Origin: Bacteroidales bacterium
Lineage (GTDB): Bacteria; Bacteroidota; Bacteroidia; Bacteroidales; TTA-H9
Assembly: GCA_030656615.1 (NCBI GenBank)
Contig: JAUSOY010000005.1
Coordinates: 62,001-126,000 of the forward strand
Length of the DNA: 64,000 nucleotides
Direction of reading: 5' to 3'
Shown: piece by piece, positions 1 to 64,000 of the stretch
How the letters are laid out: each line of letters starts with the position of its first letter
How positions within the stretch are numbered: the first letter of the stretch is position 1
Notes under the pieces: model-generated
Databases searched by the model: none
The model's input: only the letters and a program-made list of their open reading frames with translations
Told to the model about the DNA's origin: nothing
Position numbers and translations under genes: made by a program

Positions 1-359
1 TGATCAGAGTCGGAAATATTGAAATGAATGGGCAGAGGATAATCCAGAATGGGTTTCCCATTCGAACCCTGAATAATGGGCACTTCCTTTTCTGAAATAT
101 TAAGTTTTCTTGATAATACCATACGGAGTAGCGCATGATTAAGAATGTATGCAGAACGTTGAACCGGCCTTCGGTATGCCATAGCCCGTGCGGCCTCCTG
201 TGTTGTTAGCTTCGCATATAATATACTCTCATCAACTCCAATACTTTGTGTTGACGCAAGTATAAGAATAGGAGTGCCTGAAGATGGAATATCTGAAATA
301 TAGCGGGTTTCGATGATGGGCAGTTCAATATCCCCGCAAAATAAAGCAACAGTTTTCAA
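1..359 (-). CDS. 4'-phosphopantetheinyl transferase, Sfp type (3' part lies outside the window)
   Basis: About 119 codons of the N-terminal half are visible, and the gene runs off the left edge. The family moves the phosphopantetheine arm of CoA onto a serine of carrier proteins. The fit rests on an ordered set of Sfp-like features: an LTTQEAARA helix, then YRRPVQRSAYILNHALLR, then GKPILDY, then HFNISDSD, which aligns with the family FNLSHS block. The usual His of that block reads Asp here. The reading frame is closed upstream by a TGA near 404 and contains no ATG, so TTG at 359 is the most likely start. It sits 26 nt after a good -7 box. The gene could activate the ACP encoded at 58597-58839, but there is no physical link, and it may equally serve the fatty-acid ACP. 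Confidence 0.8.
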   Translation of the reverse strand, partial: MKTVALFCGDIELPIIETRYISDIPSSGTPILILASTQSIGVDESILYAKLTTQEAARAMAYRRPVQRSAYILNHALLRMVLSRKLNISEKEVPIIQGSNGKPILDYPLPIHFNISDSD

Positions 360-385
360 AATGGCGAATTTACCTTTTTCGGCTG

Positions 386-393
386 CAAAAATA
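386..393 (-). promoter_or_regulatory. Bacteroidota -7 box for the phosphopantetheinyl transferase gene
   Basis: The minus strand reads TATTTTTG, an exact TAnnTTTG match, 26 nt before the proposed TTG start at 359. No clear -33 TTTG was seen. It supports the unusual start codon choice. Confidence 0.55.
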
Positions 394-463
394 CGGATAC
401 TTCATGGCTCATTGATTATTGAATTGTAAATTCTTTATATCTTTTCTCTGGTGTATGACTTGA

Positions 464-499
464 TATAAAAAACGAATGCCGGTATTTACCAGCATTCGT
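464..499 (-). terminator. Intrinsic terminator of the secreted nuclease gene
   Basis: On the minus strand ACGAATGC-T-GGTA pairs with TACC-G-GCATTCGT across a two-base loop, a 13-bp stem with one T-G wobble, and is followed by TTTTTT. It lies 20 nt past the stop of the gene at 519-1556. Confidence 0.8.
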
Positions 500-518
500 G
501 TACATTATAGAATAAAAC

Positions 519-1556
519 TTATAATTCTTTTACCAAAAAAAGATAGACGGGAAAATGATCGCTATACCCACCAATATACGTTCCGCCAGCAAAACTTCTC
601 CAGGGATAACCGGCATATTGTCCTTCTTTCTGCAATAAAAAGCGCTCGTTAAATACACGGGCTTTGTAAAATTTATATGAATTGCGGTCTTTTCCGAGTA
701 GAGGTTCGCTGACAATGATTTGGTCGAAAAGATTCCAGGCGTCGCGGTAAGCCAGCGAACCAATTCCATCTTTAAAGAGCTGGTAATATGGGTTGAATAA
801 ACCGCCTTTTTGTACATCTTTTTCTTTGCCACTGACTTTTAAATGCTCGATCAGGCTTGGGTCGATGGGGTCATCATTTAAATCGCCCATGACCATAATT
901 TTTGATTGTGGATCAATGGCATAGAGTGAATCAACAATTTTACGGGTCAGTTTACCTGCTTCTGCACGGTATTCGGGGCCGGCGCGTCGCGATGGCCAAT
1001 GATTGACAATAAAATGAACTTTATCACCATCCAGTTTTCCGCTAACAACCAATTGGTCGCGCGATTTCCAGCTATTATTCCATGGAACACTTAATCGGAC
1101 TGAGGTGGCTGCTTCGGGCCGGAATGCTGTTTTTTTATAGAGAAGTCCCACATCTACACCACGGCCATCCGGAGAATCAAAATGAATGATACCATATCCA
1201 AGCTTTTTCATCTCGGGGGTATTAATCAGGTCTTCCATAACCTGACGGTTTTCTATTTCGCTTAATCCAATGATTGTTGGACCATTCTTTACCAATTCAC
1301 TGCCAATTTTACTCAGGACTTCCGAAAGGTGGCTTAGCTTTTCATTGTATTTGGAAGAATTCCAACGGTTTGCACCATTGGGTAAAAACTCGGCATCATC
1401 GGTATCGGGACTATCGATGGTATCGAAAAGATTTTCTACATTGTAAAAGGCAATGCAAGCCGTACGGATTTTATTTTGCTGTGCCTGGCATGAATAATTG
1501 AGCAAAAATCCAGCAAACAGTAGGAGTGTAAAGAGTCGGTTTGGATAGAATTTCAT
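519..1556 (-). CDS. Secreted endonuclease/exonuclease/phosphatase (DNase-I fold) family protein
   Basis: 345 residues. An N-terminal hydrophobic stretch ending in YSCQAQ suggests export, perhaps as a lipoprotein with a poor lipobox (Cys about 23). The rest is a full EEP domain: FYNVENLFDT near residue 38, the metal-binding Glu in SEIENR near 98, NHWPSRR near 185, MGDLNDDP near 222 and the C-terminal SDHFPVY. These correspond to the catalytic Glu, Asp/Asn and Asp-His residues of Mg-dependent DNases and phosphodiesterases. It is divergent from a TonB receptor / DUF5689 lipoprotein pair. I recall such enzymes beside these two partners in other Bacteroidota, which suggests periplasmic or surface cleavage of nucleic acids or phosphodiesters. 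The substrate cannot be read from the sequence. Confidence 0.85.
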   Translation of the reverse strand: MKFYPNRLFTLLLFAGFLLNYSCQAQQNKIRTACIAFYNVENLFDTIDSPDTDDAEFLPNGANRWNSSKYNEKLSHLSEVLSKIGSELVKNGPTIIGLSEIENRQVMEDLINTPEMKKLGYGIIHFDSPDGRGVDVGLLYKKTAFRPEAATSVRLSVPWNNSWKSRDQLVVSGKLDGDKVHFIVNHWPSRRAGPEYRAEAGKLTRKIVDSLYAIDPQSKIMVMGDLNDDPIDPSLIEHLKVSGKEKDVQKGGLFNPYYQLFKDGIGSLAYRDAWNLFDQIIVSEPLLGKDRNSYKFYKARVFNERFLLQKEGQYAGYPWRSFAGGTYIGGYSDHFPVYLFLVKEL

Positions 1557-1581
1557 GGAGTCGTTTATGAAAAATTGTTCG

Positions 1582-1589
1582 CAAAGATA
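1582..1589 (-). promoter_or_regulatory. -7 box of the secreted EEP nuclease gene
   Basis: TATCTTTG on the minus strand is an exact TAnnTTTG match, 25 nt upstream of the ATG at 1556. The -33 element is not obvious. Confidence 0.6.
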
Positions 1590-1685
1590 ATTCTTTGGTA
1601 AAGACCATTATAAGAATCATAATTATTCTTTTACTATTTTTATCATATATTATCGTTAAAAGCGATATTGATGCGTTTTTTTTCG

Positions 1686-1693
1686 TTCATTTG
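1686..1693 (+). promoter_or_regulatory. Possible -7 box of the TonB receptor gene
   Basis: TTCATTTG has one mismatch to TAnnTTTG. A TTG at 1668-1670 could be the -33 element. It is 50 nt upstream of the ATG at 1744. Confidence 0.35.
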
Positions 1694-1743
1694 CAGTCCT
1701 TTTTTTAAAAAAGGATAAAATATAGCCAGATTAATTCAAGCAC

Positions 1744-4443
1744 ATGAGATCAACTTTATTAATCACATTTCTCGCATTATTCCTTGGAGCAAATGTTTTT
1801 GCCCAATCCGATGTCCTGCGTGGGCGGGTTGTTGATGAACTGACGGATCAGGCCTTAAACCAGGCCAGTGTCAGTACAAACGGGAAGATTGCCATGACCG
1901 ATAATGACGGTCTGTTCAGCCTTACAGATGTTGGGGCTGGTAATTTATTAATCGTTATCCTTGCTGACGGTTTTGATGAAGAAGTAATTACCGTAAAATA
2001 CAACGGTGGTAGTTTGGATTTAGGAACTATTAAACTTCGTCATTTGCAAAACGCCGTTGCTGAATCAGGATTGTCAGAAATTTCTATGAGTGTACTCGAT
2101 GGAGATGATGATAATTTCTCCCAATCTTCCTCCGGACTTTTAAGTTCTTCAGGAGATGTGTTCAGTAGCACAGCCGCTTATATTTTTGGTCCTGCATTCT
2201 TCAGGGTCAGAGGTTACGATGGCGAGAATCAAAGCATTTACATGAATGGAGTTCCGGTGAACGACATTGAAAATGGCCGCGCAAGCTGGTCAGAATGGGG
2301 TGGTTTGAATGATGTTATGCGTAACCGCGAATCGGTTCGTAGTATGAATCCAACCGCCTTTGGTTTTAGTACGCCGGGTGGTGCCTCTAACATACTTACA
2401 CGGGCTTCCTTACAACGCAAACAAAGTAAGTTTTCATATTCGCTGACCAATCGCACCTATCAGCATCGGGCAATGTTTACACATTCTACCGGTATGATGG
2501 CCAATAATTGGGCTTTTTCGTTCAGTGGCTCACGTCGTTGGGGTAATGAAGGCTTTGTTGAAGGGACTACCTATGATGCATGGGCATATTTCCTGGGAGT
2601 TGAGCGTAAAATTAATGCCAATCATTCCATTGGATTAACCGTATACGCTTCTCCTACACGTCGTGGAATGCAAGGACCAAGTGTTCAGGAAGCCTGCGAC
2701 TTGGCAGGTACAAATTATTATAATCCAAACTGGGGATACCAGAACGGCGAAAAACGGAATGCCCGTATCCGCAATACCCATGAGCCAATGGCCATTTTGA
2801 ATCATTATTGGGATGTTACTCCCGATATGAAAATCAATAATGCTTTATCTTTTTCTACTGGTACTTACGGCACTACAGCTCTTAACTGGTATAATGCCGC
2901 AGATCCAAGACCCGATTATTATCGTTATCTTCCCAGCTATGCTCTGGATGATGGTGTAAAGCAAACCATTACAGATCTTTGGCAGACCGATCCCTCGGTT
3001 AGTCAGATCAATTGGGATCGGATGTATCAAATAAACTATCTCAGCAATCTTGACGGAAAATCAGCCCGTTATATTATTGAAGATCGTCGCACGGATCAAA
3101 CCAATATGGCATTTACATCCAATATGCGTTGGGATGTAAATTCTAAAACACTTATTACTGCTGGTATTGAAGTAAAAAAGTATAAAGGAAATCATTATAA
3201 AACCGTTGACGATTTGCTGGGTTCCGAATACTGGCTCGATGTTGATCAGTTTGCTGAACGCGATTTCAGTGCTGATACGACGCTTCTCCAAAACGACCTG
3301 GATAATCCCAACCGCAAAGTTACCGTTGGCGACCGTTTTGGTTATGATTATGATATTCTTCAAAACAATGCGAAAGCATGGGCTCAGGCTGAGTATAAGC
3401 TCGATATGATTGATCTTTACGGAGGAATGTCCTATACCTTCACAGAATTCTGGCGCGATGGGCATATGCGTAATGGTCGTGCTCCATTAACCTCATATGG
3501 TGAATCAGAAAAAAGTACCTTCAATGATGTTGGTGCCAAAGGTGGTGCAACCTTTAAAATCACGAGCAGGCATTTTATTGAAGCCAATGGAATGTATATG
3601 ACCCGTGCTCCTTATGCCCGCAATTCATTCGTATCGCCACGTACCGGAAATCAGCTGGTCACCGGCCTGACAAATGAAAAAATTATGAGTACCGATTTGA
3701 CCTATTTCATGCGGTATCCATTTTTGAATGTTCGGATGACTTTGTATCATACTATTTTTGATGACGCCACCGAAATCAATTCATTTTATCATGACGAACT
3801 CCGGACCTTCGTGAATCATGTGATGACAAATATCAGCAAAACCCATCAGGGTATCGAATTTGGTGCTGAATTGAAGGTCACCAGTTCATGGTCGGTTCAG
3901 GGCGTTGCTGCTTTGGGTAATTATCGCTATACCGACAGGGCAAATGCCACCATTTCTTTCGATAATGGTTCACGTCCTGATACATCGGCTATCGTTTATA
4001 TCAACAATTTCTATGTTCCCGGATCGGCTCAGACTGCTGCTTCTGTCGGACTGAAATATGCCGGACCCGGTTTCCTTTTCTTCAATCTGAATGCGAATTA
4101 TTTCGATAACTCCTATCTCGATTTTAATCCCGAGCGTAGGACCGTTGGAGCCATTTCCAATTTAGGCCCCGGCGATCCTCTGATTGCTGAGATTACACAA
4201 CAAGAAAAGGCTCCCTCAGCCATGACACTCGATGCCTCCATTGGAAAATCATGGCGCATCGATTCGTATTACCTCAATCTTAATGTAAGCGTTACAAATA
4301 TTCTGGATAACCGTGATTTTGTTACCAGTGGATTTGAGCAAAACCGTTTTGATTTTGTCGACAAAAACGTTAACAAATTCCCTCCCAAATATTTCTATTA
4401 TTACGGCCGTACATTCTTTATTAACCTCGGCTTCCGTTTCTAA
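1744..4443 (+). CDS. TonB-dependent outer-membrane receptor with N-terminal carboxypeptidase-regulatory-like domain
   Basis: 899 residues. The signal peptide ends near VFAQ (about residue 21). A CarboxypepD_reg-like beta-sandwich follows (about 24-100: LRGRVVDE, ALNQASVS, then a TDNDGLFSL turn). A plug (about 110-250) carries FRVRGYD, YMNGVPVND and GGASNILT. A long beta-barrel ends in the aromatic strand FFINLGFRF. Family role: TonB/ExbBD-driven import of a large or scarce substrate across the outer membrane. The next gene, 35 bp downstream, is a surface lipoprotein, so the two probably act as a receptor/binding-protein pair. It is not a classic SusC: the partner is not SusD-like. The substrate may be nucleic-acid-related, judging from the divergent DNase-fold enzyme. 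The energising operon could be the ExbB/ExbD set at 21712-23931. Confidence 0.9.
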   Translation: MRSTLLITFLALFLGANVFAQSDVLRGRVVDELTDQALNQASVSTNGKIAMTDNDGLFSLTDVGAGNLLIVILADGFDEEVITVKYNGGSLDLGTIKLRHLQNAVAESGLSEISMSVLDGDDDNFSQSSSGLLSSSGDVFSSTAAYIFGPAFFRVRGYDGENQSIYMNGVPVNDIENGRASWSEWGGLNDVMRNRESVRSMNPTAFGFSTPGGASNILTRASLQRKQSKFSYSLTNRTYQHRAMFTHSTGMMANNWAFSFSGSRRWGNEGFVEGTTYDAWAYFLGVERKINANHSIGLTVYASPTRRGMQGPSVQEACDLAGTNYYNPNWGYQNGEKRNARIRNTHEPMAILNHYWDVTPDMKINNALSFSTGTYGTTALNWYNAADPRPDYYRYLPSYALDDGVKQTITDLWQTDPSVSQINWDRMYQINYLSNLDGKSARYIIEDRRTDQTNMAFTSNMRWDVNSKTLITAGIEVKKYKGNHYKTVDDLLGSEYWLDVDQFAERDFSADTTLLQNDLDNPNRKVTVGDRFGYDYDILQNNAKAWAQAEYKLDMIDLYGGMSYTFTEFWRDGHMRNGRAPLTSYGESEKSTFNDVGAKGGATFKITSRHFIEANGMYMTRAPYARNSFVSPRTGNQLVTGLTNEKIMSTDLTYFMRYPFLNVRMTLYHTIFDDATEINSFYHDELRTFVNHVMTNISKTHQGIEFGAELKVTSSWSVQGVAALGNYRYTDRANATISFDNGSRPDTSAIVYINNFYVPGSAQTAASVGLKYAGPGFLFFNLNANYFDNSYLDFNPERRTVGAISNLGPGDPLIAEITQQEKAPSAMTLDASIGKSWRIDSYYLNLNVSVTNILDNRDFVTSGFEQNRFDFVDKNVNKFPPKYFYYYGRTFFINLGFRF

Positions 4444-4478
4444 AAACATTGAATAATTAAACGAAAACTTCATACATA

Positions 4479-6347
4479 ATGAAATCACTGCTGAAACTTA
4501 CAGGTCTTTTCGTTTTCGTAGCCATCGTTATTACCGGCTGCGTTAAGGGCGATTTTGATGAACCACCCATCAACATTCCCACCGTTAACTTCTCTTCCAA
4601 TACCACAATCGCACAGTTGAAAGCCAGCTATTCTGGCCTCAAGGAAATTACCGAGGATATTGTTATCCAGGGTATGGTTGTTGCCAATGATGAATCCGGA
4701 AACCTTTATAAAAAAATGGTTATTCAGGATAAAACTGGTGGCATTGAATTAGCACTGGACCGTACCAGTCTTTATACAGAATTTAAACGCGGACAAAGGG
4801 TTTTTATCAAATGTAAAGGCATGTACATTGGCGATTATAATAACCTTATTCAATTAGGGTATATTTATAATGGTGCTATTGGCCGTTTACCGGATGTTAA
4901 TATTAAAAATCATCTTTTCCGCGATAGTTTACCCGGTATAGTTCCTGCCCCTCGTATTGTTACCCCTAAAACGGTCAATATGAGTATGGTAAGTACCTTG
5001 GTGCGATTCGAAAATGTGACTTTTGCAGATGCGGGTCTTGAGTGGGCTCCTCAGACGGTGGATAATTCCAATCGTATTTTAACGGGTCCTGATGGTGGTA
5101 CCATTACCGTTAGAACGTCAAAATACTCAAATTTTGCCGGACAATTAGTTCCTGCAGGCTCGGGTAATATTGAAGGCATTTTAACAGTATTCTCCAGCAC
5201 ATGGCAGCTTACTTTGCGTAATATTGAAGATGTTAGAGATTTTGGTGGAATTAATCCTCCTCCTCCAACCGGCGATTTCCCTTATCCTGATGGTAGTTTT
5301 ACCGCTGTGGCTTCCATTGATGAAAAATGGGACAATGTTATAACCGCAACGGATATCGTTCAGACAGGCTGGACAAATCTTGCACTAAAAGGAAATCGTA
5401 AATGGCAGGGTAAAACCTTCAATGCTGAAAAGTATGCTCAGGCTACCTCCTACAATTCCACGGATGAAAGCAATGTATCATGGATTGTTACTCCTCCGGT
5501 AACCTATACTTCTAATCTGAAACTTAAGTTCAAATCAGCAATGGCTTACTGGAAACATGATGGCCTTCAGGTTTGGATTCTTTATGGTTATGACGGAACG
5601 AATTCTGCTGCATCAACCTGGAAGCAAATTACGACTGCCAGTATGGCTAATAGTGCTTCGGGTGACAATGTTTGGGTAGAATCCGGAAGTATTGAATTAT
5701 CAACGTATGTTCCAGCAGGTTATGCTGGCAATGTTTACATTGGCTATAAATATGAAGGCACAAAATCCAACACAACGACCTATCGTATCGACGAAATTGC
5801 TGTGAACACCAACGGTGGTGGTGGCGGCGGTGGAAACCTTACCCCGGTTGCTTCGGTTAACGAAATGTTTGAAGATGTTGTAAATGATGTGGATATCGTT
5901 AAAGAAGGCTGGTCAAATATTGCTGAAGTTGGTACTCGTAAATGGAGAGGTAAAGTTTTTAATACTGAAAAATACGCTCAGGCTACTTCTTATAAAACCA
6001 CCGATAATTCAAACACTAGCTGGTTGATTACGCCTCCGGTGATTTATGGTGCTTCAAAAACCATTAATTTTAAATCATCCAAGGCTTATTGGGTTCATGA
6101 TGGCTTCGGTGTTTATATCTCTACCAATTATGATGGAACCAATGTAGCTGCTGCTACCTGGACCAAGATTAATTGCACCATTGCCGGAAGTGCCAATGCC
6201 GACCACGAATGGGTTCCTTCAGGAAGCATTAATGCAAGCTCACTCCTACCTTCAGGTTATTCAGGTAATTTCTTTATCGCCTTTAAATATGAAGGTGATA
6301 AGGTGAATACAACCACGTATCGTGTTGATGAGATTGTGATTCAATAA
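4479..6347 (+). CDS. DUF5689-type lipoprotein with two tandem choice-of-anchor J-like domains
   Basis: 622 residues. The lipobox VITGC places the lipidated Cys near residue 21. Residues about 40-255 resemble the DUF5689/OB-fold region found beside TonB receptors, with TTIAQLKA, VIQGMVVANDESGN, VIQDKTGGIELAL and FKRGQRVFIKCKG. Two similar domains follow, at about 275-440 and 460-622. Each has VxEx(W/F)(D/E)(N/D)V, W(T/S)N(L/I)A, KYAQATSY, SW(I/L)(V/I)TPPV and a YxxDEI ending typical of cleaved-adhesin (choice-of-anchor J) jelly rolls. A short glycine-only run separates them. The gene probably shares an operon with the receptor upstream and ends at a strong terminator. Likely role: surface capture of the receptor's ligand, or display of the OB-fold. 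The ligand is unknown. Confidence 0.8.
   Translation: MKSLLKLTGLFVFVAIVITGCVKGDFDEPPINIPTVNFSSNTTIAQLKASYSGLKEITEDIVIQGMVVANDESGNLYKKMVIQDKTGGIELALDRTSLYTEFKRGQRVFIKCKGMYIGDYNNLIQLGYIYNGAIGRLPDVNIKNHLFRDSLPGIVPAPRIVTPKTVNMSMVSTLVRFENVTFADAGLEWAPQTVDNSNRILTGPDGGTITVRTSKYSNFAGQLVPAGSGNIEGILTVFSSTWQLTLRNIEDVRDFGGINPPPPTGDFPYPDGSFTAVASIDEKWDNVITATDIVQTGWTNLALKGNRKWQGKTFNAEKYAQATSYNSTDESNVSWIVTPPVTYTSNLKLKFKSAMAYWKHDGLQVWILYGYDGTNSAASTWKQITTASMANSASGDNVWVESGSIELSTYVPAGYAGNVYIGYKYEGTKSNTTTYRIDEIAVNTNGGGGGGGNLTPVASVNEMFEDVVNDVDIVKEGWSNIAEVGTRKWRGKVFNTEKYAQATSYKTTDNSNTSWLITPPVIYGASKTINFKSSKAYWVHDGFGVYISTNYDGTNVAAATWTKINCTIAGSANADHEWVPSGSINASSLLPSGYSGNFFIAFKYEGDKVNTTTYRVDEIVIQ
5310..6345 (+). repeat. 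Tandem repeat of the choice-of-anchor J-like domain inside the DUF5689 lipoprotein gene
   Basis: The two units run about 5310-5805 and 5850-6345. They encode the same order of motifs and clearly similar protein, but the DNA has diverged. A GGTGGTGGCGGCGGT-type glycine linker lies near 5814-5835. Confidence 0.7.
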
Positions 6348-6363
6348 ATTATATTGATATTTT

Positions 6364-6398
6364 AAAAACCGGTTACCTAAAGTAGCCGGTTTTTTTTT
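6364..6398 (+). terminator. Intrinsic terminator after the TonB receptor / lipoprotein pair
   Basis: AAAACCGG pairs with CCGGTTTT, with an additional TAC/GTA inside, followed by a T run. It lies 17 nt past the stop at 6347. Confidence 0.8.
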
Positions 6399-6438
6399 GG
6401 ATTAAAATTAATCGGTCAATAATTGATTTGTGTTTAAA

Positions 6439-6480
6439 TTATAAAGGGGCAACTGATATTATGCAGTTGCCCCTTTATAA
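6439..6480 (-). terminator. Intrinsic terminator of mutB (17-bp perfect inverted repeat)
   Basis: The arms at 6439-6455 and 6464-6480 are perfect complements around an 8-nt loop, with a GGGGCAACTG core. It lies just beyond the mutB stop at 6495. Read on the minus strand, the U-rich end of the stem and the following TTT fit a terminator. Confidence 0.75.
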
Positions 6481-6494
6481 GTAAAAATTATTAT

Positions 6495-8633
6495 CTACTG
6501 CCTTGCCTGAATCATAATATCCAGCATTTTGATGGCGGCCTCCGAAATAACCGTTCCAGGGCCAAATATTGCCACAGCACCCGCTTTGTATAGATAATCG
6601 TAATCCTGTGCAGGAATTACCCCACCTACAATGACCATAATATCTTCTCGTCCGGCTTTCTTCAATTCTTCAATAACCTGTGGAACGAGGGTTTTATGAC
6701 CTGCCGCCAGGGAAGACACACCAAGAACGTGTACATCATTTTCTACAGCCTGACGGGCAGCTTCTTCCGGGGTCTGGAAAAGGGGTCCGATGTCTACATC
6801 GAAACCGATATCGGCATAACCCGTTGCCACCACTTTGGCTCCTCGGTCATGTCCATCCTGTCCCATTTTTGCAATCATAATGCGTGGGCGGCGGCCCTCG
6901 ATTTTCGCGAAAGCATCAGCCATTTCGCAGGCTTTTATATAACTTTCGTCACTGCTAGATTCGGAGGAATACACTCCTGAAATTGATCGTATCACGGCTT
7001 TATATCTTCCATAAACATTTTCACAAGCTTGAGAAATTTCTCCCAGCGAAGCACGTAAGCGGGCTGCTTCAATAGAGAGTTCGAGCAGATTACCTTCACC
7101 GGTTTCACAGGCGATGGTAATGGCAGATAAAGCTTTCTGAACAGCTTCATTATCGCGGTTTGCTTTCAGGTTTTCGAGGCGCTTAACCTGAGAAATCCGT
7201 ACGGCAGTATTATCAACTTCAAGGGTTTCAAGTGGATCTTCTTTTTCGAGGCGATATTTATTTACACCTACAATGGTATCTTTTTTAGAATCGATACGGG
7301 CTTGCTTACGTGCTGCCGCTTCTTCGATACGCATTTTTGGAATACCTGTTTCTATGGCTTTTGCCATTCCACCCAGCGCTTCAACCTCTTCAATAAGTTT
7401 CCATGCATTTTGAGCTATCTCATTAGTGAGGCTTTCCACGTAGTATGATCCGGCCCATGGGTCTACCGAGCGACAGATATTTGTTTCTTCCTGCAGGTAG
7501 ATTTGAGTATTACGGGCTATACGTGCCGAGAAATCGGTAGGTAAGGCAATGGCTTCATCCAGTGCATTGGTATGTAAGCTCTGGGTATGTCCTAAGCCTG
7601 CAGCCAGTGCTTCGATGCAGGTGCGTGTAACATTATTGAATGGGTCTTGTTCAGTAAGACTCCAGCCCGATGTTTGAGTATGAGTGCGAAGTGCAAGCGA
7701 TTTCGGGTTTTTTGGATTGAACTGTTTTACCAATTTTGCCCAAAGCATACGTGCAGCACGCATCTTGGCAATTTCCATGAAATGGTTCATGCCCGATCCC
7801 CAGAAAAAGGAAAGGCGGGGAGCAAACTCATCGATGTTCATTCCGGCGTTTACTCCGGTGCGCAGGTATTCCAAGCCATCTGCCAGTGTATATGCCAGTT
7901 CGATATCTGCTGTGGCACCTGCTTCCTGCATGTGATAACCGGAAATACTGATGCTGTTGAACTTTGGCATATTGCGCGAAGTATATTTAAAAATATCACC
8001 GATAATTCTCATCGAAGGCAAGGGAGGATAAATATAGGTATTCCTTACCATGAATTCTTTCAGGATATCGTTCTGGATGGTTCCGCTTAATTGATCAAGA
8101 CGGGCTCCCTGTTCCAGTCCGGCTACAATATAAAAGGCCATGATGGGCAAAACTGCTCCATTCATGGTCATAGAAACCGACATTTTATTCAGTGGAATCT
8201 GATCAAAAAGAATATTCATGTCGAGGATACTGTCGACCGCTACACCAGCTTTGCCTACGTCGCCTTCAACGCGTGGATGGTCAGAGTCGTAACCCCGGTG
8301 GGTGGCTAAATCGAATGCGATGGAAAGTCCCATCTGACCTGATGCAAGATTACGGCGGTAAAATGCATTGGATTCTTCCGCTGTACTGAAGCCCGCATAT
8401 TGTCGAACGGTCCATGGACGCATGACATACATTGTCGAATATGGCCCGCGTAAGAATGGTGGTAAACCTGCAGCATAACCCAAGTGTTCCATGCCTATCA
8501 AATCGTCTTTGGTATAGACGGGTTTAACAGGAATCAGCTCAGGCGTCATGTAAGGGTTATCACCTTTCGCTCCGGAAACAGACGATTGCGGTGCATCTGT
8601 GTTCGGATTGATGTTGTTAAAATTCGGTTTCAT
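6495..8633 (-). CDS. mutB: Methylmalonyl-CoA mutase large (catalytic) subunit
   Basis: 712 residues, the normal length for the catalytic chain. It interconverts succinyl-CoA and R-methylmalonyl-CoA with adenosylcobalamin, the key step between propionate and the TCA cycle. The N-terminal TIM barrel shows [32 protein letters not shown] and the [13 protein letters not shown] region. The C-terminal cobalamin domain carries DGHDRGAKV near residue 593 with the cobalt-ligating His, then SSLAAGHKT and VIVGGVIP. It is the third gene of mutA-arcA-mutB, 65 bp after arcA. A small CCGGT/ACCGG hairpin (8664-8680) lies in that gap and could be an attenuator or RNA-processing signal. It ends at a strong hairpin terminator. 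Identification is secure. Confidence 0.97.
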
Positions 8634-8698
8634 TATTAGAACTTTTTTATTTCTGTTTGATTTCCGGTGTATTCGACCGGTATATTTTTTCTTTTGTA

Positions 8699-9961
8699 TT
8701 ACCAGTCAACATTTTGTCTGGACAGAGGCATGGTCATGCACCTTGCTCCACCACCACCACGAGCCAGTTCGGAGCCTTCAATCGTGATAACATATTGATT
8801 ATAATCAGCAGGATTGCGTTTTCCATTTATGACTTCTTTTGCAGTTAGAACGTCGAAGCCATTTTTGTTTAATTGTTCGATGGTGTATACATTTCGCCCG
8901 TACCCGATAATTTTACCCGGAGCTACAGCAAAAAAGTTGGTACCCGAATGCCATTGTTCGCGTTCCTGAATATAAGGGTCAGCAGATCCTCCACAACATA
9001 TTGGTTTTAGGTCCATGCCAAGCTTTTTCAGGGCAGACACTAAATCATGCTCCTGAGTGATGGATTTTACTTTGCCATTTTCAATATAAATATGGATCGT
9101 TGCAAACTGACTTTCATTCATTATAACCGGTTCATATATCATGCAATGCTCTTTACTCAATAGAGTGAAAACCATATCAAGATGGATGAAAGATTCGGGT
9201 TTATGTGGTAATTCCTGAACGAGAATGTGCTTGATTTTTTCTTTCGATTTCATGCATTCCAGAATTCGGTCAATTCCCTGAGAGGTAGTACGGGCACTCA
9301 AACCCATTACTAAAATGTCTTCACGGGCTACCAAAATATCACCACCTTCAAAACTGATATTTTGTTGATTTTGACTCGATTGACAACTAATAACCTGTGT
9401 TTTTAAACCTGGATGCGATTCGAAAATGGTTTCCATAATCAAGGCTTCCCGTTTCCTGACGTGGCTGGCCATCCGCCCAATCAGTACCTTGTTGCCAATA
9501 CTGATGCTGGCATCACGGGTAAAGAAGAAATTATGCAGGGGTTTGATTTCATACCGCTCCTTATCCAAATAGCGGGTAAGAGTATTCTTTTGCATTCTCA
9601 AGCCTTCAAACATATGATTTGTAAGGTTTTGAGGTGTAAGCGTATGCAGGTATTCTTCTAATTGGGGGAGATTTTCTTGCAAACAAACTCTGGAAACAAA
9701 ATTGCTATGGATTTTTTCGTTCATCAAAACTTCACGTAATAAATCTTTTACATGATAGGTTTGTGTGAGAGTGTTCAATACTCCTTCGAACTGAGCGTAT
9801 TCTTTACTGACGATGGCCAGATTAAGGATATCAGAATAAAGAGCACGTTCAGCATTCTGAGGGGTCATTTTTTCGACCTCCGATCCCGGGCGGTGAAGCA
9901 ATACCGCTTCGAGCTTCCCGATTTCAGAGGTGACATTAATTTCTATGTTGGGTTTATTCAT
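8699..9961 (-). CDS. arcA: Arginine deiminase
   Basis: 420 residues, the expected length. The enzyme hydrolyses L-arginine to citrulline and ammonia in the cytoplasm. Guanidino-group-modifying signatures appear in order: LLHRPGSEV near residue 20, [11 protein letters not shown] near 148, FEGGDILV near 204, HLDMVFT near 260 and [12 protein letters not shown] at the C-terminus, holding the catalytic Cys. The Asp/His/Cys set needed for catalysis is therefore present. The start codon overlaps the mutA stop by one base (TAATG), so translation is coupled. No ornithine carbamoyltransferase, carbamate kinase or arginine/ornithine antiporter gene is near, so this is not a standard ADI operon. The reason for its place between the mutase subunit genes is unknown. 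Confidence 0.93.
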
Positions 9962-11865
9962 TATTTACGGATACCAAGTTTTATCTGATATTCACGGAGG
10001 CTCTCAAGGATATTGGTACGTACATGGATGAAGTTGTGAATGCCGGCCGATTGTAAGTCTGCAGCACATGCTGGATTTCCGGCAATTACAGTTATGGTTT
10101 TACCAGCCAGTTGCTGGTGAACAGGTATCGCCATTTCGGCATAATCTTCATCCGAGGAGCAGATAACAACAATCGCTGCTTCCGATTTCAGAGCACTATT
10201 TACACCCTGCTCTATGCTTTCAAATCCGTTGTTGTCGATAAGGTCAAAACCGGCAACAGCAAAGAAGTTAGAGGCAAACTGTGCTCTAGCTCTGCGCATT
10301 GCCGCATTACCAAACGTAAACAGAAATACTTTCGGACGATTATTACTGACGGCATAGGATTCGGTGAGCATCCGTAGTTCTTCGAATGCATTTGACGCCC
10401 GGTATAATTTTAATGGTTTAACATCACCATCCAATTTGGTTTCGGGTGAATAAACATTGGCGTCGATGTTTGCTGAAAGTCTTTCGGTAAAGTTGGGATA
10501 TTGATTGGTTCCCAAAATGGTTTCGCGACGGTTGGCGATGGCCTGATCTTTTTTGTTTGCCGTAGCTTCAATTTCTGACTGAATAAATCCCTCTTTCATA
10601 GCCAGATAATATCCGCCTTTTTCCTCGGTTTTGAGGAAGAGTTTCCAGGCTTCACTGGCGATGGATGCTGTTAAAGATTCTATATAATAAGAGCCGGCAG
10701 CAGGATCAATTGTTTTATCGAGAATGGCTTCTTCTTTGAGTACCAGTTGTTGGTTACGGGCAATGCGTTCCGAAAACGATGTAGGGCTTTCATAGATCGA
10801 ATTGAAAGGTTTCACTTCAATGGAACCGGCACCACCTAATATCGCTGACATTGATTCTGTGGTAGAACGAAGCAAATTAACATAAGGATCGTATAGCGAT
10901 TTATTCCAATCACTGGTCACACTATGGATATCGATTTTGCAAATTTCATCGCTGTCGGGATTGTAGGCTTTAACAATATTTGCCCAAAGTAAACGGGCGG
11001 CACGTAGTTTGGCGATTTCTAAAAAGTAACTCGACCCAATACCAAAAATAAAACGGATGCGGGGAGCTACTTCGTTTATACTTAATCCACGTTGAGTAAG
11101 TTGTGAAAGATACTCAACGCCCATCGAAAGACCAAATGCGAGCTCCTGAACGATGCTCGATCCGGCATTACCAAAATGCTTGGCAGTAACAGCAAGGCTG
11201 CGAACATTTTTAAATTCCTGCACCTCGCGTGTAATGCGGGCTGCGTTATCAAATGCTTCGACCGAAGACCGGCAGCATCCGCAGAAATGACCGTAAATGC
11301 TTAGATGGCCAAGTGGATCAAAATTCAGGGTCGCGTGAAGTTCATTAAATGATTGCTCTTCTGACTTGAGTAATTGTTTCCAGTATGCAACAATTTCCAA
11401 AGCATGGTGATATGCAATAAAGTTGATCTGTATATCCTTTGTCCATACGTTTTTAAGCAAGGCCTGAAATTCTTCATAGGTGAAACTCATATTGGCTTTA
11501 ATTTTAAACCAAAGAGAATCGACGCCCTTTTTAAGCATATCTGATGCTTTGATATTGGCCTGTTCGATGCCCAGCTCACTAACATCGATTTCCTGACTAA
11601 TGAGCCACTGATTTCCCGAATTATTGTTTCCGCGTATGAATGGAAATTCACCAGGAAGCGAGGAAGTAAACGGAATATCTTTTAAATCTTCGGCTCTGTA
11701 ATACGGTTTAACCTTAAAGCCTTCACCGGTATCCCATAATAGTCTTTTCTGGTAATCAGCCCCTTTCATGTCATCGTTTATGGTTGATTCCCATTGTTCG
11801 GTGGTGATTTCTGGAAATTCCTGCATGAGTTTTACAATTTGGTCTTTTGACTGATCCATGGTCAT
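9961..11865 (-). CDS. mutA: Methylmalonyl-CoA mutase small (non-catalytic) subunit
   Basis: 634 residues, aligned in outline with the large subunit: a TIM-barrel part (PYYRAEDL, FIRGNNNSGNQW, RLRA-type helix KLRAARLLWAN, DPAAGSYYIE near residue 395) and a degenerate C-terminal cobalamin-like domain (RPKVFLFTFGN, AAIVVICSSDEDYAE). That domain lacks the DxHxxG cobalt ligand, as is usual for this subunit. It dimerises with MutB. It is the first gene of the run and overlaps arcA by one base. Two ATGs (11865 and 11859) are possible starts, and the sequence does not separate them. Confidence 0.95.
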   Translation of the reverse strand: MTMDQSKDQIVKLMQEFPEITTEQWESTINDDMKGADYQKRLLWDTGEGFKVKPYYRAEDLKDIPFTSSLPGEFPFIRGNNNSGNQWLISQEIDVSELGIEQANIKASDMLKKGVDSLWFKIKANMSFTYEEFQALLKNVWTKDIQINFIAYHHALEIVAYWKQLLKSEEQSFNELHATLNFDPLGHLSIYGHFCGCCRSSVEAFDNAARITREVQEFKNVRSLAVTAKHFGNAGSSIVQELAFGLSMGVEYLSQLTQRGLSINEVAPRIRFIFGIGSSYFLEIAKLRAARLLWANIVKAYNPDSDEICKIDIHSVTSDWNKSLYDPYVNLLRSTTESMSAILGGAGSIEVKPFNSIYESPTSFSERIARNQQLVLKEEAILDKTIDPAAGSYYIESLTASIASEAWKLFLKTEEKGGYYLAMKEGFIQSEIEATANKKDQAIANRRETILGTNQYPNFTERLSANIDANVYSPETKLDGDVKPLKLYRASNAFEELRMLTESYAVSNNRPKVFLFTFGNAAMRRARAQFASNFFAVAGFDLIDNNGFESIEQGVNSALKSEAAIVVICSSDEDYAEMAIPVHQQLAGKTITVIAGNPACAADLQSAGIHNFIHVRTNILESLREYQIKLGIRK

Positions 11866-11932
11866 TCGTAAGATATTTTATGTGTTTCTTAGTATCAATT
11901 ATGGCTGGATTTTACCCTGCCTTTTCAGGCGG

Positions 11933-11940
11933 CAAAGGTA
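11933..11940 (-). promoter_or_regulatory. -7 box of the mutA-arcA-mutB operon
   Basis: TACCTTTG on the minus strand is an exact TAnnTTTG match about 67 nt before the ATG at 11865. No cobalamin riboswitch features were seen in the leader. Confidence 0.55.
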
Positions 11941-12008
11941 CAATTTTTTGTAAAGACGTCTAATTCAGCTTGCAAAGGAAATCTACCTCGGTCTTGCATT
12001 TCTTTTAG

Positions 12009-12016
12009 TATCTTTA
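12009..12016 (+). promoter_or_regulatory. Possible -7 box of the TIGR01777 epimerase gene
   Basis: TATCTTTA has one mismatch to TAnnTTTG and lies 27 nt before the ATG at 12044. Confidence 0.35.
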
Positions 12017-12043
12017 ACCCTGAAATTCAAAGAATTGTATAAG

Positions 12044-12889
12044 ATGAAAATCTGTATTAGTGGCATTAGTGGATTTACAGGATCCTACCTTCAAACGTTT
12101 TTTACGGAAAGAGGTGATGAAGTCGTCGGAATTTATAGAAAAGACTTTGAATCGCCAGAACAGCTCATCCATAAACTTGAAGGAAGTGGAGTGTTAATTC
12201 ATTTGACCGGGAGCCCCGTTATCCAACGCTGGACGTCTAAAAATCGAAAGCAAATTTTTGAGAGCCGTATACTGACCTCACAAAAATTAGTATCTGCCTT
12301 ATGCCAATGTGTGAATCCTCCCGATGTTTTTATTTCGGCATCTGCTGTGGGTATATATTCGTCAGCGGGTGTTCATACCGAATCAGAATATTGTTTGGGT
12401 ACGGGATTTATGGCTGAAATATGCCAGGCATGGGAGGAGGCTGTGTCAGAGAAACCCGAAGGTGTTCGGCTCGTAAATATCAGAATGGGAATAGTACTTG
12501 GCCGGGGTGGTGGAATGTTATCGAAAATATTGCCCTTATTTCGATACGGTTTGGGTGGAAGACTGGGTAGTGGCCATCAGGCATTTCCCTGGATACATAT
12601 TGACGATTTTAGTCAAGCCATTCTTTTTATCATACAAACAAATTTAAGTGGTCCGATCAATTTGGTTAGCCCGGCTACCGACAATAGCCAAACTTTTACG
12701 CGTGCATTGGCCAGCGTTGTTAAACGGCCGGCGGTATTTTCTGTCCCTTCGTTTATAATACGCTTGATTTTTGGAAAGGCAGCGATAAGCATCCTTGATG
12801 GGCAAAGTGTTATTCCTCAAAAACTACTGGAGGCCGGCTTCGAATTTCAACATCCGGATTTGCAACTTGCCTTAAAAGAATCAGTATAG
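12044..12889 (+). CDS. TIGR01777-family NAD-dependent epimerase/dehydratase-like protein (YfcH-like)
   Basis: 281 residues from the ATG at 12044. A TTG three codons earlier is less likely because the Rossmann beta-strand begins directly at KICISGISGFTGSYL. Family features: the Gly-rich nucleotide loop, VLIHLTGSPVIQRW, then SASAVGIYSS, RMGIVLGRGGGML, an FPWIHIDDF block and GPINLVSP. These match the YfcH/SulA-type extended SDR family, whose substrate is still poorly defined. It is single, divergent from mutA and convergent with the next gene. Confidence 0.85.
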   Translation: MKICISGISGFTGSYLQTFFTERGDEVVGIYRKDFESPEQLIHKLEGSGVLIHLTGSPVIQRWTSKNRKQIFESRILTSQKLVSALCQCVNPPDVFISASAVGIYSSAGVHTESEYCLGTGFMAEICQAWEEAVSEKPEGVRLVNIRMGIVLGRGGGMLSKILPLFRYGLGGRLGSGHQAFPWIHIDDFSQAILFIIQTNLSGPINLVSPATDNSQTFTRALASVVKRPAVFSVPSFIIRLIFGKAAISILDGQSVIPQKLLEAGFEFQHPDLQLALKESV

Positions 12890-12899
12890 GAAGGTAAAT

Positions 12900-13490
12900 T
12901 TATTCGTTCTGAACAAGGGTGTAAATAACAGATACATAGCTAGTCTGATCTTTTAATTGGTTATATTGAATGCTATTTTGCTGCCATGAGTAGTGTAAAT
13001 TGTATCCATTTCCAATGCCGTTTCCGGTATAACAACTGCCAATATTGGCAATTAAATCTTGCGGTTCGTTTGATAAGATGATCTGAGAAATGACTTGTCC
13101 GTGTGTTCCTTCACCTTTGCCCGAGTAATCTTTTGCTGAAACCTTAAGAAAGGTGCCATCAGGGAGATCGCCGTTCATTTCAACTGTTACTTTACGGGTT
13201 TTCGTTGCCTGTACAATGGATGTAATATTAATCCATGAATCCGAATTGTCTACTGATTGAATGATTGACTGACCCGCATCAATTCCATTGAAAGGGAATG
13301 CCATCGTTACTGAATTTCCACCCGATGGCTCGATATCGAGTAATGCGATTTCCGGAATACTAAGACCTAAACTATGACTATCCTTGTTTGATTGAGCATT
13401 TAGCAAAACACTGAAGCATGAAAATACCAGAATAATAGCTAATCGTATGATTAAGTATTGTTTACGGTCGGTATTTATCGTTGTTTTCAT
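12900..13490 (-). CDS. Small secreted protein of unknown family
   Basis: 196 residues from the ATG at 13490; the TTG at 13502 is rejected. The signal peptide (about 1-33) ends near LLNAQS. The mature part is rich in short beta-strand-like segments (SVTMAFPFNG, WINITSIVQ, RKVTVEMNGDLPDGTFLKV, SQIILSN, SYVSVIYTLVQNE) and looks like a single beta-sandwich. It has one Cys in IGSCYTGNGIGNGY. No T9SS sorting domain is visible, so a periplasmic or Sec-only secreted location is likely. I do not recognise the family. The tail GNGYNLHYSW may be a useful search motif. Confidence 0.7.
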   Translation of the reverse strand: MKTTINTDRKQYLIIRLAIILVFSCFSVLLNAQSNKDSHSLGLSIPEIALLDIEPSGGNSVTMAFPFNGIDAGQSIIQSVDNSDSWINITSIVQATKTRKVTVEMNGDLPDGTFLKVSAKDYSGKGEGTHGQVISQIILSNEPQDLIANIGSCYTGNGIGNGYNLHYSWQQNSIQYNQLKDQTSYVSVIYTLVQNE

Positions 13491-13903
13491 TTTAAAAAAC
13501 AATGTTGTTGATTCGTTCTAATTGTAAAGTTAGTTATTATTTACAGTATGTGCAATTTTTGGAGTATTTTAAGGAAACTGTTCCATTTTGGGAAAATCTA
13601 AAAACGCTTATCAATTTGCGGGCCAAAATTTGTTATATTATTTTGGTTATTATCAACAATATAGAGTATTATCGCCTCATTGTCGTGTGATATCGTAAAA
13701 TAATTTTATAAATGATACATAATATATATTTAGTATTTATTTTAAGATGATTGGAATTTAGAAGAAATCGTAAACCATGTACAAAAAATGGACAAAGAAT
13801 CTAAAAAATGGATAAAATGTTCAGAAATGAGGTTAACATAAAAAACCCCCTGAATAATATGATTAATAATTCAGAGGGTTTTTGATTGGGTCTTTTTTGA
13901 CTT
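13491..13903. other. AT-rich intergenic region without a convincing gene
   Basis: 413 bp. It holds the nrdJ terminator (13841-13883) and, near 13530, a TAACTTTA-like minus-strand element that could promote the secreted-protein gene. Near 13785-13820 a short imperfect direct repeat (AAAAAATGGACAAAG / AAAAAATGGATAAAA) is visible. A 62-codon plus-strand frame across 13502-13690 begins with TTG and has no plausible ribosome site, so it is not called. Confidence 0.6.
13841..13883 (-). terminator. Intrinsic terminator of nrdJ
   Basis: AAAAACCCCCTGAAT pairs with ATTCAGAGGGTTTTT with a single mismatch around a 13-nt loop. It follows the nrdJ stop at 13904. Confidence 0.75.
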
Positions 13904-16627
13904 TTATCCGCATTTTGAGAAGCCACAACTACATTTCAGGCAACCTTCCTGATATTGTAGGTTATCACTTTGTCCACATGATTCACACACCGCTTTATGG
14001 GGTTTTGTTCCATCTGGAATAAATCGGTGGAGGGTTCGTTCTACACCGGCCTTCCATGTATTGATGGAGTGTGAATCCAGGCTTAGTTTTGATACCAGTT
14101 CTACCACAGATAATAAAGGCATTCCGTGGCGCAGGATTCCGGAAATTAGCTTGGCATAATTCCAATATTCGCTATCGAACGAACGGGATAAGCCTTCAAT
14201 GGTGGTTCGGTAGCCTTCCTTGTCTTCAAATGCAAAATCGTACCTAGATTTTCCGTCGGCTGTCCGGTTTTTAATTACCCAGCCGGTGTTTACCCAACGC
14301 GGAGCATAAAAACCCTCTTCCTTACCGGTAAAAATCTCATAGGGCCTGCCTTCATATAATCCAACCACTGCTACCCATTTTTCAGCATCGTTTTGGAATC
14401 GGACGACTTCGGCTTCAAGAACTTTGGGACGTGGAGGGGCGTTGTTTTCCTGAATTACGGGAACCACTTCTTCCCTTTCTTTTTCATTTGAAACAAGAAC
14501 ACCAGCACGACAGCCTTCGCGGTAAACGGTAACACCTTTACATCCACTTTCCCAGGCGGTTTGGTAAATTTTACTCACCATTTCTTCAGGGGTCTCAGAC
14601 GGAATATTTACCGTTACACTAATGCTGTGATCGACCCACTTTTGTACGGCACCCTGCATATGAACCTTGGCCAGCCAGTCAACATCGTTTGCTGTGGCTT
14701 TGTAATACGGCGATTTTTCGATAATGGCATTTAGTTTATCGTCGTCATATTTAGTCACTTTGGCTGCATCAAAACCATTAATTGTCAGGTAGTCTAGAAA
14801 GCGAGGATGGAAAACATTATATTCTTCCCATGTATCTCCAATTTCATCGACAAATGTAATGTTGACATTTTTATCGTTTGGATTTACTTTACGTCTCCTT
14901 TTGTAGTTTACCTTAAATACCGGTTCGATACCGGAGGTTGTTTGAGTACAAATGCTTACACTTCCAGTAGGTGCAATGGTTAATAAAGCGACATTGCGCC
15001 TGCCATATTTTTGCATGGCTTCGTATAAAGAAGAATCGGCTTCTGCCAGTCGTTGTATAAACGGATTGGGTTTTTCGCGCTCGGTACTATACATTGGAAA
15101 TGGCCCACGTTCTGATGCCAGTTCCACGGATGAGCGATATGCTTCTAATGCAAGGGTTTTCTGAACTTCAACGGCAAAGGTGATGGCATCATCAGAGCCA
15201 TATCTCATTCCAAGGCCGGCCAGCATATCGCCTTCAGCGGTGATACCAAAACCGGTACGTCTTCCTTGAAGTGCTTTTTTGCGGATATTTTCCCAAAGCT
15301 TGCGTTCGATGCGCTTGGTTTCTTCATCTTCGGGATCCTGAACTATTTTTGCAATAATCCGGTCGATTTTTTCAAGTTCCAAATCAATTAAATCGTCCAT
15401 AATACGCTGACCTTTTCTCACATGCTCAATAAATAATGGCATATCAAAAGTAGCCTCAGGAGTAAATGGATTATTGACGTAGCTGTACAGATTTATAGCC
15501 ATTAAACGGCAACTATCGTAGGGACAAAGCGGAATTTCTCCACAGGGATTGGTAGAAACGGTCCGGAAGCCTAAGTCGGCATACATATCGGGTACCGACT
15601 CGTTAATAATGGTGTCCCAGAAAAGAATTCCTGGCTCGGCTGATTTCCAGGCGTTGTGAATAATTTTATTCCACAACTTTTTTGCATCGATTGTTTTGGA
15701 GTAAAGCGGAGTATTCGAATCGAGTGGGAATTTTTGTTCGAAGTGACTATTATTAATGACAGCCTGCATAAATTCATCGGTTAACTTTACCGAAACATTG
15801 GCCCCGGTAACTTTACCTGCTTCAAGTTTGGCATCGATAAATTCTTCAGCATCCGGGTGTTTAACAGAAATACTGAGCATGAGCGCTCCACGTCTGCCAT
15901 CCTGAGCCACTTCGCGGGTAGAGTTTGAATATCTTTCCATGAAGGGTACAATGCCGGTTGAAGTGAGTGCCGTGTTTTTTACAGGGCTCCCTTTTGGGCG
16001 GATATGTGTCAGATCGTGTCCAACACCCCCGCGACGTTTCATCAGTTGCACTTGTTCCTGATCAGAACGCATAATTCCTCCGTAGCTATCGGCAGGATTA
16101 TCTTGCCCTATTACAAAGCAGTTTGAGAGTGAACCTACCTGAATATTATTTCCAATTCCGGCCATTGGACTCCCTTGAGGAACAATATATTTAAAGTCCT
16201 TGAGCAATAGATATACTTCTTCTTCACTCATGGGGTTTGGATACTTTTGTTCTACCCGTGCAATTTCACGAGCAATCCGATAGTGCATATCATCAGGAGT
16301 AAGTTCAAACAGTACTCCATCACTATCTTTAAGAGCGTATTTGTTTACCCATACCTTGGCGGCCATGGTATCTCCCCCGAAATACGTTTCGGAGGCTTTA
16401 ACAGCTTCATCAAAAGAATATACAACCTGAGCCGGTATTTTGGTAGGCGAAGTCGATATAATGGTTTCTGTTGCTTCTTTTGTTTCTAAAATTTCTTCTT
16501 GCATTTCACGCATATCTGCTCCCCTGGGCTTGTTTTTTGACCTTGCGTTAAGGACATCATCAAATAATGAAGGTTCTTTCCTGGTTTCCTGTTTCTTATC
16601 AGAACCGGCAAAAAAGGTTTGGTCCAT
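13904..16627 (-). CDS. nrdJ: Adenosylcobalamin-dependent (class II) ribonucleoside-diphosphate reductase
   Basis: 907 residues, typical of the long NrdJ form. It reduces ribonucleotides to deoxyribonucleotides by a B12-generated thiyl radical, in the presence or absence of oxygen. Visible landmarks: GNNIQVGSLSNCFV near residue 158 (active-site Cys), STNPCGEIPLCPYDSC near 358 (Asn/Cys/Glu of the radical site) and APTGSVSICTQTTSGIEP near 550. The C-terminal tail has paired cysteines, CESCGQSDN and CLKCSCGFSKCG, which form the zinc/redox tail of this subfamily. It is monocistronic. The upstream 250 bp shows no clear cobalamin riboswitch or NrdR box; a TACCTTTA element at 16822-16829 could be its promoter and would give a leader of almost 200 nt. 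Confidence 0.95.
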   Translation of the reverse strand: MDQTFFAGSDKKQETRKEPSLFDDVLNARSKNKPRGADMREMQEEILETKEATETIISTSPTKIPAQVVYSFDEAVKASETYFGGDTMAAKVWVNKYALKDSDGVLFELTPDDMHYRIAREIARVEQKYPNPMSEEEVYLLLKDFKYIVPQGSPMAGIGNNIQVGSLSNCFVIGQDNPADSYGGIMRSDQEQVQLMKRRGGVGHDLTHIRPKGSPVKNTALTSTGIVPFMERYSNSTREVAQDGRRGALMLSISVKHPDAEEFIDAKLEAGKVTGANVSVKLTDEFMQAVINNSHFEQKFPLDSNTPLYSKTIDAKKLWNKIIHNAWKSAEPGILFWDTIINESVPDMYADLGFRTVSTNPCGEIPLCPYDSCRLMAINLYSYVNNPFTPEATFDMPLFIEHVRKGQRIMDDLIDLELEKIDRIIAKIVQDPEDEETKRIERKLWENIRKKALQGRRTGFGITAEGDMLAGLGMRYGSDDAITFAVEVQKTLALEAYRSSVELASERGPFPMYSTEREKPNPFIQRLAEADSSLYEAMQKYGRRNVALLTIAPTGSVSICTQTTSGIEPVFKVNYKRRRKVNPNDKNVNITFVDEIGDTWEEYNVFHPRFLDYLTINGFDAAKVTKYDDDKLNAIIEKSPYYKATANDVDWLAKVHMQGAVQKWVDHSISVTVNIPSETPEEMVSKIYQTAWESGCKGVTVYREGCRAGVLVSNEKEREEVVPVIQENNAPPRPKVLEAEVVRFQNDAEKWVAVVGLYEGRPYEIFTGKEEGFYAPRWVNTGWVIKNRTADGKSRYDFAFEDKEGYRTTIEGLSRSFDSEYWNYAKLISGILRHGMPLLSVVELVSKLSLDSHSINTWKAGVERTLHRFIPDGTKPHKAVCESCGQSDNLQYQEGCLKCSCGFSKCG

Positions 16628-16877
16628 AGGTCAGTGTTTTGTTTAGATTAAAATCAACTTTATCAGCAAGTTCACGATAGATGCTCTCATCCCGTTTATG
16701 CCATACAATGTACAATATAATTTAAGGCGTCACTTGTAATGTTATTAACAGTCGGTTGTAAGTGTTTGAGTCAAAAAAAATTGTGTTCTGAAAAGTTTTT
16801 TCAACCTCATAATGAACACATTAAAGGTAATGCCTGATGCTTCGGGCTTATCAGAGCGTTCGCTGTCGAAAGCAGCC

Positions 16878-17324
16878 CTATTGCTGACTTTCCCAGTTTA
16901 GCTTTTTTCCAAAGCCAAGACGGTTATGAGTCATCTTAATAAAATACGGAACTACGGTCCAAAGATGTAACTCGGCCAACAAAGCCACCGGAAATTTTTT
17001 AACATACACTTTGCGGGCTGCTTTTTTTTGTTCAATATCCAATTCAACAAGCCTGCCACTAAATTGTATACCCTGAATAAGACCGGTCATTGTAGTTTCT
17101 AAAACAATTGAACCGGATACCTCCGGATTATTTATACACTCCTGCATATGACGCGTATGGTTTTCGGACGTAAATACAAATGCATTCCATTCTTCACTAT
17201 AATAATAGAAGCAATTGGCAACCCAGGGTACATTATTATGCGATGTAGCCATGGTCAGCACGTGATGCTCATGAATAAATTCAAGTATTCTCGAATCAAT
17301 CGGTGGTGAAGCGTGTTCAAACAT
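16878..17324 (-). CDS. YhbP-like protein (UPF0306, PNPOx-type split barrel)
   Basis: 148 residues from the ATG at 17324; a TTG three codons earlier (17333) is possible but less likely. The order of motifs follows E. coli YhbP: HHVLTMATS, PWVANCFYYY, FVFTSENHTRHMQ, GLIQGIQFSGRL, ARKVYVKKFPVA and a LGFGKKLNW ending. The fold is that of pyridoxamine-phosphate-oxidase-like flavin-binding split barrels. The reaction is not established for this family. It is monocistronic and has an unusually long intergenic region upstream. Confidence 0.8.
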   Translation of the reverse strand: MFEHASPPIDSRILEFIHEHHVLTMATSHNNVPWVANCFYYYSEEWNAFVFTSENHTRHMQECINNPEVSGSIVLETTMTGLIQGIQFSGRLVELDIEQKKAARKVYVKKFPVALLAELHLWTVVPYFIKMTHNRLGFGKKLNWESQQ

Positions 17325-17687
17325 TATGTTCAACTTATCATTTTTATCTCGTTAATATTATTTTGTCCGCATGATTCATTTGTTAATGCCACGAATTGGA
17401 TACAAATCATGTCTCCGGATATCGTCATTCGAAAAACCATTGCTGGTAAATGAGTATTCCATTTCCCCCCCAAATTACGATATACCGCTTAACAATAAAC
17501 TGTATAAAGAAGTGCAAGCATAGAATTGCCTTTTAATCTGCTGCTTACTCAATCGTGTTGTGAAATACCGAAATTAACAGAACTCCTCTCATCAATTCTA
17601 ACCAGTGATACCGTTTGCTTTAACCCAATTACAATCAGTAAGATAGAATTTTTGGATTTGGATAACAACAATGGTTTTTCTGTGTGA

Positions 17688-17695
17688 CAAAGGTA
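17688..17695 (-). promoter_or_regulatory. Orphan -7 box far upstream of the YhbP-like gene
   Basis: TACCTTTG is an exact TAnnTTTG match on the minus strand, but no TTG is found at the -33 distance and the next minus-strand start is 364 nt away. It could be chance, or the promoter of a long leader or small RNA. Confidence 0.3.
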
Positions 17696-17867
17696 ATTTT
17701 CTACTCGTAATCTGTCCAGTATTTTATGTGCCTTTGATTTAAAATGGATTGTTAATTTGTGGTATAACAGGCAATTACGGTCTGATAACTTCTATTATTT
17801 GGAATAGTTTTAACTGAATTGTTTTTATTCAGTTTTTCGTCTGGAGACTCACCTTGGTTATTGATTA

Positions 17868-17895
17868 TTGATTTTCGGAGGAAGGCGTATCTTTG
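17868..17895 (+). promoter_or_regulatory. Promoter of the MBL-fold hydrolase gene
   Basis: TTG at 17868-17870 and TATCTTTG at 17888-17895 are separated by 17 nt, which fits the Bacteroidota -33/-7 arrangement. The ATG follows 28 nt later. Confidence 0.65.
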
Positions 17896-17923
17896 GCCCT
17901 GAATTATTAAACGTATTTTACCC

Positions 17924-18559
17924 ATGCTCAATATCAAAGTTTTTACCGTAAATTCTTTTCAGGAGAATACCTATGTTCTGAGTGATGAAAGTAAAGAATG
18001 TATCATCATTGATGCAGGTTTTCAGACAGAAAGCGAGCGAAAAACCTTTCGTGATTATCTGCAGATTAATGATTTAAAGCCTGTTATGTCCTTACATACG
18101 CATGCTCATGTCGACCACATGTTCGGTGCGCCTTTTCTAATAGAACAGTTTAATTTGGGTTATCGGGTACATTCAGCCAGCCAGGAATTTATTGACCGGG
18201 CAAAAGAGTACGCTTCGGTTTTCGGCATCATAATAGAAAAAGTGTATCAACCCGAAGCTTTTATCAAAGATGAAGAATTATTGAGTTTTGGAAATACTTC
18301 ATTCAGGGCTATTTATACGCCCGGCCATGCTGATGGCAGTGTCTGTTTTTATTTTGAAGCAGATGGGGTGCTTTTTAGCGGCGATTTATTATTTAAGGAT
18401 AGTATAGGTCGTACCGATTTACCAACAGGAAATTACGATACGTTAAAAAGTAGTATTCTTAAGCTTTTTAAAGACTTACCTGCCGAAACAAAGGTTTTTG
18501 CAGGTCATGGACCATCGACCACTTTAGGACACGAAGCGATGTACAATCCATTTATCTAG
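17924..18559 (+). CDS. MBL-fold metallo-hydrolase (glyoxalase II-like)
   Basis: 211 residues. The di-zinc signature THAHVDHM near residues 58-65 is complete, followed by TPGHADGSVCFYF, FSGDLLF and AGHGPSTTLGHE, which provide the later His and bridging Asp ligands. Length and the N-terminal VFTVNSFQENTYVL match the short glyoxalase-II/YcbL type of thioester hydrolase that lacks the long C-terminal helical domain. The exact substrate is unknown. It converges on the GT9 gene with an 8-bp overlap. Confidence 0.88.
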   Translation: MLNIKVFTVNSFQENTYVLSDESKECIIIDAGFQTESERKTFRDYLQINDLKPVMSLHTHAHVDHMFGAPFLIEQFNLGYRVHSASQEFIDRAKEYASVFGIIIEKVYQPEAFIKDEELLSFGNTSFRAIYTPGHADGSVCFYFEADGVLFSGDLLFKDSIGRTDLPTGNYDTLKSSILKLFKDLPAETKVFAGHGPSTTLGHEAMYNPFI

Positions 18560-19544
18560 AATCACTTATCTCTTTTATCTTCTGAATAATCTCCGTGGCG
18601 TTTTGTTGATTCATGCAATCAAAATGCTTTTTGGGACATTGGCTGAATCCTATTTTGCTACAAGGTCGGCAATTGAGAGTATTAACTTCTGCAATAAAGG
18701 ATAAAGATTGAGAATTATCTGGTAGTACGGGTTTCATTCCAAAATCGGGTACCGTATTTCCCCAGACGGAAATAATATTTCTGTTGAAGGCAGCTGCCAT
18801 ATGCATTATTGCCGAATCTGGGCTAATGACAAGGGCGGCATTTTTCACAACTTCAGCGGATTGTAATAGGCTGAGTTTTCCACAATGGTTTGTCGTGCGA
18901 CCTGGGCAAAGTGCAGTAATTTGTTCTGCCCGTGTTGTATCATCCTTTCCACCTACAAGATAAATGGGTAAATCGGTACCATTAATGATCTGTGCAGCTA
19001 AAGCCACCGGTATTTGCTTGGTGTGGTGTAAAGCTCCCGTAGCAAGCACGGCGTATTGGCCTTCCGGTCTGGGAATGCCATCCGGAAAGGATTGATTTTC
19101 GGGAAGATGGATTTCAAGACCACATCCATCATATTTTACACAGTAATTAATAACAGTATCGAGATATCTTTCAACAATATGTTTATCGGGCATATAATTG
19201 GCTTTGAAATTCACTAAAAGCCATTTCTGAAGATTCAGTTTTTTAAATGCGCGAGATGGGCGTTGCAATGAAATGCGAACACGATGCGACCGAAGATTAT
19301 TATGCAAATCAGCAATGAAATCGTATTTTTCTTCTTTTAACTGGGCAATACATGACCCCAGGTCGTTTTTTAATAAAACGAGCTTATCAATGTTCGGATT
19401 TTCGATGAGGATATCTGCAAATTTTTCTTTGGTCAGAAAATGAATTTCGACATCTTCCACCTGATTTTTTAAACAGCGGATAAGAGGCGTGGTAAGTAAA
19501 ATGTCGCCAATGGAACTGAAACGGATGAGGAGAATTTTAGGCAT
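18552..19544 (-). CDS. Glycosyltransferase family 9 (heptosyltransferase-like)
   Basis: 330 residues. GT9 enzymes add heptose or related sugars to the lipopolysaccharide inner core at the cytoplasmic face. The N-terminal ILLIRFSSIGDILLTTPL and the C-terminal nucleotide-sugar site SPDSAIMHMAAAFN...VWGNTVPDFG are typical. A Cys-rich ending (CRPCSKIG, CPKKHFDCM) is often seen in Bacteroidota members. It stands alone rather than in an LPS core cluster. The box TACCTTTG at 19564-19571 lies 19 nt before the ATG. Confidence 0.88.
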   Translation of the reverse strand: MPKILLIRFSSIGDILLTTPLIRCLKNQVEDVEIHFLTKEKFADILIENPNIDKLVLLKNDLGSCIAQLKEEKYDFIADLHNNLRSHRVRISLQRPSRAFKKLNLQKWLLVNFKANYMPDKHIVERYLDTVINYCVKYDGCGLEIHLPENQSFPDGIPRPEGQYAVLATGALHHTKQIPVALAAQIINGTDLPIYLVGGKDDTTRAEQITALCPGRTTNHCGKLSLLQSAEVVKNAALVISPDSAIMHMAAAFNRNIISVWGNTVPDFGMKPVLPDNSQSLSFIAEVNTLNCRPCSKIGFSQCPKKHFDCMNQQNATEIIQKIKEISDSR

Positions 19545-19563
19545 CGAAAACCGGCTTTTCAGG

Positions 19564-19571
19564 CAAAGGTA
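19564..19571 (-). promoter_or_regulatory. -7 box of the GT9 gene
   Basis: TACCTTTG on the minus strand is an exact match 19 nt before the ATG at 19544. It lies only 17 nt from the divergent tatD-like box. Confidence 0.6.
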
Positions 19572-19588
19572 GACAAATAATTTTCCAG

Positions 19589-19596
19589 TACTTTTG
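19589..19596 (+). promoter_or_regulatory. -7 box of the TatD-family gene, only 4 nt before its ATG
   Basis: TACTTTTG is an exact TAnnTTTG match ending four bases before ATG 19601. Transcription would start at or within a few bases of the start codon, so the mRNA may be leaderless. Confidence 0.55.
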
Positions 19597-19600
19597 TGCC

Positions 19601-20377
19601 ATGATTTTTACAGATACCCATACACATCTTTATCTCAGCGAATTTGAGCCTGACAGGGATGAAATAATTCACCGGGCCATTCATCAGGGTATAAAATACA
19701 TGTTTCTTCCTAATATTGATTCTTCATCGGTAGAGTCTATGCTTGAAATCTGCCGGAAGTTTTCGGGGAATGTATTCCCAATGATGGGATTGCATCCTAC
19801 CAGCGTCAATGAAAACTATTTGGAGGAAATGAAAAATGTTGAGGATTTTTTGGCCCATGGCAAATATTATGGCCTCGGAGAATGTGGTATTGATCTATAC
19901 TGGGATAAAACTTTTGTAAAAGAGCAGGAATTCTGCTTCAGACGACAGATTCATCTGGCTCATGAATATCGGTTACCTCTAATCATTCATTCCCGCGAAA
20001 GCAATGAAATGATTTTAGAAATTCTCAAGGATGAAAAGGCATTTTTAAATGGCGGAATTTTTCATTGTTTTAGTGGCGATTTGAATCAGGCAAAGGAAGC
20101 CATCGATTTGGGCTTTCACCTCGGTATCGGGGGCGTGGTTAGTTTTAAGAATTCAGGTTTAGCGGATGTTGTAAAAAGTGTTCCCATCGAATCCATTGTT
20201 TTAGAAACGGATGCTCCTTTTCTTGCTCCGGTACCCTATCGGGGAAAACGGAATGAAAGTGCTTACATTCGGATTATAGCCGAACATATTGCCCGTATTA
20301 AAAAAATGGAATTGGAAGAAGTGGCCAGTCATACCACAAAGAATGCATTGTCGTTGTTTGACGTGGATATACATTAA
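19601..20377 (+). CDS. TatD-family metal-dependent hydrolase (DNase)
   Basis: 258 residues, the usual length. Metal ligands are present: DTHTHLYLSEF at the N-terminus, GECGIDLYWDK near residue 93, IIHSRES near 128, FHCFSGD near 153 and ETDAPFLAPVP near 205. TatD proteins are cytoplasmic 3'-5' exonucleases involved in DNA repair and fragment clearance. The asparaginase gene follows 9 bp later, so the two form an operon. Confidence 0.93.
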   Translation: MIFTDTHTHLYLSEFEPDRDEIIHRAIHQGIKYMFLPNIDSSSVESMLEICRKFSGNVFPMMGLHPTSVNENYLEEMKNVEDFLAHGKYYGLGECGIDLYWDKTFVKEQEFCFRRQIHLAHEYRLPLIIHSRESNEMILEILKDEKAFLNGGIFHCFSGDLNQAKEAIDLGFHLGIGGVVSFKNSGLADVVKSVPIESIVLETDAPFLAPVPYRGKRNESAYIRIIAEHIARIKKMELEEVASHTTKNALSLFDVDIH

Positions 20378-20386
20378 AATATAGGA

Positions 20387-21412
20387 ATGGATTCAAGAAA
20401 AGTGCTTGTTATTTATACGGGCGGAACCATAGGAATGATGCTAAATAGTGAAACATCGGCTCTGGAACCTTTTGATTTTGAGCATTTATATAATCATTTG
20501 CCCGTTTTACAGAATCTCAATTGTAAAATCGAATCCTATTCATTCGATCCCTTGATTGATTCGTCCAATATGAATCCAAAATTCTGGATCAGGCTTGCGG
20601 AGGTTATTGAGGATAATTATGATGATTTTGATGGATTTGTTGTGTTGCATGGTACCGATACAATGGCCTATTCAGCAGGTGTTTTGAGTTTTATGCTTGA
20701 AAATTTGTCCAAACCGGTGGTGTTTACGGGTTCTCAACTACCGCTGGGAATGATACGCTCTGATGGACGCGAAAATTTCATTACCAGTATAGAAATTGCA
20801 ACGGCCTACGAAAATGGAAATCCATTAATACCCGAAGTATGTGTATGCTTCGAAAATCGGGTGTTTCGTGGAAACAGAACCTCTAAAGTAAATGCAGAAA
20901 ACTTTGATGCTTTTATCTCCGGTAATTATCCTTCCCTGGCAGAAGCAGGAATAAATATCCGATATAAGCGGCATTTCATCCGTAAAGCGTCTACGGAGCA
21001 TTTGAAGGTTCATAAAAACCTGGATGAGGCTGTTTTTATTCTTAAGTTATACCCGGGAATTAATCCGGCCGTTACAAATGCTGTTTTTGGAATTAAAGGA
21101 TTGAAAGGGATAATAATGGAGACCTATGGATCCGGGAATGCACCCACGGATGCTTGGTTTTTAAAGGCTCTGGAAGAGGCCGTAGACAGAGGAATACTTA
21201 TCGTAAATGTAACCCAGTGCAAAGAAGGTTCTGTGGAAATAGGCAAGTATCAAACCAGTCTTGATATGGGTCGCTTGGGAATCATAAGTGGAAAGGACAT
21301 TACCACTGAGGCTGCATTGGCCAAATTAATGTATTTGTTTGGAAGGTATAATGATAGACAGAAAGTGGCTGAAATGTTTGGTGTGTCAATGGTTGGGGAG
21401 ATAAGTGAATAA
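20387..21412 (+). CDS. ansA: Type I (cytoplasmic) L-asparaginase
   Basis: 341 residues. It hydrolyses L-asparagine to aspartate and ammonia. The N-terminal nucleophile motif is YTGGTIGMM (Thr near 13), and the second catalytic block is VVLHGTDTMAYSAGV near residue 88. No signal peptide is present, consistent with type I. The central LKLYPGINP and GSGNAPTD segments are those of the archaeal/bacterial AnsA group. It is co-transcribed with the TatD-like gene. No clear terminator was found before the tRNA promoter. Confidence 0.93.
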   Translation: MDSRKVLVIYTGGTIGMMLNSETSALEPFDFEHLYNHLPVLQNLNCKIESYSFDPLIDSSNMNPKFWIRLAEVIEDNYDDFDGFVVLHGTDTMAYSAGVLSFMLENLSKPVVFTGSQLPLGMIRSDGRENFITSIEIATAYENGNPLIPEVCVCFENRVFRGNRTSKVNAENFDAFISGNYPSLAEAGINIRYKRHFIRKASTEHLKVHKNLDEAVFILKLYPGINPAVTNAVFGIKGLKGIIMETYGSGNAPTDAWFLKALEEAVDRGILIVNVTQCKEGSVEIGKYQTSLDMGRLGIISGKDITTEAALAKLMYLFGRYNDRQKVAEMFGVSMVGEISE

Positions 21413-21452
21413 AGTTTGTGAAAATTTTGGCAAAACAATATTGATAAAGCTA

Positions 21453-21482
21453 TTGTAGGTTTTGAAAGATGGATTAATTTTG
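21453..21482 (+). promoter_or_regulatory. Promoter region of tRNA-Ser
   Basis: TTG at 21453-21455 and TAATTTTG at 21475-21482 are 19 nt apart. The octamer GCGGCCTG occurs right after the box (21482-21489) and again at 21511-21518 after a TATATTA, so a second start point is possible. Confidence 0.5.
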
Positions 21483-21550
21483 CGGCCTGCCGCGAATATT
21501 TTGTATATTAGCGGCCTGAATTCGATGAGCAATTTTAATAACAATAAAAT

Positions 21551-21638
21551 GGAGAGGTGGCCGAGTGGTCGAAGGCGCACGCCTGGAAAGTGTGTGTACG
21601 CCGAAAGCGTACCAAGGGTTCGAATCCCTTTCTCTCCG
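21551..21638 (+). tRNA. tRNA-Ser (anticodon GGA)
   Basis: 88 nt with an acceptor stem GGAGAGG/TCTCTCC (last pair G-T), a D-arm GGCCGAGTGGTCGAAGGC, an anticodon loop CTGGAAA giving anticodon GGA, a long class II variable arm (TACGC/GCGTA stem) and the T-arm AAGGGTTCGAATCCCTT. The discriminator base is G. CCA is not encoded. It reads UCC and UCU codons. Confidence 0.95.
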
Positions 21639-21711
21639 CTGAGTTTCTCACGATTCTAAACAATAAACTGAAATAACCCGAGTTAATTACTTAATCCAAT
21701 TGATTAAAACC

Positions 21712-22521
21712 ATGAAAAAAATCTTTGCCTTACTGACGATAGCAGGAATGCTTACCCTCGGTTTGTCAAATCTGGCAAATGCCCAGGATCAGACAGCCCA
21801 GACCTCCGCTGACACTTCTGTTCAGACTGCCCAGGTTGACGAATCTGCTGCAGCTCAGGATGATCTCGCCACCGTTGAACAACCGAAAAGTTTTCATCAA
21901 ATTCTTAAAAATAAATTTATTGAAGGTGGTGCCGGCTGGATGTCGCCCATTCTTTTCTGTCTTGTTTTAGGATTGGCACTCATTATTGAGCGTATCATTT
22001 ATCTGAATCTTTCTTCAACCAACACACAAAAATTATTGAATAAGGTTGAAACCGCTCTTGAAACACAGGGTGTAGATGCAGCAAAAGAAATATGTAAAAA
22101 CACACGCGGCCCTGTTGCCAGCGTTTTCTATCAGGGTCTCGACCGTATTAACGAGGGACTTGAAGTAGTCGAAAAATCAGTTGTTTCTTATGGTGGTGTT
22201 GTAATGACCCGTCTGGAAACCAACCTTGCATGGATTACTCTTTTCATCGCGCTGGCTCCGATGCTCGGCTTCCTTGGAACAGTTGTTGGTATGGTAGGGG
22301 CTTTCGATTCTATCGAAGCTGCTGGTGACATTTCGCCTACGGTTGTTGCTGGAGGTATGAAAATTGCTCTGCTTACTACCGTATTCGGTCTTATCACAGC
22401 GATTATCCTACAGATTTTCTATAACTACCTACTTACCAAAGTTGAGTCTATCGTTAACTCCATGGAAGATGCTACCATTACCTTCATGGATATTCTCGTT
22501 AAAAACAAAAACGCAAAATAA
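21712..22521 (+). CDS. exbB: MotA/TolQ/ExbB proton channel protein
   Basis: 269 residues from the ATG at 21712; the in-frame TTG at 21700 is rejected because the ATG opens a good signal peptide (MKKIFALL...NLANAQ). After a Gln/Ala/Thr-rich spacer (about 30-60), membrane helices lie at about 75-95, 170-195 and 210-235, with the conserved GTVVGMVGAF and GGMKIALLTTVFGLITAI blocks that line the proton path. It forms the pentameric channel of the TonB system in the inner membrane. First of four genes in a row with a 3-TM protein and two ExbD proteins. Confidence 0.93.
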   Translation: MKKIFALLTIAGMLTLGLSNLANAQDQTAQTSADTSVQTAQVDESAAAQDDLATVEQPKSFHQILKNKFIEGGAGWMSPILFCLVLGLALIIERIIYLNLSSTNTQKLLNKVETALETQGVDAAKEICKNTRGPVASVFYQGLDRINEGLEVVEKSVVSYGGVVMTRLETNLAWITLFIALAPMLGFLGTVVGMVGAFDSIEAAGDISPTVVAGGMKIALLTTVFGLITAIILQIFYNYLLTKVESIVNSMEDATITFMDILVKNKNAK

Positions 22522-22534
22522 TTAAAGCATTACG

Positions 22535-22861
22535 ATGGAAAATATAGTCAACATTGGTATTATAGTGGCCTATATACTCATAGCCTTCGCCGTGTTGTCG
22601 CTCATCGGCTTTGCTCTCTTACAGATTGTTTCCAATTTCAAGCGCGCAAAGAACGGACTGATCGGCCTCGTGGTACTGCTTGCGTTATTTTTAGTGGCCT
22701 TCCTTGTGTCGCCAGCCGAACAAGGACCCATCTACGAAAAGTTAAATATCGGACCTACTGGATCTCAGGTCATTAGCAGCGGATTGATAGGCACCTATGC
22801 TCTTGTTATAGGTATTATTGGTACAGTTGCATATACTGAAGTATCCAAGTGGTTCAGATAA
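22535..22861 (+). CDS. Small three-helix membrane protein of the ExbBD operon
   Basis: 108 residues with hydrophobic helices at about 8-30, 40-60 and 82-100, and a short exported or cytoplasmic loop SPAEQGPIYEKLNIGPTGSQ between the second and third. There are no catalytic motifs. It lies 13 bp after exbB and 27 bp before the first exbD. I recall a similar gene in this position in other Bacteroidota TonB-energiser operons, so it is probably an accessory subunit or assembly factor of the proton channel. Its function is not established. Confidence 0.8.
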   Translation: MENIVNIGIIVAYILIAFAVLSLIGFALLQIVSNFKRAKNGLIGLVVLLALFLVAFLVSPAEQGPIYEKLNIGPTGSQVISSGLIGTYALVIGIIGTVAYTEVSKWFR

Positions 22862-22888
22862 ACCCTTAAAAATAAGGAGAATCATTCT

Positions 22889-23464
22889 ATGGCAAGAAAG
22901 GCAGTCGAAGTAAACACAGGCGCCATGGCGGATATTTCCTTCCTATTGCTCACCTTCTTCCTGTTGACATCATCAATCGACACGGATATGGGAATCATAA
23001 GGAAGCTACCGCCACCACCTGATCCTACCCAGGAAATACAAGACGTTAAAAAACGGAACATTTTTAATGTTCTTATCAATAAATACGACGGATTACTTGT
23101 GCAAGGAAGACCTATGGATATCTCTCAGTTGAGGGATGCTGCCAAGGAATTTCTCGCTAACCCCTATAACCGAGAAGATTTACCCGAGAAAAGAACAGAG
23201 GTAATTGAAGGTTTAGGATCCATCGATATTTCCAAAGGTGTTATTTCTCTTAAAAATGACAGGGGTACATCGTACAAAATGTACATTGAAGTTCAAAATG
23301 AACTTACCGCTGCCGTTAGCGAACTTCGTAACGAATTATCAAAACAACGTTTTGGTATGGCTTATTCTGACCTTACGAATACCGTAAATCAGGAGGCTAT
23401 TTCGGCAGCAATTCCCGTGGCAATATCTGAAGCTGAACCCGAAAACGTAGGAGGAACCAAGTAA
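22889..23464 (+). CDS. exbD: Biopolymer transporter ExbD (first copy)
   Basis: 191 residues. A single N-terminal helix (about 13-32) carries MADISFLLLTFFLL, with the conserved Asp that takes part in proton transfer. It is followed by a Pro-rich stretch (LPPPPDP) and a periplasmic domain of the ExbD/TolR fold. A Bacteroidota-specific acidic/helical part (about 95-160) makes it longer than enteric ExbD (about 140). Its stop overlaps the next start by one base. Confidence 0.9.
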   Translation: MARKAVEVNTGAMADISFLLLTFFLLTSSIDTDMGIIRKLPPPPDPTQEIQDVKKRNIFNVLINKYDGLLVQGRPMDISQLRDAAKEFLANPYNREDLPEKRTEVIEGLGSIDISKGVISLKNDRGTSYKMYIEVQNELTAAVSELRNELSKQRFGMAYSDLTNTVNQEAISAAIPVAISEAEPENVGGTK

Positions 23465-23931
23465 TGGCACGATTTGCAAGAGAAGGTAAACGCGAAACTC
23501 CCGGAATCAATACCGGTTCAATGTCTGATATTATTTTTATGTTTCTGTTCTTCTTCATGGTAATTACCACGATGAGGGAAAGTACACTTTTGGTACGGCT
23601 TACCGTACCTCAGGCTACTGAAATTCAGAAACTTGAAAAGAAATCCTTGGTGAGCTTTATTTACGTGGGTCAACCCATGGATACAAAATACGGTACCGAA
23701 AGCCGTATACAGCTTAACAATCAATACGGACAGATAGCAGATATTCAGGAGTTTATAACACGTGAACGCGAATCACGCGATGAAGCAGACCGTAATTTCC
23801 TTACGACCTCGCTTAAGGTGGATGAAGAAACCCGTATGGGTGTTATCTCCGACATAAAGCAGGAGCTTCGTCAGATTGGCGCATTTAAAATCAACTACTC
23901 AACCCGCTTGGGAATTGTTAAAGACAGATAG
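23464..23931 (+). CDS. exbD: Biopolymer transporter ExbD (second copy)
   Basis: 155 residues. It has the same layout as the first copy: SMSDIIFMFLFFFMV with the channel Asp, then a periplasmic domain (LLVRLTVPQATE, SFIYVGQP, VDEETRMGVISDIKQEL). It is coupled by TAATG to the preceding gene. Two unlike ExbD chains suggest a hetero-dimer inside the ExbB ring, as seen elsewhere in the phylum. No tonB gene is nearby. Confidence 0.9.
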   Translation: MARFAREGKRETPGINTGSMSDIIFMFLFFFMVITTMRESTLLVRLTVPQATEIQKLEKKSLVSFIYVGQPMDTKYGTESRIQLNNQYGQIADIQEFITRERESRDEADRNFLTTSLKVDEETRMGVISDIKQELRQIGAFKINYSTRLGIVKDR

Positions 23932-23947
23932 TTTTCTGTTTAATATT

Positions 23948-23983
23948 AAAAAAGGGTGAGGCTTCGGCTTCACCCTTTTTTTT
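23948..23983. terminator. Bidirectional terminator between exbD and the CPBP protease gene
   Basis: AAAAAAGGGTGAGGC pairs with GCTTCACCCTTTTTT around a TTCG tetraloop, with runs of A and T on both sides. It serves exbD from the left and the convergent gene at 23982 from the right. Confidence 0.85.
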
Positions 23984-24896
23984 ATGCAATCGATTCTTTG
24001 CCTTTGCGATAAAACAGCAGTAAAAGAATAATCGTAATCAGGGCACTGGAAATGATAAAAGATAGTCCGGGTAATTTTCCGAAGTCTTCCATGGGTGTTT
24101 GTGATTGGCCGGTATCATGAAAGTAAAATACCATCACAGCCGTAGCATTATTGATAAAATGTGCCAGAATCGGGTACCATAAATTTCCGGAAAATAGCAA
24201 AAGGTAACCAAATAAGATACCCAGCAACATGCGGGGTAAGAAACCGAAAAACTGGAAATGAATGGCTGAGAAAATGGCTGCTGATATAAAAATGGCCAGA
24301 TGTGGGTTATTCCAACGCTGACTTAATTGTCTTTGTATTAAACCACGGAAAAGCAATTCCTCTCCAAGTGCAGGAAGTATAGCCATCATTATTAAGTTTA
24401 AACCAAGACCCGGCAGACTAGCCCCACGCATGAAAAAGTCAGTGATTTTTTCTGCGGCAGCCTCTTTTTCGTGCATCCACTGCCCGACACTTTCTAGAAT
24501 TACAGGAATATGAATGGCCTGATTGAATTCTGACACCCACGCTATTAAGGGGGCTATTGTAAATACAACGGTAATCGTTATCAGGGTGAGATGAGGGTGG
24601 ATGGATTTGCGTAAAGCAAAAGGCTCCCGTATTTTACCTTCTGTCAGAATTATCCAGGCGATGGCCGATATGGCAAAAAGTCCAATATGGTTGAAGATTT
24701 GAAGGATTTTTAAGGGTGCAAGACAATTGTCGCAGGTTATTAGCCCTCCAAGTAAGGTATGAGCTACCGTGGAGCCATAAAAAAGGTAAATGGTAATCAA
24801 ACCCAGACCCGTTGAGATTATGGCTCCCATAAATATCAGCAGAACAAGTAGGATTACTTTACCCCAGGCTGAAAGCTTGTCAAAAATTGGAAGCAT
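23982..24896 (-). CDS. CPBP-family intramembrane glutamic endopeptidase
   Basis: 304 residues with about eight hydrophobic helices. CPBP (Abi) signatures are present: EELLFRGLIQRQL near residue 180 with the catalytic Glu-Glu, SAIHFQFFGFLPRMLLG near 215 and LAHFINNATA near 245. Members cleave prenylated or other substrates in the membrane, or act in bacteriocin immunity; the substrate here is unknown. Its start shares one base with the stop of the upstream GT-C/TPR gene (TAATG), so the two are translated together. Confidence 0.88.
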   Translation of the reverse strand: MLPIFDKLSAWGKVILLVLLIFMGAIISTGLGLITIYLFYGSTVAHTLLGGLITCDNCLAPLKILQIFNHIGLFAISAIAWIILTEGKIREPFALRKSIHPHLTLITITVVFTIAPLIAWVSEFNQAIHIPVILESVGQWMHEKEAAAEKITDFFMRGASLPGLGLNLIMMAILPALGEELLFRGLIQRQLSQRWNNPHLAIFISAAIFSAIHFQFFGFLPRMLLGILFGYLLLFSGNLWYPILAHFINNATAVMVFYFHDTGQSQTPMEDFGKLPGLSFIISSALITIILLLLFYRKGKESIA

Positions 24897-26893
24897 TAGC
24901 GTTTTATTGTTACGACATTTTTAGCCTCGGCGGCTTTTTTTCGGTAATATTCGGCTTTTTCAGAATTTCCTTTCTGCGAATAGTGCATGTACAGATTCTG
25001 GCTTGTTTCATAAATGGGTTGAATTTCAACTGCTTTTTCGTACCAACTTACAGCGGTGTTCGTATCGGATTGTATCAGATAAAAATTCCCGATATTCAGA
25101 TAAGGTATTTCGGTATATGGATTAAGCTTTATCGCCTGTTCATTTGTTTCAACCGCTTTTTCCATATTTCCTTCTTTGAAATACAATTCGCCAATTTTAA
25201 AAAGTGCCTGAATTTTTGTTGAGTCCTTTTCCAAAACCCTGTAATACATCTTTATTGCTTCCGAAGTTTTTCCCATTTCCGAATAACAATACGCCAGATT
25301 GACGTATGAGGCTACATTGGCAGAATCGGATTGCATGGCCGCATTGAAATAGGGAATCGCATTTTTATAATCGTTTTTGAAGGTTGAATATACGGTTCCG
25401 GCTCCATTTAATGCATCATAATACGTTGGCAAAATTGCAAGGGCTAGTTGATAATGTTTAAGCATCAGGTCGGGAAAACGTGGGTCTACAGTCTTTTCTG
25501 CACTTTGTTGCTGAAAAACAGTGTACATCATGTTTCCGGCAAACTGTGTATTTCCTTTAACAGAGCGTTCCATATTCTTAACGTCTGCCTGATACAGGCT
25601 GGGAACATCTTTCCAGTCCTTATTCCGGTTGATAACCACAACCATCGATGGAATCAATAAAAGTCCTGTAAGCATCCATATCCGAATCATTTTCGAATCA
25701 GTAAGCTTTTGTACTGCGATATTTTTTTCGAATAGCCGGAAAATAATCCAGGTGATGGCAAGGACAAATCCCAGAGATGAAACATACAGAAAGCGGTCGG
25801 CAACAATGCCCACAACAGGGATCAGAATATTGGAGAACATACTCATCACCACCAGATAAAATAATATGGCGTATGACAGAAGATGTTTCTTGCGGAAGGT
25901 GAGCACCGCAAAAATAAACAGTGCAAGATGAATCGCTATAGAAATAAGTGCGGTGGGATGAAGCGCCCCAATGACCTGGATCATATCATATCCGTAATAA
26001 AACAGCATGGGATCAGGCCATACCAAGAGTTTTAAATAGAGCAACATACCACTCATTCCTGTTCCTATCCGAAGCCATAAACTTTTTTCGACAAAGAGAG
26101 GATTCTCTACAATCAGATTTGGGCGGATACTGTCAGGTAGCAAAAGCGTAGGAATAATCTGCGCCGCCAGTCCTGCAATAACTACTGAAACGGTAATAAT
26201 CCAAAGTTGTTTTTTGGAGGTTTCTGTAAAGAAATATAGTGTAAGCGGATATATGGCCAGAAAAGTAAGAATATTCGATTTGGACAAATAGCCTCCGATG
26301 AATGCCAGAATACCAAAAATCAGGTATTTAGTTTGTTTTAAATCAGCGTATTTTAAGAAATAATACATGCCTCCCAATGCGCCCAGAAAACTCAGAATTT
26401 CTTCCCTGTTTTTTAAACTTGCTACCACTTCGGTATGAATGGGATGGCTGATAAATAATAATGTCGTTATTAAAGGAAACAGCGGATGATGATTCTTCAA
26501 CAGTCGGGCAAGTACAGTATATAAAAGCAAGGCCGTAAGAATGTACAGCAATACATTGATAAAATGACTAACACCCGGTTTCGGTCCGAAAATCGACATC
26601 TCAATGGCATACGTAGCCTTGGTGATGGGTCTATAACCTGTTTTTATGGTTCCGGCATTCCCGTTTTCAGTATAGTAAAAGGATGTGAAGATTTCGGGCA
26701 GAGCTTTAACTCCTCGTGATACCTGAGGATTGGTTGAAGTCACCAGTTCGTCATCCAGCGAATAATCATTAAATAATGTATTTCCATACAGTACAAAACA
26801 CCAGAGAGCCAGTCCGGCAAAAATCCATTTTCTCGTGTTTGTGAATTTCTTTTCGGTATTATTCAAAGTCACCTTCGTATCGCCTTTTTTCAT
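24896..26893 (-). CDS. Membrane GT-C-like protein with C-terminal tetratricopeptide repeats (TMTC-like)
   Basis: 665 residues. The first ~430 residues hold about ten membrane helices with the GT-C-like luminal loop near the start: YSLDDELVTSTNPQV and GYRPITKATYAIE, then HPIHTEVVASLKNREEIL. These resemble eukaryotic TMTC O-mannosyltransferases and their bacterial relatives. The last ~200 residues are five or more TPR units (ASYVNLAYCYSEMGKTSEAI, IQALFKIGELYFKEGNMEKA, PYLNIGNFYLIQSDTNTA). Role by analogy: transfer of a sugar from a polyprenyl-phosphate donor to exported protein, with the TPR part binding protein. Unproven. It is translationally coupled to the CPBP protease. Confidence 0.78.
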   Translation of the reverse strand: MKKGDTKVTLNNTEKKFTNTRKWIFAGLALWCFVLYGNTLFNDYSLDDELVTSTNPQVSRGVKALPEIFTSFYYTENGNAGTIKTGYRPITKATYAIEMSIFGPKPGVSHFINVLLYILTALLLYTVLARLLKNHHPLFPLITTLLFISHPIHTEVVASLKNREEILSFLGALGGMYYFLKYADLKQTKYLIFGILAFIGGYLSKSNILTFLAIYPLTLYFFTETSKKQLWIITVSVVIAGLAAQIIPTLLLPDSIRPNLIVENPLFVEKSLWLRIGTGMSGMLLYLKLLVWPDPMLFYYGYDMIQVIGALHPTALISIAIHLALFIFAVLTFRKKHLLSYAILFYLVVMSMFSNILIPVVGIVADRFLYVSSLGFVLAITWIIFRLFEKNIAVQKLTDSKMIRIWMLTGLLLIPSMVVVINRNKDWKDVPSLYQADVKNMERSVKGNTQFAGNMMYTVFQQQSAEKTVDPRFPDLMLKHYQLALAILPTYYDALNGAGTVYSTFKNDYKNAIPYFNAAMQSDSANVASYVNLAYCYSEMGKTSEAIKMYYRVLEKDSTKIQALFKIGELYFKEGNMEKAVETNEQAIKLNPYTEIPYLNIGNFYLIQSDTNTAVSWYEKAVEIQPIYETSQNLYMHYSQKGNSEKAEYYRKKAAEAKNVVTIKR

Positions 26894-26922
26894 TTTGCAT
26901 CCGAATTTAAAAATATTAAGCC

Positions 26923-26931
26923 CAAAGAATA
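26923..26931 (-). promoter_or_regulatory. Possible -7 box of the GT-C/TPR gene
   Basis: TATTCTTTG on the minus strand resembles TAnnTTTG with one extra base, 29 nt before the ATG at 26893. Confidence 0.25.
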
Positions 26932-26941
26932 ATCGCCGAAA

Positions 26942-27085
26942 ATGAAAACATCAAATGCTCATACATCGGCGTATTATTGGGCAGCTAAAAATGCTCAAAC
27001 GGGTCAGGACGTAAGCAGTATTCTGAACCTAACGCAAAAATACACAATCAGTCCCGAATTATTCCGACTTTTCTATGATGCGTGA
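26942..27085 (+). CDS. Possible small protein, 47 residues
   Basis: An ATG-started frame fills the gap between rsmA and the GT-C/TPR gene, and its last 27 bp overlap the 3' end of rsmA on the other strand. The peptide reads MKTSNAHTSAYYWAAKNAQ..., ending with SPELFRLFYDA. It is mildly amphipathic, with no membrane helix and no signal peptide. A weak TCATTTTG element lies 46 nt upstream. Codons resemble those of neighbours, but the length is too short to judge. It could be chance. Confidence 0.25.
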   Translation: MKTSNAHTSAYYWAAKNAQTGQDVSSILNLTQKYTISPELFRLFYDA

Positions 27086-27862
27086 TGCCAGTAATACAAA
27101 TTCTTCAACGCCAAGTTGTTCAGCCCGTTTGCCTAAAAGAGCAAGACTATGTTCGTTATGATCGAAATCGAGGCCACTGATTGCATTTCTCAGAGTTTTT
27201 CTGCGTTGGTTAAAGGCTGCTTTTACTGTACGGATGAAATGTTTTTCGTTACATCCCAAATCTTCTACTTCATTGCGGATGAGCCGTATAACACCTGATT
27301 TGACTTTAGGAGGAGGCGTAAAAACATGTTCATCCACCGTGAAAAGATATTCGCATCGGTACCATGCCTGACAAAAAACGCTGATGATGCCATACTCTTT
27401 GGAGCCCGGGGGTGATACCACTCTTCTGGCTACTTCTTTTTGGTACATACCCGTTAGAGCACGTATCAACTGACGATTTTCAATGGCTTTGAAAAGAATT
27501 TGGGAAGAAATATTATAGGGAAAATTCCCCACGATGGCGAAGGGCTCACCAAAAATAGACTGCATATCGAGTTTAAGAAAATCACCTTCGATGAGGTTTT
27601 CTTCCGTAAATCCGAATTTCTTCCGGAGGTATTCCACAGACTCTCCATCTATTTCAACTACTTTTAGATTAACATCTGGCTGATTAATAAGAAACTGAGT
27701 AAGAACGCCCATCCCCGGACCTATTTCAAGTAAATTGCTTTTGGCACCGGTTTCTAATGCAGCAGCGGCAATATCTTGCGCAATTTGCATGTCTTTAAGA
27801 AAATGCTGCCCAAGGGATTTTTTTGCCCTCACTTCTCCATGTCTATTGTAGTTATTGCTCAT
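27059..27862 (-). CDS. rsmA: 16S rRNA (adenine1518/1519-N6)-dimethyltransferase
   Basis: 267 residues. KsgA family: LGQHFLKD at the N-terminus, LEIGPGMGVLTQFL (SAM motif I), KVVEIDGE, EGDFLKLD and the target-base motif NFPYNISSQILF (usually NLPYN). The C-terminal helical part has FNQRRKTLRNAISGL. It dimethylates two adjacent adenines near the 3' end of 16S rRNA during small-subunit assembly. It is the last gene of serS-TPR-rsmA on the minus strand, 32 bp after the TPR gene. Confidence 0.96.
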   Translation of the reverse strand: MSNNYNRHGEVRAKKSLGQHFLKDMQIAQDIAAAALETGAKSNLLEIGPGMGVLTQFLINQPDVNLKVVEIDGESVEYLRKKFGFTEENLIEGDFLKLDMQSIFGEPFAIVGNFPYNISSQILFKAIENRQLIRALTGMYQKEVARRVVSPPGSKEYGIISVFCQAWYRCEYLFTVDEHVFTPPPKVKSGVIRLIRNEVEDLGCNEKHFIRTVKAAFNQRRKTLRNAISGLDFDHNEHSLALLGKRAEQLGVEEFVLLASRIIEKSE

Positions 27863-27894
27863 TGTTCAATCGTGGGTTTCCTTGGGTTTGGACA

Positions 27895-29736
27895 TTAATT
27901 TCCGTTTTTCTTTTTTGCCCGGAGCTTTGTTAAACGGTTCGTAGCTTCTGGTATGTATATGCTTTGAGGATATTCGGTAATAAGGGTTTCGTAGGCTTTG
28001 GCGGCTTTACCGTCTTCTTTGATTTTTTCTTCATTCAAAATCCCCCAATCAAGGATGGCTTTATCGGTTAAAATATCCTGTGGATAATTATTAAAGAGTT
28101 TTGTATAAAAATCTTCCGCCTCAGTGTATTTTTTCTGTACAGTTTTTATCTCGGCTTTCTTTACTAAAACATCATCAAAAATAGGATGCGTAAGAAACAT
28201 GGTGTTGATCGAATCGAGGCTCATCAGGGCAGAGTCATATTTTTCGCGAATGCAGAGGAATTCTGCTCTTGCAAATACTTCAAGAGCGGAATAGGAGCTA
28301 TCCGGATCAGCATTTTCTCGTAAAAAAAACCAAAGGCGGAAGGCCTTGTTTGAAATAAGACGCGAGGGTGTGCCACGCAAAATATTCAATTGCGATTTTG
28401 CCAATTCAAATTCTCCCATCAGATAGGCAAGGTGTGCCGCCTGAAAACGTGCCTGCTGTCCGGCTGGATCTTCAGGGAGATCGTTTCCGATTTGGGCATA
28501 AACAATTGCAGCCTCCCATGGATCACCACTAAATAGGCACATTCCGGCCAAATCGGATTTAATACCAGCCAGAATCGTTGGATGAATGCCTGGCATTTCA
28601 GCAGCTGTACGAAGCATCAAACGTCCTTCTTCCCCTTTGTTTAGTAAATATACTCTTAGCCAGGCCAAATCCGAAATCAATTCGAGTGAGCGGGGATTAA
28701 ATCCACTTTGCTCAAGAAGACTTAAATAATCTTTTTCTAGCTGGTCCCATGACTCATGTCCGTTTAGCTTTCCGGCTTTGGCCTGATTGACTTTCATTTT
28801 TAAAATGGCTTGCCATGCGGACAGATACAGTGGATGATTCCTGCCGTTTTTAGTCAGTTCGTTAAAACAATTTTCTGCCAGATCGTATTGCTCCACTTCT
28901 GCTGCCAGACGTCCCAAGCTGAGTAATCGACTGCCATTATCAACCGCTTTTCGTCCTAAAAGGATAGCCTGAGGATATGCCAAAGGATAATCTTTTGACA
29001 GTATAGCATACCAAAACAGCATTTCTGAGAAAACAACGGCATCCGGATCTTTTTGATGACGGCTTATCAGACTTTTACGCAAATAAGCATTGTTTTCTTC
29101 TGAGCCAAACTGACTGAGCTGATATTGAAAACGAGATTGTACACTTCCGACTTGTTGAGGATTTTTCCCGACGATATCGAGATAAAGTTCACTCATTTTT
29201 TTAAATTCCCCCATGGCCTCGTAAGTACTGGCAATATCGAAACTGAACACATCTTTATTACCAATAATTTCCTGTCCTTTAAGATAGGTTTCGAGCGCAT
29301 ATTCGTTCAAAAATTTCATACGGAAGGTGGCCGCCAGGTTGTTCACTTCCTGAGGATATTTTTCCAGATCCTTAATGGCTTCTCTGAATTCGCGCTGTGC
29401 TGCTTTTGATTCACCCTGAAAAGTATAAACATAACCCAGATCAGCCTTAAATCGTGGCTGAGTGGGATATTTTTTTATTTCCTTTTTGACCAGTTTTTCA
29501 GCGGCTTTTAGTTCCTTCGTTTCCAGAAGGCACTGAAGATAGTACGGGTAGTAGTTGCTGCTGTTTTTTTGTTCGTGTAGCGCTTCGAAAAGGGGTAGAG
29601 CGTTTACAAAATCGCGCTTTTGATACAGTTGAAAGGCTAATTGTTCATCATTTATTCCCTTTTGCGTATCAGGAATCTCCTGGGCATAAACAAAAGTACC
29701 CAGCAGATATAGCAATATGACCCAAAAGAACTTCAT
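27895..29736 (-). CDS. Exported tetratricopeptide-repeat protein
   Basis: 613 residues. The signal peptide (about 1-18, ending FVYAQ) predicts a periplasmic or outer-membrane-associated protein. TPR-like helical pairs are recognisable near the start (AFQLYQKRDFVNALPLFEAL; PRFKADLGYVYTFQGESKAA) and at the end (AEIKTVQKKYTEAEDFYTKL; AKAYETLITEYPQSIYIPEA). The central part is helical but divergent. Likely a scaffold for envelope complexes. It lies between serS and rsmA with gaps of 19 and 32 bp. No partner is indicated. Confidence 0.82.
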   Translation of the reverse strand: MKFFWVILLYLLGTFVYAQEIPDTQKGINDEQLAFQLYQKRDFVNALPLFEALHEQKNSSNYYPYYLQCLLETKELKAAEKLVKKEIKKYPTQPRFKADLGYVYTFQGESKAAQREFREAIKDLEKYPQEVNNLAATFRMKFLNEYALETYLKGQEIIGNKDVFSFDIASTYEAMGEFKKMSELYLDIVGKNPQQVGSVQSRFQYQLSQFGSEENNAYLRKSLISRHQKDPDAVVFSEMLFWYAILSKDYPLAYPQAILLGRKAVDNGSRLLSLGRLAAEVEQYDLAENCFNELTKNGRNHPLYLSAWQAILKMKVNQAKAGKLNGHESWDQLEKDYLSLLEQSGFNPRSLELISDLAWLRVYLLNKGEEGRLMLRTAAEMPGIHPTILAGIKSDLAGMCLFSGDPWEAAIVYAQIGNDLPEDPAGQQARFQAAHLAYLMGEFELAKSQLNILRGTPSRLISNKAFRLWFFLRENADPDSSYSALEVFARAEFLCIREKYDSALMSLDSINTMFLTHPIFDDVLVKKAEIKTVQKKYTEAEDFYTKLFNNYPQDILTDKAILDWGILNEEKIKEDGKAAKAYETLITEYPQSIYIPEATNRLTKLRAKKKNGN

Positions 29737-29755
29737 GAAGACATGATGCTAAAAT

Positions 29756-31027
29756 TTATGATATAATATCAAAACCGGTGAAAGCAGAAAGCGCTGCGGG
29801 AATGTGGATACCCTCAGGACTTTGATTGTTTTCGAGGAGGGCAGCCACAATACGTGGAAGGGCTAAAGCACTTCCGTTGAGGGTATGAGCCAGAGAAGTT
29901 TTTCCATTCTCATCTTTGTATCGAAGTTTCATTCGGTTGGCCTGAAACGATTCGAAATTGGAAACAGAACTTACCTCCAGCCATTTGTCCTGGGCAGCCG
30001 AATACACTTCAAAATCGTAGGTGAGGGCAGAGGCAAAACTCATATCACCACCACATAAGCGAAGGATGCGAAATGGCAGATTTAATTTCCGGAGAATGCC
30101 TGCCACATGATTTTTCATTTCTTCAAGCGCAGTATAGGAGTCCTGAGGCGGCTGAACCTGAACAATTTCTACTTTATCGAACTGATGAAGGCGGTTTAAA
30201 CCACGCACATCTTTGCCATATGAGCCTGCTTCGCGACGGAAGCAACTCGAGTATGCCACATTTTTAATGGGCAGATCGGTATGTTTTTGAATGGTATTGC
30301 GGTAAAGGTTGGTGATGGGAACTTCTGCCGTAGGGATAAGATAAAGATTATCGGCCGTAGCGTGGTACATCTGACCTTCTTTATCGGGTAGCTGACCGGT
30401 TCCGAATCCGGAAGCTTCATTGACCATCAGTGGAGGCTGATATTCAGTATATCCGGCACTGATGGCCTCTTCGAGAAAAAAGTTAATCAGCGCTCGTTGA
30501 AGTTTGGCTCCTTTGCCGATATAAAAAGGAAAACCAGCTCCGGTAACTTTACTTCCCAATTCAAAACTGATGATGTTGTATTTTGTTGCTAATTCCCAAT
30601 GGGGTATCGAATTTTCGGGTAGGGCAGGGAGCTCGCCTTCCGAATAAATAATTTCATTATCCGTTGGGAGGCGTCCGGGAGGAACGGAAGAATGAGGCAG
30701 GTTAGGAAGAATAACGATGGCTTCGTTAAGTTCGTTTTCAATTTGTTGTAAAGAAACGCTTAATTGATTGGTTTCTTCTTTTAGCGTGGCAGTACGTTCC
30801 TTTTTTTGATTGGCAAGTTCTGTTTCGCCATTCTTGAATAAGTGTCCGATTTCTTTAGCCAGGCGATTGGCCTCGGCCAGGCCATCATCCATTTGATTTT
30901 GAGTACTTTTACGTTTATCGTCCAGTAGAATAATCCGAGCGATAAGATCTTTGGCATCAAAGTTTTTAATAGCAAGGCCGCTTACAACTGATTCAGGGTT
31001 TTCGCGGAGGATATGAAGAGGAATCAT
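29756..31027 (-). CDS. serS: Serine--tRNA ligase
   Basis: 423 residues. It charges tRNA-Ser with serine. The N-terminal helical hairpin (about 25-105) is rich in charged residues, as expected for the tRNA arm-binding coiled coil. Motif 2 (SSCFRREAGSYGKDVRGLNR, near residue 265) and motif 3 (LNGSALALPRIVAALLE, near 385) are intact. First gene of a three-gene run. The box TAACTTTG at 31040-31047 lies 12 nt before the ATG. Confidence 0.97.
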   Translation of the reverse strand: MIPLHILRENPESVVSGLAIKNFDAKDLIARIILLDDKRKSTQNQMDDGLAEANRLAKEIGHLFKNGETELANQKKERTATLKEETNQLSVSLQQIENELNEAIVILPNLPHSSVPPGRLPTDNEIIYSEGELPALPENSIPHWELATKYNIISFELGSKVTGAGFPFYIGKGAKLQRALINFFLEEAISAGYTEYQPPLMVNEASGFGTGQLPDKEGQMYHATADNLYLIPTAEVPITNLYRNTIQKHTDLPIKNVAYSSCFRREAGSYGKDVRGLNRLHQFDKVEIVQVQPPQDSYTALEEMKNHVAGILRKLNLPFRILRLCGGDMSFASALTYDFEVYSAAQDKWLEVSSVSNFESFQANRMKLRYKDENGKTSLAHTLNGSALALPRIVAALLENNQSPEGIHIPAALSAFTGFDIIS

Positions 31028-31039
31028 GGATTTTTTTTA

Positions 31040-31047
31040 CAAAGTTA
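31040..31047 (-). promoter_or_regulatory. -7 box of the serS operon
   Basis: TAACTTTG on the minus strand is an exact TAnnTTTG match 12 nt before the ATG at 31027, implying a very short leader. Confidence 0.55.
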
Positions 31048-31084
31048 CGGATAATGAATCAAAGGGATGAATTCGCTGAAACGA

Positions 31085-31113
31085 AAAAAACTCCTGAAAA
31101 ATCAGGAGTTTTG
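31085..31113 (-). terminator. Intrinsic terminator of rplU-rpmA
   Basis: AAAACTCCTGA pairs with TCAGGAGTTTT around a 4-nt loop, and on the minus strand is followed by a T run. It lies 28 nt beyond the rpmA stop. Confidence 0.8.
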
Positions 31114-31140
31114 ATACTTTTTTTAAAAAGTATATCTTAA

Positions 31141-31410
31141 TTAGTTCAGATCGTTTGTCAGGGGTTCAACAGAAACGGAAGACTTTTCATTACGGCCACG
31201 ATTGAATTTTACGATTCCATCGTTAAGGGCGAATAAGGTATGGTCTTTACCCATTCCTACATTATCACCGGGATGATGAACGGTACCTCTTTGTCTGATA
31301 ATAATATTGCCGGCTTTGGCGAACTGTCCGCCATATATTTTTACTCCGAGTCGTTTACTTTCGGATTCTCTTCCGTTTGAGGAACTACCAGCGCCTTTTT
31401 TATGAGCCAT
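31141..31410 (-). CDS. rpmA: Large ribosomal subunit protein bL27
   Basis: 89 residues. The N-terminal [43 protein letters not shown] and [12 protein letters not shown] are standard L27. The N-terminal tail reaches the peptidyl-transferase centre. It is preceded by rplU with a 31-bp gap. Confidence 0.97.
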
Positions 31411-31441
31411 GCTTACTGATTTTTAAGGTTAAACAATTGCT

Positions 31442-31753
31442 TTAGAAAGTGATGTTCTCGACCAGTATTTTTGAGAAATACTGCCTGTGACCATTCATTT
31501 TCTGGTAGCCTTTTCTTCTTTTCTTTTTGAATATAATGACTTTATCACCTTTAAGGTGGGTCATAATTTTACCGGTTATTTTGGCACCATCGATCACGGG
31601 TTTGCCTACACTAATGTTTCCATCAGCTTCAACTAACATGACCTTGTTAAATTCAACGGCGCTACCTTCTTCACCTTCAAGGCGGTGTACAAAATAAGAT
31701 TTGTTCTCCTCAACCTTGAATTGCTGACCGGCTATGTCAACTATTGCGTACAT
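31442..31753 (-). CDS. rplU: Large ribosomal subunit protein bL21
   Basis: 103 residues. MYAIVDIAGQQFKVEENK, KITGKIMTHLKGDKVIIFKKKRRKGYQKMNGHRQYFS-type motifs identify L21, which binds 23S rRNA. First of two genes with rpmA. The box TACTTTTG at 31797-31804 lies 43 nt upstream. Confidence 0.97.
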   Translation of the reverse strand: MYAIVDIAGQQFKVEENKSYFVHRLEGEEGSAVEFNKVMLVEADGNISVGKPVIDGAKITGKIMTHLKGDKVIIFKKKRRKGYQKMNGHRQYFSKILVENITF

Positions 31754-32141
31754 TTTCAGATAATTTATTTAAACGGAACCTCAAAATTTGGAAGTGCAAA
31801 AGTACGATTATTTTTATCATACAATAGCTCTGCGTAAAATATTTTTACAAATCTACCTCAAAATTGATGGATTTGTTAATTCTTTTCTTAAAAAATGATG
31901 TTCTGCACGTTTTCGAAACGTAAAATATTATTCTTTAAACGCATATAATTTTATCACATTTCTTTTGATATGTAACTTTTTGCCATCATATATTATATAA
32001 GTGAATTTGGCTCGTAAAAATAAATCGCAATTGTGTGAAAAATTATTCAAAAATGAGGCAACCTTTTTGGAAAAGGAAGTCTATTGTATTGGTTTCAGTA
32101 AGTAATAATTAGTTTATTTACCTTGTTTAATTTGTAATTGT
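31754..32141. other. AT-rich divergent intergenic region between rplU and the aldehyde dehydrogenase gene
   Basis: 388 bp. It carries the rplU promoter box (31797-31804) and a small near-palindrome ACGTTTTCGAAACGT at 31907-31921, which could be an operator or chance. No exact TAnnTTTG box was found close to the dehydrogenase start; TACCTTGT near 32121 is the closest. No open frame is convincing. Confidence 0.5.
31797..31804 (-). promoter_or_regulatory. -7 box of rplU-rpmA
   Basis: TACTTTTG on the minus strand is an exact TAnnTTTG match 43 nt before the ATG at 31753. Confidence 0.6.
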
Positions 32142-33581
32142 ATGGTATACAGCAGTGTCTGTGATCTTCAATTTCCATCGTATCTTGCAGGAACGTTCAC
32201 TTCGGAGGGTAAAACCCTTGAAGTGCATAATCCTTTTGATGGAACTTTGGTCGGCACGGCATATCAGGTTACCGAAATCCAATTAAATGAAGCCATAGAA
32301 GCTGCCCGGGCCATCCGGTACGATTTACAGGAAATGCCTTCCTGGAAGAAGTACGAAATTCTGATGGCTATTGCTTCCAGATTGAATAATGAGAAAGAAT
32401 TTTTCGCCCGTCTGATTGCATCTGAATCAGGCAAACCCATAAAATCCGCATTTGCTGAAACCGAGCGGGCAATCCAAACGTTTAGGATTGCAGCGGAAGA
32501 GAGCCGTCGCTTGCCTTCTGAATACCTTAGCCTCGACTGGGCAAGATCTACTGAAACCAAAGAAGGTCTTGTAAAGTATTTTCCTGCAGGGATAGTAGCC
32601 GGGATTTCTCCCTTCAATTTCCCATTGAACCTGGCTGTTCATAAAATTGCCCCTGCCATTGCCGCCGGCTGCCCGATTATTTTAAAACCCTCCTCATTAA
32701 CACCTTTATCAACGCTCTATCTTGCGAAGATTATTCATGAATGCGATTTACCGGCTGGTGCCCTATCGGTTTTACCCATGGACAGGCCAAGCGGAAATTT
32801 ATTGGTGACTGATGAACGTATAAAGGTGTTGAGTTTTACCGGTAGCCCCGAAGTGGGCTGGATGATGAAGAACCAGGCCGGTAAAAAGAAAGTTGTACTC
32901 GAACTCGGCGGAAATGCCGGTCTTATTGTTAGCCAGCCAACCGATATGGACGATGTTGTAAAAAAGTGTGTAAACAGCGCATTTTCCTATTCGGGTCAGG
33001 TTTGCATTCACACCCAGCGCATCTTTGTTTTAAGTCACCATTTCGAACACTTTATTTCCCGCTTCGTTGAAGAGGTTTCTGCTCTTAAAAGCGGAAATCC
33101 ACTCGACGACGCCACGGATATTTCTGTGATGATCGACATCGAGAATGCTAAGAGAGTAGAATCCTGGATTCAGGAATCTGTTATTGAAGGCGGTCGCCTC
33201 CTGATTGGAGGAAAACGCCATAATTCATACGTTGAGCCTACTGTCATTACCAATACGCATCCCGATCACAAAGTGTGTTCGGAAGAAGTATTCGGACCCG
33301 TTGTGGTTATCGAACCCATTGGAAGTCTTGATGAAGGAATACGCCGGATAAATGAAAGTCGTTTTGGGCTTCAGGCCGGTTTGTTTACCGATAGTCTTCA
33401 GGAAATCAATACGGCATTTAAACGTATTGAAGTGGGTGGATTGATAATCAATGATGTTCCTTCATACCGGGTCGATCACATGCCCTATGGCGGTGTGAAA
33501 GACTCAGGATTCGGACGCGAAGGCGTGAAATACGCCATGTACGATATGCTCGAAGCCCGTATACTTGTGAAGCCTGCCTGA
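32142..33581 (+). CDS. NAD(P)-dependent aldehyde dehydrogenase (lactaldehyde/GapN-like group)
   Basis: 479 residues. Active-site elements are intact: GISPFNFPLNLAVHKIAPA near residue 155, KPSSLTPLSTLYLA, FTGSPEVGW, the general base in VLELGGNAG near 255, the catalytic Cys in SGQVCIHTQRIF near 289 and EEVFGPVVVIEP near 380. The C-terminal VDHMPYGGVKDSGFGREG is typical of the ALDH group that includes lactaldehyde and non-phosphorylating glyceraldehyde-3-phosphate dehydrogenases. The specific aldehyde is not evident. Stands alone. Confidence 0.9.
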   Translation: MVYSSVCDLQFPSYLAGTFTSEGKTLEVHNPFDGTLVGTAYQVTEIQLNEAIEAARAIRYDLQEMPSWKKYEILMAIASRLNNEKEFFARLIASESGKPIKSAFAETERAIQTFRIAAEESRRLPSEYLSLDWARSTETKEGLVKYFPAGIVAGISPFNFPLNLAVHKIAPAIAAGCPIILKPSSLTPLSTLYLAKIIHECDLPAGALSVLPMDRPSGNLLVTDERIKVLSFTGSPEVGWMMKNQAGKKKVVLELGGNAGLIVSQPTDMDDVVKKCVNSAFSYSGQVCIHTQRIFVLSHHFEHFISRFVEEVSALKSGNPLDDATDISVMIDIENAKRVESWIQESVIEGGRLLIGGKRHNSYVEPTVITNTHPDHKVCSEEVFGPVVVIEPIGSLDEGIRRINESRFGLQAGLFTDSLQEINTAFKRIEVGGLIINDVPSYRVDHMPYGGVKDSGFGREGVKYAMYDMLEARILVKPA

Positions 33582-33639
33582 GCTTGCCTTCAAACGTTCT
33601 TTGACCGGTTTCAATACATAAAAAAATCATTAACAAGTC

Positions 33640-33673
33640 TTTGTCGGAGATATTATTTTTTTTATTAACTTGG
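33640..33673 (+). promoter_or_regulatory. Possible promoter of the 2339-residue surface protein gene
   Basis: TTTG at 33640-33643 and TAACTTGG at 33666-33673 (one mismatch) lie 22 nt apart. If real, the leader is about 170 nt. Confidence 0.35.
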
Positions 33674-33848
33674 CGCTGCCATTTATGAGGCTCTCAGACA
33701 TACCTTCGGTATTTTCTGAAACATAGATGGTTGTAGACTTTTAGTGATTTTGACTTCTTTGAAAACAATCCTCATTTAAGATATAAGAAATCATAGATTC
33801 TCTTATTAACAACAATCAATTCTTTAATTAACCAAATTTTTATTTTTT

Positions 33849-36800
33849 ATGATTAGAAAACTGACCAATTCGATGCGAGGCCTGCTGACTATGTTCGCAG
33901 TACTTGCACTGGCTGTTGGTCTCAATGCTCAGAGCACTTTGATGACTGAGAGTTGGGAAACAGCAGCCGTAGGGCAAGTCCCCCCCACTAGCTGGGCTGT
34001 CGATGTTGTCGCCAGCACCAATGCAGTTTATTTTGCAGCTACTGGAACTTATCCTACTATTACTCCACAGGCTGGTACAAGAATGGTTCAATTTCAGTCG
34101 TTCAATTATTCTTCTTCCGTACAGAGGCTAAAAAGAACTGCTGCTATTTCAACCGTTAATTATACCAACGCTACACTGAATTTTTGGTGGAGTGAAGATC
34201 CTGGTTATTCCAGTTCAAACGATAGAGTACAAGTACAGTATTCGTTGAATGGAACTACCTGGACAGATGCTGGTGCTGCTATTCCCAGATACAATACTGT
34301 AGCTGGCTGGAAGCAGAAATCGGTTGTTCTTCCAGCAAATGCAAACGGAGCGGCTACGGTTTATGTAGCATTTCTGTTTACATCAGCTTATGGAAACAAT
34401 TGCTATCTCGACAATGTAACCTTAACCGCAGTAGGTCCTCCTCCTCCTGCTACCGTTACCATTGGTACAGGTACTTCTACTTCTGCTTATCCATATACCA
34501 CTTACTGGATGGATGGTCGCACACAGTTACTTTATACTGCTGCTGAAATTACAGCTGGTGGCGGTGCAATGGGTGCTATTTCTACCATCGGATTTAATGT
34601 ATCTTCTGCTGCTTCACAGTTGATGAATGGATTCACCATCAGCATGAAGAATTCTACAGCTACGAATACCGATGGATGGGATGAAACAGGTCTTACAAAC
34701 GTGTACAGTGGAACCTATGCTGTTCCTGGTACCGGCTGGCAGATGATTACACTCCAGACCCCATTTATTTGGGATGGTGTATCAAATCTGTTGATTAATA
34801 TTTGTTATGATAACAGTAGCTATTCATCGTACTCCTATGTATATTCAAGTGTAACTACGGCTCAGACGGCTCGTTATTATTATACGGATATTACCGCTGG
34901 AAACGTATGTTCAACCACTTCAGGAACTTCAACAACCACACGCCCCAACCTGCGTTTTGTTGTAACTCCTTACGTTGGAACCGTTATCGGTAAAGTAACC
35001 AATAACTTTAACAGTACTCCGATTGCCGGTGCTACCGTTGCTATTGGAACTCAAAATGCTACGACCAATGCCTCTGGCGATTATACCATTTATAATGTGC
35101 CCGCAGGTCCACGTAATGTAATGGCAAGTGCTACTGGTTTTGTTTCGCAGACCAAACCTACAACGGTTGTAAATCTGGGAACCTCAACCGTTAACTTTGC
35201 ATTGGATCCCATTCCTGCAGTTCTTACCGGTACCGTTACCAATGCTGTTAGCAACACTCCGATTGTTGGTGCTAAAATCATTGTTGGAACCAAAACGATT
35301 TATTCGATGGCTGGTGGAGTTTATACTCTGAATATGTACCCAGGCGGTTCATTCGCTGTAAGTGCTACCAAACTCGGATACAATCCTTACGCTTCTGCAG
35401 CAAACGTTACTTTAACCACAGGTGTTACCACTACCCATAACATTCCTATGTTCAGTGCTACACCAGCTCCTGCTGTTATGACTGCTACCCTCAACACTGG
35501 TGCTACCGCTGTTGACCTCACATGGGCAGCTCCTACCGCCGGATACGAAATCATTTATGATGATGGCGGATTAGAAAACATGACCGCATGGGCCAACACA
35601 GGCAACATCAATGCCGTTAAATTTACTCCGATTAACCAGTACCCTGTACAGATTACCGGTGGAAAAGTAAATATTGGTGACGGTTCATACCCCGCAGGTG
35701 GAACCATCCTTGGAACCAAATTCAACATGGCCATTTTTGATGATGATGGCGCTAATGGATATCCCAATACTGAGTTAGCTCGTATCGAAGTAACTGCTTC
35801 AGCTTTTGGCTGGTTAGAGTATGCTTTCGCTGCACCTATCACCATTACCAGTGGTAACTTCTATATTGGTATGATTCAGGGTGGTAATTTCCCCAATTGT
35901 GCACCGATTGCCATTGATGAAACGACTCCCAGCATGCGTTCATACTCGAAATTCGTTACAGGCAATGCTCCTTGGGTTCCTGCTTCATTCAACGATTTCA
36001 TGATTCGTGCTTATTGTATTGGTGGTGGTGGTCCTTTGGATCTCGCAACTTCCAATAACGTACCTATTCACATCGAAAGCCCTGCTCGTCATAACAGATA
36101 TGCTTTTGTAATGAACTCACCTAAGATTGTTAGCGGTGATGAAGGCGAAGCTATTTATATGCCTCTCCCAATTAACGTTCTTCATTCAAACCCTGCTCAG
36201 AACGTAGCTAGCTCAGGTTTACCTTCATCGGCTACCGTTTCAGGTGCCGGAGAAAATGGTGTTTCAACCTTTGTTCAGACAATGACACAGGAATTGGATG
36301 CTACCGATGCCGTTCTGTTTAATAATGGTTCATTCGTGAACTCACCAGGTACTGCTCCAGGCGGTGCTGATGAAAGCATTATCGTTGCTCCTGCAACTCT
36401 TTTTGGTTCTAACTTTAATCAGGTTGGACCTTATACTGTTGCCGACAACTTTACTGTTACCGGAACCAATAACTGGGCAATTACTTCGGTTGATATTTTT
36501 GGATATCAGACGGGTGGTGTAACTACCGCTTCTTCTTTCACCGGTGGTTTTGTTCGTGTTTGGAATGGTAATCCTTCAGTAGCTGGCAGTGCCGTTATCT
36601 GGGGTGATTTAACCACCAACCGTATGAGCAGTTCTGTATGGACCAACTGTTACCGTGTAAGCGCCGTGAATGGTGGCATTACCCGCCCCATCTATAAAGT
36701 TGTTTGTTCAACTCCAGGTCTCACTTTGGCTCCTGGTACTTATTGGGTTGAGTTCTGTACTACTGGTTCTTTGGCTTCTGGCCCATGGGTTCCTGTTTTA

Positions 36801-39800
36801 GGCACTCCTCCAGTAGGTAATGCTCTGCAGAATACCGGAACATGGGTAGCTATGGAATCACCTGCTGCTTCTGGTAACTTCCTTGATGTTCCTTTCGTTC
36901 TGAACGGAAGCATTGTTGCTCCTGCAGGAAGTCAGGAATATCAGGTATGGCGTCTGAAACAGGGCGAAGAATTGACCCCTGCTGTTTGGACTTCATTGGC
37001 TTCTGTTTTTGCCACTACACATACTGATAATGCATGGCCTTCATTACCTGATGGTCCTTACCGTTGGGCTGTTAAAGCCAAATATCCAGGCGACCGTTGG
37101 TCAGCTGCTACTTTCTCCAATGTTCTTGGAAAAGGCTGGACATCGAATGTTACCGTTAATGTAACACTGTCATCCGTTGGTGCTCCTCTGAATGGTGCTC
37201 AGGTTCGTTTTGTAAATACTGTTTATACAGATACTACATACCAAGCCATGACTCCTGCAACAGGTACCGTTAACTGGCAGAAAATGTGGAAAGGCACTTA
37301 TAACCTTACCGTAAACAAGTTTGGTTATCAGACTTATACCGCTACCGTTAATATTACTGGAGCTACCCATACGTTCAATGTTCTTTTAATGGAATCACCG
37401 TATGCTCCGTATAACCTGTTTGTTGATGACCGTACGCTCATCGCAACCTGGAATGCACCCAATCCTCAGATCGCTCTCTTTGAAGAGTACTGGGCTTCGA
37501 GTAACTTCACTGCCAACCAGTGGGTTGTTAGTGGTGGTAACTGGGCAGTTTCAGCTACTGGTAATCCTGCTCCTGCTGCAAGTTTCAGCTGGTCACCACA
37601 GGTTACCAATTATAACCAGACGATCACTTCAAAGAATATCGTTGGACAGGGCTCACCCGCGCTTTATCTGAAATACGACATCAATCTGGATAACTTTGGT
37701 ACTACCTATGAAAACCAGATGGCTGTCGAAATTTGGGACGGAACTGCATGGAATCGTCTGAAAAACTACAGTAACCTGGGTGGATCTATCCCCTGGACAT
37801 CCGAAAGCATTAACATTACTGCTTACACATGGGATACCTTTAAAATTCGTTTTGTAGCGTATGGTTCTGATAGTTATGACATCAACTACTGGTATATCGA
37901 CAATATTTTGGTTGTAGCCGCCCTTAGCGATAAGAGCGTTCTTGGTTACAATGTATATCTGGATGACATTCAGGTTGGTTTCACATCCGCGCTCACTTAT
38001 CAGATTAACCAGAATCTTTGTACTTACGGTCAGACTTATACCGCTTCGGTTGATGCTATCTACGAAAGTGGACCTTCAGCCCGCGATTATTACACCTTCA
38101 TGGCTAAGTACTTACCTCCTCCTATTAATCTGACAGGTCTTGCTATTCAGGATGCTGCATATCTTGATTGGGAAGAAGCAGTTATGCCACTTAAGAAGTC
38201 AGCCTTTGCTGATCTTGTATCCGTTTATCCTTTCGCAGGTGATGTAAATCCTGCTGCTGTTCAGAATACTGTGCCCATTACTGATGCTTTTGGTAATCTT
38301 CAGTTTGCATATAATGCAGCTGTAGTTACCGGTGCTGCTGGTAATGCCGGTTCAGAAACCGATGGTAGCTTCTATTATACCACCCGTTGGGGATCGAACC
38401 TCATTCACAAATGGAACCTTGATGGTACTTTAGTAGAACAGTTCTCCATTCCCGGAGTAACTGGTCTGAGAGACCTTGCCTATGACGGAACCTATTTCTA
38501 TGGTGGTGCTGCAAGCACAACCCTCTTTAAAATGGACTTCGTTACCAAGACCCTCGTACAGTCAATTTCTACTTCAGCTTCCGTACGTTCATGTGCTTAT
38601 GATGTTGCACAGACTGGTTTCTGGGTAAACAACTGGGCCGATAATCTGAAACTTATCAGCGGTACAGGTGCTGTTCTACAGACCCTTGCTACTGTTCCTC
38701 CAAGCATGTACGGAAGTGCATACGATTCGTGGAGTGCCGGTGGACCATTCTTATGGGCATTCTCTGGAACTTCTGCTGGTGGCGGTTGTCAGCTTCAGCA
38801 GTTGAACATTACTACCGGTGCCGTAACTGGTGTTGGTATTCCTGTTAGCTCTGCACTCGGAGCAACTATCGCTGGTGGTCTATGGACCCGTGCAGGTGTT
38901 GTAACAGGTACTGTAACCATTGGTGGATTAGCCCAGGGCGATGGCGCAGCTGATCAACTCTTTGGTTTCGAATTGGCACCATTTGCTGGCGGCGGCGGTG
39001 GAAACTCACTGGCCAACCTCCTTGGATACAATCTGTACCGTGATGGTAACATGATTGCATACATCGAAAAACCAACCACTGATTATTACGATCTATATCT
39101 GAATCCAAAAGAATACTGCTACACAGTAACTGCAGTTTACGACCTCGAAGTTTATGGTTATCCTTTAGGAACAACCGATGAATCACTCGAAGAAGGCCCT
39201 GCATGTGTAATTATCGATTACGGTATTCCTATTCCTTGGTTAGAAGATTGGTCAACTGCCGGCTTCACTTATAATAACTGGTCATTCGCACCTTCACAGG
39301 GACATTGGAAGATCAGTAATATGACTGGAAACGCAGTACCATCTGCTGAATTCACATGGGTACCTCCTACAACTGACTATAGCTTTGCTATGGAAAGTCC
39401 TGCTCTGAATGCTGGTATATACGATTGCGCAGAAATCTGGTTAGATTTCGATCTTAAACTTGATGACCGCAACCAGACCGCTGTTGAAAAACTCCGCGTT
39501 GATGTATACTGGGATGGCACCTGGAAGAAAGTAGCCGAATACAAAAATGAAGGCTCTTTCAACTGGTCAGCAAAACATATCGACATCAGTGCCACTTCAG
39601 GCAAGGGATTAAAAGTTAAATTCACTGCATTTGGAGTAAACACTGCTGACATCCTCGGATGGTATGTTGACAATATCAATGTATATCCAGTATGTAACCC
39701 AGCATCCAACCTTGCTATCCAGAAAGATGGCTGGTATGATGTAACTCTGAAATGGAATGCACCCGAATGTCTTACAGGCCCAAGTGGCGTACTGAAGATG

Positions 39801-40868
39801 TTGAAACAGTGGGATGGCGATCCAGCCTCACAGGTGAATGGATACTACCAGGCTTATGGCAGCGCTTATGGTGTTGTATACAACCTGGCAGCTTATTCAG
39901 ATGCTACCTTGTCGAAAATTGATTTCCACCATGCTTCATGGGGAACCAATGGCACATGGCAGTATAAGATTCACATTGTAGATTGGGCAACCGGAGCACC
40001 TATTCAGGTACTCGGACCTTTTGCTACCACTGGTAACGACAAATGGGAAACCAACGTTTCTCTTGGCGATATCATGGGTTATGGCGGTGGACAGATTGGT
40101 ATTATGCTGGAGCCTTTGAGCAACAGTTCTACCGATGCTTATCCTTGCTTCTCATCTGATAATGATGGTCCTGCAGGTGTATCTGTATTCGGTGTATTAC
40201 CCGATTATGGCACCTTCGGCCCAAGTACTATTGGCGATTTCTACCAGAGTTTATGGATTATCACTGCTCTTGATAAGAGTGCTACGATGGTACAGGCTCC
40301 TGCAATCCCCGTAGGACAGTTACAGATGGCTCAGGCCCGCAAAGCCACACCACCAATGATGAACCTTGGCAGCCTCGTTGCAAACCAGAAGGAACTTATG
40401 CTCCCAACGGAAGGCACCGATGGTGTTGTAGGTTACAACGTATATCGTGATGGTGTTATGATCAACACTGCTCCAATCCTCGACACCTTCTTAGTAACAG
40501 CACTTCCCGGCGACGGAATGTATTGCTACAAAGTTGCTGCCGTACACGAAGGTTACAATGCTCCTTGCGAGTCACCACTTTCGAACGAAGCATGTCTTGA
40601 TGTAACAGGCATCAACAATCCTGCTACTGCACAGGGTATCAGTGTATTCCCCAATCCAGCACGTGAATTTGTAAATGTTAAGACCACCAAGGATATCCGC
40701 AGCCTCGAGCTGATGAATTACTTAGGTCAGAGCGTATACAAACAGAATGTACAGGGCGAAGGAACATTCCGCATCAATACCCGTGGATACGAATCTGGTG
40801 TATATTTTGTACGCTTCACGGATGTGAAGGGTGTAGTATCACTAGAAAGAATTACCATTGCCAAATAG
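33849..40868 (+). CDS. Giant T9SS-secreted multidomain surface protein (adhesin-like)
   Basis: 2339 residues. Signal peptide to about 27 (LNAQS). Approximate order: cleaved-adhesin/anchor-J domain 31-195; VTIGTGTSTS...MDGRTQLLY domain 203-371; two carboxypeptidase-regulatory-like domains 380-540; YEIIYDDG domain 567-720; an inserted domain 773-1028 absent from its giant paralogue; Fn3; another carboxypeptidase-like domain about 1101-1180; anchor-J about 1208-1358; Fn3; a propeller-like repeat region 1498-1711 (DLAYDGTYFYGGA); Fn3; anchor-J 1794-1951; the IDFHHASWG module 1983-2137; Fn3; T9SS sorting domain 2264-2339 (ISVFPNPA, GVYFVRF). Exported by Sec, then T9SS, and probably anchored to the cell surface or released. 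Adhesive function is inferred from domain content only. First of four related genes; ends at a strong terminator. Confidence 0.9.
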   Translation: MIRKLTNSMRGLLTMFAVLALAVGLNAQSTLMTESWETAAVGQVPPTSWAVDVVASTNAVYFAATGTYPTITPQAGTRMVQFQSFNYSSSVQRLKRTAAISTVNYTNATLNFWWSEDPGYSSSNDRVQVQYSLNGTTWTDAGAAIPRYNTVAGWKQKSVVLPANANGAATVYVAFLFTSAYGNNCYLDNVTLTAVGPPPPATVTIGTGTSTSAYPYTTYWMDGRTQLLYTAAEITAGGGAMGAISTIGFNVSSAASQLMNGFTISMKNSTATNTDGWDETGLTNVYSGTYAVPGTGWQMITLQTPFIWDGVSNLLINICYDNSSYSSYSYVYSSVTTAQTARYYYTDITAGNVCSTTSGTSTTTRPNLRFVVTPYVGTVIGKVTNNFNSTPIAGATVAIGTQNATTNASGDYTIYNVPAGPRNVMASATGFVSQTKPTTVVNLGTSTVNFALDPIPAVLTGTVTNAVSNTPIVGAKIIVGTKTIYSMAGGVYTLNMYPGGSFAVSATKLGYNPYASAANVTLTTGVTTTHNIPMFSATPAPAVMTATLNTGATAVDLTWAAPTAGYEIIYDDGGLENMTAWANTGNINAVKFTPINQYPVQITGGKVNIGDGSYPAGGTILGTKFNMAIFDDDGANGYPNTELARIEVTASAFGWLEYAFAAPITITSGNFYIGMIQGGNFPNCAPIAIDETTPSMRSYSKFVTGNAPWVPASFNDFMIRAYCIGGGGPLDLATSNNVPIHIESPARHNRYAFVMNSPKIVSGDEGEAIYMPLPINVLHSNPAQNVASSGLPSSATVSGAGENGVSTFVQTMTQELDATDAVLFNNGSFVNSPGTAPGGADESIIVAPATLFGSNFNQVGPYTVADNFTVTGTNNWAITSVDIFGYQTGGVTTASSFTGGFVRVWNGNPSVAGSAVIWGDLTTNRMSSSVWTNCYRVSAVNGGITRPIYKVVCSTPGLTLAPGTYWVEFCTTGSLASGPWVPVLGTPPVGNALQNTGTWVAMESPAASGNFLDVPFVLNGSIVAPAGSQEYQVWRLKQGEELTPAVWTSLASVFATTHTDNAWPSLPDGPYRWAVKAKYPGDRWSAATFSNVLGKGWTSNVTVNVTLSSVGAPLNGAQVRFVNTVYTDTTYQAMTPATGTVNWQKMWKGTYNLTVNKFGYQTYTATVNITGATHTFNVLLMESPYAPYNLFVDDRTLIATWNAPNPQIALFEEYWASSNFTANQWVVSGGNWAVSATGNPAPAASFSWSPQVTNYNQTITSKNIVGQGSPALYLKYDINLDNFGTTYENQMAVEIWDGTAWNRLKNYSNLGGSIPWTSESINITAYTWDTFKIRFVAYGSDSYDINYWYIDNILVVAALSDKSVLGYNVYLDDIQVGFTSALTYQINQNLCTYGQTYTASVDAIYESGPSARDYYTFMAKYLPPPINLTGLAIQDAAYLDWEEAVMPLKKSAFADLVSVYPFAGDVNPAAVQNTVPITDAFGNLQFAYNAAVVTGAAGNAGSETDGSFYYTTRWGSNLIHKWNLDGTLVEQFSIPGVTGLRDLAYDGTYFYGGAASTTLFKMDFVTKTLVQSISTSASVRSCAYDVAQTGFWVNNWADNLKLISGTGAVLQTLATVPPSMYGSAYDSWSAGGPFLWAFSGTSAGGGCQLQQLNITTGAVTGVGIPVSSALGATIAGGLWTRAGVVTGTVTIGGLAQGDGAADQLFGFELAPFAGGGGGNSLANLLGYNLYRDGNMIAYIEKPTTDYYDLYLNPKEYCYTVTAVYDLEVYGYPLGTTDESLEEGPACVIIDYGIPIPWLEDWSTAGFTYNNWSFAPSQGHWKISNMTGNAVPSAEFTWVPPTTDYSFAMESPALNAGIYDCAEIWLDFDLKLDDRNQTAVEKLRVDVYWDGTWKKVAEYKNEGSFNWSAKHIDISATSGKGLKVKFTAFGVNTADILGWYVDNINVYPVCNPASNLAIQKDGWYDVTLKWNAPECLTGPSGVLKMLKQWDGDPASQVNGYYQAYGSAYGVVYNLAAYSDATLSKIDFHHASWGTNGTWQYKIHIVDWATGAPIQVLGPFATTGNDKWETNVSLGDIMGYGGGQIGIMLEPLSNSSTDAYPCFSSDNDGPAGVSVFGVLPDYGTFGPSTIGDFYQSLWIITALDKSATMVQAPAIPVGQLQMAQARKATPPMMNLGSLVANQKELMLPTEGTDGVVGYNVYRDGVMINTAPILDTFLVTALPGDGMYCYKVAAVHEGYNAPCESPLSNEACLDVTGINNPATAQGISVFPNPAREFVNVKTTKDIRSLELMNYLGQSVYKQNVQGEGTFRINTRGYESGVYFVRFTDVKGVVSLERITIAK
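39795..40260 (+). repeat. IDFHHASWG module, copy 1 (in the 2339-residue protein)
   Basis: Encodes about 155 residues running from LKMLKQWDGDP through SKIDFHHASWG and TGNDKWET to IGIMLEPLSNSSTDAYP and FYQSLWI. The part at 39910-40240 matches 41951-42281 at roughly 93 % (24 differences counted by hand in 331 bp, no gaps). Confidence 0.85.
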
Positions 40869-40890
40869 TTAATCCTTTAGCTATATACTA

Positions 40891-40923
40891 AAAAGCTGTC
40901 CCTTCGGGGGCAGCTTTTTTTTT
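40891..40923 (+). terminator. Intrinsic terminator of the 2339-residue surface protein gene
   Basis: AAAAGCTG-T-CCC pairs with GGG-G-CAGCTTTT around TTCG and is followed by a T run. Confidence 0.85.
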
Positions 40924-41052
40924 GATTTATAGGCAACTAAACAGTGTTTTGGTAGTCTAATATATTATATAAGAGTAGGTAATGGATGTGGTTTTTTTGA
41001 ATCGAATTTTCTTCTGTTAATTATTGGTTTATTAACGTAATCAGAGATAGAA

Positions 41053-42942
41053 ATGAATAAGAGCAAGAGCGTTTTACTATTTCTTTTAGTTTTGATAATT
41101 CAGTTTGGTATACCTATGAGCAGCCTTCGTGCTAAAGCATTATATCCTGTAATCAATTCTGGAATTGAAAGCAGTTTTATCTGTCGGAATGCACTATGCA
41201 AAGTACCAACGGATAGAAAAACAGTATTTACAACCCATGATTCTGACAGTTTAGGAAGAAATCCTGGTTTGCTTTTGCCATGGATCGAGGACTGGTCAAT
41301 GGCAGGTACCGGATTCGAAGCGTGGAATTTCTATCCATCACAGGGGAATTGGCGTATATCAAATGTTATTGGGAATCCCGTTCCATCGGCAGAATTTCAT
41401 TGGGCACCGCCAAAAAACAATTATTCGTTTATTCTGGAAAGCCCTGAATTGTATTCTGATATTGAAAACTGTTCATCTTTGAAACTAAGCTTTGACATTA
41501 AGCTGGACGATCGACTGGCCTCAGCTTCTGAGTTTATGGGTGTTGAGGTATTTTGGGATAGTATCTGGCATCCCTTAGTGCAGTATACCAATACTGCTTC
41601 TTTGAATTGGATTACAACTACCCATAATATTTCACAAGCTGCTGGTAAAACATTTAAAGTGCGTTTTATTGCCAGTGGCGCAAATTCTGCGAACGTATAC
41701 GGTTGGTTTATCGATAATATACATGTTTATCAAGAGGTTGCTCCACCATTAAATCTTGACTTTGATGTTACCGGCTGGAATTGGCTATTATTGAGTTGGA
41801 GTCCACCCGTTTGTGAGGGTTGGAATTTGATTCTTAAAAAAATCTTTCAGTATGAGGGCGATCCGGTGTATCAAGTGAACGGGCATTTTCAGCAATACAA
41901 TTATGCCTATGGTGTGGTGTATGATTTAAGCAATTATCAGGATGCCCTTTTGTCGAAAATAGATTTTCACCATGCCTCATGGGGAACCAATGGCACATGG
42001 CAGTATAAGATTCACATTGTAGATTGGGCAAGCGGAGCACCTATTCAGGTACTCGGGCCATTCTCTACCACTGGTAACGACAAATGGGAAACCGATATTT
42101 CTCTTGGCAATATCATGGGTTATGGTGGTGGATTGATTGGTATTATGCTGGAGCCCTTGAGCAACAGTTCTACCGATGCTTATCCTTGCTTATCATCTGA
42201 TAATGATGGTCCCGCAGGTGTATATGTATTCGGTGTATTACCCGATTACGCTACCTTCGGCTCAAATACTATTGGCGATTTTTATATGAATCTATGGATT
42301 TTAACAAATAGTATTAAAAGTGGAAGTCCAAAACATTATATGTTATCTAATCGAAAGAACAGCGAAAATGGCTCTACACGATTGCCCGGACCCTCCTGTC
42401 CAACGGTAGGAGGATCGCATAATCAGACGGAAGTAAGCGTGAAGATTCCAAGGGATTCCTCTGTTTTTCAGTATAATGTTTATAGAAAGCTATTTTCTTT
42501 TTTGGTGGAAGATTATGAATTATTGAACCCTCTTCCTATAAATGATACCTTTTATTCTACCTTCATGCCTCTACCTCCCCCGGGTTATTTTGGGTATTGT
42601 TATAAAGTAACAGCAGTGCATCAGGGTGTTATCACGAGCCTTGAATCAGGTTCTTCAAATGAAGAATGTCTCATAATTGTAAATGTGCCGGAGGAAACAA
42701 CGATTCAAAAGCTTAGTATTTTTCCTAATCCGGCGGTAGATATTGTTCAAATAAGTACTGATTTTGAAATCAATAGAATTGAATTACTCAAATTCACGGG
42801 TCAGTGTTTACTGCGAATTCAGGGTGCATCCCAAAAAACACTTCAATTGAACACCAGTACATTGGCTCCGGGAGTGTATTTTGTTAGAATAGTAAATACT
42901 AAAGGATTGGAATGCATTAGAAAACTGATAATTAGCAAATAG
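41053..42942 (+). CDS. T9SS-secreted surface protein, short paralogue 1
   Basis: 629 residues. A long hydrophobic signal (about 1-28) is followed by a linker, an anchor-J domain at about 74-226 (LLPWIEDWSMAGTGF ... GWFIDNIHVY), the IDFHHASWG module at about 261-418, a degenerate Fn3-like segment (about 475-545) and a T9SS sorting domain from about 553 (LSIFPNPAVD ... GVYFVRIV). It equals the C-terminal quarter of the giants with its own signal peptide. The stretch after the module (PKHYMLSNRKNSENGSTRL, CPTVGGSHNQTE) is unlike its relatives. DNA outside the conversion tract has diverged strongly from the first giant. No clear -7 box and no clear terminator were found. Confidence 0.88.
   Translation: MNKSKSVLLFLLVLIIQFGIPMSSLRAKALYPVINSGIESSFICRNALCKVPTDRKTVFTTHDSDSLGRNPGLLLPWIEDWSMAGTGFEAWNFYPSQGNWRISNVIGNPVPSAEFHWAPPKNNYSFILESPELYSDIENCSSLKLSFDIKLDDRLASASEFMGVEVFWDSIWHPLVQYTNTASLNWITTTHNISQAAGKTFKVRFIASGANSANVYGWFIDNIHVYQEVAPPLNLDFDVTGWNWLLLSWSPPVCEGWNLILKKIFQYEGDPVYQVNGHFQQYNYAYGVVYDLSNYQDALLSKIDFHHASWGTNGTWQYKIHIVDWASGAPIQVLGPFSTTGNDKWETDISLGNIMGYGGGLIGIMLEPLSNSSTDAYPCLSSDNDGPAGVYVFGVLPDYATFGSNTIGDFYMNLWILTNSIKSGSPKHYMLSNRKNSENGSTRLPGPSCPTVGGSHNQTEVSVKIPRDSSVFQYNVYRKLFSFLVEDYELLNPLPINDTFYSTFMPLPPPGYFGYCYKVTAVHQGVITSLESGSSNEECLIIVNVPEETTIQKLSIFPNPAVDIVQISTDFEINRIELLKFTGQCLLRIQGASQKTLQLNTSTLAPGVYFVRIVNTKGLECIRKLIISK
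41835..42305 (+). repeat. IDFHHASWG module, copy 2 (short paralogue 1)
   Basis: Same module as copy 1. A run of 55 identical bases with copy 1 is visible near 41977-42031, although the first 115 bp of the module match copy 1 at only about 60 % by eye. Confidence 0.85.
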
Positions 42943-43085
42943 TCCTATTGTAATTGAGTGTGTTTTTTGCAATTTATTTTATCGAAAAAAAATCATTTTT
43001 GCCATAGATATATGATAATCAACTTTATAATCTCGAAACGCTCGGATTAATAATTGAATTTTTGAAACCTTAAAATGGAAGTTAG

Positions 43086-44861
43086 ATGAAAACGATTAGG
43101 GTGATTAAAGCACAAAATAGAAGCATATTTCTTTATATGGTTTTGTTGATTTTCCTGTTTGTAAGCATTACATCCATGGGAAATTCAGCTAATCAGGTTT
43201 TTTTACCACGCTTAACAAACGTTGCACTTCCAATTCCCTGGACAGAAGATTGGTCATCCAATACATTGAATAATTGGAATCTTGTTCCTCCAATTTCGAA
43301 TTGGCAGCTGAATTCTGTCTACGGTAATCCTTCTCCTTCGGTCATGTTTTCAGGAGCACCCATACAAATGAATTACAGCCAGACACTGGAAAGTCCATGG
43401 CTCGATGCGATGGTATATACCTGTTCAGGGCTGTGGCTAAGTTTTAATTTAAAACTCGAAAATCAATCGGCCAATGGATTAGAGCATTTGAGTGTGGAGA
43501 TTTTAAGTAATAATTCATGGAAAACGATGGCAGTTTATAGTAATTCCACAATATTTGATTGGGATAGCAAACTGATAAGTATTAACCAGGCCTGCGGCGA
43601 CTCGCTAAAAATACGTTTCAAGGCGTATGGAGAGAATTCTTCGGCAATTATTGGATGGTACGTCGACAACATTAGTGTTTATCCAATTTGTAATCCTGCC
43701 ACGAATTTATCATTCATGATCAGTGGCTGGACAAATATGAAATTGTTTTGGAATGCTCCTGAGTGTTCTGCCGGTGTAATAGGTATTCTTAAACGCTTAA
43801 ATCAGTGGTACGGGAATCCGATTTTGCAGGCAAATGGGTATTATCAGAATTTTAACTATGCATATGGCGTGGTCTATGATCTTTCAGGATATCAGGATGC
43901 CACTTTATCGAAAATTGATTTCCATCATACTTCATGGGGATTGAGTGGCGTCTGGCAATATAAAATCCATGTAGTGGATTGGCTGAGTGGTATACCCATT
44001 GAAATACTCGGACCTTATACCACTACTGGAAATGATAAATGGGAAACCAATATTTCCCTTGGCAATATCATGAGTTATGGTGGTGGATTGATAGGTATTA
44101 TGCTGGAGCCAATGAGCAACGTTTCCACCGATGCTTATCCATGTTTTACAGCCGATAATGATGGCCCAGAAGGTGTATCCGTATACGGTGTAATACCCGA
44201 TTACGCTACCTTCGGACCCGGTACTATAGGAGATTTCTACCAGAGTTTATGGATTTATACTTTCTTTGATAAAAAACAAGTGTATGTAAAGGCTCCGGCA
44301 TTATCTGATAGGCAGTTGACCATGCCAGGAATCCAAAAAAATAGTTTCCTTGGTAAAAATCAGAGTAGTTTGACGGCCAATCAGAAGGAGCATCGTGTAC
44401 ATAGAGAAAGTACAGATGGGGTAATAGGGTATAATATCTATTTAAACGGACAAAAAGTAAATTCTGTTCCTGTATTAGACACTTTTTATTTAGTTCCTTC
44501 TTTTGGATATATGGAATGTTATAGCGTTACCGCAGTGCATGAAGGCAATGATTCTCCTTGCGAATCATCCTTTTCGAATGTAGTTTGCGGGCCATGGACA
44601 GGGGTGGTTGAAACAACACCGCAACCATCAATTAATGTATTTCCAAATCCTGCAAACGAATTTGTTACTGTCTATACGGCCAGAGATATTATCAACATCG
44701 AACTGATCGATAATCTGGGTCAGTGTGTTTATAAAAGGAAAGTTGATAATCAGGAGGATTTCCGAATTAATACTCAGGGTTTTAGACCTGGAATATACTT
44801 CATTCGGTGTGTGGACAGGAGTTCCAGCGTATATATCGAACGGATTACCGTAGTTAAATAG
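43086..44861 (+). CDS. T9SS-secreted surface protein, short paralogue 2
   Basis: 591 residues. A signal or anchor helix lies at about 14-33, followed by an anchor-J domain at about 49-205 (PIPWTEDWSSNTLNNW ... GWYVDNISVYPICNPA), the IDFHH(A/T)SWG module at about 235-395, an Fn3-like domain at about 445-510 (VIGYNIYLNGQKV ... CESSFSNVVC) and a T9SS sorting domain from about 516 (INVFPNPANEF ... GIYFIRCV). It has the same layout as short paralogue 1 but is more even in its similarity to the giants. It ends at a hairpin terminator. Confidence 0.88.
   Translation: MKTIRVIKAQNRSIFLYMVLLIFLFVSITSMGNSANQVFLPRLTNVALPIPWTEDWSSNTLNNWNLVPPISNWQLNSVYGNPSPSVMFSGAPIQMNYSQTLESPWLDAMVYTCSGLWLSFNLKLENQSANGLEHLSVEILSNNSWKTMAVYSNSTIFDWDSKLISINQACGDSLKIRFKAYGENSSAIIGWYVDNISVYPICNPATNLSFMISGWTNMKLFWNAPECSAGVIGILKRLNQWYGNPILQANGYYQNFNYAYGVVYDLSGYQDATLSKIDFHHTSWGLSGVWQYKIHVVDWLSGIPIEILGPYTTTGNDKWETNISLGNIMSYGGGLIGIMLEPMSNVSTDAYPCFTADNDGPEGVSVYGVIPDYATFGPGTIGDFYQSLWIYTFFDKKQVYVKAPALSDRQLTMPGIQKNSFLGKNQSSLTANQKEHRVHRESTDGVIGYNIYLNGQKVNSVPVLDTFYLVPSFGYMECYSVTAVHEGNDSPCESSFSNVVCGPWTGVVETTPQPSINVFPNPANEFVTVYTARDIINIELIDNLGQCVYKRKVDNQEDFRINTQGFRPGIYFIRCVDRSSSVYIERITVVK
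43785..44255 (+). repeat. IDFHHASWG module, copy 3 (short paralogue 2)
   Basis: The protein sequence is clearly the same module, with LKRLNQWYGNP at the start, TSWGLSGVWQYKIHVVDW in the middle and TIGDFYQSLWI at the end. The DNA is moderately diverged from copies 1 and 2. Confidence 0.8.
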
Positions 44862-44918
44862 GTAGGTGATAATTCTACAATAAATTTTCAGTATTTAAAA
44901 CGCTGGAATTTAGCAAAC

Positions 44919-44950
44919 AAAGGGTCTGCCAAGCATTGGCGGCTCTTTTT
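44919..44950 (+). terminator. Probable terminator of short paralogue 2
   Basis: GTCTGCCA pairs with TGGCGGC (one wobble) around AGCAT and is followed by TCTTTTTATT. Confidence 0.55.
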
Positions 44951-44988
44951 ATTAGTAAAAGGTGTTTTCTTTATTAATAATGAACTCC

Positions 44989-44996
44989 TATCTTTG
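44989..44996 (+). promoter_or_regulatory. -7 box of the ~1838-residue surface protein gene
   Basis: TATCTTTG is an exact TAnnTTTG match 46 nt before the ATG at 45043. Confidence 0.6.
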
Positions 44997-45042
44997 CCCG
45001 GTATTATAATTTTATATTTAACTAACCTAATTGTCTAACCCC

Positions 45043-48000
45043 ATGAGGAAAATTACAAATTTCTTCGTAGTTATGCTTATGCTTTTAGGAGCATTTGGCA
45101 TTAACTCCGCTCAGGCTGTGCAGGTTACCATTGGTAACGGTACACTCTCCAGTAATTATCCCTTCACAACTTTTTGGCATGACGGTCGTACACAGATGCT
45201 GTTTACGGCTACCGAGCTCACTGCTGCTGGTGCAATTCCCGGAAACATCCAGGATTTCGCCCTCAACGTGATTACGGCCAACACCCAGTTGATGAACGGA
45301 TTTACCATTTCTATGCAATCAACTGCGATTACTTCTGTAACTGCATTTGTTGAAACCGGATTTACTACCGTTTATTCCGGTAATTACACTGTTCCAGGAA
45401 CAGGTTGGCAGACTTTTACTCTTTCAAGCCCATTTACTTGGAATGGAACGAGTAATCTGTTGGTTCAGATTTGTTACGATAACTCAACTTACAGTGGCTA
45501 TTCAACAGTAAATGCAACTGCAGCTGCTGGTATGACCTGGGGTCGTTATACAGATGGCGCAGTTGGTTGTTCATTAACCGCTGGATCTGCACAGGCTAAC
45601 AGACCTAACGTTCGCATGAATTTCCAGGCATCTGGAAATGCACAGGTTAACGGAATCGTTACCAATGCCCTTAACAATCAGCCCATCACCGGTGCTAAAG
45701 TTAAGATTGGTGATTCCATTACCTACACCACAGCAAATGGTGCTTATATGCTACGTGTAAACGTTGGCACACATACCATCGAATGCTCAAAACTTGGTTT
45801 CGTAACGATGACATCACCGCTCGCAGCTACTGCTGGTGGAATGCATACCGCTAACTTTGCCATGTTGGAAAACACACCAACTCCTGGTGTTGTTTTTGCT
45901 GCTCTTAACACTGCTGCCAATGCTGTAAATATCAACTGGGGTCTTCCTTTCAGTGGATACGAAATCATTTATGATGATGGTGTTTATGAAAATTTATCAA
46001 CCTGGGCTACTGCTGGAAACATCAATGCTCTGAAATTCACTCCAATCAATCAGTATCCTGTAAAGGTTACCGGTGGTTCAGTGAATATTGGCAATGGTTC
46101 TTATCCTGCTGGTTTAACCAGTCCTAAAAAATTCGAAATTGCAGTGTATGATGATGATGGTAACCTCGGATACCCAGGTACTGAGCTTGCTAAATTCGAA
46201 GTAACTCCTACAAATTTTGGTTGGGTTGAATTTACGCTACCTACAGCTATCACTCTTACAAGTGGTAATTTTTACATCGGTATGATTCAGATGGGCAACC
46301 ATCCTAATTGTTCCCCTATTGCTATCGACGAAACCAATCCAAGCATGAGGTCATATTCGAGATTTGTTACCGGTAATGCCCCATGGGTACCTGCTGGTTA
46401 TAACGATTTCATGATTCGTGCAAAAGTTAATGGTTCAGGTGGTCCTTTGGATCTCGCTACTTCAGCAGCTACTCCGATATACGTTGAACGTACACGTATC
46501 AACCGTACAACTAATTTCATGAAACAGCCTAAGGTTGTTGGTGGACATGAAGGCGATGCTATTTATATGCCCCTCAACGATGGTGATGCTCCTGAATCAC
46601 TCCTCGGTTATCAGGTATATCGTTTGAAACAGGGTGAAGAATTGACCCCTGCTGTTTGGACTTCGATTGGAACACCTGCTACTACCTCTATCGTTGACAA
46701 TAGCTGGCCTACACTTCCTAACGGTCCTTACCTCTGGGCTGTAAAAGCCAAATATACCAACGATCGTTGGTCAGAAGCTGTTTTCTCCAATGTAGTTGGA
46801 AAAGGTTGGACATCAAACGTAACCTTCAACATTACTTTATCCTCTGTAGGTGCTGTTCCTTCAGGAGTTAGCATTACAATGGATCATGTAACCTATGATA
46901 CCCTTTATGCAGGTGTTACTCCTGTTTCGGGAACTTTAAACTTCCCAACTGTATGGAAAGGCACCTATAATATTACTGTTCAGAAATTCGGTTACCAGGC
47001 CTATACCGCCACTGTTGCCGTCATGAACGATTCATATACATTCAATATTCTTTTGAATGAAACCAAATGGGCTCCTTATAATCTTTTTGTTGATGATCGT
47101 ACGCTGGTAGCTACCTGGAATGCACCAAGTCCTCAGCTCGCTTTGCTCGAAGAACGTTGGACTACTGGTAACTTCACTGCTAACCAGTGGATTAAAAATG
47201 GGAGTAACTGGGGAATTTCTACCGCTATTGGTAATGCTGCTCCTTCCGCTATTTTCAACTGGTCACCTCAGGTTACCAATTATAACCAAACTCTCACTTC
47301 GAAAGAAATGACCGGAGCTGGTTCACCCGTATTGTCATTAAAATATGACATTATGCTTGATAATTATGGAACAACCAATGAAAACCAGATGGCTGTTGAA
47401 ATTTGGGACGGTGCCGCATGGAATCGCCTGAAGAATTACAGCAATATGAGTGGAAGTTTTGATTGGACTCCAGAAAGCATCAACCTCAATGCATATACCT
47501 GGGATACTTTCAAAATCCGTTTCGTAGCTTACGGAGCTGATACCTATGATATCAATAACTGGAACATTGACAACATCCTTGTTTTAGCTACTTTAACTGA
47601 CAAAAACATGCTTGGCTATAATGTTTATCTGAATGATATTCAGATTGCTTATACCAATCAGACAACTTATACCTTACCCGCTAGTCTTTGCGTTTATGGT
47701 CAGACTTACACTGCTTCTGTAGATGCTATCTACGAAAGTGGTGTTTCATTACGCGATTACTATACTTTCACTGCTCATTTCCTTCCTGCTCCCCGCAATT
47801 TGCAGGGTGTAGCCGTTCAGGATGCAGCATATCTTACATGGGAAATCCCTGTAATGCCTTTGGATCTTAAAGTTATGAGTATGGTAGCCAATACCAATAC
47901 GCCTAATGCACATACTGATTATAGCCCCGTTGCTACTACGTATGATTATTCAAATGTAACCGATGCAATCTGGGATGTACTGTTTACCTTCAATGGTAAT

Positions 48001-50559
48001 GCTGCTGCACAGCCAGGTATCGAAACTGATGGAACCTTCATTTATACTGCTACATGGAATGCCGCTACTTTCTCGAAATATCAGAATAATGGTGGTACAT
48101 GGAGTTTTGTTGAAGATTTTACCGTTCCCGGTGCTGCTAACGTACGTGACCTCGCGTATGATGGAACCTATTTCTATGGTTCAGCTGCAAGTACTTCACT
48201 TTTCAAAATGGACTTTACCAATAAAGTTCTTGTTGGAACTATTTCAACTCCAGGCGTAAGCAGCCGTCACATTGCTTTTGATCCTACCGCTAATAATAAC
48301 CTCGGTGGTTTCTGGGCTGGTAACTGGAGTGATCTTTTCCGCATCAACATGACAGGTGCTATTCTTGCTACCGCTAACCCAGGTCTTGCTGGTATGTACG
48401 GTTCAGCATATGATGGCGTAAGTGCTGGTGGTCCTTTCCTCTGGTTATTTGATCAGGGTGCTGGTGCCGGATCTCCTCAGAACTTAGTTCAGATGAAAAT
48501 TTCTGATATGAGCATGACTGGTGTAACCAAGAATGTTTCAACGGTAGCTGGTTTCAATGCCGCTTCAGGTATTGCTGGTGGTTTATGTTCAGACAATGGT
48601 AATCTGGTAAGTGGTAAATTTGCTCTTATTGGTAGCGTACAACAGGATCCTAACCTTATCTTCGCTTATGAAGTAGCTGCTTCAACCGGTGGTGGTACAG
48701 GTGGTGGAACTCCAAGCAATCTCTTAGGTTATAACATTTATCGCGATGGTAGCCTGCTTACTTTTGTAGAAAAACCTACACTCGAGTATTATGATCTCTA
48801 TCTTAATCCTGCTGAGTATTGCTATGATGTAACGGCTGTTTATGATCTTTCTGCTTATGGTTTCCCAATGGGTCAGACTGCTGAATCACTGGAAGAAGGA
48901 ACTGCTTGCGTTGATATCAATTACGGTATTGTTATTCCTTGGTTAGAAAACTGGAATACTGCCAACTTCACATTTAATAACTGGAACTTCGAGCCTTCGC
49001 AGGGTCATTGGAGAATCAGCAATGCAGTTGGTAACAGTGTTCCTGCTGCTGAATTTAATTGGGTAGCTCCTGAAACTGATTATAGCTATGCTATGGTTGG
49101 CCCCGCTCTTAATGCTTCAATTTTCGATTGCGCACAGATTTGGCTCGATTTCGATCTGAAACTTGACGATCGTAACCAGACCGGAGCAGAAAAACTCAAA
49201 GTTGAGGTTTTCTATGATGGTACATGGAAAAAAGTTGCTGAATACAAGAACGAAGGTTCTATCAACTGGACTGCAAAACACATTGAAATTAGCCAGGTTG
49301 CTGGTAAAGCGCTGAAAGTGAAATTCACTGCTTCAGGTGCAAATACCGCTGACCTCCTCGGTTGGTTTGTTGATAATATCAATGTATATCCAGTATGTAC
49401 ACCTGCCGCTGGCCTTGTTGCTACCAAAAATGCTGACAAAGCTATCCTGAATTGGAATGGTCCAGAGTGTGCTACCGGTCCTGTAGGTATCCTCAAAATG
49501 TTGAAACAGTGGGAAGGTGATGCATCTACACAGCAGAATGCATATTACCAGGCTTATAACAATGCTTATGGTGTTGTTTATGATCTGACCGCTTATCCTG
49601 ATGCTGCTCTTTCAAAAATTGATTTCCATCACGCTTCATGGGGGTTGAATGGTAGCTGGCAGTACAAAGTTCATGTAGTTGAATGGAATACTTTCACAAC
49701 TATCGCAGTTCTCGGCCCCTTCACTACTACCGGAAACGATAAGTGGGAAGTTGGAATCAATCTTGGTGACATCATGGGTTATGGCGGTGGTCTCGTTGGT
49801 ATCATGCTCGAGCCTTTGAGCAATAGTGCTACAGATGCTTACCCCGATTTCACAGCTGATAATGACGGTCCTGCTGGTGTTTCTGTTAATGGCGTTCTTC
49901 CTGATTTCTCAAGTTTTGCTCCTTCTACTGTTGGTGATTTCTACCAGAGTCTTTGGATCACTACTGCTCTTGATAAAGGAAAAACAGTTGCTGCTGCAAA
50001 AGTTAACGCTGCTCAGTCAACTTTAGCTACTCAGACCCGTACAGCTGCTATTACGCTCTTCAGCAATGTTCTTACTGCTAACCAGAAAGAAATCAATGCT
50101 CCTGAGAATTTCGTAAGCCGTGGTGTTATTGGTTACAACATCTACCGTGATGGTGCTAAAATTAACAACACAATGGTAACCGATACAACGTATACCGACA
50201 ATGGTCTTGTTAATGGCAATTACTGTTTCAATGTTACTGCTGTTCACGAAGGCGAATGTGAATCACCAATGTCAAACGAAGCTTGTATCTCTATCAATGT
50301 TGGTATTGACAATCCTTCTGCTCAGACTATCAGTGTGTATCCTAATCCCGCTCGTACATCTGTAAACATTAAGACTTCACGTGATATCAGAAATATTACT
50401 CTGATTAATTACCTCGGTCAGAAAGTTTATACCAATGATGTTAAGGGTGCTGGTCAGTATACCATTAATACATCGACTTTCGAATCGGGTGTTTATTTCA
50501 TTCGCTTCACTACCGCCGACGGTAATGTAGTAACTGAAAGACTTACCCTTGCTAAATAA
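45043..50559 (+). CDS. Giant T9SS-secreted multidomain surface protein, paralogue of the 2339-residue protein
   Basis: 1838 residues from the ATG at 45043; a TTG four codons earlier is rejected. The signal peptide ends near NSAQA (about 23). Approximate order: VTIGNGTLSS...HDGRTQMLF domain 26-190; one carboxypeptidase-regulatory-like domain 205-280; YEIIYDDG domain 306-463; Fn3 from 522 (YQVYRLKQGEELTPAVW); carboxypeptidase-like domain from 593; anchor-J 700-850; Fn3; propeller-like region 986-1213 (DLAYDGTYFYGSA, GMYGSAYDGVSAGGPFLW); Fn3; anchor-J from 1297; IDFHHASWG module 1483-1640; Fn3 near 1695; T9SS sorting domain 1761-1838 (ISVYPNPA ... GVYFIRF). Compared with the other giant it lacks the N-terminal anchor-J domain, one carboxypeptidase-like repeat and the inserted domain. 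Codons end in T unusually often (GCT, GGT, GTT), consistent with strong expression. Confidence 0.9.
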   Translation: MRKITNFFVVMLMLLGAFGINSAQAVQVTIGNGTLSSNYPFTTFWHDGRTQMLFTATELTAAGAIPGNIQDFALNVITANTQLMNGFTISMQSTAITSVTAFVETGFTTVYSGNYTVPGTGWQTFTLSSPFTWNGTSNLLVQICYDNSTYSGYSTVNATAAAGMTWGRYTDGAVGCSLTAGSAQANRPNVRMNFQASGNAQVNGIVTNALNNQPITGAKVKIGDSITYTTANGAYMLRVNVGTHTIECSKLGFVTMTSPLAATAGGMHTANFAMLENTPTPGVVFAALNTAANAVNINWGLPFSGYEIIYDDGVYENLSTWATAGNINALKFTPINQYPVKVTGGSVNIGNGSYPAGLTSPKKFEIAVYDDDGNLGYPGTELAKFEVTPTNFGWVEFTLPTAITLTSGNFYIGMIQMGNHPNCSPIAIDETNPSMRSYSRFVTGNAPWVPAGYNDFMIRAKVNGSGGPLDLATSAATPIYVERTRINRTTNFMKQPKVVGGHEGDAIYMPLNDGDAPESLLGYQVYRLKQGEELTPAVWTSIGTPATTSIVDNSWPTLPNGPYLWAVKAKYTNDRWSEAVFSNVVGKGWTSNVTFNITLSSVGAVPSGVSITMDHVTYDTLYAGVTPVSGTLNFPTVWKGTYNITVQKFGYQAYTATVAVMNDSYTFNILLNETKWAPYNLFVDDRTLVATWNAPSPQLALLEERWTTGNFTANQWIKNGSNWGISTAIGNAAPSAIFNWSPQVTNYNQTLTSKEMTGAGSPVLSLKYDIMLDNYGTTNENQMAVEIWDGAAWNRLKNYSNMSGSFDWTPESINLNAYTWDTFKIRFVAYGADTYDINNWNIDNILVLATLTDKNMLGYNVYLNDIQIAYTNQTTYTLPASLCVYGQTYTASVDAIYESGVSLRDYYTFTAHFLPAPRNLQGVAVQDAAYLTWEIPVMPLDLKVMSMVANTNTPNAHTDYSPVATTYDYSNVTDAIWDVLFTFNGNAAAQPGIETDGTFIYTATWNAATFSKYQNNGGTWSFVEDFTVPGAANVRDLAYDGTYFYGSAASTSLFKMDFTNKVLVGTISTPGVSSRHIAFDPTANNNLGGFWAGNWSDLFRINMTGAILATANPGLAGMYGSAYDGVSAGGPFLWLFDQGAGAGSPQNLVQMKISDMSMTGVTKNVSTVAGFNAASGIAGGLCSDNGNLVSGKFALIGSVQQDPNLIFAYEVAASTGGGTGGGTPSNLLGYNIYRDGSLLTFVEKPTLEYYDLYLNPAEYCYDVTAVYDLSAYGFPMGQTAESLEEGTACVDINYGIVIPWLENWNTANFTFNNWNFEPSQGHWRISNAVGNSVPAAEFNWVAPETDYSYAMVGPALNASIFDCAQIWLDFDLKLDDRNQTGAEKLKVEVFYDGTWKKVAEYKNEGSINWTAKHIEISQVAGKALKVKFTASGANTADLLGWFVDNINVYPVCTPAAGLVATKNADKAILNWNGPECATGPVGILKMLKQWEGDASTQQNAYYQAYNNAYGVVYDLTAYPDAALSKIDFHHASWGLNGSWQYKVHVVEWNTFTTIAVLGPFTTTGNDKWEVGINLGDIMGYGGGLVGIMLEPLSNSATDAYPDFTADNDGPAGVSVNGVLPDFSSFAPSTVGDFYQSLWITTALDKGKTVAAAKVNAAQSTLATQTRTAAITLFSNVLTANQKEINAPENFVSRGVIGYNIYRDGAKINNTMVTDTTYTDNGLVNGNYCFNVTAVHEGECESPMSNEACISINVGIDNPSAQTISVYPNPARTSVNIKTSRDIRNITLINYLGQKVYTNDVKGAGQYTINTSTFESGVYFIRFTTADGNVVTERLTLAK
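49488..49960 (+). repeat. IDFHHASWG module, copy 4 (1838-residue protein)
   Basis: Same module order as the other three: LKMLKQWEGDA, SKIDFHHASWGLNGSWQYK, TGNDKWE, GIMLEPLSNSATDAYP, FYQSLWI. Confidence 0.85.
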
Positions 50560-50580
50560 GCATTTCTAAGTCAACATATA

Positions 50581-50614
50581 GAAGGGGAGGTGCTTGGTCA
50601 CCTCCCCTTTTTTT
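50581..50614 (+). terminator. Intrinsic terminator of the 1838-residue surface protein gene
   Basis: AAGGGGAGGTG pairs perfectly with CACCTCCCCTT around CTTGGT, followed by TTTTTTT. Confidence 0.9.
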
Positions 50615-50615
50615 G

Positions 50616-50623
50616 TATCATTG
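50616..50623 (+). promoter_or_regulatory. Possible -7 box of sulfotransferase 1
   Basis: TATCATTG has one mismatch to TAnnTTTG. It begins directly after the preceding terminator's T run and lies 16 nt before the ATG at 50640. Confidence 0.35.
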
Positions 50624-50639
50624 CATAGCCAATTACAAA

Positions 50640-51686
50640 ATGAACTTCACTGAAATTCCTTTCTTTTTTATCATTGGTCGTCCTCGTTCGGGCACTACAC
50701 TCCTTCGTACCCTTTTTGATGCACATCCAAATTGCATTGTTCCTCCTGAATATCCAGTAATTACTGATATTTTTCATCGTTTCGGGCCAGATAAAACGTG
50801 GAATCGGGATGATGTTCAGGGTTTTTACAACTCCTTTATTCAGCCGCAATTATTTGATTTCTGGAAATTTGAATACCTTCAGATTAATGAAGAAAACTTA
50901 AGAACGAATCTTACTCAAATCGCTCAGGGGACTTCATCCGTTGATGTTTTAAAACTATTCTATCTGCACGCCGGTTCAGATTTCGAAAAGGAAGACATCC
51001 GCTTGCTTGGTGATAAAAATCCAGTGTATGCATTGTATACCAAGCAATTAATGCGTTGGTTTCCGGAGGCGAAGTTTATTTTTATTACACGCGATTACCG
51101 CGACAACTTCGTGTCTATGCGTAAGTTCGAATTTGAGGCTCCGAATATGGCCATTCAGGCGTATCGCTGGAAGTATATTAGCCGGATGTTTCATCGCTTG
51201 CAGAAGAAGTATCCCGGTCGTATAATCCATGTACGGCACGAAGATATTGCTACCCATCCAGAAGAATCGCTTCGGAATCTGTGTAGCTTTTTAAGTTTGC
51301 CATACAATGATTCAGTACTGCAGTTTCATAAAAAATCAGATGCAATGGCCAATAAAACAGGTCGCGATGTTTTTATGAAATATCATGAAAGCCTCACACG
51401 ACCGGTAAATTCGGATAATGTAGGTTTATGGAAATCTGTGTTGAATGAAAAAGAAATTCGTCAGGCCGATTTCATTGTTGGGAAATGGGGTAAAATGTAT
51501 GGCTATGAAGCTTCCGGAATAAAGATTAAAATTTCAGATATTCCATCAAGCATGCTTTTTCAATGCTATGGATATATATTGTATCAAATGATGCTTTTGG
51601 GAGAGCGTTTACCGTATCGGCTAAAGGTTAAACTTGCAGGATTTCTTCCATCGCTTGCTAAATTTTACCGTCGTTTTTTTCAATAA
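50640..51686 (+). CDS. Sulfotransferase family protein, copy 1
   Basis: 348 residues from ATG 50640; the longer TTG-started frame begins inside the previous terminator. PAPS-binding elements: the 5'-phosphosulfate loop FFFIIGRPRSGTTLLRTL near residue 8 and the 3'-phosphate block FITRDYRDNFVSMRKF near 145. A C-terminal hydrophobic/basic part (YGYILYQMMLLGERLPYR, LPSLAKFYRRFF) is shared with the copy at 54113. The family moves sulfate from PAPS to hydroxyl or amino groups of sugars, lipids or proteins. No PAPS-synthesis genes are in the window. The acceptor is unknown; glycan or lipid is suggested by the region that follows. Confidence 0.88.
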   Translation: MNFTEIPFFFIIGRPRSGTTLLRTLFDAHPNCIVPPEYPVITDIFHRFGPDKTWNRDDVQGFYNSFIQPQLFDFWKFEYLQINEENLRTNLTQIAQGTSSVDVLKLFYLHAGSDFEKEDIRLLGDKNPVYALYTKQLMRWFPEAKFIFITRDYRDNFVSMRKFEFEAPNMAIQAYRWKYISRMFHRLQKKYPGRIIHVRHEDIATHPEESLRNLCSFLSLPYNDSVLQFHKKSDAMANKTGRDVFMKYHESLTRPVNSDNVGLWKSVLNEKEIRQADFIVGKWGKMYGYEASGIKIKISDIPSSMLFQCYGYILYQMMLLGERLPYRLKVKLAGFLPSLAKFYRRFFQ

Positions 51687-51724
51687 AAAAACCCGCTTTG
51701 GCCGAATGCTCAAAGCAGGTTTAA
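51683..51724 (-). terminator. Terminator between sulfotransferase 1 and the phosphate transporter
   Basis: AAACC-C-GCTTTG pairs with CAAAGC-A-GGTTT with one mismatch. On the minus strand it is followed by TTTTTTATTG, so it mainly serves the transporter gene ending at 51744. Confidence 0.65.
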
Positions 51725-51743
51725 CAATAGTAATTGTACAGAC

Positions 51744-53993
51744 TTATAGGATGGAGTTTGAAAAGTCTCTCTGAGCCTTGAGTAAATTTAATGAATATAG
51801 CAGGAGGTTTTTGGTTTCGCTTAACAGATTTAAAACCATCAGCGAATTTTTTGTTCCAATTGATTCTTGCTTTATCAATTTCAATTGACGTTTTTTCATT
51901 TTCTCAATCTTTTCAATCAGCAATTGCTGGTCGATGATGATTTCCTGAATTCTATTCCATTCGGAGGTTTCAAGAGTCATCGTGAGGTTGTTGAAGAAAT
52001 CTGAAACTTTATTGGTTATTTTTAATAAATCCTCGGACTGTTCTTCAATTAAGGGGGGATGATTATTATCGAGGTGCTCGTAAATGGGATGCGATATATA
52101 CGTCAGACAATGCGTTATTTCGCGCAGATAATCCAGGGTTTGAACATAAAAATGACCCGACTCAATTGAATCTTCCTCAAGTTTCTTGATTGTGCCATAA
52201 ACATTGTATTTTAATTCCTTTGTATGCGAATTAAGATCATCTATTTTTTGGCAGGTATCGCGTAAGCTTTTTCGATTTTCTTTCATGAGTTGTTTATTGG
52301 CCTTGGCATATAATTCAGATACTTCCGTTAAAACTTTGTGTATGCTTTTAGTACATTGGCTGTAAACGGTATTGTTATCGAGCTGAGCCACGTTAATCAG
52401 GCTTTCTCTGTTTTTTGTTTCTTCTTCTTTCTTCTTATGAATGAAGTGGGTTTTTATAACCATAAACAAAGCAAAACCGAGGGATGCAAACATTGCGAAC
52501 ATTCCGCCCCAATGAATAAAAATGGCAATAAGGAAGGCACCTGTAAAAGCGATGAAGGCTGTAAAGAACCAGCCGCCTATAACGGTAATGACTCCTGAAA
52601 TGCGATAAACGGCACTTTCTCTTCCCCATGCACGGTCGGCAAAGGAGGTTCCCATGGCTACCATAAAGGTTACGTAGGTTGTAGAAAGAGGTAACTTTAA
52701 TGAGGTGGCTGAAGCAATCAATATACTGGCAACAAACATATTAACGGAAGCCCTGATAAGGTCAAAAGAGGGTGGGTCTTTTTCTTTTTGGGCTTTTTTA
52801 TAAAAAGTACTATTGTCAAAACGTTTATCCATAAACCGAATGGCAGAACCCGGCAGTATGAAGTTAAAAATGCGTCCGCCTTTAATGGCATTACGTACAA
52901 GTGTTCGAGCAAAGTAGGATGAATTAAATCGTTCCATTCCTGAATCCTGACGAGCCAAATCTAATTCAGTCTTCGTTACTGTACGTGATTTTTTTGAAAA
53001 GAATAGCGTAAGTACCATGATTATACCCGCGGCAACCAGAAATGGTGTTGGCGTTTGTATGGGTTCTAAGAGTCTGCCCATGGTGTATGTTGCCGGATTG
53101 GCTAGTGGGTCAGCAATGAGTAGGTTATATGATTCGTATCCTGCCAGAGGTACTCCGATGAAATTAACAAGGTCGTTTCCTGCAAATGCCATTGCAAGCG
53201 AAAAGGTTCCGAACAGGACGATAATTCGTAAAATATTAATTCGGAATAGTACAATTAGTAATTGAAAGAGGATGGTAAGCCCTGAAAAACAAAGGAGTAA
53301 AATAGTACTGGTATTTTCCTTTATATATGTATTAATGTCGCCTGACATAAAACTCGTTCCTTTAGCACCTTTCATCAGGATGAAATAAATAATGGCCGTA
53401 ACGACCAGGCCACCCCATAGAGCACCAAAATATTTTAAGGTTTTGTTATAATTAAAAGAGAATATCAGACGTGAAAACCATTGTACGATGGTTCCAGTGG
53501 TTAGTGCAACCACGACGGATACCAGAATGGCTGAAATAATGGCCAGTGCTTTTCCGGAGTTGATGTATTGCCCCATTTCGGCAAGGTTTCCGCTACTGTT
53601 CATTACTTTTATCAGCGAAATAGCTACTGCAGCGCCGAGGAGCTCAAATACAATGGAAACAGTGGTGGATGTTGGCAGGCCATATGTGTTGAATGTGTCC
53701 AGCAATATCACATCGGTAATCATAACCGCGATGAAAATGACCATAATTTCAGTGAAAAGAAAACGGTCAGGATGAAAAACTCCGGACCTCGCAATTTCCA
53801 TCATGCCACTCGAAAACAGCGAACCGGCCAAAACACCTAGTGATGCAACAGCAAGAATCCATTTAAATGGAGCAACCTTTGAGCCTATTGCACTGTTAAG
53901 AAAGTTAACGGCATCGTTGCCAACCCCTACGATTAAGTCTGAGATAGCAAGAATAAACAAAACGACAACAAACACTAAGTAGATATTATCCAT
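51744..53993 (-). CDS. Inorganic phosphate transporter (PiT family) with long C-terminal soluble domain
   Basis: 749 residues from the ATG at 53993. A longer frame to 54137 would place basic, non-conserved residues before the first helix and would overrun the -7 box TAATTTTG at 54012-54019. Two PiT repeats are visible: GVGNDAVNFLNSAIGS near residue 25 and FAGNDLVNFIGVPLAGYES near 270, each with the GxNDxxN phosphate/cation site. About twelve helices end near residue 525. The last ~215 residues are hydrophilic, helical and PhoU-like (LNSHTKELKYNVYGTIKKLEE, LREITHCLTYISHP), which suggests a regulatory tail on the transporter. It lies between two sulfotransferase genes on the other strand. Confidence 0.9.
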   Translation of the reverse strand: MDNIYLVFVVVLFILAISDLIVGVGNDAVNFLNSAIGSKVAPFKWILAVASLGVLAGSLFSSGMMEIARSGVFHPDRFLFTEIMVIFIAVMITDVILLDTFNTYGLPTSTTVSIVFELLGAAVAISLIKVMNSSGNLAEMGQYINSGKALAIISAILVSVVVALTTGTIVQWFSRLIFSFNYNKTLKYFGALWGGLVVTAIIYFILMKGAKGTSFMSGDINTYIKENTSTILLLCFSGLTILFQLLIVLFRINILRIIVLFGTFSLAMAFAGNDLVNFIGVPLAGYESYNLLIADPLANPATYTMGRLLEPIQTPTPFLVAAGIIMVLTLFFSKKSRTVTKTELDLARQDSGMERFNSSYFARTLVRNAIKGGRIFNFILPGSAIRFMDKRFDNSTFYKKAQKEKDPPSFDLIRASVNMFVASILIASATSLKLPLSTTYVTFMVAMGTSFADRAWGRESAVYRISGVITVIGGWFFTAFIAFTGAFLIAIFIHWGGMFAMFASLGFALFMVIKTHFIHKKKEEETKNRESLINVAQLDNNTVYSQCTKSIHKVLTEVSELYAKANKQLMKENRKSLRDTCQKIDDLNSHTKELKYNVYGTIKKLEEDSIESGHFYVQTLDYLREITHCLTYISHPIYEHLDNNHPPLIEEQSEDLLKITNKVSDFFNNLTMTLETSEWNRIQEIIIDQQLLIEKIEKMKKRQLKLIKQESIGTKNSLMVLNLLSETKNLLLYSLNLLKAQRDFSNSIL

Positions 53994-54011
53994 GATATAT
54001 TTTTTACGGAG

Positions 54012-54019
54012 CAAAATTA
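54012..54019 (-). promoter_or_regulatory. -7 box of the phosphate transporter gene
   Basis: TAATTTTG on the minus strand is an exact TAnnTTTG match 18 nt before ATG 53993, which fixes that start. Confidence 0.6.
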
Positions 54020-54112
54020 TTCCGTTTTCGTACCTCTTTTGCTTTTTCCATTTTAAGTTTATGTTAATTTTCCGCTTATTAAACCTACAGAGGCTTTTTG
54101 GGTCTAAAGGCC

Positions 54113-55171
54113 ATGAAAGAAATTCAGAATCTTCCATTTTTCTTTATAATTGGAAGGCCACGCTCTGGCACAACTTTACTCAGGACGCTACTGGATGCAC
54201 ATTCGTTTGTGAAAGTCCCACCCGAATATCCTGTAATTCTAAAGCTGTATAATCGTTTTGGAAAATTAAAATCTTGGTCGGCCGAAGATGTTGAAGCCTT
54301 TGATGCTGCCTTTCGTCAGAAACTTCCTTCTGAATACTGGAAACTCGAATATCTGAATATTGATGAAATCAGGCTTAAGCAATTACTGGGTAAATTACCA
54401 ACCGATGCTAAATTCACCGATTTTATAAAAGTCCATTATTCATGCTATCAATCGGTGTATCCTACCACGGAATTGAAAATTCTGGGAGATAAAAACCCTG
54501 TTTTTGCAACCTATGTAAAGCGTCTGATGAAGATTTTTCCGGAGGCTCGTTTTATCTTTTTGACCCGTGATTACCGCGATAATTTTGTTTCTGTAAGGCG
54601 CTTTTCTTTCGAAGCACCTATTGTGGCATTGCAGGCTTATCGCTGGAAATATGTTACCCGTATGATGTTGGGTTTGAAAAAACAATTTCCCAATCGCATA
54701 CTGCATATCCGTCACGAGGATGTGATTGCCAGCGCACCAGAGACATTAAGCACGGTTTGTGATTTTCTTGGAATTGAAATGGATATGGGTATGCTTGATT
54801 TTTATAAGAAAAAGGATGAAGTATATAATATGATCTCCTCAGCACACTTTGATAAATTTCATTCAGGTCTCGGGCAGCCTATTAATCCATCCCGTATGGG
54901 TTTGTGGGAAGAAAAACTTACCGACAACGAAGTCAAAACAGCCGATGCCGTGGTAGGGATTTGGGCAGAAAGAGCTGGCTATAAAAGAAAGTACACATAC
55001 TGTTCCGCTTCAATTATTTTGAAAACAATTCCCTGGCAATTGTATGGTTATTTTTTATATCAATTGATGTCGTTTGCTGAATTTTTACCCCCGGGTTTGC
55101 GTAAGCATTTTGCTCGTTTTCTTCCAATGTTGGCCAGAATATGGCATCGGTATTTTAAAAAGGATAAATAA
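54113..55171 (+). CDS. Sulfotransferase family protein, copy 2
   Basis: 352 residues from ATG 54113 (the TTG five codons earlier is rejected). It is clearly a paralogue of the copy at 50640: FFFIIGRPRSGTTLLRTLLDAH near residue 8, LGDKNPVFATYVKRLMKIFPEA, FLTRDYRDNFVSVRRF near 148, AYRWKYVTRM, RHEDVI, and a C-terminal YGYFLYQLMSFAEFLPPG / LPMLARIWHRYF. Both PAPS-binding blocks are intact. It converges with the GNAT gene by a 17-bp overlap. Confidence 0.88.
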   Translation: MKEIQNLPFFFIIGRPRSGTTLLRTLLDAHSFVKVPPEYPVILKLYNRFGKLKSWSAEDVEAFDAAFRQKLPSEYWKLEYLNIDEIRLKQLLGKLPTDAKFTDFIKVHYSCYQSVYPTTELKILGDKNPVFATYVKRLMKIFPEARFIFLTRDYRDNFVSVRRFSFEAPIVALQAYRWKYVTRMMLGLKKQFPNRILHIRHEDVIASAPETLSTVCDFLGIEMDMGMLDFYKKKDEVYNMISSAHFDKFHSGLGQPINPSRMGLWEEKLTDNEVKTADAVVGIWAERAGYKRKYTYCSASIILKTIPWQLYGYFLYQLMSFAEFLPPGLRKHFARFLPMLARIWHRYFKKDK

Positions 55172-55829
55172 GAAGATCGCCTTTTGTCTGACTTTTATGG
55201 TCCGGAAAAACTTTTTTGATTAGATTAATAGTAAAATCTGCAAGACCACTTTCGACATCGTACGAATCAAAAATAAAAAGGGCTTGCTTATTGTCGGGAT
55301 ATAATTTATCGAGTGCTTTGCGAATTTTAATTGTTTTCTGTTCGAAATCGGTAATACGGAGTTTATACAGTTGATTTTCGACATTTTCCTGATTCTCGCA
55401 TAGTTTATATCCAAGCATCTCATTAAACTGGCGGGCTATGTTATTGGTTTTGAGAATATGAGCATATACCGATGGCCAACCAAATAAATTAAAAAAAACA
55501 TCAGTTATCATCAGAGAGACAATTGCAGGAACAAAAGTTTGATAATAAGAAGTATCATGGATAAATACGCCTGATTCAAATTCTTGCTTCTCCCAATCAA
55601 CATTTTTAGCGTTTATTAACCCGATGTCTTTACCTTCGTAATGAATGATTAAGTAAAAATTTGTGAAATTATCGATCGTGAGGAACCATTTTTCCTGCAT
55701 TTCAGGCGTGATTTCTGCTCTGAATTCCATCGTTTGGCGTATATGCTCAGCGTTTCGCCAATGCCTGAGCATTTCAATATCAGAATGCCTGACTCTTTTT
55801 AAGGTAACACCATATTTCTCAATTCGCAT
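55155..55829 (-). CDS. GNAT-family N-acyltransferase (PseH/WbdR-like) with C-terminal extension
   Basis: 224 residues. Residues 1-150 are a GNAT fold of the type that acylates nucleotide-linked amino sugars: LKRVRHSDIEMLRHWRNAEHIRQTM at the start, EITPEMQEKWFLTI, DIGLINAKNVDW, then AHILKTNNIARQFNEMLGYK with the usual NxxA(R)xxxExxG(Y/F) ending. A roughly 70-residue C-terminal extension (DKLYPDNKQALFIFDSYDVE) is not part of the core. Last gene of the ACP operon, two bases after the glycosyltransferase stop. It might use the acyl-ACP made by its neighbours as donor; this is inference. Confidence 0.75.
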   Translation of the reverse strand: MRIEKYGVTLKRVRHSDIEMLRHWRNAEHIRQTMEFRAEITPEMQEKWFLTIDNFTNFYLIIHYEGKDIGLINAKNVDWEKQEFESGVFIHDTSYYQTFVPAIVSLMITDVFFNLFGWPSVYAHILKTNNIARQFNEMLGYKLCENQENVENQLYKLRITDFEQKTIKIRKALDKLYPDNKQALFIFDSYDVESGLADFTINLIKKVFPDHKSQTKGDLLIYPF

Positions 55830-55831
55830 AT

Positions 55832-56764
55832 TTATTCAATAATCCGGCGGATATTATACGGAGGTTTTCGATTTTGAACCACATACATTCTACGGAGATA
55901 TTCACCAATGATGCCCAGGCTAAAAAGGATGATGCTTGTAGAGAAGAGTATGGCTGTAATCATACTGGTATAGCCCAATGGCACATCCCAGAATATCTTT
56001 TTGATAATATAAATTACGCCAAACACGAAACTGATAAAAGAGGCAAAGAATCCACCATAAACCAGAACTTTTAGTGGAAATCCTGTATAAAACACGACCA
56101 GATTGGCAGTTAGCCCCAAGAGTTTGGATAATGTATAACCCGATTTTTGATGTTTTCTTTTGTGATGTTCTACGGAGACAAAGCCAACAGCTTCGGTATA
56201 CCACAGGATGATTTCATCGATAAAAATGAAGTGTAAACGGTGTTCGCAAATTTTCTCTGCAATTTCTCGTTTCATAATCCGGAAAGAACTTCCATCACCC
56301 GGAGTATCACGGAATTTACGGGATGTGCTTTTCAGTATCTTACTTCCTGAATTTCTTAGGCCGGAGTGTTTTTTATCGCTGGATGGGATTCCATAAATAA
56401 TATCAGCATCCGATTTTTTAAATGCTTGAATGAGTTTGGGGATTTCGGAGGGAGGCCATTGTAAATCATCATCCGTGGTAATTATTTTTTCGCCTCTGGT
56501 CATTGTAAGCCCACAGAGCGTTGCATTATGCTGCCCGAAATTTCTTGCCAGTTTTATTATACGAACCTGTCCCTGATTCGATTGCTGGAGGCCTTGCAGT
56601 ATCTCCCAGCTTTGGTCCTTGCTTCCATCATCAACAAAAATCGCTTCAAAACTTGTTGAGAGTTCTGTAAATACCTTTTTAATCTCATAAAACAATTCTT
56701 CCAAAGAGTCCTGACTGTTATATACAGGAATAACCACGGAATATTCGGGATGTTGCATATCCAT
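55832..56764 (-). CDS. Glycosyltransferase family 2 with two C-terminal membrane helices (polyprenyl-phosphate type)
   Basis: 310 residues from ATG 56764, 13 bp after the SDR stop; a GTG-started frame overlapping the SDR gene is less likely. The GT-A domain shows YSVVIPVYNSQDSLEEL, IFVDDGSKDQSWEIL, LARNFGQHNATLCGL, TTDDDLQWPP (metal DDD) and GSSFRIMKREIAEKI. Two C-terminal helices (about 232-255 and 267-292) end in GIIGEYLRRMYVVQNRKPPY. This is the DPM1/ArnC/GtrB layout, making a polyprenyl-phosphate-sugar or transferring to a membrane lipid at the inner face of the inner membrane. Confidence 0.88.
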   Translation of the reverse strand: MDMQHPEYSVVIPVYNSQDSLEELFYEIKKVFTELSTSFEAIFVDDGSKDQSWEILQGLQQSNQGQVRIIKLARNFGQHNATLCGLTMTRGEKIITTDDDLQWPPSEIPKLIQAFKKSDADIIYGIPSSDKKHSGLRNSGSKILKSTSRKFRDTPGDGSSFRIMKREIAEKICEHRLHFIFIDEIILWYTEAVGFVSVEHHKRKHQKSGYTLSKLLGLTANLVVFYTGFPLKVLVYGGFFASFISFVFGVIYIIKKIFWDVPLGYTSMITAILFSTSIILFSLGIIGEYLRRMYVVQNRKPPYNIRRIIE

Positions 56765-56777
56765 TATATTGAATAGT

Positions 56778-57512
56778 TTAACCGCCACCCAGTATCAGGC
56801 TGGTACCTGTGACCCATTTGCTGGCATTCGAAAGATAGTAAACAATGGTATTTGCTACATCTTCTGCTTCACCCAGCCCTAAAGGCTGACGGGCTTCTAT
56901 CTGGTCGATGGTATCCTGATTGGTACTTTCAAGGGTTTGATCAAGCATGCTTCCTTTAACAAAGGCAGGAGCAATGCAGTTTACGCGTATGCGCTTTGGA
57001 GCCAGTTCCAATGCCAGTACTCTGGCATAGTTTTCAAGCGCAGCCTTCACACTGATGTACATTCCACCTCCCACAAAAGGGTATTTTATTGAGATGGAGG
57101 AAATGAATAAAAGAGAACACTCACCGGCCAATAATTTCTTTTTTCGGAGTAACTGAGTCGTTAGTAATACGGGAGCATTAAAACCGATGCTGAAATTTTT
57201 TTCAATATCATCAGCAGCAATAAACCGGGCGGGTTTAATTTCTGAAATTCCTGTGCTGTATACAACTCCGTTAAGGACGGGCAATGCTTGAACTAAGTTA
57301 TCAATATCGTTACTTAGGGTAAGATCGGCAGGGATTGCCAGATGATTTTCACCCGATAAAAGTCCAAATGTTTCTTGAAGCCTTTGTTGATTTCTTCCGG
57401 TGATAATGATACGGGCACCATATTGGCTTGCAGATATGGCTGTTTGACGTCCCAGCCCTGAAGAAGCACCGGTTACCAGAATCGTTTTACCATGTAAATC
57501 AAAGGCATTCAT
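56778..57512 (-). CDS. SDR-family oxidoreductase (FabG-like)
   Basis: 244 residues. Nucleotide loop VTGASSGLGRQ near residue 14, STGISE in the NNAG position, SSISI with the catalytic Ser, and YISVK with catalytic Tyr and Lys near 155-159, then RVNCIAPAFVKGSM. Size and motifs match 3-oxoacyl-ACP reductases. It is 4 bp downstream of the ketosynthase gene, so reduction of a 3-ketoacyl-ACP is the simplest role; a sugar ketone is possible. Confidence 0.88.
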   Translation of the reverse strand: MNAFDLHGKTILVTGASSGLGRQTAISASQYGARIIITGRNQQRLQETFGLLSGENHLAIPADLTLSNDIDNLVQALPVLNGVVYSTGISEIKPARFIAADDIEKNFSIGFNAPVLLTTQLLRKKKLLAGECSLLFISSISIKYPFVGGGMYISVKAALENYARVLALELAPKRIRVNCIAPAFVKGSMLDQTLESTNQDTIDQIEARQPLGLGEAEDVANTIVYYLSNASKWVTGTSLILGGG

Positions 57513-57516
57513 AATA

Positions 57517-58572
57517 TCAGATTTCGAGAATTTCGGGAATAATTGGATAATCCATAGTAAGGCTTACCGTGCCCCATGATAAACCAATACCAAAAGCAGA
57601 AAGCATCAGCTTTACCTTTTTTTGTGCGATTTCTTCGCGTAATTCTGAAACAATCGTTAAAGGTATGCTTGCTGAACTTGTATTTCCATATTTGCCAATC
57701 GATAATGGCACCTTTGAAATATCCAGTTTGAGCATTTTTCGTAGCGTATTATTGATGAGTTTATTGGCCTGATGAAAAACTATATAATCGAAATCATCCA
57801 GTTTTTCACCAGTAAATTCGAGATGCTTTTTAATGTTTGGGACGACTTCACGCAGTGAAAAGTTAAAAACCTCTATTCCATTTAAGGCAACATGAAGCTT
57901 CGAGCGATGAATTCCAGGACTCATTTTTTTGTAGTCGAAGCTTTTTTTTGTGAGTATGTTTCTCATTCCACCATCCGGAATAATTATGGCATCAAAACCA
58001 GAACCATCGCCCTGTAAATTAAAATGGGTGATGTCTGCATTTGAATCCAATTCGATAGCCGTGGCCGTTCCGGCATCGCCAAAGAGTGGGTAGGTACTCT
58101 TGTCTCTGTAGGCCGAGTTGAGTGTGCTAATATCGCCTACAAGTAAAAGGCCTTTGTTGATGCCCATTTGTCTCATTAAACTTCCCATAATGGATAAGCC
58201 GTAGACGTAACCCGAACAACCCAAACCAATATCCAGACTAATGCACGAATTGGGAAGTCCCAGTTTATGTTGAAGTATGCCGGAAGTTTGTGGAATGAAA
58301 TAATCGCGGGTTTGAGAAACAAATACAAGCAGGCGCACCTCTTCTTTATCCCATTTGAGTTCATCAAAAAGACGAAGCGCCGCTTTTTCGCACATATCAC
58401 CCGTAGTAATGCCTTTGGATACGTGACGTTTAGTTTCAACACCAATGGTTTTAATCAGAAGATTGCGTTCTTTCTGCGATACCCATTTATAGTCATGATT
58501 GGATACCACGTTTTTGGGAACACAAGCGGCTATACCGGCTATCCGGAGCCCAGGAATTGAAAACTGAGCCAT
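57517..58572 (-). CDS. 3-oxoacyl-ACP synthase III-like ketosynthase
   Basis: 351 residues. Thiolase fold with the KAS-III triad visible: Cys in DIGLGCSGYVYGL near residue 117, His in VFHQAN near 265 and Asn in KYGNTSSASIP near 296. Compared with housekeeping FabH it has the divergent N-terminus FSIPGLRIAGIAACVPK and a distinct loop (DKSTYPLFGDAGTATAIE is conserved). KAS III starts acyl chains by condensing acyl-CoA with malonyl-ACP. It is 24 bp after the ACP gene and 4 bp before the SDR gene, so a dedicated short acyl chain is likely. Confidence 0.9.
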   Translation of the reverse strand: MAQFSIPGLRIAGIAACVPKNVVSNHDYKWVSQKERNLLIKTIGVETKRHVSKGITTGDMCEKAALRLFDELKWDKEEVRLLVFVSQTRDYFIPQTSGILQHKLGLPNSCISLDIGLGCSGYVYGLSIMGSLMRQMGINKGLLLVGDISTLNSAYRDKSTYPLFGDAGTATAIELDSNADITHFNLQGDGSGFDAIIIPDGGMRNILTKKSFDYKKMSPGIHRSKLHVALNGIEVFNFSLREVVPNIKKHLEFTGEKLDDFDYIVFHQANKLINNTLRKMLKLDISKVPLSIGKYGNTSSASIPLTIVSELREEIAQKKVKLMLSAFGIGLSWGTVSLTMDYPIIPEILEI

Positions 58573-58596
58573 ATTTTCAGGGGTTTAATTGTTCAA

Positions 58597-58839
58597 TCAG
58601 CCTTTAAAACGATTCTTTATCAGATTAAAAACGTCGTTAACAGCTTTGGATTTTACAAGGTCATCTGCATTAAGTGTAACGTCATATTCTGTTTTTACCA
58701 TGGCAATAAGTACGAGGGCATTAATGGAATTCCAATCGAACATATCCCTGAAAGTGCTTTCGGGCTTTAATTTGCCAGGTTCCAACTCATCAAACTCATC
58801 TTCAATCTTTAAGATAAAATCTTCTATTGTAAGCGACAT
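58597..58839 (-). CDS. Acyl carrier protein
   Basis: 80 residues from ATG 58839. A longer frame to 58935 adds a Cys/Tyr-rich stretch and covers the -7 box, so it is rejected. Acidic four-helix carrier: FILKIEDEFDELEPGKL, then MFDWNSINALVLIAMV, where Ser in D-x-N-S takes the place of the usual D-S-L phosphopantetheine site. It differs from housekeeping AcpP, which argues for a pathway-specific carrier. First gene of ACP-KAS III-SDR-GT2-GNAT. Confidence 0.85.
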   Translation of the reverse strand: MSLTIEDFILKIEDEFDELEPGKLKPESTFRDMFDWNSINALVLIAMVKTEYDVTLNADDLVKSKAVNDVFNLIKNRFKG

Positions 58840-58878
58840 ACTATCATTTTTACAGGATGAATACTGATTTATAATTAG

Positions 58879-58886
58879 CAAATATA
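58879..58886 (-). promoter_or_regulatory. -7 box of the ACP operon
   Basis: TATATTTG on the minus strand is an exact TAnnTTTG match 39 nt before ATG 58839. Confidence 0.6.
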
Positions 58887-59055
58887 GAATAAAGTAATGA
58901 CTTTTTCCTTTCAATAAAGGCATGAACGTGTGCATTTTATCATAGGCCGGGAAGTGCGATTCAATTTTTAATGGCCTTAACTCTTTTGAAATCTGACTTT
59001 TGTTTCAAGTGTAATTACATTTCAATACCTAAATGCTGATTTTAATCATTTCGTT

Positions 59056-59063
59056 TATCTTTG
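59056..59063 (+). promoter_or_regulatory. -7 box of the radical SAM gene cluster
   Basis: TATCTTTG is an exact TAnnTTTG match 19 nt before the TTG start at 59083. It supports a TTG start because there is no ATG between them in frame. Confidence 0.6.
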
Positions 59064-59082
59064 GGCATCAAAAGATTATTTA

Positions 59083-60441
59083 TTGAAGAAAAAAACACTT
59101 ATACTCATCAACCCGGCCAATAAACATCGAAAGGGGTTTCTGTTAAGAAATGAGTCGCGGCAGGTTCCATTGGCCCTTGGTATTTTGGCAGCACTGACTC
59201 CTTCAGAATGGAAAGTGATAATTCTCGATGAAAATTTTAAAAGTTTTCGATACCGGGATGCTGATTTAGTGGGAATTACCTCCTTTACTTCTACGGTATC
59301 CAGAGCGTATGAAATTGCGGCTTTATATCGCGAAAAAGGTATCCCTGTTGTTTTGGGAGGTATTCATGTTTCGGCTTTGCCGGATGAGGCTTTGCATTAT
59401 GCCGACGCAGTGGTTATTGGCGAGGCAGAAGAAAGCTGGCCAAAGCTTTTAGAAGATTTTGAAAATTCAGCATTAAAGAAAAAATACGAATCAGGTTTTG
59501 TTGATTTGGATAGTATTCCTGTACCCCGTCATGATCTTTTTCATCCGGGATATTTCTTTGCATCCATCCAGACCAGCCGCGGTTGTCCGCATCAATGCGA
59601 TTTCTGTTCAGTACCTTCCTTTAACGGCCATAAATACCGGATGCGTAAGATCGGAAAAGTGCTCGAAGAGATTCGTCAGGTTAAAAACAAGCTGCTTTAT
59701 TTTGTGGATGATAATATTATTGGATATGGCTCACAGGCCGAAGCACATGCAGTTGAGCTATTTGAAGGAATGATACAGATGAATTTGAAAAAGGAATGGT
59801 TTGCCCAGGCCAGCCTTGATATTGCTCAAAAACCACATTTGTTGAAACTTGCAGCCAAGGCTGGTTGTCGTATGTTGTTGATTGGAATAGAGGCAGAATC
59901 TGAAGCAGCTCTTACCGATTCAAATAAAAAACTGAATCTGAAAATTGGCACAAGTCAGTATGCAAAAGCCTTTCGCGAAATTCATAAACACGGCATTGCC
60001 GTTTTAGGGGCTTTTATTTATGGCATGGATTCGGATACTCCGGAAGCGCTTCATGCACGAACAAAATATATTTTAAATTCTTCAGTGGATGTGGTTCAGG
60101 CATCCGTGATGACTCCTTTACCAGGAACACGCCTTTTCAATCGATTAAAAGAGGAGAATAGATTACTCGCAACGAATACTCCTCAGGCCTGGGAATATTT
60201 TCATTTTTCGGATGTAGTTTTCAAACCCCTCCACATGAATCCAGGCGAATTGGCCGGAGAGATGGACTGGGCTTATTCGAAATTATTAAACAAAAATACC
60301 TTACGAAAAAAATTTCTTAGAACGTTGTGGAATACAAGAAGCATACGTACCGCATTATGGGTCTGGAATTCCAATCTTAATTACCGTTCCGTAGCATTCG
60401 AAAAGGCAACTACATTTCAATACACCGACCGTCATGGCTGA
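59083..60441 (+). CDS. B12-binding-domain radical SAM protein, copy 1
   Basis: 452 residues with a TTG start; the N-terminal KKTLILINPANKHRKGFLL is conserved in the other two copies, so the start is supported. Residues 1-140 are a cobalamin-binding Rossmann domain (LALGILAAL, DADLVGITSFT, VVLGGIHVSALPDEAL, VVIGEAEESW) without the DxHxxG cobalt ligand. The radical SAM domain has the cluster motif RGCPHQCDFCSVP (CxxxCxxC) near residue 168, then YFVDDNIIG, GCRMLLIGIEA and PLPGTRLF. Relatives (BchE, HpnJ/HpnR groups) methylate or cyclise unactivated carbons. Substrate unknown. Its stop overlaps the start of copy 2 by 8 bp. Confidence 0.88.
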   Translation: MKKKTLILINPANKHRKGFLLRNESRQVPLALGILAALTPSEWKVIILDENFKSFRYRDADLVGITSFTSTVSRAYEIAALYREKGIPVVLGGIHVSALPDEALHYADAVVIGEAEESWPKLLEDFENSALKKKYESGFVDLDSIPVPRHDLFHPGYFFASIQTSRGCPHQCDFCSVPSFNGHKYRMRKIGKVLEEIRQVKNKLLYFVDDNIIGYGSQAEAHAVELFEGMIQMNLKKEWFAQASLDIAQKPHLLKLAAKAGCRMLLIGIEAESEAALTDSNKKLNLKIGTSQYAKAFREIHKHGIAVLGAFIYGMDSDTPEALHARTKYILNSSVDVVQASVMTPLPGTRLFNRLKEENRLLATNTPQAWEYFHFSDVVFKPLHMNPGELAGEMDWAYSKLLNKNTLRKKFLRTLWNTRSIRTALWVWNSNLNYRSVAFEKATTFQYTDRHG

Positions 60442-61795
60442 AAACCAGAAAACTTTATTACTTATTTATCCTGCTAATCAACTCAGAAAGGGTTTTTTGG
60501 CTAACAGAGATACGAAATATCAGCCCTTGAGTCTGGGTATTATTGCCGCATTAACTCCACCAAACTGGAAGATTAAGATTATTGACGAAAATTTTCGGTC
60601 GTTTAAATATTATCCGGCGGATCTTGTTGGGCTTACCGCTTTTAGTTCTTCAGCTACCCGTGCTTATGAAATTGCAGCAATATACCGTGAAAAGGGAATT
60701 CCTACGGTAATTGGAGGAATACATGCCTCGATGGTTCCGGACGAAGCTATGCAATTTGTTGATTCAGTGGTTGTTGGTGAGGCCGAAAGTGTTTGGGGCC
60801 AATTAATCAGTGATGTAGAAAACGGATGCCTTCAGCCAAGGTATGATGGAAAACTTCTGGAAATGAGTTGTTCACCCCGCGCGCGTCGCGATTTGTTTCA
60901 TCCGGGATATGTCTTTGGTTCCATTCAAACTACCAGAGGTTGCCCTTTTGATTGCAGTTTTTGTTCGGTGTCGAGTTTTAATGGCCGACATTATCGAATG
61001 CGTCCCATCGATGAGGTTTTGGATGAACTGCAAGCCATGCCGCAACGGAATATTTTTTTTCTGGACGATAATATCGTCGGGACTTCTAAAGCCCATCAGG
61101 AAAGAGCGATTGAACTATTTAGGAAAATAACGGAAAGAGGTATAAAAAAGGATTGGATATCACAGGCATCTCTAAATCTTTCCGATAATCCGGAAGTGTT
61201 GAAATGGGCGGCAAAAAGCGGATGCCGAATGATTTTCATCGGTGTAGAAACTGAACAGACCGACGGATTGATTGAATCGGATAAAAAAATCAATCTAAAA
61301 ATGGGCGTCGATTCCTATGAAAGTGTTTTTAAGGAAATGCACCGTCATGGTATTGCTGCCATTGCCGGATTTATGTTTGGGTGGGATACCGATACACCCG
61401 AACGTATCCAGCAACGGGTAAACTATATCAAAAAAAGTAGCGCTGACAGCATTCAGTCAACGTTTGTAACGCCTTTGCCGGGTACGCGTTTATTTACAAA
61501 ACTGGAGGACCAAAATCGTATGATTTATAATAATTACCCGGCCGATTGGGAAAAATACGATTACGGTGATATGGTTTTTAAACCTGCTTTGATGGAACAA
61601 TCTGAGTTTATGGAAGTCATGCAATCCGCTTTAGGTCAGATTTACGATCCGGGCTATCTTAAACGTAAATTTATCGGAAGCTGGTGGAATCTAAAGAGTT
61701 TTACAACGGCATACTGGTGTTATATGTCAAACTGGAACTACCGTAATATGTATATTCAGGATGGCAGGAAAGTGAAGAATATTTTTTTAGATTAA
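60434..61795 (+). CDS. B12-binding-domain radical SAM protein, copy 2
   Basis: 453 residues, ATG start inside the end of copy 1 (8-bp overlap), so translation is coupled. Same layout: LLLIYPANQLRKGFL, LSLGIIAAL, DLVGLTAFSS, VIGGIHASMVPDEAM, VVVGEAES, then RGCPFDCSFCSVS near residue 168 with three cluster cysteines, FFLDDNIVG, GCRMIFIGVET and TPLPGTRLF. The C-terminal ~60 residues (FIGSWWNLKSFTTAYWCYMSNWNYR) are aromatic-rich and shared with the other copies. It differs from copies 1 and 3 around CSPRARRD before the SAM domain. Confidence 0.88.
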   Translation: MAENQKTLLLIYPANQLRKGFLANRDTKYQPLSLGIIAALTPPNWKIKIIDENFRSFKYYPADLVGLTAFSSSATRAYEIAAIYREKGIPTVIGGIHASMVPDEAMQFVDSVVVGEAESVWGQLISDVENGCLQPRYDGKLLEMSCSPRARRDLFHPGYVFGSIQTTRGCPFDCSFCSVSSFNGRHYRMRPIDEVLDELQAMPQRNIFFLDDNIVGTSKAHQERAIELFRKITERGIKKDWISQASLNLSDNPEVLKWAAKSGCRMIFIGVETEQTDGLIESDKKINLKMGVDSYESVFKEMHRHGIAAIAGFMFGWDTDTPERIQQRVNYIKKSSADSIQSTFVTPLPGTRLFTKLEDQNRMIYNNYPADWEKYDYGDMVFKPALMEQSEFMEVMQSALGQIYDPGYLKRKFIGSWWNLKSFTTAYWCYMSNWNYRNMYIQDGRKVKNIFLD

Positions 61796-61807
61796 GATTA
61801 TAAATAA

Positions 61808-63178
61808 TTGAAAAAGAAAGTTTTACTGTTAGTTAATCCAGTAAATTCGTATCGACGAGGATTTGCCAATCATCGTACGTTTACTTTTCCACCAGTTGCT
61901 TTTGGTATAATTGCAGCAAAGACACCAAATAATTGGAAAGTAAAGGTTCTGGATGAAAATTTTCAAAATTTCAGGTATCGGGATGCTGATCTAGTTGGAA
62001 TAACATCTTTTACGGCAGCGGCTCCCAGAGCCTATGAAATTGCTTCTGTTTTCAGGGAAAGGGGAATTCCTGTTATTATGGGAGGGATTCATGCATCCAT
62101 GGTTCCGGATGAAGCTTTGTTGTACGTGGATACTGTAGTTATGGGAGAAGTGGAGGATATCTGGTTACAGATTATTTCTGATTTTGAAGCGGGAGGGATG
62201 CAAAGAATCTATAAAGGAGGATTTGCCAATCTGGATAATCAACCAATGCCTTTTCACCACATTTATCATCCTGCGTATGCTATTCACGCTGTCCAGACAT
62301 CACGCGGATGTCCTTATCGATGCGATTTTTGCTCTGTTACGGCTTTTAATGGTCATAATTATCGTACCCGACCAATAAAAGATGTTTTAGACGAATTGGA
62401 GCTTATTCCTGGAAAAAATAAAAATATCATTTTTGTTGATGACAATATCCTTGGGGCTGGAAGCGAACAAATTGACAGAACGAAAAAGTTATTGGAGGGA
62501 ATTATTGAAAGAAAGTTAAAACTTAATTGGTTTTCACAAACAACAATCGATATCGCCGAAAATGAAGATATACTTCGTTTGGCTCGTAAAAGTGGTTGTA
62601 CTATGCTATTATTGGGAATGGAAGCTGAAACAATGGAAGGTCTTGAATCAGTAAACAAAAAACTCAACCTTAAAAAGACTCCGGCGTATTACAAAAAAGC
62701 AATACGAAAAATCCATAAGCATAGAATTGGTTTAATGAGAACCTTTATTTTTGGACTTGAAACGGATTCGGTAAAAGATATTCAAAATCGATGTAATTAC
62801 ATTTTAAGATCTTCCATTGATACGATTCAGGCTACAATATTAACCCCGTTACCCGGTACGGAATTATATCGACGACTGAATGATAACAACCGATTACTTG
62901 CTACCCAATATCCTGAACAATGGAAATATTATCATTTTTCGGATGTCGTGTTTAATCATCCAAAAATGGAGAACAAAGAATTTGCTCAAATCATGAAACT
63001 TGTTTGGCAAAGGATGTATTCAAAGCCTAATTTATGGTTGCGTTTTCTTGGTAGCCTGTGGAACACGCGTTCACTTAAAGTAGCGGTAAGTGCATATTTA
63101 ACCAATAAAACGTATGCAAAGGTATTTCTAGAAAAACCCATATGGTTTGGAGAGAATTCCAAAGAAAATCAAGTATAG
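61808..63178 (+). CDS. B12-binding-domain radical SAM protein, copy 3
   Basis: 456 residues with a TTG start 12 bp after copy 2; KKKVLLLVNPVNSYRRGF matches the first copy's N-terminus, so the start is credible. Same order of motifs: VAFGIIAAK, DADLVGITSFTAAAPRAYE, VIMGGIHASMVPDEAL, VVMGEVED, then RGCPYRCDFCSVTAFNGHNYRTR near residue 170, IFVDDNILG, GCTMLLLGMEA, LTPLPGTELY. The C-terminus (FLGSLWNTRSLKVAVSAYLTN) again matches. It runs into the convergent ligase gene with a 10-bp overlap. Confidence 0.88.
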   Translation: MKKKVLLLVNPVNSYRRGFANHRTFTFPPVAFGIIAAKTPNNWKVKVLDENFQNFRYRDADLVGITSFTAAAPRAYEIASVFRERGIPVIMGGIHASMVPDEALLYVDTVVMGEVEDIWLQIISDFEAGGMQRIYKGGFANLDNQPMPFHHIYHPAYAIHAVQTSRGCPYRCDFCSVTAFNGHNYRTRPIKDVLDELELIPGKNKNIIFVDDNILGAGSEQIDRTKKLLEGIIERKLKLNWFSQTTIDIAENEDILRLARKSGCTMLLLGMEAETMEGLESVNKKLNLKKTPAYYKKAIRKIHKHRIGLMRTFIFGLETDSVKDIQNRCNYILRSSIDTIQATILTPLPGTELYRRLNDNNRLLATQYPEQWKYYHFSDVVFNHPKMENKEFAQIMKLVWQRMYSKPNLWLRFLGSLWNTRSLKVAVSAYLTNKTYAKVFLEKPIWFGENSKENQV

Positions 63179-64000
63179 AAAGAATCAAATATTTTCTGAT
63201 ACCGCACCATTAATTGACGCCGTTTTATTTTCATACTGGGTGTAAGATCACCGTTTTCGATGGTCCATTCGTCCGGAACATAAGAATATCGTTGTATAGT
63301 TTCTGCTTCTTTTACGGCCGGGCCATTTATAATGGAAATTTCTGAAGCCAGATGGGTTTTTACTTCTTTGTACTTCAGCATTACTTCCAGTGTGGATGGT
63401 TCCAGTTTGTTTTGCTTGCAATACTCCTGAAGATAATCAAGCGATGGAACGATGATGGCCGACAGGTAATTTTTATTTTCACCCGAAACCAATGCGTGTG
63501 TAACCGCAAACGATTGTTTTAGCCTTGCTTCAAGCCGTTCAGGAAAAACATAAACTCCGGAAGCAATTTTGAAAATATCTTTTTTTCGACCGGTAATTGT
63601 TAAAAATCCTTTTTCGTCAAGTTCTCCTAAATCGCCTGTGCTTAACCAACCGTCCTTATCTATTATTTCGGCAGTCCATTCGGGGTGTTTGTAATAGCCG
63701 GGCATTACATTGGGCCCTTTTACCAATACTTCGCCATCGGGGGCAATTTTTACAACAACATCAGCGATAACAGTACCAACACTGCCTGGCTTAACCGCAT
63801 CTTCCGTATTGTATGCAACTAAAGGAGCCGCTTCGGTTAGTCCGTAGCCTTCAAATACCGGGATGCGGGCAGCCCAGAAAATATTGAGCAAATGAGGCTG
63901 AAGCTTGGCACCACCGGCTATTATCTTAATCATATTTCCACCCATGGCCTCACGCCACTTAATGAAAACGAGTTTGTATGCGATATCCATTTGGAAACGA
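63169..64000 (-). CDS. AMP-binding long-chain acyl-CoA synthetase-like protein (N-terminal part outside the window)
   Basis: The C-terminal 277 codons are visible and the frame stays open past 64000. Acyl-adenylate signatures: MIKIIAGGAKLQPHLL, then VFEGYGLTEAAP (the E-G-Y-G-x-TE block), GYYKHPEWTAEII, LSTGDLGELDEKGFLTITGRKKDIFKIASG (Asp and Arg of the ATP site) and the C-terminal Lys region PSMKIKRR. Family role: activation of fatty acids with ATP and CoA. Full-length members have about 580-600 residues. It may supply acyl-CoA to the neighbouring ketosynthase or simply be a housekeeping ligase. Confidence 0.9.
   Translation of the reverse strand, partial: RFQMDIAYKLVFIKWREAMGGNMIKIIAGGAKLQPHLLNIFWAARIPVFEGYGLTEAAPLVAYNTEDAVKPGSVGTVIADVVVKIAPDGEVLVKGPNVMPGYYKHPEWTAEIIDKDGWLSTGDLGELDEKGFLTITGRKKDIFKIASGVYVFPERLEARLKQSFAVTHALVSGENKNYLSAIIVPSLDYLQEYCKQNKLEPSTLEVMLKYKEVKTHLASEISIINGPAVKEAETIQRYSYVPDEWTIENGDLTPSMKIKRRQLMVRYQKIFDSFYT

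Follow-up and report, generated by a model that had tools for sequence, protein, structure and literature searches.

Tandem B12-type radical SAM genes adjoin a probable acylated amino-sugar cassette in a Bacteroidales genome and may encode tailoring enzymes of a surface glycan

Three tandem radical SAM (rSAM) genes were found at 59083-63178 of the window, the whole 64,000-nucleotide stretch of Bacteroidales DNA that was analysed, and the question is what they modify and which product they serve. The original prediction described tandem, overlapping genes of 452, 453 and 456 codons. Analysis of the open reading frames revealed three intact ORFs in this layout, with an overlap (8 bp) between A and B only and a gap of 12 bp between B and C:

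59083..60441, + strand: rSAM A, B12-binding/radical SAM enzyme of 452 aa, starting with TTG; CxxxCxxC near 59584-59607
60434..61795, + strand: rSAM B, paralogue of rSAM A, 453 aa; CxxxCxxC near 60941-60964; falls in the B clade of the tree
61808..63178, + strand: rSAM C, paralogue of rSAM A and B, 456 aa, CxxxCxxC at about 62309-62332

Global identities were 47.9% (A/B), 49.6% (A/C) and 44.0% (B/C), in agreement with an earlier estimate by eye of about half of all positions; pairwise alignments scored 1068-1196, whereas shuffled sequences averaged about -110 (sd 15-20). All three proteins passed the Pfam cut-offs for Radical_SAM (PF04055, 51-55 bits versus 29.5) and B12-binding (PF02310, 35-50 bits versus 32.1). 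As had been predicted, CxxxCxxC was kept and DxHxxG was absent in all three: in an alignment of 25 homologues C168, C172 and C175 were invariant columns, and the segment of the missing motif reads LDENFxxF. The shared C-terminal region was likewise present in all three as a helical region, with lower conservation than the core. An orthologue of rSAM A was found in 8/8 genomes of the same family. Within-genus pairs gave dN/dS of 0.02-0.11 for paralogues A, B and B′, indicating purifying selection. The G + C content of rSAM C was 0.366 versus 0.41.

By domain content, rSAM A, B and C are assigned to the B12-type (class B) radical SAM enzymes, and cobalamin use is predicted. They resemble the class B/class 1 cobalamin enzymes CysS, TokK, TsrM, OxsB, BchE, HpnJ and HpnR in an N-terminal Rossmann B12-binding domain without the His ligand, a CxxxCxxC radical SAM core and C-terminal helices, but differ from them in that no equivalog model takes them in and no known substrate or product of these enzymes fits the cassette described below. 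A search with NCBIfam subgroup models (BchE, HpnJ, HpnR, ladderane, AprD4, PhpK and others) left every rSAM score well below cut-off, and the three proteins fall in no characterised subgroup. The closest structural neighbour of the AlphaFold model of rSAM A (pLDDT 92.5) was AprD4, followed by the cobalamin methylases MgmA, TsrM, CysS and TokK and the cobalamin enzyme OxsB. The residue under the cobalt is Trp in TokK and Arg in TsrM (PMC13331322); in an alignment made by eye, this position is occupied in the rSAMs by a hydrophobic F or L after strand 3 (F68 in A). The host genome encodes methylmalonyl-CoA mutase, and the host therefore uses B12. No cobalamin riboswitch was found within the window and no other RNA element near the divergent promoter region, and in a promoter/terminator scan the number of sites was not above that in shuffled sequences.

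The neighbours of the rSAM genes point to an acylated amino sugar. The ACP, KASIII and SDR genes named in the original prediction were present, on the strand opposite to the rSAMs, as part of a larger set:

58597..58839, - strand: ACP, acyl carrier protein of 80 aa with its start set at ATG 58839; PF00550 above cut-off; serine in WNSINAL
57517..58572, - strand: KASIII, FabH-like beta-ketoacyl-ACP synthase III of 351 aa, with an apparent Cys-His-Asn triad by sequence
56778..57512, - strand: SDR, FabG-like 3-oxoacyl reductase, 244 aa, with YxxxK
55832..56788, - strand: GT2, ArnC/GtrB-like polyprenyl-phosphate glycosyltransferase, C-terminal membrane helices, PF00535; start approximate
55155..55829, - strand: GNAT N-acyltransferase, PseH/FdhC-like by profile and fold
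54098..55171, + strand: sulfotransferase 2, Sulfotransfer_3
50613..51686, + strand: sulfotransferase 1, Sulfotransfer_3
24896..26893, - strand: TMTC/PMT-like membrane protein, C-terminal TPRs; 28 kb distant here
63169..64000, - strand: AMP-dependent acyl ligase, FadD-like, 596 aa in full, cut by the window end

The ACP start was picked from homologues of 74-89 aa, the mechanical ORF extending to 58935. Over its full length the GT2 profile matched ArnC (9hwj) and GtrB sll0501 (5ekp) equally well among solved structures (both E 2e-58); against the ArnC equivalog model it scored 154 bits (cut-off 529). The solved sequences nearest to the GNAT profile were PseH (4xpk) and FdhC (5kta), and its fold was also similar to that of SpeG acetyltransferases. 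The PseH model TIGR03585 was the best family for 19/19 GNAT members, yet the protein scored 55 bits against a cut-off of 93 and was rejected as PseH proper, from which it also differs in a longer C-terminal part. The two sulfotransferases share 46% identity over the matched part. The TMTC/PMT-like protein is a probable terminal glycosyltransferase: homologues sit inside the same cluster in several relatives and one of them matches PMT_2, while the solved-structure search matched its TPRs only, and the TMTC-like identity is drawn from architecture. The acyl ligase is a conserved neighbour downstream of the rSAMs. A search of the host for TonB receptors returned nothing specific.

Comparison with 149 genomes of the same order confirmed that these neighbours form a real cassette, comprising ACP, KASIII, SDR, ArnC/GtrB-like GT2 and PseH/FdhC-like GNAT and also sulfotransferases, Wzx, the PMT/TMTC-like protein and the aminotransferase WecE. 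The genes and their order were kept in many genomes, including other families of the order, and in two loci (L069 and L074) the cassette was contiguous with WecE, Wzx and sulfotransferases. Sulfotransferase 2 co-occurred with KASIII in 23/24 genomes. In the host, a DegT aminotransferase was identified as WecE/RffA (535 bits versus a cut-off of 375, and 499 versus 435); it lies on the same contig about 84 kb upstream, outside the window, and is adjacent to the cassette in other genomes. With E-value cut-offs set after the scores were seen, WecE was present in 21/21 genomes with a close rSAM and in 39/149 overall (p 3e-15 counted by genome; by family 11/11, p 2e-8). Because it is not always beside the cassette and was found in 18 genomes that lack the rSAM, WecE may serve another glycan. 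A close rSAM was found in 0/394 other genomes in a phylum-wide search, and the family is therefore narrow; more remote homologues, from MAGs of Chloroflexota, Lokiarchaeota and Anaeromyxobacter, had no cassette nearby and gave no clue to function.

The gene set is similar to the viosamine island of Pseudomonas syringae (vioA, vioS, vioR, acp, vioB, vioM and vioT), which directs synthesis of dTDP-N-(3-hydroxybutanoyl)-viosamine (PMC3927599), and its GNAT has the fold of FdhC, a 3-hydroxybutanoyl transferase acting on dTDP-Fuc3N (PMC4869667). Like the island, it combines a sugar aminotransferase, KASIII, 3-oxoacyl reductase, ACP, N-acyltransferase, tailoring enzyme and glycosyltransferase: the 4-amino-4,6-dideoxy-sugar aminotransferase is WecE on the same contig, and KASIII, SDR, ACP and N-acyltransferase lie together. 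It differs in having B12-type radical SAM proteins in place of a classical methyltransferase, an ArnC/GtrB-like polyprenyl-phosphate GT2 in place of the 1,173-aa VioT, additional sulfotransferases, Wzx and a TMTC-like protein, and no link to flagellin. The Arn pathway consists of ArnB, ArnA, ArnC, a flippase and ArnT. The pathway proposed here would share with it the N-acylation of a 4-amino sugar, its loading onto polyprenyl phosphate by an ArnC-type GT2, flipping and PMT-type transfer, but with WecE instead of ArnB, a GNAT using an ACP-made acyl group instead of formylation, a Wzx-type flippase, a TPR-bearing terminal enzyme and B12-rSAM tailoring.

The analysis shows which genes and domains are present, how they are conserved and linked, with what they co-occur and how the rSAMs are related; the enzymatic steps, with the rSAM substrate, cobalamin dependence, methylation and acceptor, we infer as follows. 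WecE would produce a dTDP-4-amino-4,6-dideoxyhexose, while KASIII and SDR would build a short 3-hydroxyacyl thioester on the dedicated ACP, which the GNAT would transfer to the sugar amine. GT2 would then load the sugar onto polyprenyl phosphate, Wzx would flip it, the PMT/TMTC-like enzyme would pass it to protein or lipid, and the sulfotransferases would sulfate the product. The product is most likely a polyprenyl-carried 4-amino-4,6-dideoxyhexose N-acylated with the 3-hydroxyacyl group made by KASIII and SDR. We consider it somewhat better than an even chance (about 0.55) that the rSAMs are tailoring enzymes of this surface-glycan pathway, acting on the N-acylated sugar or its nucleotide-sugar precursor, likely by C-methylation. 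The tailoring is probably cobalamin-dependent, unactivated carbons most likely being methylated via methylcobalamin and a 5′-deoxyadenosyl radical. A, B and C would each modify a different position or serve variant sugars; the evidence is compatible with C-methylation and with other radical reactions alike.

Alternatively, the rSAMs may successively C-methylate a short acyl group on the cassette ACP, the GNAT then transferring the branched acyl. This is possible, if well short of probable. The ACP gene adjoins the rSAMs here and in L055 and L056 even has an rSAM gene on either side, fatty acyl-AMP ligases are part of the cluster in several genomes, and the structural matches CysS and TokK were crystallised with pantetheinylated substrates. 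Across genomes, rSAM and KASIII occurred together in 19/21 rSAM genomes, but KASIII of the cassette family is missing from the other two, G083 and G090, in which a close rSAM is accompanied by WecE, and three (G040, G076 and G092) have KASIII without WecE and no close rSAM.

A cobalamin-free radical dehydratase or deaminase acting on an amino sugar, AprD4- or DesII-like and with the N-terminal domain as a relic, is unlikely. To our knowledge AprD4 is a dehydratase that binds no cobalamin, and its rank as top PDB match (6fd2; fold TM 0.76, profile E 9e-19, equal length) leaves cobalamin binding by the rSAMs a prediction; its substrate is an aminosugar, and the rSAMs lack DxHxxG. However, the AprD4 family model NF033070 scored 48-62 bits against a cut-off of 500 and the AprD4 cluster motif aligns as CxxxCxxxC rather than CxxxCxxC, so the rSAMs were rejected as AprD4 diol dehydratases; moreover, all three passed the B12-binding cut-off, and DesII was missing from the profile matches to solved structures.

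Modification of membrane or polycyclic lipids of the hopanoid (HpnJ/HpnR), BchE or ladderane type, with the neighbours as lipid biosynthesis genes, is very improbable: the models for BchE, HpnJ, HpnR and the ladderane B12-rSAM gave the best sub-threshold NCBIfam scores and an acyl ligase and KASIII/ACP adjoin the rSAMs, but these scores (70-124 bits) missed the curated cut-offs (360-650), excluding equivalogs, the genes conserved alongside encode a GNAT, an ArnC-like GT2, WecE, Wzx and sulfotransferases, and a long saturated chain is beyond KASIII and SDR alone. The lipid or free small molecule originally envisaged gives way to the acylated amino sugar that the neighbours indicate.

Returning to glycan tailoring, the copy number bears on what each paralogue does. 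The orthologous cassette holds one, two or three rSAM copies and some cassettes hold none; in G004 the cassette is on one contig and the rSAM pair on another. The rSAMs are evidently optional to the cassette, since four genomes (G040, G060, G076 and G092) carry it without a close rSAM and, in G107, an rSAM of the PhpK type takes their place. rSAM C grouped with homologues unlinked to the cassette in relatives (tree support 100/98), and the hypothesis that the third genes of all tandem triplets share one origin was rejected (AU p = 9e-5); judged from the phylogeny, the third rSAM here differs in origin from that of relatives. The idea that three copies mean successive modifications is thus partly supported, but is weak as a scheme of three steps.

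No description of a B12-rSAM in glycan clusters was found in the literature searched, and the combination with an acylated amino-sugar cassette appears undescribed. The known part would be a viosamine-island/Arn-type amino-sugar pathway, and the new part the recruited B12-rSAM tailoring enzymes. A fuller and rather doubtful proposal is an undescribed Bacteroidales surface glycan, a sulfated N-(3-hydroxyacyl) 4-amino-4,6-dideoxyhexose C-methylated by B12-dependent rSAMs, in which the number and kind of paralogues (one to three, third copies independently recruited) would set the number and positions of C-methyl groups. As the third gene was independently recruited, the mapping of paralogue number to product is testable by comparison of species, those with one, two and three paralogues serving as natural variants. 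Cobalamin radical SAM enzymes are known chiefly from antibiotics, hopanoids, peptides and methanogenesis; if the proposed tailoring is true, their chemistry would reach bacterial surface glycans and would provide a handle on C-branched sugars.

The original prediction described three tandem B12-binding radical SAM (rSAM) paralogues, and these were found as claimed in size, spacing (an 8-bp overlap between A and B, a 12-bp gap between B and C), the CxxxCxxC motif, the missing DxHxxG and agreement at about half of positions. Pairwise identities among A, B and C were 47.9, 49.6 and 44.0%, with shuffled sequence far lower. The genes concerned are:

59083-60441, + strand, rSAM A, 452 aa
60434-61795, + strand, rSAM B, 453 aa
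61808-63178, + strand, rSAM C, 456 aa
55155-58839, divergent from the rSAMs, core cassette ACP - KASIII - SDR - GT2 - GNAT, flanked by two sulfotransferases
24896-26893, TMTC-like membrane protein with TPRs, found in several genomes beside the cassette or beside WecE

Each rSAM passed the Radical_SAM and B12-binding Pfam cut-offs; in an alignment of 25 homologues CxxxCxxC was unchanged and DxHxxG was not found. In within-genus pairs dN/dS was 0.02-0.11 for A, B and B′ (a duplicate of B in other genomes), the nearest relative of C being too distant for an estimate. Therefore, A, B and B′ are under purifying selection and not decaying.

Conservation of the neighbourhood, on which the original prediction depended, was borne out: every same-family genome keeps the cassette's gene order, which also recurs across many other families within Bacteroidales. 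In a Bacteroidetes MAG (L074) and in record L069 the cassette is contiguous with a DegT aminotransferase, a Wzx flippase and sulfotransferases. The DegT protein is WecE/RffA, the 4-amino-4,6-dideoxyhexose aminotransferase (505 bits in L069; host copy 535 bits versus 375), and the host WecE gene, accompanied by a divergent Wzx gene, shares a contig with the rSAMs, about 84 kb upstream of them. The GNAT profile is nearest PseH and FdhC, the latter of which transfers 3-hydroxybutanoyl to dTDP-Fuc3N (PMC4869667), and the GT2 profile aligns with ArnC and GtrB from end to end. One homologue of the TMTC-like protein matched PMT_2, and fatty acyl-AMP ligases are part of the cluster in some other genomes. 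L069 is titled Alphaproteobacteria, yet its cassette genes most resemble those of the bacterial family to which the window belongs; its genome is probably mislabelled or mis-binned.

Directly upstream of the sulfotransferases is a row of very large proteins (33849-50559; 2339, 629, 591 and 1842 aa), probably secreted and possibly glycosylation targets; in two of these the C-terminal parts are visibly similar. Between the two sulfotransferases, on the opposite strand, is a gene (51744-54137) whose product, judged by eye, resembles PiT-type phosphate transporters and has a long extension at its C terminus; it was not seen in relatives' cassettes.

The cassette contains three rSAMs in G000, G002, G003, G006, G008 and L069, two in G001, G005, G007, G053, G131, G013 and also G137, and one in G057, G126, G109 and G110; in G004 an rSAM pair lies on a different contig from the cassette. 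A and B each have clean orthologues in the tree. The third gene of G002, G003, G006, G008 and L069 is a B duplicate, while the window's C clusters with extra-cassette rSAMs of G002, G004, G006 and G008 (support 100/98; 100/99 in a second tree). A single clade of all third copies was rejected (AU p 9e-5), and the GC of C is lower. Therefore, we conclude that triplets formed on at least two occasions and in different ways. Unlinked relatives of C adjoin a conserved 174-aa carboxymuconolactone-decarboxylase-like protein (L060 10938-11462, also L064 and L066).

Among 149 genomes of the order, related to one another and in some cases incomplete, with cut-offs picked after the scores were seen, a close rSAM (E < 1e-120) occurred in 21, KASIII in 24, WecE in 39 and the sulfotransferase in 27. 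WecE accompanied the rSAM in 21/21 (Fisher 3e-15), or 11/11 counting each family once (2e-8), and KASIII was found with the sulfotransferase in 23/24 (7e-22). No close rSAM was present in 394 other genomes drawn phylum-wide. KASIII accompanied the rSAM in 19/21 (2e-17), and under the main rival explanation the rSAM substrate would be the ACP-bound acyl group, as for CysS/TokK. G083 and G090 carry a close rSAM and WecE without KASIII, and all three KASIII genomes without WecE (G040, G076 and G092) also have no close rSAM. These patterns make the WecE-derived sugar a likelier rSAM substrate than the acyl chain.

A possible alternative is that the rSAMs are AprD4-like, B12-free sugar dehydratases: AprD4 was the top structural match (TM 0.76) for A as modelled by AlphaFold (mean pLDDT 92.5, pTM 0.90), followed by MgmA, TsrM, CysS, OxsB and TokK, whereas A, B and C scored 48-62 bits against the 500 for AprD4 membership, which was rejected, and AprD4 spaces its cluster cysteines CxxxCxxxC. 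No NCBIfam equivalog was assigned to A, B or C, the top scores (BchE, HpnJ, HpnR and ladderane rSAM) being 70-124 bits, far under cut-offs; no characterised subgroup among these models takes them. In class 1 cobalamin rSAMs the loop that follows strand 3 supplies the residue beneath the cobalt, which is Trp for TokK, Arg for TsrM and Asn for OxsB (PMC13331322). The corresponding loop here, read by eye from the alignment and the model's strands, conserves either F or L (F68 in A), which fits putative binding of base-off, unligated cobalamin. The host uses B12, since it encodes methylmalonyl-CoA mutase (6495-11865).

rSAMs in other settings were also found. G107 has, with the same cassette, a PhpK-like rSAM in place of the close one (L153 5911-7380; 222 bits, below cut-off), apparently recruited independently; two acyl-AMP ligases flank it and an MBOAT-type acyltransferase is near. 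Outside the core cassette in G109 (L052 2435-5628), a close homologue is divergent from an adjoining second, unrelated B12-binding rSAM, itself adjoined by a sulfotransferase, with an MBOAT gene further along. In L053 (G082, Bacteroidales; 9302-14195) and L073 (Lokiarchaeota MAG; 9995-18421), rSAM homologues lie near genes that look like electron-transfer flavoprotein and acyl-CoA dehydrogenase by eye.

The component parts are of known kinds, and the open PMC papers searched contained no description of their combination. The genes and their association are observed, and we infer all reactions from homology. Our best reading is a route like that of the Pseudomonas syringae viosamine island (PMC3927599) joined with Arn-type logic. 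WecE would give a 4-amino-4,6-dideoxyhexose, KASIII, SDR and ACP would supply a 3-hydroxyacyl group, and GNAT would join the two; GT2 would then load the sugar onto polyprenyl phosphate, Wzx would flip it and a PMT-type enzyme would transfer it. The sulfotransferases would decorate the product, and the rSAMs would modify the sugar, with C-methylation as the most likely reaction.
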